The notes beneath the pieces were generated by a model that did not search any database, had not been told where the DNA came from, and saw nothing but the letters and a program-made list of their open reading frames with translations. Both the position numbers and the translations under genes were made by a program. Positions 1-30,069 of a stretch of 30,069 nucleotides of DNA are shown piece by piece (position 1 is the first letter of the stretch; the number at the start of each line of letters is the position of its first letter). Origin of the DNA: a virus; IMG/VR virus record IMGVR_UViG_3300020172_006014, positions 1 through 30,069 of that record; one strand, given 5' to 3'.

Positions 1-674
1 CGCATCTGCATCTTTGAGAAGTTGCTGTATCCCTCAACCAGTTGTGCATCTTTGCCGGCTACTACTTGCTCATACTCGTCAAGTCTGCGTTTCCACACAT
101 CAGCAACAATGTTCACCATCTGTGGACTGATATTCATGCCACGTATCATTGCAATGGGCTTGGTGTCAGCAGTGAGCTTTGCACCGGCTATAACAAAGTC
201 ATCAAACATGCTATCAATTTCTGCAGCACATTCTCTAGCACGTTCACGCAAGTGATCTTGAATGTTGGGTTTTGCTGCCACTACTTCGTCTTTGACCACG
301 GGTGCCTTGACTGGGCGATGTGTATCTAACAAGTGTCGGATGGCTGTGGTGAGTTGGGCTTGCTCGTGCTCTGACAGCGTGAGTCCCATGGTGTTCATTC
401 TAGCCAACCACCCAATTGTGGGGCTGATTGCTTGCTCGGGTACACTTTTCCAGGCACGGGCCTCGGCTCGCTGATCACTGCGCTCTAGCCAATCCAGCAG
501 GAACGCTTTGGCATCAGTTTTGCTGCAATAGTAATTGTACCACCCAAACGCCTGTGTCAATGCACTTTTACGATCTTCTGTGGGCTGTAAGCGCCAATTT
601 GGCTCGTCACCAGTGTGTTTGGTGTCAGGGCTGCGTGGGTTAATGGGTTTTGGGGCTTTTTGAGTTGCAATCAT
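1..674 (-). CDS. Conserved T4-like phage hypothetical protein (3' end outside window)
   Basis: I read an uninterrupted minus-strand frame from an ATG at 672-674 to the window edge, 224 codons with no stop. A strong Shine-Dalgarno (AAGGAG) lies 7 bases upstream of the ATG. The protein starts MIATQKAPKPINPRSPDTKH and is soluble and mixed-charge, with no signal peptide or membrane segment. Tryptophan/tyrosine-rich stretches (AFGWYNYYC, FLLDWLERSD) are followed by a motif IQDHLRERARECAAEID and an end reading EGYSNF. From memory this looks like a hypothetical conserved in T4-like cyanophages and pelagiphages; its function is unknown to me. It is divergent from the endonuclease/gp14 group and has its own sigma70-type promoter at 702-730, so it is probably expressed early. 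Plus-strand ORFs in this stretch are shadows of it. The gene call is confident; the family link is moderate. Confidence 0.85.
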   Translation of the reverse strand, partial: MIATQKAPKPINPRSPDTKHTGDEPNWRLQPTEDRKSALTQAFGWYNYYCSKTDAKAFLLDWLERSDQRAEARAWKSVPEQAISPTIGWLARMNTMGLTLSEHEQAQLTTAIRHLLDTHRPVKAPVVKDEVVAAKPNIQDHLRERARECAAEIDSMFDDFVIAGAKLTADTKPIAMIRGMNISPQMVNIVADVWKRRLDEYEQVVAGKDAQLVEGYSNFSKMQM

Positions 675-701
675 GTTAACTCCTTTTTACTGATATAGAT
701 A

Positions 702-730
702 ATTATAGCAGAATGAGATTTATTGGTCAA
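702..730 (-). promoter_or_regulatory. Sigma70-type promoter for the 1-674 gene
   Basis: On the minus strand TTGACC (730-725) is followed by a 17-base spacer and a perfect TATAAT (707-702). Transcription would start near 695, giving a leader of about 20 bases that contains the AAGGAG ribosome binding site. This is near-consensus for host RNA polymerase with its main sigma factor, as expected for an early phage gene. Confidence 0.75.
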
Positions 731-735
731 CCGCC

Positions 736-743
736 CATAAATA
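736..743 (+). promoter_or_regulatory. Possible T4-type late promoter box
   Basis: CATAAATA differs from the T4 gp55-dependent late box TATAAATA at one base. It lies 4 bases before the ATG of the HNH gene at 748, so a transcript would begin at or next to that ATG and would be leaderless for the endonuclease but normal for gp14. Such an eight-base match can occur by chance; the support is its position between divergent genes. Confidence 0.4.
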
Positions 744-747
744 CTGC

Positions 748-1410
748 ATGATCTTTAATAACAGCAAGTATACCCGTTGGTATAATCAAATTATCGAACA
801 AGCAAAAATTCGAGTAATAATCAACGATGGTTATAGTGAAAGACACCATATTATACCCAAAAGTTTGGGCGGTAGTGACAGTGAAACCAATTTAGTTAAA
901 CTAACTGCTAGAGAACATTTTGTTGTACATTGGTTACTCATTAAAATGGTTATCAACACAAAACAAAAGTATCAAATGTGGAATGCATTCAGTTGTATGT
1001 TATACCGCGAACTTCCAGGAAAGCAAAGATATAAAGTATCAAGTCGGGTATTTGAAAACATTAAAATTGCCGGCTCAAAAATTAAAAGTGAGAAATTCAA
1101 AGGTAAGAATAATCCTATGTTCGGTCGTAGAGGCAAAGATCATCCAGCATTTGGTAAAGAATGGTCTGACGAGCATCGACTGAACGCCAGTCTTTCTCAC
1201 CAAGGATTATTAAGATCAGCTGAGGCCAGGGCAAAACAAAGTGCCACCACTAAAGGCAGAAAACAAACTGCCGAGCACATTGCTAAACGAATTTGCGCAG
1301 GGGAGAAAAATGGTATGTATGGTAAAAAACTTACACCTGAAATGATTGCTAAACGCACTGCGACATTAAAGGCAAATAAACTGGCTAAGAAATTAGTCGC
1401 GGGAGTATAA
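748..1410 (+). CDS. HNH homing endonuclease with NUMOD3-type DNA-binding repeats
   Basis: The predicted 220-residue protein is a free-standing homing endonuclease: it would cut a specific DNA site and promote copying of its own gene into phages lacking it. The HNH core is at residues 32-61 (RHHIIPKSLGG, then NLVKLTAREHF and a further H), with candidate metal/catalytic residues H33/H34, N48 and H57/H61. Residues 118-210 carry NUMOD3-like repeats: GKNNPMFG, GKDHPAFGKEWSDEHR and GEKNGMYGKKLTPEMIAKR. These are known as minor-groove DNA-binding modules of phage homing enzymes. The gene ends one base before the GTG of gp14 and supplies gp14's ribosome binding site. No Shine-Dalgarno precedes its own ATG. 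Its A-rich composition looks unlike its neighbours, consistent with lateral acquisition. Confidence 0.9.
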   Translation: MIFNNSKYTRWYNQIIEQAKIRVIINDGYSERHHIIPKSLGGSDSETNLVKLTAREHFVVHWLLIKMVINTKQKYQMWNAFSCMLYRELPGKQRYKVSSRVFENIKIAGSKIKSEKFKGKNNPMFGRRGKDHPAFGKEWSDEHRLNASLSHQGLLRSAEARAKQSATTKGRKQTAEHIAKRICAGEKNGMYGKKLTPEMIAKRTATLKANKLAKKLVAGV

Positions 1411-1411
1411 C

Positions 1412-2791
1412 GTGCCTCGGTTGTCGCTTTATAGACCAAATCGCACCAAAGATTATCAATTTTTTGACCGTACTATTTCGGAGATGTACACTGTTGGCGG
1501 GCTAGACATGTATATCCACAAATACATGGGACCAGTGCCCACTGCACCTGATGATTCATCAGCAGCCAACTCTGATGCTACTTTACCAAATTACAGTCAA
1601 AGCAATCCCTTGTTCATTGAAGATCTGCTGCTGTTAGAAAATAGAGATCGGGTGTATGATCCTGATGTGTACATCATGCGTGGAGTGTATCGCGCACAAG
1701 ACATTGATTTTGATTTGACTCAGTTTGGATTGTTCTTAAACAACGACACGCTGTTTATTACCTTTCACTACAACGATATGATTGATACATTTGGTCGTAA
1801 ATTGATGAATGGCGATGTTTTAGAAATTCCCAACTTAAAAGACTATCATCCGTTGAGTCAGGCCATACCCAAGGCCTTGCCTAAGTTTTATGTAATCCAA
1901 GATGCCAGTTTTGCCAGTGAAGGTTTCAGTCAGACTTGGCAACCGCACCTTTGGAGAATCAAAGCCACTCCAATGGTCAATGCACAAGAGTATCAATCAA
2001 TCTTGCAGCAACCATTTGAACCTGACAACATCTGGGACAACGGAAACTTTTATCCCACAGGCAGTATTGTCAATGCCGACAACAAATACTATGTGGCAAT
2101 TAAAAATGTTCCAACCGGAACACCAATTACAGATACATTCTATTGGATTGAGAAGACTAATCCCAATACCATTGCCGACAGTGCAAGTACAAGAAACAAA
2201 GATCTTGAAATCAATGATGCTATCTTGATACAAGCCGAGGCCGAAGTTCCACTGTCAGGGTACGACACAGTTAAGTTTTATATTTTACCAACAAACGCCG
2301 ATGGGTCACCAGCAGATCCCAGCACATACACTTCTGATGATACCACCCCAGATGCAAGCCGCACTGTCACCAACGAGAATACAACTCCTCGTGCAGATGG
2401 TTATACAGCAGGATACCTAACTGGTGACGGGATTGCGCCAAATGGATTACCAGTAACACCAGGAGTCACCTTCCCGTTACAAGCTCAACTAGGCGAATAT
2501 TGTTTGCGATTGGATTATTTCCCCAATAGATTGTTCCGTTTTGATGGTGTTCGTTGGATCAAGGTTGAAGAAGTTGTTCGCACACAACTCACTCCTGGCT
2601 CAGACAACAATACTTTACGGTCAACGTTTGTCAACAATACATACACTACATCAACCACTGATCTTGGTAACATACCTAGTCGTCAGAGTCTCAGTCGCGC
2701 ACTCAAACCACTGGCAGACAATGGCGATCAAGGTGGCGATAAACCAAGGAAGCCGTATCCAGATACACAACCAGGACAGAAATCAAGTTAA
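1412..2791 (+). CDS. 14: Neck protein gp14 (T4-like head completion), extended form
   Basis: This protein should form part of the neck that closes the filled head and docks the tail. The first ~190 residues match the T4 gp14 pattern: a region near residues 65-90 like T4's 'ESIQMRGVECYYVPRE' segment (here VYIMRGVYRAQD), then FGLFLNNDTLFITFHYND, a 'GDVLEIPN' step like T4 'GDLIYFPM', and LWRIKATP. T4 gp14 is 256 residues, this one 459; the extra part includes a W/Y-rich insert at about 205-238 and a C-terminal section with GEYCLRLDYFPNRLFRFDG. The start is the GTG at 1412 with GGGAG at 1401-1405. The protein begins MPRLSLYRPNRTKDY. gp15 follows, as in T4, but gp13 is not directly upstream. Family call from recalled motifs. 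Confidence 0.75.
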   Translation: MPRLSLYRPNRTKDYQFFDRTISEMYTVGGLDMYIHKYMGPVPTAPDDSSAANSDATLPNYSQSNPLFIEDLLLLENRDRVYDPDVYIMRGVYRAQDIDFDLTQFGLFLNNDTLFITFHYNDMIDTFGRKLMNGDVLEIPNLKDYHPLSQAIPKALPKFYVIQDASFASEGFSQTWQPHLWRIKATPMVNAQEYQSILQQPFEPDNIWDNGNFYPTGSIVNADNKYYVAIKNVPTGTPITDTFYWIEKTNPNTIADSASTRNKDLEINDAILIQAEAEVPLSGYDTVKFYILPTNADGSPADPSTYTSDDTTPDASRTVTNENTTPRADGYTAGYLTGDGIAPNGLPVTPGVTFPLQAQLGEYCLRLDYFPNRLFRFDGVRWIKVEEVVRTQLTPGSDNNTLRSTFVNNTYTTSTTDLGNIPSRQSLSRALKPLADNGDQGGDKPRKPYPDTQPGQKSS

Positions 2792-2810
2792 CTTATGCAA
2801 CAATTTCACC

Positions 2811-2825
2811 AGGAGAACTAAAATT
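2811..2825 (+). promoter_or_regulatory. Ribosome binding site and ATT start codon of gp15
   Basis: AGGAG at 2811-2815 is followed after seven bases by ATT at 2823-2825, which opens the gp15 frame. No ATG, GTG or TTG lies near this point in that frame. The first residues align without a gap to T4 gp15 (MFGYFYNSSFRRY against ISQFFYDGQIRRF), so the ATT sits exactly where the initiator belongs. A nine-codon ATG frame at 2795-2821 covers the binding site and ends one base before the ATT. Confidence 0.7.
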
Positions 2826-4268
2826 TCCCAATTTTTTTATGACGGTCAAATACGCCGATTCTTGTTGCAGTTTACAAGAGTCTTTTCAAACTTCCAAGTT
2901 GAGTTTGGACAGAACCAAGCCGGCGTGTCACCACCTGATACCTTGGTACGTGTTCCGGTGCGGTACGGCGATGCAAGTCGCAATGCACAAACCATTATTC
3001 AACAGAACTCTGCAAATATGATGCCTTCAACTCCGTTGATGACATTTTATATTGTGAACTTGGATTATGATCGTGGCCGCATACAAGAACCAACATTTGT
3101 GGACAAGATCAATGTTCGTCAACGTTACTTTGATCGTGAAACTGACTCTTACGAAGTCACACAGGCCAACGCATTTACCATTGAACGTTTGATGCCTGTG
3201 CCTTACAAGCTCACGTTAAATCTTGACATCTGGACATCTAATACCAATCAAAAAATGCAATTGCTTGAGCAGATTCTAACGCTGTTCAACCCTAGCTTGG
3301 AAATACAAAGCACAGACAACTACATTGACTGGACCAGTTTAAGTGTAGTTGAACTTGAGTCTGTGACTTGGAGTAGTCGTAGCATACCACAAGGCACTGA
3401 TGATCAAATTGATGTTTGTACATTGCGATTTGGATTGCCAATTTGGATCAGTGCTCCTGCTAAAATCAAGAAGTTGGGAGTGGTGGAACGTATCATTGCC
3501 AGCATTTACGACTCACAAGGCGATGCCAGCAATGCCATTATTGACAGCGACCTGCTGCTTGGAACACGAATCAAAGTCACACCCTACAATTATCAAGTGT
3601 TGCTGTTGAATGGACAGTTACAAATTTTGCAGCCACAGGATGTCATCAGCGAACCTATAACAAGTCTTACACCACCTGACTCGCCAGTGCCAGATCAATT
3701 GGTGTGGCCAAGTGTGATTGACTTGTATGGTACGTTACGTCCAGGTATCAGTTATGTTACACTAGATAATCCCTGGGAGCCTGACACACAGATAGTTGGC
3801 ACAGTGGCGCTGAATCCTGCTGATGATCGCTTTCTATTATTCAATATTGATACTGCTACTGCGCCACAAAATACCTTGGCACCAATTGATGCAGTTATTA
3901 ACCCATTGCTGAGTGCACCAGGTGATGGATTGGATTCAAGTTTAACTGGTCAAAGATACTTGCTGACTGAACCTACAGGCAGTACGGAAAATACCGGACC
4001 GTATTCTAGCAATCCACGAGGCTGGGCTGGACTCAATGGTCAACCATTGATTGCTCGTGCCAATGACATTGTTGAGTACGACGGACAACGTTGGCGTGTG
4101 TCTTTTGATTCACAAAACATGCCTGACACACAGTATGTTACCAATATTACCACTGGCATTCAATACAAATGGTTAGGTATACCAGTGGCCGATGTCAACG
4201 CTGTTGGCGAATGGGTCAAAAGTTACGATGGGTTATATCCCGGAGGCTCGTGGAATCTTATATTGTAA
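2823..4268 (+). CDS. 15: Tail sheath stabiliser / tail completion protein gp15, long form
   Basis: gp15 caps the distal end of the contractile tail tube and sheath and joins it to the neck. Support: the N-terminus FFYDGQIRRFLLQFTRVFSN matches T4 gp15 FYNSSFRRY...LFSN, followed by a RVPVRYGDASR step like T4 RVPITYASKE. Next come MMPSTPLMTFYIVNLDYDR, then PVPYKLTLNLDIWTSN.NQKMQLLEQIL, equivalent to T4 'IYELSIFTRYEDDMFQIVEQIL'. T4 gp15 is 272 residues; this is 481, the extra 230 forming a C-terminal domain ending with ...GEWVKSYDGLYPGGSWNLIL, which from memory resembles gp15 of marine T4-like phages. The open frame reaches back to 2541 inside gp14, but residues before 2823 have no gp15 similarity, so I start at the ATT. 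Its end overlaps the Nudix gene. Confidence 0.8.
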   Translation: MSQFFYDGQIRRFLLQFTRVFSNFQVEFGQNQAGVSPPDTLVRVPVRYGDASRNAQTIIQQNSANMMPSTPLMTFYIVNLDYDRGRIQEPTFVDKINVRQRYFDRETDSYEVTQANAFTIERLMPVPYKLTLNLDIWTSNTNQKMQLLEQILTLFNPSLEIQSTDNYIDWTSLSVVELESVTWSSRSIPQGTDDQIDVCTLRFGLPIWISAPAKIKKLGVVERIIASIYDSQGDASNAIIDSDLLLGTRIKVTPYNYQVLLLNGQLQILQPQDVISEPITSLTPPDSPVPDQLVWPSVIDLYGTLRPGISYVTLDNPWEPDTQIVGTVALNPADDRFLLFNIDTATAPQNTLAPIDAVINPLLSAPGDGLDSSLTGQRYLLTEPTGSTENTGPYSSNPRGWAGLNGQPLIARANDIVEYDGQRWRVSFDSQNMPDTQYVTNITTGIQYKWLGIPVADVNAVGEWVKSYDGLYPGGSWNLIL

Positions 4269-4678
4269 ACGCAGTTGGTATTTGGTTTTTTAGTCGCGCC
4301 ACTCGTAGATATCTTTACCTTCTTAGAAACGACACACGACATCCAGATTCTTGGGGATTACCTGGTGGCAAATGTGACCGTAATGAAAGTCTACTAGATG
4401 GTATCTTAAGAGAGTGTCAAGAAGAACTTGGAATAAGTTTTGCGTCTAGTAAATTTTTACCTATAGAAAAATTCACCAGTGCCGAAGGAACATTTGTTTA
4501 TAACACATTCTTTTGTGCAGTAGATCAAGAATTCTTGCCCACTTTAAATGACGAACATCAAGGCTATGCTTGGATTGATTCTGGAGTGTGGCCAAGACCC
4601 ATGCATCCGGGTCTTTGGAATACCGTTAATTTAGATACAGTACAACAGAAGATTCAATTGATTGAGCAGGGATTATAG
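4250..4678 (+). CDS. Nudix hydrolase
   Basis: Nudix enzymes hydrolyse nucleoside diphosphates linked to another group, often clearing oxidised or regulatory nucleotides. The complete Nudix box GX5EX7REUXEEXGU is present: G40, E46, R54, E55, E58, E59 and G61 with the correct spacing, preceded by HPDSWGLPGG. The 142-residue length is typical of small Nudix enzymes; the substrate cannot be read from the sequence. I choose the GTG at 4250 (protein MESYIVNAVGIWFF) because GGAGG lies at 4242-4246, although the spacing is only three bases and the start is uncertain. The frame is open further upstream, but that part only shadows gp15. It overlaps the gp15 end by 19 bases, implying coupled translation. 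Its stop at 4676-4678 abuts the opposite-strand stop of the last fibre gene. Confidence 0.85.
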   Translation: MESYIVNAVGIWFFSRATRRYLYLLRNDTRHPDSWGLPGGKCDRNESLLDGILRECQEELGISFASSKFLPIEKFTSAEGTFVYNTFFCAVDQEFLPTLNDEHQGYAWIDSGVWPRPMHPGLWNTVNLDTVQQKIQLIEQGL

Positions 4679-5434
4679 TCGTCCAACGACAATGTTGATT
4701 ACACCAGATTCGCCGCTGAAGTTTTCGAGTGATTTACCAATAACCATTCCCACTGCTGGTGTAGTACAGGCCATAGCAACACCATTTCCAGCTGAAACCA
4801 TCATGTCACCCTTGTTGATATTACCGGTGACTTGAGTTGGTACTTTGCCAGTCAACGCAATTGGAAGAACAAACTCCCCTTGCTGACCAGTGTTCATCAA
4901 GTAACTGGGATTCGTACTCACAACTCCGGCTACTCTAATATCGCGTGGAATTTCTGTGATTGTAATTTCATTCGCACCACCAAAACTCACCACAGTGCCT
5001 GGTTCATAATTGGCATCAGAAACGTACATCTCTGCCAAGTCAGCGTATTGTGCTGAAGTAGCCTTAGCAAACACTGTGTTAAAATATCCAGTTGCACTGC
5101 CAATGTTACCTACCCCATTGCCAGCTGCATTTGTAATGGCTTGAGCTGCATTGCTTGAGTTAACACTTACTATACCAGTTGAAAATAAATTGCCCCCGGT
5201 TATATTGGCAGTTGTTGTAATAACACCTGATCCAGTGATAGTTGGTGATGTTAGTGTTTTATTTGTTAGAGTTTGTGTAGCAGTTAACCCAACTGTGGCT
5301 GTGCCTCCAGCAGTGGCACCGTCATGAACTCTCAGTGTACTATCTGTAGTATTGACTGTGACCTCCCCTACTGCACCAGTAAATGAGTTATTTTGCGCTG
5401 AAGTTCCGCGTCTTAATTGTACTTGAATAGCCAT
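4673..5434 (-). CDS. Fibre protein with RRGT-type N-terminus and YADLAE C-terminal domain
   Basis: Predicted 253-residue virion protein, last of the minus-strand fibre block. The N-terminus (MAIQVQLRRGTSAQNNSF...GEVTVNTTDSTLRVHDG) is the head seen on many phage fibres and tropism determinants (RRGT..., then a GE.....D..L.V.DG pattern). Residues 55-95 have a short GN-type stretch (GSGVITTTANITGGNLFSTG). The last ~150 residues begin at GNGVGNIGSATGYFNTVFA, continue with QYADLAEMYVSD.YEPGTVVSF and RVAGVVSTNPSYLMN, and end INIVVGRL. This is the same domain that ends the protein at 25781-27151. The start ATG at 5434 has AAGGA nine bases upstream and a late-like box further up. I do not see the SDxRxK signature of the S74 chaperone. 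Role in receptor binding is inference. Confidence 0.8.
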   Translation of the reverse strand: MAIQVQLRRGTSAQNNSFTGAVGEVTVNTTDSTLRVHDGATAGGTATVGLTATQTLTNKTLTSPTITGSGVITTTANITGGNLFSTGIVSVNSSNAAQAITNAAGNGVGNIGSATGYFNTVFAKATSAQYADLAEMYVSDANYEPGTVVSFGGANEITITEIPRDIRVAGVVSTNPSYLMNTGQQGEFVLPIALTGKVPTQVTGNINKGDMMVSAGNGVAMACTTPAVGMVIGKSLENFSGESGVINIVVGRL

Positions 5435-5451
5435 AGCTTATTGTCCTTGCA

Positions 5452-5459
5452 GTATTTAG
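5452..5459 (-). promoter_or_regulatory. Possible late-type promoter box before the last fibre gene
   Basis: CTAAATAC on the minus strand lies in the 32-base gap between two genes, 17 bases before the ATG at 5434. It shares TAAATA with the T4 late box. It could give the terminal fibre gene its own transcript. Weak evidence from a short motif. Confidence 0.3.
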
Positions 5460-5466
5460 CCCAACA

Positions 5467-5766
5467 TTATTCAGGCTTGGGGTAACGATCTTTTACTTCC
5501 TGGATCATTGCGTGCCACCCATCATATCCTTGATGATACAATGCGTCAAGTTGATCAACAATGCTTGGGTAGGCTGCTTTACGGTTCCTGGCATATTGTT
5601 GATTGTCGTATATTTGTCGTAATCTTGCCATTTCGTCCTGGCATTCTTGCCGCGACGGTGGGGCCGAATTGAGATCAAGCCATTCTAATCCAGTGTAATC
5701 ATCGCCACTTAATTTCCATGCTGAATTGGGGCGTAAACTGAGTAATGCTGCAGATAAGTCATACAT
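5467..5766 (-). CDS. Small protein, tail fibre assembly-like (XkdW/DUF4376-type end)
   Basis: A 99-residue soluble protein starting MYDLSAALLSLRPNSAWKLS. The first half has a W-L-S-G-D-D-Y motif. The second half is helical and charged (RQECQDEMARLRQIYD, then YPSIVDQLDALYHQGYDGW and IQEVKDRYPKPE). The 'P.I..QLD.LYH.G..GW...I..VK..YP' pattern occurs in small phage proteins encoded next to tail fibres and often annotated as fibre assembly or XkdW-like proteins. I place the start at the ATG 5764-5766 with AGGAG ten bases upstream. A longer start at 5790 would overlap the preceding gene by 22 bases and is less likely. Chaperone function is inference from location and size. Confidence 0.65.
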   Translation of the reverse strand: MYDLSAALLSLRPNSAWKLSGDDYTGLEWLDLNSAPPSRQECQDEMARLRQIYDNQQYARNRKAAYPSIVDQLDALYHQGYDGWHAMIQEVKDRYPKPE

Positions 5767-5768
5767 TT

Positions 5769-6359
5769 TTATAAATCTCCTAATCGCCAAACAAACATAT
5801 TCACTGCTCGCCCAGTGCCGGTCCCTACTGTGTTATTAGTTAAACTACTGTAATTGCCCCAGCTGGGGTTACTGCTACTAAAACTTGTGGTGACATTTTT
5901 TGTACCTTCGCACCATTGCTGCACCCGATAGTTTGCACCAGTATCATCAACTGGATAGGTAAGTAGCCACGTATCCATTCTTGAATCACCACTGCCCGTC
6001 CTTGCTGATAATCCCACTGCAGTTGAAGTGCCATTTTTGGTTACTGCCATAACCGACCATATGTCGCCACCGCCGTTTTGGCGATATTGAATTTGCACTG
6101 CATAGCGCCCTGTGTAACTATGTGACCAGAAATTACTGCCAGCAGATGCGGATATATTGTTTTGAAATTGCACTGCATTGAAAGGTATGGTAATGCCGTA
6201 GGACGAGCTATCACCAACGTTGAATGTACCCGAACCTCCATTCAATGCATAATACATTGCTGCGCAGGCAGATTTACTTGCCCCAGCTAAAGTTGCTGTA
6301 CTAATCTGTACTGTGTTGGCAGTATCTGTGAGTATATCTACTCTTAACGTACTTGGCAT
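5769..6359 (-). CDS. Putative fibre-tip / virion beta protein
   Basis: A 196-residue protein starting MPSTLRVDILTDTANTVQIS, a short N-terminal pattern (S.LRVD.L.D..N) seen in phage fibre-tip proteins. The rest is rich in Ser, Thr, Gly and aromatic residues (YGITIPFNAVQFQNN, NFWSHSYTGRYAVQIQYRQN, DTWLLTYPVDD, NMFVWRLGDL), as in a secreted beta-sandwich. Its ATG overlaps the stop of the preceding gene (TAATG), and the GGAGG in that gene's last codons serves as its ribosome binding site, so translation is coupled. It is less similar to the neighbouring paralogues than they are to each other, and may be a different adhesin. No enzyme motif seen. Confidence 0.7.
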   Translation of the reverse strand: MPSTLRVDILTDTANTVQISTATLAGASKSACAAMYYALNGGSGTFNVGDSSSYGITIPFNAVQFQNNISASAGSNFWSHSYTGRYAVQIQYRQNGGGDIWSVMAVTKNGTSTAVGLSARTGSGDSRMDTWLLTYPVDDTGANYRVQQWCEGTKNVTTSFSSSNPSWGNYSSLTNNTVGTGTGRAVNMFVWRLGDL

Positions 6360-6898
6360 TATGCTGCTACCTCCATGAGTGTGAGAACACTGGAAGTTCT
6401 TGCGCCGTTGAGACTATCGCTGTCACTTTGCGTTCTATTTACATAAACTGTGTATGATGCATTTTCAGTACCAACATAGACATTGTATGTCAACACACTG
6501 GTAGTCAGCGGGTTGTCAAGAAACTGCATAAACATCATTCCTGAAACATTTGAATCTGGGTAATAATATCTACCTCCCATTCCAGGTCTGCTACCTGCGC
6601 CGGTGCCAACGCCTATTGGTGTGGTTCCTCGGGCAAGATACGCATATGACTGTGTGGCACTTGCCTGCCCCATGATATTTAAACTGCACATAACTAGAAT
6701 TTTATTTGTTGCTGAGGATGGGGTAATTGCTGCAGATAGCCCAGATACTGCTGCTCCACCACCTGATGTTGTGATAATCGAAGTAGTGGTAAATGTTGAC
6801 TGCAAAATTGTTGACTGAATTTGGACAATACTTCCAGAAGAACGAAGTATTACTCCACCAGCTAAATTCTGTATTTGATTAGTTAAAAGGATACTCAT
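6359..6898 (-). CDS. Putative fibre-tip protein, divergent member of the tandem family
   Basis: 179 residues starting MSILLTNQIQNLAGGVILRS. It carries SGSIVQIQST near residue 25, AAITPSSATNKILVMCSLNI near residue 75, and a tail of YTVYVNRTQSDSDSLNG...LTLMEVAA. The order 'hydrophobic strand after a Q/V pair, ITP..A.NKIL, YLNR/YVNR, MEI/V end' parallels the two larger neighbours (6895-7476 and 7473-8057), so I regard it as a divergent relative. This layout is also common in marine phage structural proteins. ATGA overlap with the upstream gene. Its C-terminal codons contain ATGGAGGTA, the ribosome binding site for the next gene. Receptor-binding role is inference. Confidence 0.7.
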   Translation of the reverse strand: MSILLTNQIQNLAGGVILRSSGSIVQIQSTILQSTFTTTSIITTSGGGAAVSGLSAAITPSSATNKILVMCSLNIMGQASATQSYAYLARGTTPIGVGTGAGSRPGMGGRYYYPDSNVSGMMFMQFLDNPLTTSVLTYNVYVGTENASYTVYVNRTQSDSDSLNGARTSSVLTLMEVAA

Positions 6899-7476
6899 TG
6901 TGCTATTTCCATAATTGTACCAAAACTCACACCCATCTCCTTGTTGTCGGATGGCGTGAGGCCGAATGTTTTATTTAAGTAAAATGGTCTGAAGTCGTTG
7001 CCATCTGATGTGCGTATAGCAGGGGCGTACCTTCTAAGATCCGTAGACCCTGCAGGTATCGCGTAGCAGATATAAACCATTTGCGGGGTGCTGTCTTCAT
7101 CACCATCATATTGTACCGGACAGAATCCAGACCAACGTTGATTCCCTTGCACATTATTATATCCTTCGTACCCACTGGTGGTAATCAACGTGTCATTTTG
7201 ATGTATCACGATTACATTGTCATGCTGCATTTCAAAATACATGAACCATTCCATGATCAACAAACTGCTGCTGTATTTTGGCGCAATTGGAATATTTAAA
7301 CTACCAATAGTTGTACCGTTGCCACTGTTCCTGGCATAATACGCTGTGAACCCATCATTTCTAACATTTTGAATTTGCACCATACGACCCGCATAGTTAA
7401 ACACTGTGCGATTGACCATGGCAATGGTATTTCCGGTACCAGTTCCTTTCAGCTGCTGAACTTGTAAAGTACTCAT
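6895..7476 (-). CDS. Fibre-tip beta protein, tandem paralogue 2
   Basis: 193 residues. It aligns along its whole length with the next gene and with the C-terminal ~180 residues of the 521-residue adhesin. Shared landmarks are 'NSGNGTTIGSLNIPIAP' (others NSGGGTTITDLNLTIAP), 'GYEGYN', 'YDGDEDSTPQMVYICYAIPAG', 'RYAPAIRTS', 'FYLNKT' and the end 'IMEIAQ'. The family looks like a small beta-sandwich head. It overlaps both neighbours by four bases (ATGA), and the ribosome binding site for it lies in the preceding gene's Met-Glu-Ile codons. Variation sits mainly between the landmarks, as expected of receptor-contact loops; that is inference. Confidence 0.75.
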   Translation of the reverse strand: MSTLQVQQLKGTGTGNTIAMVNRTVFNYAGRMVQIQNVRNDGFTAYYARNSGNGTTIGSLNIPIAPKYSSSLLIMEWFMYFEMQHDNVIVIHQNDTLITTSGYEGYNNVQGNQRWSGFCPVQYDGDEDSTPQMVYICYAIPAGSTDLRRYAPAIRTSDGNDFRPFYLNKTFGLTPSDNKEMGVSFGTIMEIAQ

Positions 7477-8057
7477 CCGCCTATCTCCATAACAATGCCG
7501 TTGCTGATTCCGTTTTCATAACTTTCTTGACCAAGTGCATTAACTGGCCTATTCAAATAAAATGTGTATGACCCACCATTTGAACTAGATCTCACTGCCG
7601 GGGCATAGGTTCTACTTACAGTATTACCAGCTGGAATTTGATATCTAATATAAAATGTTGCCGGCGTTGAGCTAACATCACCATCATACCAAGATGTTGT
7701 ATACCCACTCTGTAATGTGGTATTCCCGGCCATGTTGTTGTAGCCTTCGTAATTTGAATCAGTAATCAATGCACCATTTCTATGAATCAAAAAATTTACA
7801 TTTTCATTGGTTTCACCAGAAATCATCCAGGTTATCAACAACATGCTGCTGGCATTTCTAGGAGCGATGGTGAGATTTAAATCAGTAATTGTTGTACCAC
7901 CACCACTGTTGGGTGCATTGTATGTTGTACGGTTATCTGATCGTACTGTGGCAATTTGTACACAGCTTCCTGGAAGATAGATATTGGTCCCTGCAGATAA
8001 TGTAATAGCAGTGTTGGCTTGAGCGGATCTCATTGCCCCAACAATAATTTTACTCAT
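7473..8057 (-). CDS. Fibre-tip beta protein, tandem paralogue 1
   Basis: 194 residues starting MSKIIVGAMRSAQANTAITL. It shares with its neighbours the stretch 'GSCVQIATVRSDNRTTYNAPN', 'TTITDLNLTIAPRNASSMLLI', 'ALITDSNYEGYNNMAGN', 'YDGDVSSTPATFYIRYQIPAG', 'TYAPAVRSS', 'TFYLNRP' and the end 'IVMEIGG'. It is nearest to the adhesin C-terminus in order and sequence. ATGA overlaps on both sides, with GGAG in the upstream gene's end as ribosome binding site. No signal peptide or enzyme motif. The likely role is a fibre-tip subunit; whether it is assembled with, or is an alternative to, the other copies cannot be told. Confidence 0.75.
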   Translation of the reverse strand: MSKIIVGAMRSAQANTAITLSAGTNIYLPGSCVQIATVRSDNRTTYNAPNSGGGTTITDLNLTIAPRNASSMLLITWMISGETNENVNFLIHRNGALITDSNYEGYNNMAGNTTLQSGYTTSWYDGDVSSTPATFYIRYQIPAGNTVSRTYAPAVRSSSNGGSYTFYLNRPVNALGQESYENGISNGIVMEIGG

Positions 8058-9619
8058 TGTGCTATCTCCATGATATATCCGGTACTCACTGCCACTTCAT
8101 GCGAATCCTGGCCAGAATTACCAGCAGTACGGTTAAGGTATAGTGTTTGATTGCTGCCATAAGTAGAGCTACGTACTGCTGGGTATAATGTAGTAATCTT
8201 AGTAGACCCTGCTGGTACCCAGTATTGCAAGAACCAATTATTTTCAGTTGAGCTAACGTCGTTACGGTCATACTTCCCTGTAATGATTCCAGACCAAGGC
8301 ACAAATCCGCCTGCTTGTTCATTGTATCCTTCGTATCCATCAGTTGTCACTAATGCACCATCTCTATTGATTGTAAAAACAGTATCGTGCTGCATTTCAC
8401 CGTTGATCATCCATCGCACTAGCAATAAACTATTGGCACGTTTTGGGGTTATAGTTAATCCTAATTCACCAATTGGGGTTCCACCTGATGCACCACCGTT
8501 GTTATAAGATGTTGCATTATAGAGAAATTGCCTATCTGTTCTGACAAAAACAGTTTGTAAAATAGTGCCCGGGACAGCAACCGCACTACCATTGGTACAA
8601 GCAATAGGTTGTTCGGTCGTGGGGCCAGTGAGTGGATATCTGATGATTACAATGCCCGACCCGCCATCGCCGCCTTTGTTGGTTGAATTATAGTGACTGC
8701 CGCCACCACCTCCACCGCCGGTATTTGGTCCCCCATTGCCACCAGGTTTGTTGGCTTGTGAATTAGTGCCGCCGCCGCCTCCGGGGGATCCATTATTAAA
8801 TCCTCGACCGCCATACGTAGTTTCTATCGCGCCACCGCCACCACCACCTAGGCCTCCGCTGCCTCCCCAGATTGAATGACCAGATCCACCACCACCACCG
8901 CCCCAATAGTATCCAACACCTAGAATATTTGACCAAAGACCGGCACCACCTGCAGATTGCAATGTAGATGGTGTTCCAGGAGTTCCTGCTCCACCTCCAC
9001 CACCAGAATAATATTGTCCGCCACCACGGCCTCCGGGGTAATTACCGGTTCCGCCATCTCGTTGACTGCCATTTGAGTATCCTGATGTGCCGCCGCCGCC
9101 TCCACTGGAATTTTGTCCAGAAGCGCCAGGCGTATAATCATAATAACTACTGCCACCAAATCCGCCACCGTGCCCAGTGACTCCAAAAACCTGGCTATTA
9201 TCACCACCGGTACCCGGAACTGTAAATTGATGTTGAGTTGGTTGTTGCCCACCTGTGCCGTTGGTTCTAAATCCGCCGCCGGCGGGTGCTCCTTGTCCAC
9301 CAACACCCACAGTTACCCCATAATTTGATACACTGACTGTAGTTTTTCCGTAGACGGCTTGACCACCACCACCGCCACCGCCCATGTCCATGCCGCCTCC
9401 ACCGCCGCCACCAACAACAAGGTATTCAACTTCGTTAGATGACCCAGTGGCACTTACTGTCCAGGTACCGCTTTGAGTAAACACATGACACATATATTGT
9501 ACTCCATTGGCTGCAATGACTTGATTTTGAAATCCGCCAAATGCAGTTATTGGTACAAATGTAGTTGCCGCGCCAGCTGTGTTAGCCTGGATATTCCCAA
9601 TGTTTAAAATTCCACTCAT
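8054..9619 (-). CDS. Glycine-rich tail adhesin fused to a fibre-tip beta domain
   Basis: 521 residues in three parts: an N-terminal strand region (MSGILNIGNIQANTAG, then VFTQSGTWTVSATG and VEYLVVGGGGGGG), a ~240-residue glycine-rich region (about 8640-9420) made of runs of G4-G8 separated by short aromatic or Asn loops and closing GGSGIVIIRYP, and a C-terminal ~180-residue domain homologous to the two following genes (GYEGYN, VPAGST, LYLNRT, YIMEIAQ). Glycine-rich regions of this kind are known to fold as polyglycine-II helices in T-even type adhesins such as Salmonella phage S16 gp38, where the loops touch the receptor. I start at the ATG 9617-9619, one base after the giant gene's stop; a TTG at 9652 is possible but would overlap that gene by 32 bases. 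Outer-surface recognition is the likely role. Confidence 0.8.
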   Translation of the reverse strand: MSGILNIGNIQANTAGAATTFVPITAFGGFQNQVIAANGVQYMCHVFTQSGTWTVSATGSSNEVEYLVVGGGGGGGMDMGGGGGGGQAVYGKTTVSVSNYGVTVGVGGQGAPAGGGFRTNGTGGQQPTQHQFTVPGTGGDNSQVFGVTGHGGGFGGSSYYDYTPGASGQNSSGGGGGTSGYSNGSQRDGGTGNYPGGRGGGQYYSGGGGGAGTPGTPSTLQSAGGAGLWSNILGVGYYWGGGGGGSGHSIWGGSGGLGGGGGGAIETTYGGRGFNNGSPGGGGGTNSQANKPGGNGGPNTGGGGGGGSHYNSTNKGGDGGSGIVIIRYPLTGPTTEQPIACTNGSAVAVPGTILQTVFVRTDRQFLYNATSYNNGGASGGTPIGELGLTITPKRANSLLLVRWMINGEMQHDTVFTINRDGALVTTDGYEGYNEQAGGFVPWSGIITGKYDRNDVSSTENNWFLQYWVPAGSTKITTLYPAVRSSTYGSNQTLYLNRTAGNSGQDSHEVAVSTGYIMEIAQ

Positions 9620-9620
9620 A

Positions 9621-12600
9621 TTATACGATTGTCCAGGTGGCGCCGTTGTCAATGGTCACAGTAATATTGTTATTAACTGTTATTGGGCCGCCACTTATTG
9701 CATTGTATGTATTAGAGACATTGCCGGTGGTTGTAATATTTGGACTGTTATAATTGAATCCCGCGGTGGCAGCAACCGCCCCTGGAGTTCCATCAGAAGC
9801 AAAAACTCCCAGAGTATTCCCTGCTCCTGATTTGAGAGATATTGTACCAAGATAAAGTGTATTGCCGCTTAGATATAAATCTTTCCATTGTGCTGTGGGA
9901 GATCCAAGATTGTAAGCTGCATTGGCAGCAGGTGTTATATTACCTTTGATTTGTGTAGTACCATTGGCAAATACAGCAACATTAGAGTTAGCAGCCACAG
10001 ACATAGTGATATTGCCGCCTGAGCTAACAATAGAAATATTTGAGTTACCATTGCTGAGATTGCCACCAGATGTCAATACACCACTAAGCAATGCGCCATT
10101 ACCAATGAAATAACCACTGCCTGAAGTAATATTACCTTCGCTGTACATTGATTTCCAGCTCAGAGCACTATTACCAACTACATAGGTATTTGGCACTGTT
10201 GGTAATACGTCGCTGTCAATGGCGTTGAATGGTGCATTAGCCACATATTCAAATCCACCAAGATCGTAGCTGGCTGAAAGTGTGCCATCGGTGACTAATC
10301 CATTGTCTACGTCGGGTGCGTCAATGCCTGCACTTACCAACCCAGCACTGTTATTTTGACTCCAGAATGTACCGTCATTGGTGCTGCCTGATATGCTGAT
10401 TGTAAGAACACCAGATGTGGCGTTGCCTACCATTGTAACACCGTTACCAGCACGTGGATACAGTATACCCACAGAGTTAGAAGCAGTTAAAGTAGCATTG
10501 CCAGCACTGTTGCCTGCGGTGTTGCCTTGAACTTGTAACTGATAATATACCGATGTCACAGATGCAATACCAGTTAAGAACGCACCGTTACCAATATAGT
10601 AATTGCCGGTTTCAATATTACCTGTGGCAACAACTTGTCCACCAGTGGTGATATTACCGCCGGTGACATTGCTGGTAGCGTTGATTGTACCAGTGGCGTT
10701 GACAGTGGTTGCAGCCAGTGTACCAACTACAAAGTTGCCGTAACTATTGACAGTGACTACTTCTGCAGTGATAGTGGCGTCAACTGCAGCGATTAGATTG
10801 CCAGCTGAATTATCATACCCAATAAATGAAGACTTTTCGCTGTCTGAATAATACCAAAGTTGTTCGCCACGATCTTTGTTATCATTTACAGTCAGTGGCG
10901 TATTGTTCGCACCGCGTCCAATGCCTATAATAGGATCTTGAACATTTAAATTAGTGACATTAATATAATTGGTATTGCCATTGACAGTTAGGTTGCCAGA
11001 AATCAAGCCATCACCTGTGACTGTCAAAGTTCCAATGTTGGCAATACCAGTGGTAGATATATTACCGCCAATGACATTACCGGCTGCTGACACTACGCCA
11101 GTTGTGTTGACATTACCAACGTTGGCATTGGCTCCGGTTGTGATATTCCCGCCAATTGATGCTATACCTGCAGTGACTAAATTTCCACCAATGACATTGG
11201 CTGTTGCTGTGATATTTCCTGTGGCAGCTACCAACCCAGTAGTTATTAGATTACCACCTGTAACGTTACCAGTGACATTTTCACTGCCAAGAACTGTGGA
11301 ATTTCCAGTGACTGCCAAAGTACCAATATTGGCTGTACCTGTGGTAGTGACATTGCCACCTGTGACGTTACCTGTGGCATTAAACGTGCCAGCAACATTT
11401 GCACCAGTACTTGTAACTACTAGTACATTTGCGGTGCCATCAACACTGGTGTTGACATTCCCATTGGCTACAGGAATGCTGACATTTGATGTTCCGTTGA
11501 CAATATTAGACCCGGCTGCAGCAACAACACCAGTGAGTTGACTACCATTACCAAAGTAGTAACTTGCGCTGACGTTGCTTGAGAATTGAGCTAAACTGTT
11601 TCCTGAGTAAATTGACAAAGGTACTGCAGATTGCCCAGACGCATTCTGATAAAAGGTTCTAAACGTATTGCCAGAATCAACATCAATATTCCAAGTACCA
11701 TTGGCTTGACCAAAAATTCCTGTGACCCCTGGCCAGGCCAAAACAATCTGGGCACCTTCACTGGGGCCTGCATCCATGACAAACTGATCTTTGCCTTTGA
11801 TAATTCCAGCGGTGGTTAAATTACCACCTGTGATGTTGCCAGTGGCTAATACCAGTCCACCAGTGGTTAAATTACCACCTGAAACATTGCCGGTTACTGT
11901 CAACGAGCTTAAGGTGCCAACCGAAGTAATATTGGGCTGTGCAGCATCAGTCACTGTGTTAGCGGTCGCTGCTAGTCCACTGATGTCAATCGCATAGGTG
12001 CCAGTGAGTCTAGCACTGGGAACAGTGCCTGATACTAGATTTGTAGCATTGGCACTACCAAGGAAGAAACCTGCGCTGACATTACCACTGACCCCAAGAT
12101 TACCAGTGACGTTTGCACCCACTGGTGTGATAGCAAATACGTTGGCAACACCGCCCACATTGGCCAAGATGTTACCACCTGAAGTGTCAATGCGCACGTT
12201 TGAAGTGCCATTAAAGATTATATCAGTATTGGTACTAATACCAGTAAGTTGTGATCCGTTACCAAGGAAGTAATTTGCACTGACATTGCCTGTAACGCCT
12301 AGATTACCTGTGACATTGCCGCTGCCTGTGACTGCCAGTGTACCAATGTTGGCTATACCAGCGGTGGTTAAGTTACCACCAGTGACATTGCCAGTGGCCG
12401 TAAAGGTTGTAGCTGAAACAACATTGGCTCCGGTGATATTACCACCACTACCTGCAGTGATAAGATTACCACCTGTAATATTTCCAGTTGCACTAATTAA
12501 TCCTGCAGTGATAAGATTACCACCTGTGACATTGCCTATGACTGTGGCAGCGCCTGTCACTGCCAGTGTGCCAATGTTAGCCGTACCTGTGGTAGTTAAA

Positions 12601-15600
12601 TTACCACCAGTGATGTTTCCAGTAACTGTTGCAGCACCGGTCACAGCCAAAGTACCAATGTTGGCTATACCAGCGGTGGTTAAGTTGCCACCAGTGACAT
12701 TGCTGGTTGCAGTGATTCTACCAGCAGTGCTGATATTACCACCAGTAATATTACCAGTAACATCAGCGTTGCCAGTTATAGTAGCAACACCGGTGACTAT
12801 CAACGTACCAGCATTGGCTATTCCAGTTGTAATGATATTACCACCAGTAATATTGGCAGTGGCAGTGAGATTACCTGTGACGTTTGCTCCGTCAGTGCTG
12901 ATCAAGAATACATTGGCAACACCGCCCACATTGGCCTGTATGTTACCACCCGAGGTGTCAATGCGTACATTTGAAGAACCGTTGGCAATCTTGTCAGTGG
13001 TAGAAACAATACCGGTCAACTGTGAGCCATTACCAAGGAAGTAATTTGCACTGACATTGCCAGTAACTGCAAGATTACCAGTGACGTTTGCGCCAATTGG
13101 AGTAATAGCAAATACATTGGCCACACCACCTACATTGGCCAACACATTACCACCCGAGCTGTCAATTCTTACATTTGAGCTGCCGTTGTTGATGTTGGCA
13201 ACTGAAGTAATAACTCCAGTCAAGAAATAACCATTACCAAGAATATAGCTTCCGCTGACGTTGCCAGTGACTGTGGTGATGTTGCCTGACGCTGATACTA
13301 GGCCAGTTGTGTTTAGATTTCCACTGCTGATGTTACCAGTTGCTGATATTAGGCCTGCAGTGCTCAAATTGCCCACTGTGGCATTGCCAGTTGCTGACAT
13401 TTGGCCAGCAGTGCTGATATTTCCAGCAGTTAAATTTCCTGTTACATTGGCAGTGGTTGTTGCTTCTAATTTGCCAACATTGGCTGTGCCAGCGGTGGTT
13501 AAATTGCCGGCTATGGCATTTCCAGTGACATCAATATAACCATTGATGTTGGCACCAGTGGATGTAATAATTAAAACATTGGCAGTGCCGCCCACGTTGG
13601 CTGAAATGTTACCACCCGAAGCGTCAATGCGTACATTTGAAGTACCATTGAAGATTTTATTGGTATCAGTACTGATACCAGTTAACTGTGATCCGTTACC
13701 AAGAATATAATTACCTTGGACATTACCAGTTGCAGTGACATTGCCAGTGGTACTGATGTTTCCGCCACTGATGTTGCCGGTGACTGTGGCAGCGCCTGTC
13801 ACTGCCAAAGTACCAACGTTGGCAATACCAGTTGTAGTTAAATTGCCACCTGTGATATTACCTGTGGCATCAAATGTGCCCAAAACATTTGCACCGGTGT
13901 TTGTTATCACAAACACATTGGCAACTCCACCTACGTTGGCAAGGATAGGACCATCTTGAGTGTCAATACGAATATTTGACGTACCAAGATTGATATTAGA
14001 ATAGTAAGTGTTGAGAACACCAGTTAATTGTGATCCGTTACCAAAATAATAATTTGCACTGGCATTGCCAACTACTTCTAGTATACCAACGTTGGCCTTG
14101 CCAACTGTGGTTAAGTTACCACCGGTGATGTTTCCAGAAATTCCAGCAGTACCTGATACAGTGATGCCAAAAGGTGCCACAACAAATACATTGGCGTTGG
14201 CGCCTACATTGGCTGAAATATTACCGTCTGGAAAATCAATGCGAACATTGGATGTTCCATAGTTGATGTTGGTAACGCCAGTGCTGTTGGATGTGGCTGC
14301 TACAACACCAGTAAGATATACACCATTGCCAATAAAGTAACCAACGTTTGATGTTACATTTCCAGTGATAACAAGCCCAGTGTTGGAAATAGCCATTACA
14401 TTGGCAGTGCCATTGACGTTGGCAAGAATATTACCATTTGCACCATCAATGCGTACATTTGAAGTGCCGCTGTTGATGATAGCCAGGCTGGTGATGACAC
14501 CAGTTAAAAAGTGACCATTGCCAAGAATATAATTTCCGCTGACGTTACCATTGGCAGTGATATTGCCAGCTGCTGCAACTTGATTGGTAAATTTGTCATA
14601 CGTAAACCCTATTAAAGAGTTTGCAACGCCGTTGTCGTTGAATACCACACCTGTATTTGGGCCAGGAATTGTAATGTTACCAACAATATTACCCACAACA
14701 TTACCAATAAAGTTCAGCGCACGTACATTGCCGGTAGAATAAATGTTGCCTGTGACTTTGAATCCATTGCCGTATTGGAATCGACCTTGTTCATCCCCGG
14801 TGTCTGCACCACCAGTTGAGAAAATAATATCGTTGTTTTCTAATGTGCTGAGTACTAGATTGCCGCCGCCAGTTGCGGTATTTCCTGCCACATACAAATA
14901 ACCGTCGTTGGCCTTTTGTAATCCAAACCCAGCTTGATTGTATCCTGAACTGTTGATACCTAGGTCAATATAGGTATCTGCGTCAGTGCCGTTGTCGGCT
15001 GTGGCCACAAAGTCTGTGCTTGCTGCCGAACCGTTGTCTTTGTTTTGAGCAACCAATTGAACATAACTGTTGGCAGTACCTGCGTATTGAAGATTGGCAT
15101 AGGCAGCAGTAAAACTCAAATCTTGACCAACACGCATATTACCAATTGCACTTAGATTACCTGAGACGTTGGCAAAACCAGTGACAGTGAGATTTCCAGT
15201 TGCCACAGTGCCAGCAATATTGGCAAGTCCATTGCTGTTGATGTTTCCGCCTGTGATATTTCCTGTTGCGTTAATTGTTGTGGCAGATAGAGAATTGTTG
15301 GCAGAGATATTGTTGGCTGTGATATTGCCAGTTGTAGTCAAACTCACACCAGTAGCTGCACCAATATTTGGCGTTGTTAGATTTGCACCGGCTTTGACAA
15401 TGATATTTCCAGTGCCGTCAAACGCAGTGGTATTGTTATCAACCTTAGCTGATATGATGCCACCATTGATATCAATACCGTTGCCTGCAGTATAAATCTG
15501 AGATTGACTAAATTCAGCAAAAGTTATGTTGCTGGTGCCAAATGTTATGGTTCCAGATGGTGAGTTAACTATCCAAGCCGAGCCAGCATTGACATTACCG

Positions 15601-18600
15601 CTTTGTACATAAAAATAATCGTTGATACCAAATGATTCAGAACTGTTTGACCCGTATTGATCTGCGTCAACAGAACGTACAATTGCCAAAGAGTTGGCCC
15701 AGGTGTAAACACCATTGAGCACGGCATTGCCTTCGTCTTTGACCAACACCCGTGTGCCCACAGTTTGAATGTTGGCAGTATCAATTAAGTTAAATGATCC
15801 AGTGGTGGTAATTGTTGCACCAACACCATTGGCAACACCATTGGGTTGTGCATAGGTAATGGTACCGCTGGTGGCCACAGCTAGATTAGATATTGTAGCA
15901 GCAACAACCGGTTCATGATAGGCGATACCTGTGGTTACTAAAGTATCAACATAGAATTTTGTAGCAGCGTCTTGATCTTGTACAGGATCAGCAAGACTAT
16001 TGATATAGTTGTTGTCCAACACAACGTTACCAGTGCCGCCAGGATTCAACTCAATGTTATTATTACCGCTTGTGGTGATCAAAATACCACCACTGCTATT
16101 GATGTTGGCAGTGACTACATTGGCAGCAACAACATTGGCTGTGGTATTGATATTACCAGTAGCAACAATTTGACCACTGGTAATTAGATTGCCACCTGTG
16201 ACATTACCTGTGGCTGAGATTAATCCTGCGGTGGTAATATTTCCGCCAGATACATTACCAGTCACACTCAGTGTGCCTGTGACACTGGTATTACCGGCTA
16301 GATTACTTAGGCCTTGTACTGTTAGATTTCCTACCCCATCAGCACCAACTGTTAGATTGTTGACAACCCCAACACTGCCGTTTTCGCCGTTGTAAAAAAG
16401 ATTAAGCGCACCAGTGCCGTTTAATCCATAAATGTAATTCCCGTCAACAATGATGTTACCAGACACAAAACTGACATTACCAGGCGTAAACAACAAACTA
16501 GTTGTGGTGCCTGAATCAATTTTGTTGCCCAAAACTTCAACGTTGGATCTAGCAATAATATTATTGCCATAGATATTCCCTGTGACGTTGGCTATGCCGG
16601 CTGTGACAAGATTGCCACCAATAATGTTACCTGTGGCATTGATCAACCCTGCGGTGATAAGATTGCCACCTGTTACGTTACCAGTGACAGTGGCTGCCCC
16701 AGTTACTTCCAAAGTTCCAATATTAGCTTTACCAGCGGTGGTTAAATTACCACCTATGACATTGCCAGTGGCTGATACTAGGCCAGCTGTGGTTAAATTG
16801 CCACCTATTACATTAGCAGTAGAAATGATATTGCTAGTGGCAACAACTTGGCCACCTGTGGTCAAATTGCCACCTATTACATTTCCAGTGGCATTAATTA
16901 ATCCAGCAGTGGTAATATTACCGCTTGATGTGTTACCAACAACACTGGCAGTGCCAGTGACTTCTAACGTGCCAATGTTGGCGATTCCAGCAGTGGTAAT
17001 ATTTCCACCAACGACGTTGGCTGTGGCATTGATATTGCCTGCGCTTGAAATATTACCACTTGACGTATTGCCAATTACTGTGGCGTTACCAGTGACTGCT
17101 AGTGTGCCAATGTTGGCAATACCTGCGGTTGTTAGATTACCACCTATAACGTTGCTGGTAGCAACAACTCGGCCAGGTGTAAGTAAATTACCACCTGCGA
17201 TATTGCCAGTGACATTTAAATTGCCAGTTACATTTCCTGCAAAACTACTAGTACCAGTTACTGCCAGAGTACCAATGTTGGCAATACCTGTGGTTGTTAA
17301 GTTACCACCAGTGATATTACCAGTTACCGCAGCTGGCCCAGTTACTTCCAAGGTACCAATGTTGGCAATACCTGTGGTAATTAAATTGCCACCTGTGACG
17401 TTACCAGTGGCTGCAATCAATCCACCAACGTAGGCATTGCCTGCTACGCCCAATCCGCCTGCAGTTTTTAGTGCGCCACTTGTAGTTGACGTTGCAGCAG
17501 TCGTAGATTTGATATTGGCAAGAGTAGTGACTTCCAGTGTACTGATATTAGCAATACCTGTGGTAATTAAATTGCCACCTGTAACATTTCCGGTAGCTGA
17601 TACTAAGCCACCTGTGTTTAAATTGCCTCCGGTGATATTGCCACTTGCTGATATCAAGCCGCCTGTGCCAACATTGCCGCCAGTGACGTTGCCGGTAGCA
17701 ACAACTTGACCGCCTGTGGTTAAGTTGCCACCTATGACATTACTGGTAGCGGTTGTATTGCCCGGAAACGTTACATTTCCGGTATTGTCAAATGTTGTTA
17801 CGTAACTTCCTGCGGTGACTGTAACATTGGATAAACTGCCAACAACGTTGTTGGTGCTGACTATTCCGTTACTGATTATATTTCCACCGGTGATGTTACC
17901 TGTGGAATTGATAACTCCCGTGGTGGTTAAATTGCCACCTATTACATTGCCAGTAGCTGATACTAAGCCACCTGTGGTTAAATTGCCACCTATTACATTG
18001 CCAGTAGCTGATACTAAGCCAGCCGTGTTTAAATTTCCACCTGTGATATTTCCAGTGACAGTTTGTGTTCCACCAACAGTGGAATTGCCAACAACTGCCA
18101 AGGTACCAATGTTACCAATTCCAGTTGTGGTTAAATTACCAACTGCGGCATTACCAGTTACTGACACCAATCCGCCAATATAGGCATTACCTACTACTCC
18201 CAACCCACCTGCAGTTTGCAGTGCACCACTTGTGGTTGATGTTGCTGCAGTTGTAGATTTGATATTGGCAAGAGTGGTGACTTCAAGAGTACCAATGTTT
18301 GCTGTGCCAGTTGTGGTAAAATTAGCTGATGTTGCATTTCCGGCCATCGTCACTGCATTGGTGGCTTTGTCAAAAGTAAACCCTGCTGTGGCGTTGGGTA
18401 AATTATTGTCGTTGAATAAAACCTGGGTGTTTGCCCCGCCTACTGTTATGTTACCAGAAATGTTACCAACAACATTTCCAAGGAAATATTGAGCAAATAC
18501 ATTACCAGTTGCAGCAAGGTTGCCGGTGACATTGGCACCCACAGTTGTGATAGCAAAAACATTGGCAACACCACCTACGTTGGCCAGGATGTTACCACCA

Positions 18601-20522
18601 CTACTGTCAATTCTTACATTTGAACTGCCATTGTTGATGTTGGCAACTGAAGTAATAATTCCAGTTAGAAAGTAGCCGTTACCTTGATAGAAATTAGCAC
18701 TGACATTACCGCTCGTTGTAATATTGCCAGTGGCATCAATTTTTCCTGGTGTAGTTAAGTTACCACCTGAGACATTGGCAGTTGCAACAACTTGTCCTGG
18801 GGTAGTTAAATTGCCACCTGAAATGTTGCCATCAGCAGTTACTTTTCCTGGTGTATTTAGATTACCACCTGAGATATTGGCAGTTGATAAAACATTGCCG
18901 GTAGAAACCACTTGACCAGCTACAATTATATTGCCGCCTGAAATGTTACCAACAGCTAGAACTGTTCCGTCTGTGTTTAAGTTACCACCAGTTATGTTGG
19001 CATTTGCTGTGACTGTGTTTGATGATAAGTTGTCAACGTTTAAATTACCACTGGTAGTAAGATTGCCAGTGACATTGACGTTGCCGGTGATATTGCCTTT
19101 GAATATTGCATCACCAGTTACTTCTAATCTTCCAATGTTGGCAGTTCCGGCTGTGGTTAAATTTCCACCTGTGACATTGGCTGTGGCTGTAAGACTAAAC
19201 ACTTGTAAGTTACCGCCGGCGGTAATATTACCGGTGATGTTGATGTTACCAGAAATATTAGCAATACTGGCATTGCCGGTTACGTTTAGATCAATAGTAC
19301 CTATACGATTGCCTGATGTAATATTGCCTGCACTGAGATTGGCAGTTACTGAAGTATTGCCTGTTAGTTGTGTGGTGCCACTGACAGTGGCATTACCGGT
19401 GACTGCCAAAGTAGCAATATTGGCAATACCTGTGGTCACTAAATTACCACCGGTGATATTACCAGTTGCACTAATCAATCCCGCAGTGGTGATGTTAGCA
19501 CCAGATAAATTTCCAGAAATAACAGCATTGCCGCTGGATTGTATTCTACCAACATCAGCAAGTCCAGCAGTGCTTAAATTGCCTCCACTAACAGTACCAG
19601 TTGCAGAAATTATTCCTGCAGATGTAACATTGCCCCCAGTGACATTGCCAGTTGCAGCAACATTACCAGAACTTGACATGTTACCACCAATGATATTGGC
19701 ACTGGAAGTGATATTTCCTGTGGCTGATATCAAGCCGCTTGAGATTAAGTTCCCACCATTGACGTTGGCGCTTGATGTAAGATTTCCGGTGGCACTGACA
19801 AATCCAGTGGCAGTGATATTCACTGCAGATAAATTACCACTGGCAATGATAGATTGCCCAGATAAATTACCAATAGTCACATTGCCAAAGTTGTTGACTG
19901 TGACTATCTCGTTGGCGATTGTGACATCTATGGCCATCAATAGATTGGCAGCACTGTTGTCAAACCCTATAAATGCTGATCGTTCGCTACTGGTATAATA
20001 CCAAAGTTGTTCGCCACGATCTTTGCCGTCATTGGTAATCAAAGGTGTGTTATTTGCGCCTCGCCCAATTCCTACAATAGGATCTTGTATGTTAAGATTT
20101 GTTACATTGATGTAGTTGACATTGCCTTGGACAGTTAAGTTACCGGTAATGATTGAATCACCAGCCACTGTCAAGAGACTGGTGGCCTTGTTAAATGTCA
20201 ATGCAGTATTACCTGCTACTATTCCGTTGTCGTTGAATAAAATCTGTGTGTTAGATCCTGGTGATCTAATATTTGTTGCATCAATGTTACCAATAAACCA
20301 AGCCGCAGAAACGTTTCCGCTGAAATTTGCTGTAGTCAGTGTAATAGAGTTTGCCCACACTCTATTGCCATTGCTTTGAATGGTAAGGATACTGTTGGCA
20401 ACACCGTTACCTAAATTAGGTTCAGCTTGACTTAGTGATAGGTATTGATAACGATCACTGGTGAGCTGATTTAACGGGACGACTGGAGCACGGCCACTGA
20501 GCAGTTTTGGTCCGTTTGCCAT
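9621..20522 (-). CDS. Giant 3,633-residue GN-repeat tail fibre protein
   Basis: One uninterrupted frame of 10.9 kb. Most of it is built from a 17-residue motif, typically 'SATGNVTGGNLTTAGLV', mixed with a longer 'IANIGTLAVTG.A.VTGN' form and with ~65-residue modules holding 'YFLGNGSQLTG', 'NGTSNVRIDTSGGNI', 'ANVGGVANVFAIT'. The ~60-residue N-terminal anchor starts MANGPKLLSGRAPVVPLNQL. A ~90-residue domain containing 'QDPIVGIGRGANNTPL' and 'DRGEQLWYY' occurs near residues 130-225 and again near 3180-3270. A common phage fibre domain (DQDAATKFYVDTL...RVLVKDEGNAVLNGVY) is near 1515-1680. A 'YVQLVAQNKDNGSAASTDF' domain is near 1800-1920, and a 'FVMDAGPSEGAQIVL' domain near 2910. The end is NITVTIDNGATWTIV. 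Likely a long trimeric beta-structured fibre. TAATATG junctions occur at both ends. Copy number may be affected by assembly. Confidence 0.85.
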   Translation of the reverse strand: MANGPKLLSGRAPVVPLNQLTSDRYQYLSLSQAEPNLGNGVANSILTIQSNGNRVWANSITLTTANFSGNVSAAWFIGNIDATNIRSPGSNTQILFNDNGIVAGNTALTFNKATSLLTVAGDSIITGNLTVQGNVNYINVTNLNIQDPIVGIGRGANNTPLITNDGKDRGEQLWYYTSSERSAFIGFDNSAANLLMAIDVTIANEIVTVNNFGNVTIGNLSGQSIIASGNLSAVNITATGFVSATGNLTSSANVNGGNLISSGLISATGNITSSANIIGGNMSSSGNVAATGNVTGGNVTSAGIISATGTVSGGNLSTAGLADVGRIQSSGNAVISGNLSGANITTAGLISATGNITGGNLVTTGIANIATLAVTGNATVSGTTQLTGNTSVTANLSAGNITSGNRIGTIDLNVTGNASIANISGNINITGNITAGGNLQVFSLTATANVTGGNLTTAGTANIGRLEVTGDAIFKGNITGNVNVTGNLTTSGNLNVDNLSSNTVTANANITGGNLNTDGTVLAVGNISGGNIIVAGQVVSTGNVLSTANISGGNLNTPGKVTADGNISGGNLTTPGQVVATANVSGGNLTTPGKIDATGNITTSGNVSANFYQGNGYFLTGIITSVANINNGSSNVRIDSSGGNILANVGGVANVFAITTVGANVTGNLAATGNVFAQYFLGNVVGNISGNITVGGANTQVLFNDNNLPNATAGFTFDKATNAVTMAGNATSANFTTTGTANIGTLEVTTLANIKSTTAATSTTSGALQTAGGLGVVGNAYIGGLVSVTGNAAVGNLTTTGIGNIGTLAVVGNSTVGGTQTVTGNITGGNLNTAGLVSATGNVIGGNLTTGGLVSATGNVIGGNLTTTGVINSTGNITGGNIISNGIVSTNNVVGSLSNVTVTAGSYVTTFDNTGNVTFPGNTTATSNVIGGNLTTGGQVVATGNVTGGNVGTGGLISASGNITGGNLNTGGLVSATGNVTGGNLITTGIANISTLEVTTLANIKSTTAATSTTSGALKTAGGLGVAGNAYVGGLIAATGNVTGGNLITTGIANIGTLEVTGPAAVTGNITGGNLTTTGIANIGTLAVTGTSSFAGNVTGNLNVTGNIAGGNLLTPGRVVATSNVIGGNLTTAGIANIGTLAVTGNATVIGNTSSGNISSAGNINATANVVGGNITTAGIANIGTLEVTGTASVVGNTSSGNITTAGLINATGNVIGGNLTTGGQVVATSNIISTANVIGGNLTTAGLVSATGNVIGGNLTTAGKANIGTLEVTGAATVTGNVTGGNLITAGLINATGNIIGGNLVTAGIANVTGNIYGNNIIARSNVEVLGNKIDSGTTTSLLFTPGNVSFVSGNIIVDGNYIYGLNGTGALNLFYNGENGSVGVVNNLTVGADGVGNLTVQGLSNLAGNTSVTGTLSVTGNVSGGNITTAGLISATGNVTGGNLITSGQIVATGNINTTANVVAANVVTANINSSGGILITTSGNNNIELNPGGTGNVVLDNNYINSLADPVQDQDAATKFYVDTLVTTGIAYHEPVVAATISNLAVATSGTITYAQPNGVANGVGATITTTGSFNLIDTANIQTVGTRVLVKDEGNAVLNGVYTWANSLAIVRSVDADQYGSNSSESFGINDYFYVQSGNVNAGSAWIVNSPSGTITFGTSNITFAEFSQSQIYTAGNGIDINGGIISAKVDNNTTAFDGTGNIIVKAGANLTTPNIGAATGVSLTTTGNITANNISANNSLSATTINATGNITGGNINSNGLANIAGTVATGNLTVTGFANVSGNLSAIGNMRVGQDLSFTAAYANLQYAGTANSYVQLVAQNKDNGSAASTDFVATADNGTDADTYIDLGINSSGYNQAGFGLQKANDGYLYVAGNTATGGGNLVLSTLENNDIIFSTGGADTGDEQGRFQYGNGFKVTGNIYSTGNVRALNFIGNVVGNIVGNITIPGPNTGVVFNDNGVANSLIGFTYDKFTNQVAAAGNITANGNVSGNYILGNGHFLTGVITSLAIINSGTSNVRIDGANGNILANVNGTANVMAISNTGLVITGNVTSNVGYFIGNGVYLTGVVAATSNSTGVTNINYGTSNVRIDFPDGNISANVGANANVFVVAPFGITVSGTAGISGNITGGNLTTVGKANVGILEVVGNASANYYFGNGSQLTGVLNTYYSNINLGTSNIRIDTQDGPILANVGGVANVFVITNTGANVLGTFDATGNITGGNLTTTGIANVGTLAVTGAATVTGNISGGNISTTGNVTATGNVQGNYILGNGSQLTGISTDTNKIFNGTSNVRIDASGGNISANVGGTANVLIITSTGANINGYIDVTGNAIAGNLTTAGTANVGKLEATTTANVTGNLTAGNISTAGQMSATGNATVGNLSTAGLISATGNISSGNLNTTGLVSASGNITTVTGNVSGSYILGNGYFLTGVITSVANINNGSSNVRIDSSGGNVLANVGGVANVFAITPIGANVTGNLAVTGNVSANYFLGNGSQLTGIVSTTDKIANGSSNVRIDTSGGNIQANVGGVANVFLISTDGANVTGNLTATANITGGNIITTGIANAGTLIVTGVATITGNADVTGNITGGNISTAGRITATSNVTGGNLTTAGIANIGTLAVTGAATVTGNITGGNLTTTGTANIGTLAVTGAATVIGNVTGGNLITAGLISATGNITGGNLITAGSGGNITGANVVSATTFTATGNVTGGNLTTAGIANIGTLAVTGSGNVTGNLGVTGNVSANYFLGNGSQLTGISTNTDIIFNGTSNVRIDTSGGNILANVGGVANVFAITPVGANVTGNLGVSGNVSAGFFLGSANATNLVSGTVPSARLTGTYAIDISGLAATANTVTDAAQPNITSVGTLSSLTVTGNVSGGNLTTGGLVLATGNITGGNLTTAGIIKGKDQFVMDAGPSEGAQIVLAWPGVTGIFGQANGTWNIDVDSGNTFRTFYQNASGQSAVPLSIYSGNSLAQFSSNVSASYYFGNGSQLTGVVAAAGSNIVNGTSNVSIPVANGNVNTSVDGTANVLVVTSTGANVAGTFNATGNVTGGNVTTTGTANIGTLAVTGNSTVLGSENVTGNVTGGNLITTGLVAATGNITATANVIGGNLVTAGIASIGGNITTGANANVGNVNTTGVVSAAGNVIGGNISTTGIANIGTLTVTGDGLISGNLTVNGNTNYINVTNLNVQDPIIGIGRGANNTPLTVNDNKDRGEQLWYYSDSEKSSFIGYDNSAGNLIAAVDATITAEVVTVNSYGNFVVGTLAATTVNATGTINATSNVTGGNITTGGQVVATGNIETGNYYIGNGAFLTGIASVTSVYYQLQVQGNTAGNSAGNATLTASNSVGILYPRAGNGVTMVGNATSGVLTISISGSTNDGTFWSQNNSAGLVSAGIDAPDVDNGLVTDGTLSASYDLGGFEYVANAPFNAIDSDVLPTVPNTYVVGNSALSWKSMYSEGNITSGSGYFIGNGALLSGVLTSGGNLSNGNSNISIVSSGGNITMSVAANSNVAVFANGTTQIKGNITPAANAAYNLGSPTAQWKDLYLSGNTLYLGTISLKSGAGNTLGVFASDGTPGAVAATAGFNYNSPNITTTGNVSNTYNAISGGPITVNNNITVTIDNGATWTIV
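10715..10985 (-). repeat. C-terminal copy of the 'VGIGRG...GEQLWYY' domain
   Basis: Encodes YINVTNLNVQDPIIGIGRG, then NNTPLTVNDNKDRGEQLWYY and SSFIGYDNSAGNLIAAVDA. It closely matches, at both protein and DNA level, the copy at 19850-20125 near the N-terminus of the same protein. Confidence 0.85.
17923..18024 (-). repeat. Near-perfect tandem duplication of a 51-bp unit
   Basis: Two adjacent 51-base units (17923-17973 and 17974-18024) are identical at 49 of 51 positions. Each encodes one 17-residue GN repeat. The likeness suggests a very recent tandem copying event or an active slippage/recombination site within the giant fibre gene. Confidence 0.85.
19850..20125 (-). repeat. N-terminal copy of the 'VGIGRG...GEQLWYY' domain
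   Basis: Encodes YINVTNLNIQDPIVGIGRG, then NNTPLITNDGKDRGEQLWYY and SAFIGFDNSAANLLMAIDV. The plus-strand text ccaaagttgttcgccacgat occurs in both copies, showing recent common origin or gene conversion across about 9 kb. Confidence 0.85.
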
Positions 20523-20523
20523 A

Positions 20524-20856
20524 TTATCCTGCCAAAGATTCTAGTAAGCTCAAAGTCAATTGTCCACAACTTGGATCAGCAGACTTAATCTCAAAATTTT
20601 CACCAAATGTCAAGACTAATCGTCCTGTTAGAACTGTTACAGAATCTCCGGTTGGGCACAAGGCATTTCTCACCAACGCAGTTGAACTTGTAGCGTTTGA
20701 TACATTGGCAGAAATAGTGATGGTGCTGTCAGTGATATTGCTAACCTGAGCCATTAATATCACCGTGGCGTACCCCAACGGCGGTGTGTAGATTGGTGTC
20801 ATTGTGGTGGTCAAGTTCACCCTTACTGTTTTAAATACATTTAATGCGCCTGCCAT
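20524..20856 (-). CDS. Small conserved virion protein of T4-like marine phages
   Basis: 110 residues starting MAGALNVFKTVRVNLTTTMT and continuing with YTPPLGYATVILMAQVSNITDSTITISA, then VLTGRLVLTFGENFEI and the end LTLSLLESLAG. The order 'LNVF.T......T.....YT.P.GY..I.LMAQVSN' resembles small proteins that I recall beside fibre genes of cyanophages. It is predicted to be all-beta and soluble, with two cysteines and no signal peptide. The start has AAGGA eight bases upstream. It lies one base before the giant fibre gene and probably shares its transcript. It may decorate the virion or join a fibre to the baseplate; this is inference. Confidence 0.75.
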   Translation of the reverse strand: MAGALNVFKTVRVNLTTTMTPIYTPPLGYATVILMAQVSNITDSTITISANVSNATSSTALVRNALCPTGDSVTVLTGRLVLTFGENFEIKSADPSCGQLTLSLLESLAG

Positions 20857-20876
20857 AATTTTTCCTTATCTAATAC

Positions 20877-22721
20877 TTATGATGATTCCGATAGGGCCAA
20901 GATGTAGGGTGTCATTTGAGCAAACAAGGCTTTGTAAAAATAAATTCCTTCGATAGTTCCTTGCGCTTGGTTAATTGTAAAACCAGACCCTACTTTAAAA
21001 TTACCTTTTTGATCGGTACTTGTAAATGTTACCACTGCACCGTTGATTGCAATTACTTCATTCTCTTCAATGGGGATTCCACCGTATTGAGGCAATGCAG
21101 TTGCTGGGTTAGTGCCAGCACCAACATATTCAAACGTATGAGCACTGGCTATGATTGAGCTCCGAACAAAAAATTCAATGTTAGTGCTTGGTGCAAGATT
21201 GGCCACATATACTTCTTGAATTAACACAGTTGACGTAGTGGCACTGACAGGTATGATTGTGTCAATAGTATAGTATTCTGGATCACCGGCAATTTTCAAT
21301 ACTGTATTGACATGGGGTACACCATTAGACAAGTTATTGATAGTAAACAATCCGTTGACACTGTACCCCACTGTTTGCCCCGAAGTCTGTAGAGCTCCTA
21401 CACCATCAGCCACCAGTCCATAATTTCCAATACTACAGTCACTGCCGTTGAGAGTACAGAACCCACCTGATTCAACTTTAATACCAACGTCACAGGCAAT
21501 GGTATAAATGTTGACCAATTGGCTATAGGCACTGTTGAGTATGTAAATTCCTCTCCCGCCACGATTAATGATTGTGAAAAATCCCACAATCATTGCTTTG
21601 GTACTAATTGCACTAGTTAAACTACCATCAATTTTAACTGCAGTACCTGTGGTAGTAGCACTGGTTAAATTCTGTATATACGGACTGACAAATACATTCT
21701 GGGCAGGTGTCGCAGGATCGTAGCTGAATCCATTGGCCAAATAATTTCTAATAGTAATGCCCCAAACATAAGTGGCATTGGTCATATAAAAAAGATCCAA
21801 TGCAGGTGTCTGTGGTATCACTGAGACTGTTCTTAAGTCAGTGCCAATTAAACTAACATTTGCCGGAATCGTTATAGGATTATTCTCAGTGTAGCTGCCT
21901 GACGCCACATGAACTGCAGTGCCTGCCGTGGCTGCAGCCATTGCTGCTTTGATAGTCAAAAATGGTGTATTGAATCCACCGTTGTTGGAATCACTGCCGT
22001 TCTTGGCAACATAAAGTTGATTGGTACTGGCTGGTATAGCTCCAATAAAATTACCAGCAACAATGTTACCAGTATTGGTGAATACGTTTGATGCTTTGTT
22101 AAATGTCAGTGCCGATGAACCATTGGCCCTGCCTGAATCATTGAATAATACCTGAGTGTTTGCACCTGGAGCAGGAATATTACCTGTGATATTTCCGGTG
22201 ACATTTAAATTTCCTTGAATATTTGCTGCTGTGGGTGTAACTGTGATAACATTACTGATACCGCGAACATTAAAAACAATGTTTCCGTTGGCCTCCTGAA
22301 TGGAAACTGTGGTATTCCCAAACACAATATTATTTGCTGACTCTGCCACTACCCCAGTCAGTAAACGACCGTTTCCATAATAGTAGTTGGCAGAGACGTT
22401 ACCAATGGTATCAAACCCACCGGTGCCTAGGTATAAAGTATTGAATCGTAGAGTTGGTGTGCCAAGATCGTACACGTCATCTACTCTGGGCATAAACGTG
22501 GCGTTGGTTTGAACTACTCCAATACCTTTGGGTCCTAGTATGATGTTACCATTGATCTGAGACGTAGAAATCGTATTATTTGCAATAGCAATGTTGCTGC
22601 CCACTGGGCCAGCAGAATAGATTTCTGTGAAATTGTCATTGGTTTTGATAAACGCGGTGCGTAACGGATCACCATCGCCATTATCAGGCTGATTTCCAAC
22701 GTTAATAATTTGTTGTGACAT
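20877..22721 (-). CDS. Fibre/tailspike-like protein with beta-helix domain
   Basis: 614 residues. The N-terminus (QIINVGNQPDNGDGDPLRTAF, IKTNDNFTEIY) is a well-known virion-attachment start of T4-like fibre proteins. A GN-repeat stalk with one SNVRID-like module (FGNTTVSIQEANGNI) and a QVLFNDSG module follows, shared with the giant fibre. From about residue 240 comes a parallel beta-helix of the pectate-lyase-like type: LYVAKNGSDSNNGGFNTPF, TIKAAMAAATAGTAVHVASG, then repeated strands with single-residue turns (ITIRNYLANGF, MIVGFFTIINRGG, VNIYTIACDVGIKVESGG). The end is FAQMTPYILALSESS. Beta-helix tailspikes often bind or cut surface polysaccharide, but I cannot identify catalytic acids. The start is the ATG at 22721 with only a weak ribosome binding site (GGGAAG). 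Confidence 0.85.
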   Translation of the reverse strand: MSQQIINVGNQPDNGDGDPLRTAFIKTNDNFTEIYSAGPVGSNIAIANNTISTSQINGNIILGPKGIGVVQTNATFMPRVDDVYDLGTPTLRFNTLYLGTGGFDTIGNVSANYYYGNGRLLTGVVAESANNIVFGNTTVSIQEANGNIVFNVRGISNVITVTPTAANIQGNLNVTGNITGNIPAPGANTQVLFNDSGRANGSSALTFNKASNVFTNTGNIVAGNFIGAIPASTNQLYVAKNGSDSNNGGFNTPFLTIKAAMAAATAGTAVHVASGSYTENNPITIPANVSLIGTDLRTVSVIPQTPALDLFYMTNATYVWGITIRNYLANGFSYDPATPAQNVFVSPYIQNLTSATTTGTAVKIDGSLTSAISTKAMIVGFFTIINRGGRGIYILNSAYSQLVNIYTIACDVGIKVESGGFCTLNGSDCSIGNYGLVADGVGALQTSGQTVGYSVNGLFTINNLSNGVPHVNTVLKIAGDPEYYTIDTIIPVSATTSTVLIQEVYVANLAPSTNIEFFVRSSIIASAHTFEYVGAGTNPATALPQYGGIPIEENEVIAINGAVVTFTSTDQKGNFKVGSGFTINQAQGTIEGIYFYKALFAQMTPYILALSESS

Positions 22722-22738
22722 ATTTTTAGCTTCCCGCT

Positions 22739-22746
22739 ATATTTAG
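22739..22746 (-). promoter_or_regulatory. Possible late-type promoter box inside a small inverted repeat
   Basis: CTAAATAT on the minus strand, 17 bases before the ATG at 22721, lies inside the inverted repeat CGCTA-TATT-TAGCG (22735-22748). It shares TAAATA with the T4 late box and has the same distance to its gene as the box at 5452-5459. Confidence 0.35.
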
Positions 22747-22754
22747 CGAAAAAC

Positions 22755-22790
22755 TTATACTACATTTTGACGTTGGAATGTGGGGTACAC
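22755..22790 (-). pseudogene. Vestigial second C-terminal tail after the protease gene
   Basis: Directly after the protease stop, in another frame, the DNA reads VYPTFQRQNVV then TAA. The true protein ends VYPRPTIQRRNVQF then TAA. The two tails match at V-Y-P, T, Q-R and N-V, so this looks like a duplicated or replaced C-terminal coding end left behind after recombination or a frameshift. It is not expected to be translated unless ribosomes shift frame. Confidence 0.5.
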
Positions 22791-22792
22791 CG

Positions 22793-24718
22793 TTAAAATT
22801 GCACGTTACGGCGTTGTATTGTGGGTCGAGGATACACAGAACCGCTAGCAGGTCTTAGCCACGATCTTGCCTGCGGCCAAGGATTTCCTGTAGGGGGTCG
22901 ATCAGGATAATAGGTTGCTACCTGATTAGGAGCGCCGCGCAGGCTAAGAACAGGATTATTAGGCGGACATTGAATGTTGGAATCAAACATTACCCCGTTG
23001 TTGGCAAAGTTTTTAATGTATGTACGTGCTTCCATCTGTGTGGAGTTTGGGTATTGTTCCATCATGCAGGCTATAAGACCAGCAGTTTGAGGGCTGGCCA
23101 TGCTGGTTCCAGTTAATTTTTGTAGAAAGTAGGCAGCATTCCTAGGGTCTGAAACTCCAGAATTATATGCACTCATAATTTGAGTACCTGGACTGCAGAT
23201 GTCGCAGCCACTGCCCACACTGGATGTGCCATCTACTGCTTCGTTAGTCAAAGTGCCAATGTTTGCGGTGACCATGACTTTTTTCCAAGAATTAGTGTTT
23301 GGAGTACCAGTGGCTGCAAATGCTGGAGTTGACAATCTATATGGATATCTGGTTTGATAGATGGGTACCACATTAAGGAGTACACCAGCTAAAAAATTAT
23401 TTGTATTGTTGTAGTCCGGACTATCACTGTTCATGCCAGCTAGATCCCAGTTATTTCCAGCAGCCGCACACCAGATGATTCCTTCATTAGCGTTCATACT
23501 GTCAACAATTGCCTGATCTGCTGCAGTGTCTTGACCAGTAGAAAAAATCAAAACTATTCCATACAGATCATAATACTCAGGGTATAAGTTAAAACCATTA
23601 TTTAAAAATGTCTGGGCTGCCCATCTTCCGTTGTATGTGGCCTGTATGGCAGTTTGCCCAGCAGGAGCCGATGCAGGATAAGTGGTAGCAATTCCTCGAT
23701 AATTTATATCCCTAACATTCGGGAACGATGCGTTTGATGTTGGGCCAACAAAATAGTTTGATTGAAGCCCAAAACTCATGTTTACCACTGTGGGATTTTT
23801 TCTACCTGTGGCGGGATTTATTCCTTTGACACTGTTGTGCCAGTATCTAATGTAGGCCACAAGCTGTGCCGTTGTTGGTGTAGTTACTCCGTTGGTTTGT
23901 TCACCATAGGGGCTGATATTGTAGATAGTAGAGTCGCTGGCCCATCCCTGAGTATTTCCGGCCATGGTTCCTGCCACATGTATGCCGTGACCGTTGTTGC
24001 CCTCTGTGCCAGCAGAATAGTTGTAAGTTCCGGCTGCTTGCCCAGTGACTTGAGGATTGTACGCCCACCAGTTGATTTGATTTACTCGGCTGCCACCTGT
24101 ACCATCAGCGTTGACAGCGTACTCTGGGTGCCCCGGTAATATGTTCCCATCAAATACCACAACATCAATATTTTTACCACTGCTGGTAGTGACAATCTGA
24201 GCAGCTTGGTTAGCAGTACCGTCGCTGCCCCACCCAGAAATCTGCGCTCGGTTGGCTGCACGTAGTAGTCCCCAATTCTTCATCTCTGAGGTTACAACAC
24301 CACTTTTATCCCAGTTTGCAGAATACTCATATCCAAGCGGCTTAGGTTTAAGTCCTGACACTTCAGGGTGTGCTTCAACTGCCATTACCCTAGGATCTAA
24401 TTCTAGCAGTGCTGCTTCTATCGTTGACAGCAAATATGTTGTGCTGCGAAGAGTTGGCATACGTTCATCACATTCAACTACTCGGTCTGGGGCATAACCA
24501 CGAGTTCCTTGGCTTTCCATTTCATCGTAGAAGTTATTTTGGGTATCAATGTCATGAAGAGTCACTACATATCTAACACGATCTTCAATATCTAATATTG
24601 TCTGTGCCTGGTACCCAAGATATTGTCGAGCATGTGACAACAGTGCAACTGGATCTGGATTCTCTCCTAGCTCCTGTAATACCCTTGCCGATGCATCACT
24701 GTTGATGTTAATAGCCAT
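22793..24718 (-). CDS. Subtilisin-like serine protease (S8), virion-associated
   Basis: 641 residues with a complete S8 triad: Asp190 in DVVVFDGNILPGHPEY, His244 in NGHGIHVAGTMAG, and Ser539 in LTGTSMASPQTAG. The oxyanion-hole Asn is in CAAAGNN (about 422). The usual His after 'ASP' is Gln here, which some S8 enzymes tolerate. Residues ~48-122 look like an inhibitor_I9-type propeptide (RYVVTLHD...IEAALLELDPRVMAVEAHPEV). There is no signal peptide, so the enzyme is not exported by the Sec route and probably acts in the virion or during assembly. Possible roles are fibre maturation or digestion of host surface proteins. The ATG follows the preceding stop by one base; the Shine-Dalgarno is weak. 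It sits between GN-repeat fibre genes in one direction. S8 call firm; substrate unknown. Confidence 0.92.
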   Translation of the reverse strand: MAININSDASARVLQELGENPDPVALLSHARQYLGYQAQTILDIEDRVRYVVTLHDIDTQNNFYDEMESQGTRGYAPDRVVECDERMPTLRSTTYLLSTIEAALLELDPRVMAVEAHPEVSGLKPKPLGYEYSANWDKSGVVTSEMKNWGLLRAANRAQISGWGSDGTANQAAQIVTTSSGKNIDVVVFDGNILPGHPEYAVNADGTGGSRVNQINWWAYNPQVTGQAAGTYNYSAGTEGNNGHGIHVAGTMAGNTQGWASDSTIYNISPYGEQTNGVTTPTTAQLVAYIRYWHNSVKGINPATGRKNPTVVNMSFGLQSNYFVGPTSNASFPNVRDINYRGIATTYPASAPAGQTAIQATYNGRWAAQTFLNNGFNLYPEYYDLYGIVLIFSTGQDTAADQAIVDSMNANEGIIWCAAAGNNWDLAGMNSDSPDYNNTNNFLAGVLLNVVPIYQTRYPYRLSTPAFAATGTPNTNSWKKVMVTANIGTLTNEAVDGTSSVGSGCDICSPGTQIMSAYNSGVSDPRNAAYFLQKLTGTSMASPQTAGLIACMMEQYPNSTQMEARTYIKNFANNGVMFDSNIQCPPNNPVLSLRGAPNQVATYYPDRPPTGNPWPQARSWLRPASGSVYPRPTIQRRNVQF

Positions 24719-24719
24719 G

Positions 24720-25781
24720 TTAAATTTCTAATTCAAGGTAGGTAAATGTCACTGTGATAGTACCAGTGCTTCCGCTGAGATTTGTCACTGCAATAGGAAT
24801 AGTGTTGCTGACCGGACTTTCATCATTGAATCCAATTGTCGCCGGGCTCATCACTACAACATTTGCACCAGTGGTAATTACTTCGGCAATCACACCTGCA
24901 CCTGGTTGAGGATCTGTTGTTTGACTTCGAGTAGCATCTGTTGTTCTTGCTGCAACATTGGTATAGACTCTAACCCAACTGGCTGCTGAGGTAGTAATTT
25001 TGTAGATAGTGTAACCTTTGGCCAACGTCACAGAGTTAGTGGAATATGCGGCATTAGCTATACTTGCAGTGGTAATAGCAACATTGGCACGATTTCCGGC
25101 ACCGCCGCCACCAGTTACAACACCGGTCAACAATGCTCCGTTGCCTAAAATATATGTTCCTGCAACATTTCCAGTTGCAGTAATGTTGCCAGTTGCAGCT
25201 ATGAGTCCAGTTGTGTTGACATTTCCAGCATTGACATTTCCTGTTACATTAGCACCTGCTGATGCAGTTACTAAACCAGTGAACGTACCGGTGTTGCTGG
25301 AAATAGTTGTAGTAACTACATTTGACGAAATTACAGTAGTCAATGCACCATACGGTGCTGTCACAGCATTGCTGGCTGCAACATTATATATTGATAATTG
25401 TGTAGGTGTGATTGTGGCACTTCCCACAGCAATTTGAGTAGCAACATCAAGCAGAGTTGTTGCTGTGGTACCGCTGGTGGTTAAATTTCCGCCTGTGACA
25501 TTTCCTGTGGCTATAACAGCACCACTGGCAATCATACTAGCACCAAGTATATTACCGGTAGCTGCTACATTGCCACCAGTGCTGATTCGCCCTGCAAATG
25601 TCTGTTGTCCAGTTCCAGTTGCATTGATATTACCTGTTATGTTAACAGTGATTCCATCAATTAATTGCGTAACTGTAGTTCCGACGCGATTCCAGGCATT
25701 GGCAGTACTGTTGAATTGATAAGTGATATTTCCAACATTGGCTTGTTGACCGTTGGTTGGACTTGTAGGAAAAAATGCCAT
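24720..25781 (-). CDS. GN-repeat fibre protein (353 residues)
   Basis: Starts MAFFPTSPTNGQQANVGNIT and YQFNSTANAWNRVG, a phage fibre start pattern ('P.SP.NGQ....ITY.....AW.R'). Residues 45-230 hold the same 17-residue GN repeats as the giant fibre (NVAATGNILGASMIASG, AVIATGNVTGGNLTTSG) and one GTYILGNGALLTGV module. A short GGGGAGN hinge separates a C-terminal ~125-residue beta domain without repeats (YTIYKITTSAASWVRVYTN ... GTITVTFTYLELEI), probably a tip. GGGAGG five bases before its ATG is a strong ribosome binding site. Its ATG overlaps the stop of the upstream gene (TAATG), and its own stop lies one base before the protease gene. Likely a short fibre; its partner is unknown. Confidence 0.8.
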   Translation of the reverse strand: MAFFPTSPTNGQQANVGNITYQFNSTANAWNRVGTTVTQLIDGITVNITGNINATGTGQQTFAGRISTGGNVAATGNILGASMIASGAVIATGNVTGGNLTTSGTTATTLLDVATQIAVGSATITPTQLSIYNVAASNAVTAPYGALTTVISSNVVTTTISSNTGTFTGLVTASAGANVTGNVNAGNVNTTGLIAATGNITATGNVAGTYILGNGALLTGVVTGGGGAGNRANVAITTASIANAAYSTNSVTLAKGYTIYKITTSAASWVRVYTNVAARTTDATRSQTTDPQPGAGVIAEVITTGANVVVMSPATIGFNDESPVSNTIPIAVTNLSGSTGTITVTFTYLELEI

Positions 25782-27151
25782 TAATACCTCCCAACAGCAA
25801 TATCAATCACTTGAATGCTGTCATCTTCAATTACTCCAAGACTTTTACCAACTACACAGCCAGGAACCCAAAAGTTAGAGTCAACAACCCGGCCCACGCC
25901 CGGGGTGTCGCTGGTGGTAATCAAATCTCCTTTGGCAATGGGGCCTTGCACCTTGCATGGTACTCGCCCGGTCAATGCCAATGGTACGCCAGAAGTTTTA
26001 GTATTCATTAGATACGCTGGATTAGTAGAAACTACTCCTGCTACTCTAGGATCATGATCACGTCTGGTTGTTGTGACATCTTTGGAACCAAAGAATATCA
26101 GCACAGTACCAGGCTCATAATCATCATCTGCTTCGTAAATTTCAGCCAAGTCAGCATACAATGCTGAAGTTGATGTGGCAAAAACCCTGTTAAAATAATT
26201 TGATGAATTACCAATATTGCCAACACCACTGACATTTTGATTTACAATGTTTCCAACTTGGAATCCATCAGGGGTAAAGGATGCTATTGTAGTACCTGCC
26301 ACATTGGCATTAATGCTTCCGCTGGCAGTTACAATTTTAACTAGACTGGTACCTGAAATAATTTGTGTTGAGTCAACACTGATGCCAGTTAACTGACTGC
26401 CGTTGCCAACAAAATAGGCTGCACCAATATTACCAGTTGCTGATGCAGTGGAGCAAGCAATGGCATTTGCAGTAATTGATCCGTTAGTGTCACGCTGTAC
26501 TACTGTATTGGCTGCTGTTGAAGTAGTAGCTGGAGGTGTACCAATGCCTGTGATATCCACCCATTGATCGCTGTCGCCGTCGTTAACATACTGATAAACA
26601 ATGCCGTTGTTGGTGTTGAACCAAAAATCTCCAGCAGTTGAACCAGTGGGTGCTGTGCTTTGCGCATCAAATTTTACAGTTCCACCGCTGACAAACGGTA
26701 CTCCATTGGCAAAGTAATAGTTGTTGGTTAAAATATTGCCTGTTGTAACATTACCTGGTAATATTGCCCCGGATGTTGTCAGTAACATTACATTGGCTAC
26801 GCCAGCAACATCCATTTGGATATTACCTGAAAGATTGGGCAAGTCAACTTTGGAAGTACCATTCTGAATACGATTAGCTGATGCATTCCCAGCTGGAATG
26901 TTGGTTAATCCTGACCCATCACCAATAAACGTACCGGTGGTGATAAAATTTCCCACTGAAGTAATAGTATTACTTGTGATGTTGTTTGCTGTGATGTTGG
27001 CAGTGGGAAAAGATACAACATTTGAAACCAATAAATTTGTTGACTGGATATTACCAACTACATTTAATGTACCGGTATACATACTAATGTTACTAGTTGG
27101 TCCTAGAGTTACAATCTCTAAATTGCCAGAGACACGCTTAATAGTAGGCAT
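25781..27151 (-). CDS. GN-repeat fibre protein with YADLAE C-terminal domain
   Basis: 456 residues. The N-terminus MPTIKRVSGNLEIVTLGPTS is followed by GN-type stalk sequence and two SNVRID-like modules (NGTSKVDLPNLSGNI and SGTSLVKIVTASGSI). The middle has a 'GDFWFNTNNGIVYQYVNDGD' segment typical of phage fibre and structural proteins. The C-terminal ~150 residues (VGNIGNSSNYFNRVFATSTS, YADLAEIYEADDDYEPGTV, RVAGVVSTNPAYLMN, PLALTGRVP, end IDIAVGRY) are homologous to the end of the 4673-5434 protein at the other edge of the block. The AAGGA of the ribosome binding site lies seven bases before the ATG. It is four bases downstream of the Rossmann-like gene. The shared end may be a trimerising or receptor-binding tip; that is inference. 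Confidence 0.8.
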   Translation of the reverse strand: MPTIKRVSGNLEIVTLGPTSNISMYTGTLNVVGNIQSTNLLVSNVVSFPTANITANNITSNTITSVGNFITTGTFIGDGSGLTNIPAGNASANRIQNGTSKVDLPNLSGNIQMDVAGVANVMLLTTSGAILPGNVTTGNILTNNYYFANGVPFVSGGTVKFDAQSTAPTGSTAGDFWFNTNNGIVYQYVNDGDSDQWVDITGIGTPPATTSTAANTVVQRDTNGSITANAIACSTASATGNIGAAYFVGNGSQLTGISVDSTQIISGTSLVKIVTASGSINANVAGTTIASFTPDGFQVGNIVNQNVSGVGNIGNSSNYFNRVFATSTSALYADLAEIYEADDDYEPGTVLIFFGSKDVTTTRRDHDPRVAGVVSTNPAYLMNTKTSGVPLALTGRVPCKVQGPIAKGDLITTSDTPGVGRVVDSNFWVPGCVVGKSLGVIEDDSIQVIDIAVGRY

Positions 27152-27154
27152 TGA

Positions 27155-27739
27155 TTATTCCTTTTGATTATTTATGCTATCCAAGAACAGCGCAATGTCC
27201 TGATGTTTGAGGTTCTTTATCCCATCTAATTCTGGGTGCCGTTGGGTAGTTGGCCCGCACACCCTGATCCAGGAAATCATGGGGAAATCTGTGGTCACAG
27301 CTCGTATCTGCTTGATCCAATTACCAGTGAATGTAGGAAGATCGCCTATGCGTTTGTAGAATTCTGTGCCTGCGTAAACATTGTTAAACTTACCATCTGA
27401 GTTTGGACCCATGTCGTACCCTATGAGGTATATGGTATCGTGCCCATCTTCGGCTGCGATACTAGCACACACAGGACCAGAACTGTTTCCGTAATACTTT
27501 TTAGAGATTTGATGTGCACCGCGCCCGGGGATACAGCGACGGGTGTAGAATCTTTTTCTAGCACTGTATCCTGATTCTTGAATACGTGTGCTTATGGGCT
27601 GATCAGTTGCTATCAGCACATCTGGCTCATATTCTTTGTACAGGGCATTACACCCATAAATTGGCCCGTGTTCTTGTAATCGTGGTAAATCAAGTCCTTG
27701 CCGGCTGACGCCATTTCCCAAACAAAATGCAGTAGTCAT
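27155..27739 (-). CDS. Rossmann-like protein, MptE/DUF115 or sialyltransferase-like
   Basis: 194 residues. The N-terminus MTTAFCLGNGVSRQGLDLPR, then YGCNALYKEYEPDVLIATD, has the pattern 'LGNG.S....D...L.....GCN.....PD....D'. It is found in DUF115/MptE-like proteins and in bacterial sialyltransferase-like enzymes, where the glycine loop begins a nucleotide-binding Rossmann fold. A second conserved step reads IYLIGYDMGPNSDGKFNNVY, typical of the same families. Neither activity can be assigned from motifs alone. If it is a glycosyl-type enzyme it might modify virion or host sugars. Its ribosome binding site (GGAGG) is buried in the hairpin at 27740-27773 directly before its ATG. Four bases separate it from the next fibre gene. 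Confidence 0.6.
   Translation of the reverse strand: MTTAFCLGNGVSRQGLDLPRLQEHGPIYGCNALYKEYEPDVLIATDQPISTRIQESGYSARKRFYTRRCIPGRGAHQISKKYYGNSSGPVCASIAAEDGHDTIYLIGYDMGPNSDGKFNNVYAGTEFYKRIGDLPTFTGNWIKQIRAVTTDFPMISWIRVCGPTTQRHPELDGIKNLKHQDIALFLDSINNQKE
27169..27176 (-). promoter_or_regulatory. Possible late-type promoter box before the 456-residue fibre gene
   Basis: CATAAATA on the minus strand lies within the last codons of the Rossmann-like gene, 17 bases before the ATG at 27151. It differs from TATAAATA at one base. It would let the fibre genes be transcribed even if the upstream hairpin stops polymerase. The transcript start would fall close to the ribosome binding site, which weakens the call. 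Confidence 0.3.
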
Positions 27740-27773
27740 AAAAAATCCTCCCTGTATGTATTCCAGGGAGGAT
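27740..27773 (-). terminator. Hairpin with T tract that also covers a ribosome binding site
   Basis: On the minus strand ATCCTCCCTG (27773-27764) pairs perfectly with CAGGGAGGAT (27754-27745) around a nine-base loop and is followed by a run of T ending at 27740, directly before the ATG at 27739. This is the form of an intrinsic terminator after the virion gene 27791-28537. The 3' arm contains GGAGG, the only good Shine-Dalgarno for the next gene, so read-through RNA would have that site closed. Confidence 0.75.
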
Positions 27774-27790
27774 GGGGGAGTAAGCTAAAA

Positions 27791-28537
27791 TTAGCTAGTC
27801 CATTTTTCAACTTGACCTGGAATAACTGTAGTATCAGCAGTACCAGACTTGATAACAGTTCCCTCATCAGTGAAGAAGTTGGACACATAACGAACATCAT
27901 TGGTAATGTCAGATTGTGTGTATCCGTTGCCACCAGTCCAGTCAAGTAACCACTTGTTGGTTAATTTGCTGATGTAAGTGATAGTTGAATCGCCCACTGA
28001 GAATCCAATGGCCATAAGACCAGCGGCTGGGGTTGCATCATTGTCTAACACGCAGACACCAACTTCTTGACAAGTGCCTGTGGTGCCTGCACCTGCGACT
28101 GCTGTGACTTGGAAAATTGTTCCAACTACAGCACCAACTGGCGCACCCATGCCCAGCCAGTTAGTGTCGCCTAATGTTGCAATGCGAACACTTACTCCAA
28201 CCACGGCGGTGGCAGGGTCAATAGCGGTATTGGTGGCCACTAAAAACTTGTGTGACCCTTTTTGGCGCAAAATAATACCATCATCTACCCCTGTGACACT
28301 GTTAGTGATGTTAACAATACATTTAACAATAGGATTGGTTGCTGACGTTGCAGTGGTACGCAACCCACCAACTACACCAAGATAGTCAGCATTGCTGAGT
28401 GTGGTAGGATTGACGTTGAATTCTGGATCAGTCAATGATCCAAAGTTAGGAAAGCCAATGTCAATTCCCACTGCTGCGCCTGGCGATCCAACACCTGAAT
28501 TAGTAGAATATTTTTGAATTTTGAGAGGACGTCCCAT
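27791..28537 (-). CDS. MGRPL-type virion structural protein
   Basis: 248 residues starting MGRPLKIQKYSTNSGVGSPG, the 'MGRPL....' start I recall for abundant structural proteins of T4-like marine phages. It is low in charge and rich in Gly, Ala, Val and Thr, with beta-type segments: PIVKCIVNITNSVTGVDDGI, ILRQKGSHKFLVAT, and WLGMGAPVGAVVGTIFQVTA followed by AGTTGTC, a segment common in phage fibre/structural proteins. The end is VIPGQVEKWTS. It is the first gene of the minus-strand block, preceded by a ~90-base structured leader and an exact TATAAATA box, and followed by a hairpin with a T tract, so it may be transcribed alone at high level. AAGGAG precedes the ATG. Position in the virion is unknown. 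Confidence 0.75.
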   Translation of the reverse strand: MGRPLKIQKYSTNSGVGSPGAAVGIDIGFPNFGSLTDPEFNVNPTTLSNADYLGVVGGLRTTATSATNPIVKCIVNITNSVTGVDDGIILRQKGSHKFLVATNTAIDPATAVVGVSVRIATLGDTNWLGMGAPVGAVVGTIFQVTAVAGAGTTGTCQEVGVCVLDNDATPAAGLMAIGFSVGDSTITYISKLTNKWLLDWTGGNGYTQSDITNDVRYVSNFFTDEGTVIKSGTADTTVIPGQVEKWTS

Positions 28538-28624
28538 TTGTTTTCTCCTTAAAGAAGTCCGATGTGGGTTCTAACCACTACGCGGTGGGTTAATACCGCA
28601 TAAGCCGCATTATTGCGGACAATG
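28538..28624 (-). promoter_or_regulatory. Structured 5' leader of the MGRPL virion gene
   Basis: Between the late box and the ATG at 28537 the leader can form CCGCA-TTAT-TGCGG (28605-28618) and weaker alternatives between CCAC (575-578 of this kilobase) and either side. AAGGAG lies shortly before the ATG. Such a leader could stabilise a late mRNA. No known riboswitch is recognised. Confidence 0.4.
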
Positions 28625-28632
28625 TATTTATA
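28625..28632 (-). promoter_or_regulatory. T4-type late promoter (exact TATAAATA)
   Basis: The minus strand has TATAAATA at 28632-28625, an exact match to the T4 late -10 box read by the phage sigma factor gp55. It lies in the divergent intergenic region before the virion gene starting at 28537. Exact match plus a sensible place makes this the best late promoter in the window. Confidence 0.65.
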
Positions 28633-28659
28633 GACATTTTGATATTTTTATAGTACAAT
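28631..28659 (+). promoter_or_regulatory. Sigma70-like promoter for the 28670 gene
   Basis: TAGACA (28631-28636), a 17-base spacer and TACAAT (28654-28659): each hexamer is one base from consensus. The expected start near 28666 is only about four bases before the ATG at 28670, so the mRNA may be leaderless. It overlaps the minus-strand late box by two bases. Confidence 0.55.
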
Positions 28660-28669
28660 AACTATATCT

Positions 28670-29542
28670 ATGATTACTCTTACTCTGACAAATCACACAA
28701 CTGATTATGAGTTGTACTTTGATTTAGTTGATATCCCAATTGCTCATCGCTGGCATCAAGAGGTCAATACATTTGTACAACATAATCAGCCTTGGGACGA
28801 TCCTCAACGATTTTATAATTTTCCAAATACCGTGTGGAATCAAGAATCCACTGCCAAAAAAATACAGCAATTGTGCGAGACTATCAATGCATACAGTCCT
28901 GGATTAATTATTGTACCCAAATCTTCTAGCATTACTCAAGATGAACTCAACTATTTGCATAATATCTTTGAGCGTTATCATGGATTATATGATCAGCAGA
29001 TAACAAACCAGTTTTATTCTAATGCGCCCACTGAAGTTCAACAAGCACTGGGTGATTTAAATATTTGGATACATCGTTACGAAAGCCTTGGTGACATACC
29101 AAGATTTGTAATGACCTGGAGAAACAAGCCCGGAAGACAATCTATCCACGACACAGACTTTCAGCATTTTACATTGGCTGAGGAATGGGGCGATCTTAGA
29201 TTGAACTATTGTGAGATTGGTAAACCGCTATATGACTTATGGCATGATAATGATCGCTACATCTCCGCCCAGGCATTCAAACCGCAGCACTGGTTTGCAT
29301 TTGATTTTACTGTGAGATTTACATCACACGACGCCAACTATTTCAATCAAGTTGAAAATCAAATTTGGACATACTTTGATCAAAACGCAGATATGTTTTC
29401 AACCCTGGGATATAAAAAGCATGATCCAAAACTTGCATTGGGTGCAATCACTGTGGCCAAACTACAGCAGCATCAGCCACGTGATGTTATCATGCGAATG
29501 ATTGATCAACATCAAACAGTTAAAAGTATTTCAATTGTATAG
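28670..29542 (+). CDS. Conserved hypothetical protein, aromatic-rich, 290 residues
   Basis: I do not recognise a function. The protein begins MITLTLTNHTTDYELYFDLV and is rich in Trp, Tyr, His and Asp, with segments RFYNFPNTVWNQES, LHNIFERYHGLYDQQ, LNIWIHRYESLGDIPRFVMT, LRLNYCEIGKPLYDLW and HWFAFDFTVRFTSHDANYF. No membrane segment, signal peptide or repeat is visible. The Asp/His-rich parts could bind a metal, but I see no diagnostic motif. It resembles a protein I faintly recall in marine T4-like phages. It stands alone on the plus strand between two minus-strand virion genes, with its own sigma70-like promoter, no Shine-Dalgarno, and a bidirectional terminator five bases after its stop. An early host-takeover role would fit, as inference only. 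Confidence 0.8.
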   Translation: MITLTLTNHTTDYELYFDLVDIPIAHRWHQEVNTFVQHNQPWDDPQRFYNFPNTVWNQESTAKKIQQLCETINAYSPGLIIVPKSSSITQDELNYLHNIFERYHGLYDQQITNQFYSNAPTEVQQALGDLNIWIHRYESLGDIPRFVMTWRNKPGRQSIHDTDFQHFTLAEEWGDLRLNYCEIGKPLYDLWHDNDRYISAQAFKPQHWFAFDFTVRFTSHDANYFNQVENQIWTYFDQNADMFSTLGYKKHDPKLALGAITVAKLQQHQPRDVIMRMIDQHQTVKSISIV

Positions 29543-29547
29543 CCAAC

Positions 29548-29573
29548 AAAAAAGCCCTTTGCAGGGCTTTTTT
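29548..29573. terminator. Bidirectional intrinsic terminator
   Basis: A6 is followed by the stem AGCCCT (29553-29558), a four-base loop TTGC and AGGGCT (29563-29568), then T6. The A and T tracts also pair, and in either direction the stem is followed by a U run. It serves the convergent ends of the 28670-29542 gene and the gp23 gene. Confidence 0.9.
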
Positions 29574-29592
29574 GATTTGGATTGCTCTCTGA

Positions 29593-30069
29593 TTAGGAGA
29601 ACGACAGGTTCGAAACAGCGATCTCACCCAGATAGTCAGCTGCGTTACCGAAGCTGCTTGCTGTGTTAGTAAGCTCAATGTAACCATAACGAGTCATAAA
29701 TGACACGACTGGTTCGAATGTTGTTGGATCCAGAACAACACCGCTTGACATTAAAGGAATGTATGGGCAGTAGAATGCTGCTGCATCTGCTTCTGAAGAA
29801 CCTTTGTAGCCAACCAGCACAGGTGTAGTGTCAGCAGCATAGCTGTCAACAAACACACGCATTGCGCCGTTCAGTGTACCAACAAACTTGGTGTTGGTAG
29901 GTGCTTCAAATGTACCTTCAGTGGTACGTGCAAAAGCTGAAGTTGTTGCTGACTGCAGAACAGTCAATGCTGCTGAAGAAACAACAGCCCAGTTACCAGC
30001 GCCACGACGTGTACGCTGAGCGATCAAGTTAGCAACACGGTTGATCAGAACTGCCAAAGCGGCGTGTTC
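29593..30069 (-). CDS. 23: Major capsid protein gp23, C-terminal part (5' end outside window)
   Basis: The frame runs off the right edge: before the TTG at 30057 the codons read Glu-His-Ala-Ala, so the gene starts beyond the window. The visible 158 residues carry the hallmark gp23 C-terminus: INRVANLIAQRTRRGAGNW, then VFVDSYAADTTPVLVGYKGS, DAAAFYCPYIPLMSS, VLDPTTFEPVVSFMTRYGYI. T4-like major capsid proteins show the same series (TRRGxGN, VDPY, VGYKG, YCPYVPL, DP.TF.P....TRYG). gp23 forms the hexamers of the capsid shell (HK97 fold). The stop TAA is at 29593-29595, followed by the bidirectional terminator. In T4 gp23 is collinear with gp14 and gp15; here it is on the opposite strand from them. 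Confidence 0.93.
   Translation of the reverse strand, partial: EHAALAVLINRVANLIAQRTRRGAGNWAVVSSAALTVLQSATTSAFARTTEGTFEAPTNTKFVGTLNGAMRVFVDSYAADTTPVLVGYKGSSEADAAAFYCPYIPLMSSGVVLDPTTFEPVVSFMTRYGYIELTNTASSFGNAADYLGEIAVSNLSFS

Follow-up and report, generated by a model that had tools for sequence, protein, structure and literature searches.

The stretch of DNA analysed here (the window; 30,069 nt, positions 1 to 30,069 of IMG/VR record IMGVR_UViG_3300020172_006014) contains a gene for an S8 subtilisin-like protease of 641 aa (22793..24718, minus strand), recognised by ORF calling and by Pfam, PHROG and structure matches. On the plus strand the same segment is full of stop codons, and the intact ORF is found only on the minus strand. 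Just upstream lies the gene of a 353-aa fibre, referred to below as the partner fibre (24720..25781, minus strand); a single nucleotide separates the end of this gene from the protease start codon (TAA C ATG). The neighbouring genes on either side, also on the minus strand, encode a tail-fibre-like protein (upstream, 25781..27151; PHROG match) and a fibre with a baseplate-type N-terminus (downstream, 20877..22721; phrog_17885, tail fiber, 3e-68, and phrog_958).

The protease ORF matches Peptidase_S8 (Pfam, 7.5e-20) over residues 181-575, PHROG 9158, a family of unknown function (7e-66), and PHROG 3677, annotated as 'protease' (4e-19). An AF2 model based on an alignment of 65 sequences (the window plus IMG/VR loci; mean pLDDT 83, pTM 0.74) matches solved subtilases, including Meiothermus keratinase, aqualysin and proteinase K, with Z scores of ~35 over 270-280 aligned residues at 2.1-2.4 Å. 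The alignment of relatives and the structure match delimit a catalytic domain (residues ~129-609; 22892..24334, minus strand). The catalytic residues, assigned from the alignment, are Asp190 (24149-24151), His244, the first His of HGxH (23987-23989), and Ser539 (23102-23104), with Asn422 (23453-23455) as the oxyanion residue, all encoded on the minus strand; their contexts (D-x-G/N, HG-x-H, GTSMA and the oxyanion Asn) are those of the S8 family. Residue 247, considered as the catalytic His, was dropped, since it varies within the family. Asp190 and His244 are kept in 102 of 102 relatives, Asn422 in 100 of 100 and Ser539 in all 97 that are not truncated, and dN/dS among close relatives is 0.09-0.23. 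These two observations rule out a dead or decaying enzyme and indicate that protease activity is needed, and not the fold alone. Judged by its profile matches and modelled fold, the gene is a member of the S8 subtilases. It shares with the proteinase K/aqualysin/keratinase type the fold (24-30% identity), the triad, the oxyanion Asn and a propeptide-like domain, but differs from these enzymes in being phage-encoded and linked to a fibre, in having no visible signal peptide, and in carrying a docking-like C-terminal tail. It is also larger, i.e. 641 aa with insertions versus ~280 aa for the mature forms of the latter.

Residues 48-120 (24359..24577, minus strand) form a propeptide-like domain, delimited from the AF2 model and from weak Inhibitor_I9 matches in relatives. 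Residues 48-116 are modelled as beta-alpha-beta-beta-alpha-beta (pLDDT ~80-90), the order of elements seen in subtilisin propeptides. I9-type propeptides are common, though not universal, in S8 subtilases. Weak Inhibitor_I9 matches were obtained for 11 of 26 relatives (best E value 0.0019), and none was obtained with the window protease's own sequence. No signal peptide is visible in the N-termini that were read, and most relatives begin directly at the propeptide. A preliminary description of this DNA, made from the sequence alone, had proposed an intact subtilisin protease with all three catalytic residues, an I9-like propeptide and no export signal, set among fibre genes. The present data agree with it on the integrity of the enzyme, its catalytic residues, its N-terminus and its neighbours; as regards the propeptide, the modelled topology and the matches of relatives speak for the assignment, while the window's own sequence lacks an I9 match. 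The closer relatives of the window protease (e.g. L001-L006, L010, L043 and L045), and only these, carry an N-terminal extension of ~47 aa ahead of the propeptide (24578-24718 in the window, minus strand), modelled as two helices.

The partner fibres vary greatly in size (190-1598 aa) owing to an N-terminal part that is variable in length and sequence, while their last ~120 aa are conserved. In the window this conserved C-terminal domain (CTD), recognised by conservation, comprises 122 aa (24723..25088, minus strand) and is modelled as a beta-sandwich with a pLDDT of 96.6. Mean column identity is 57% for the CTD versus 35% for the protease. A sequence search of the PDB gave no match to the CTD. 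In structural comparison it is a beta-sandwich with no specific relative, and nothing was inferred from the best matches (the C-terminal beta domain of Tk-SP, a phage cement protein and others), since these were tied at Z ~7. Some partner fibres begin with T4_gp9_10_N (S-CREM1, S-H38) or Mtd_N (L094), N-termini which point to attachment of these fibres to the baseplate.

With a CTD profile for which only genomes of phage isolates and of single-cell phages were used, and which was then applied to metagenomic contigs, we found that the protease and the CTD fibre form a near-invariant two-gene unit. In nearly all cases the protease gene lies 1 nt behind the fibre gene or overlaps it by 1-4 nt. 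As many as 93 of 105 S8 ORFs directly follow a fibre with a CTD of subtype A and a further five follow one of subtype B, at a spacing of -4 to +8 nt; these counts refer to loci, some of them near-duplicates, and not to independent events. The remaining seven are (i) later copies in tandem arrays (two in L002, one in L003), (ii) the second copy of the L094 pair, whose first copy follows a CTD, (iii) two weak, spurious matches to fibre ORFs (L070, L077), and (iv) an ORF at a contig edge (L063). The pairing of CTD-B with an S8 enzyme recurs in S-SCSM2R and Sf-FS3, two further isolates of greater divergence. The sole unlinked case in this survey is S-TIM54, in which an S8 domain lies, with no CTD, within a 2140-aa structural protein encoded after the portal gene. 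The preliminary description had held that homologues unlinked to fibre genes would speak against a virion-borne protease; such homologues are almost completely absent. In three loci (L002:5290-12514, L003:3370-7966 and L094:3637-7993), two or three diverged S8 genes stand in tandem behind a single CTD fibre.

Relatives of the protease are far from rare. An alignment search detected them in at least 586 IMG/VR viral contigs, contrary to the initial impression that S8 proteases occur only occasionally in phage virion regions. The 39 phage records retrieved by tblastn (23-37% identity) all belong to marine Synechococcus or Prochlorococcus phages or to marine single-cell viruses. Among eight large relatives gp23 was found in six and psbA in none; by gene content these relatives are T4-like, and since psbA is lacking from all eight, the hosts are perhaps not only cyanobacteria. 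The window would accordingly come from a large aquatic phage of the T4-like kind, perhaps one that does not infect cyanobacteria. In a scan of bacterial and archaeal genome contigs, no more than four relatives of full or nearly full length came up (L116-L119), on contigs assigned to MAGs of Rhodobacteraceae, Rickettsiales and Euryarchaeota. Each carries the CTD-protease unit with the fibre just upstream, i.e. the phage arrangement, and therefore these are probably phage contigs mis-binned into MAGs. On these grounds an origin of the enzyme in bacteria or prophages was rejected. In a collection of phage genomes, the only near match to this end of the window, where the protease lies, was a capsid-like stretch of 375 bases.

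The reciprocal search, performed with the CTD alone, retrieved 78 IMG/VR fibres with a readable next gene, which encodes an S8 protease in 76 cases (72 recognised by an automatic test and four, L176, L177, L178 and L219, by reading, their frame overlapping the fibre end) and an S53, kumamolisin-like protease in two; as this search covered the best 80 loci, those closest to the CTD of the window, the share of S8 proteases is not a global rate. Both S53 products match kumamolisin (L185, 9e-31; L190, 1e-65), and that of L190 also contains Pro-kuma_activ. The S53 enzymes thus fill the same slot after a CTD fibre in some phages, but belong to another family with a different propeptide and different catalytic residues. 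Genes of this type were seen in L185:3865-5142, L190:655-2301 and L230-L247, while the S53 relatives in L248-L251 have neither CTD nor tail.

The element common to the S8 and S53 enzymes paired with CTD-A is a short C-terminal tail, RPxSGxxYPR. In the window protease we assign it to residues 605-636 (22811..22906, minus strand), a putative docking peptide ending in the conserved stretch RPASGSVYPR; the tail consensus of the CTD-A-paired S8 enzymes is RPETGNVYPKKNYKLRPTSGQVYPRPRIR. Most of the tail is modelled with low confidence (as disordered) in the monomer, yet P630 and R631 are invariant. The strict tail pattern is present in 82 of 87 CTD-A-paired S8 enzymes, with a YPR variant visible in the other five, and in none of the five paired with CTD-B. 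With a profile built from the S8 tails, the C-termini of the two S53 enzymes scored 30.9 and 14.9 bits, whereas 4.6 was the highest value among 400 shuffled sequences. Moreover, of the loci retrieved with S53 sequences as queries, 16 contain both CTD and tail and 5 neither, and in no case does one occur alone; several are near-identical contigs, and the loci correspond to ~7 versus 4 lineages by estimated grouping. Since tail and CTD occur together across two different families of catalytic domain, there is strong reason to believe that the tail binds the CTD, and that the fibre would in this way carry the protease in the finished virion.

Some isolates have, in the position after the CTD fibre, members of a second family of 600-930 aa, mutually homologous, with no Pfam family assigned and not a protease (e.g. 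S-BM3, Sf-CH1b, S-SCSM1 ORF232, ACG-2014i, S-H9-1). In cyanophage loci (L032:5374-7671, L031:5371-7197 and L015:23058-25028) most of these proteins have GNTGW in the N-terminus. A cupredoxin-like module of ~90 aa (seen in L025:10007-12013, L019:9977-12901, L022:9995-12166 and L149:6063-12485) is appended to several S8 proteins and also occurs inside non-protease partners; it matches the P-SSM2 tail spike, has a C-x2-H-x2-M motif visible near its end, and reaches Pfam Copper-bind only below the cut-off (0.001-0.007).

The presence of such an enzyme in phage particles, as suggested in the preliminary description, is supported by proxy. The CTD-B subtype is represented in S-SCSM1, whose ORF228 (1411 aa) is a distant S8 relative (26% identity, with 81% of the query aligned) and includes a lectin-type LamG domain (1.2e-25). 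In GenBank this ORF is annotated as 'baseplate wedge subunit (virion protein)', and the upstream partner fibre, ORF227, is likewise labelled 'virion protein'. Virions of S-SCSM1 purified in CsCl were analysed by mass spectrometry, which detected 45 proteins (PMC9602691), as compared with 48 such tags in the record. The tag most likely denotes detection by mass spectrometry, because the three non-structural proteins named in that study (ORF91, 213 and 214) carry it, while predicted structural genes, ORF17, 211, 215 and 245 among them, do not. A protease of the window's family therefore appears to be virion-borne in this phage. As the tag is also borne by the S-SCSM1 prohead protease, an enzyme of maturation, virion presence alone cannot separate a function in entry from one in maturation.

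We propose, with a probability of about 0.6, that the protease forms the enzymatic tip of a short tail fibre, i.e. a zymogen docked on the CTD that cuts host surface proteins. Its synthesis would very probably take place in the cytoplasm and yield an inhibited zymogen, whose RPxSGxxYPR tail would hold it on the CTD at the fibre end, so that the fibre carries it into the finished virion. With somewhat less assurance, the propeptide would then be removed and, as the phage adsorbs, the tip protease would cut proteins exposed on the host cell, either to open a way or to uncover a receptor. Of the roles suggested at the outset, such digestion of host surface proteins seems the likeliest. The other role put forward there, in which the protease would trim the giant GN-repeat fibre, finds no support: the GN-type N-terminal part of the partner fibre in L001, whose protease is 92% identical to that of the window, has matches in no more than 14 of 86 partner fibres, as against 86 of 86 for the CTD, and a GN-repeat fibre was consequently rejected as a conserved substrate.

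The main rival to this proposal is a maturation role, in which the contact of the protease with the CTD would be confined to assembly and would serve to process the partner fibre, or fibres next to it, by cleavage. Obligate linkage to one fibre at a distance of 1 nt, cytoplasmic expression with a propeptide, and the tagged prohead protease of S-SCSM1 would all suit such a role. It is weakened, however, by the non-protease partners that occupy the same position in S-BM3, Sf-CH1b, S-H9-1 and ACG-2014i, since CTD fibres paired with them evidently do not need proteolysis, and by the change to the S53 family, which fits poorly with cleavage at a single exact position; the LamG or cupredoxin-like extensions of some protease partners would also be needless for an assembly factor. 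We regard maturation as unlikely. Less probable still is an adhesin that retains the subtilase fold, with receptor binding as its main function and catalysis secondary: exchange with a non-protease partner and a position like that of gp38, the tip adhesin of T2-type phages (PMC12892980), would fit, but the catalytic residues are invariant in ~100 divergent relatives, the propeptide is kept, and a second protease family uses the same slot. That the enzyme is merely encoded among fibres and is released at lysis or acts inside the host (in takeover, superinfection exclusion or nutrient release) is very improbable, given its near-perfect linkage to one fibre domain, the shared tail and the tagged homologue of S-SCSM1.

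The closest parallel to the proposed fibre-tip protease is the gp37-gp38 tip of T2-type phages (e.g. S16, PP01), where a trimer of gp37 bears gp38 (PMC12892980). The gene order is the same, a fibre with a conserved end being followed at once by a putative tip-capping protein that is paired with one type of fibre end, and the partner is exchangeable in both cases. Gp38 is an adhesin with polyglycine helices, whereas the protein that follows the CTD fibre in the window is a catalytic protease; its only match in Pfam is Peptidase_S8, with no gp38 family. By analogy of arrangement the CTD-protease unit may work like the gp37-gp38 tip, although the protease is not a gp38.

Members of the family have been annotated before in cyanomyoviruses, either as 'S8 peptidase' (T4-GC518/519/292, with T4-GC518 present in P-HM1 and P-HM2; PMC3037559) or as 'subtilisin-like serine protease' (S-H38, S-WAM2, S-RSM4, P-SSM2). 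The annotated genes of P-SSM2, S-MbCM7, S-H38, S-WAM2 and S-RSM4 belong to the same family as the window protease, while T4-GC518 of P-HM1 and P-HM2 was not matched by tblastn. Beyond these names, the literature searched describes neither a function for the genes nor a rule of linkage or an element for docking. Our literature search returned no study of the function of the protease, the two-gene unit, the docking tail or S8/S53 exchange in phages, and papers beyond that search could exist.

The enzymes known from phage fibres are for the most part depolymerases of polysaccharides. It is conceivable, at slightly less than even odds, that aquatic T4-like phages share a general system in which a CTD socket and a tail plug mount zymogen proteases of the S8 or S53 family, or in some phages a non-protease partner, at the fibre tip. 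If so, many aquatic phages would cut host surface proteins at adsorption, and host-surface proteolysis would be a widespread stage of phage entry that has so far gone unrecognised. The same reading would give a testable function to PHROG 9158, a large family of 'unknown' phage proteins, and bears on the question of what proteins phages encounter on the surface of marine cyanobacteria and other hosts. The CTD and tail would also provide a natural plug and socket by which enzymes could be attached to phage fibres.

Several other features of the window deserve mention. A 3633-aa fibre composed of TGN/GGN-type repeats is encoded at 9621-20522 (minus strand), where the opposite strand also has long open frames. 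Among the tail genes, the ORF at 27155-27739 (minus strand) weakly matches phrog_4603, an alpha-2,3-sialyltransferase (2e-4). A putative HNH-type homing endonuclease (748-1410, plus strand) and a putative Nudix hydrolase (4169-4678, plus strand), both recognised by eye, lie beside structural genes.
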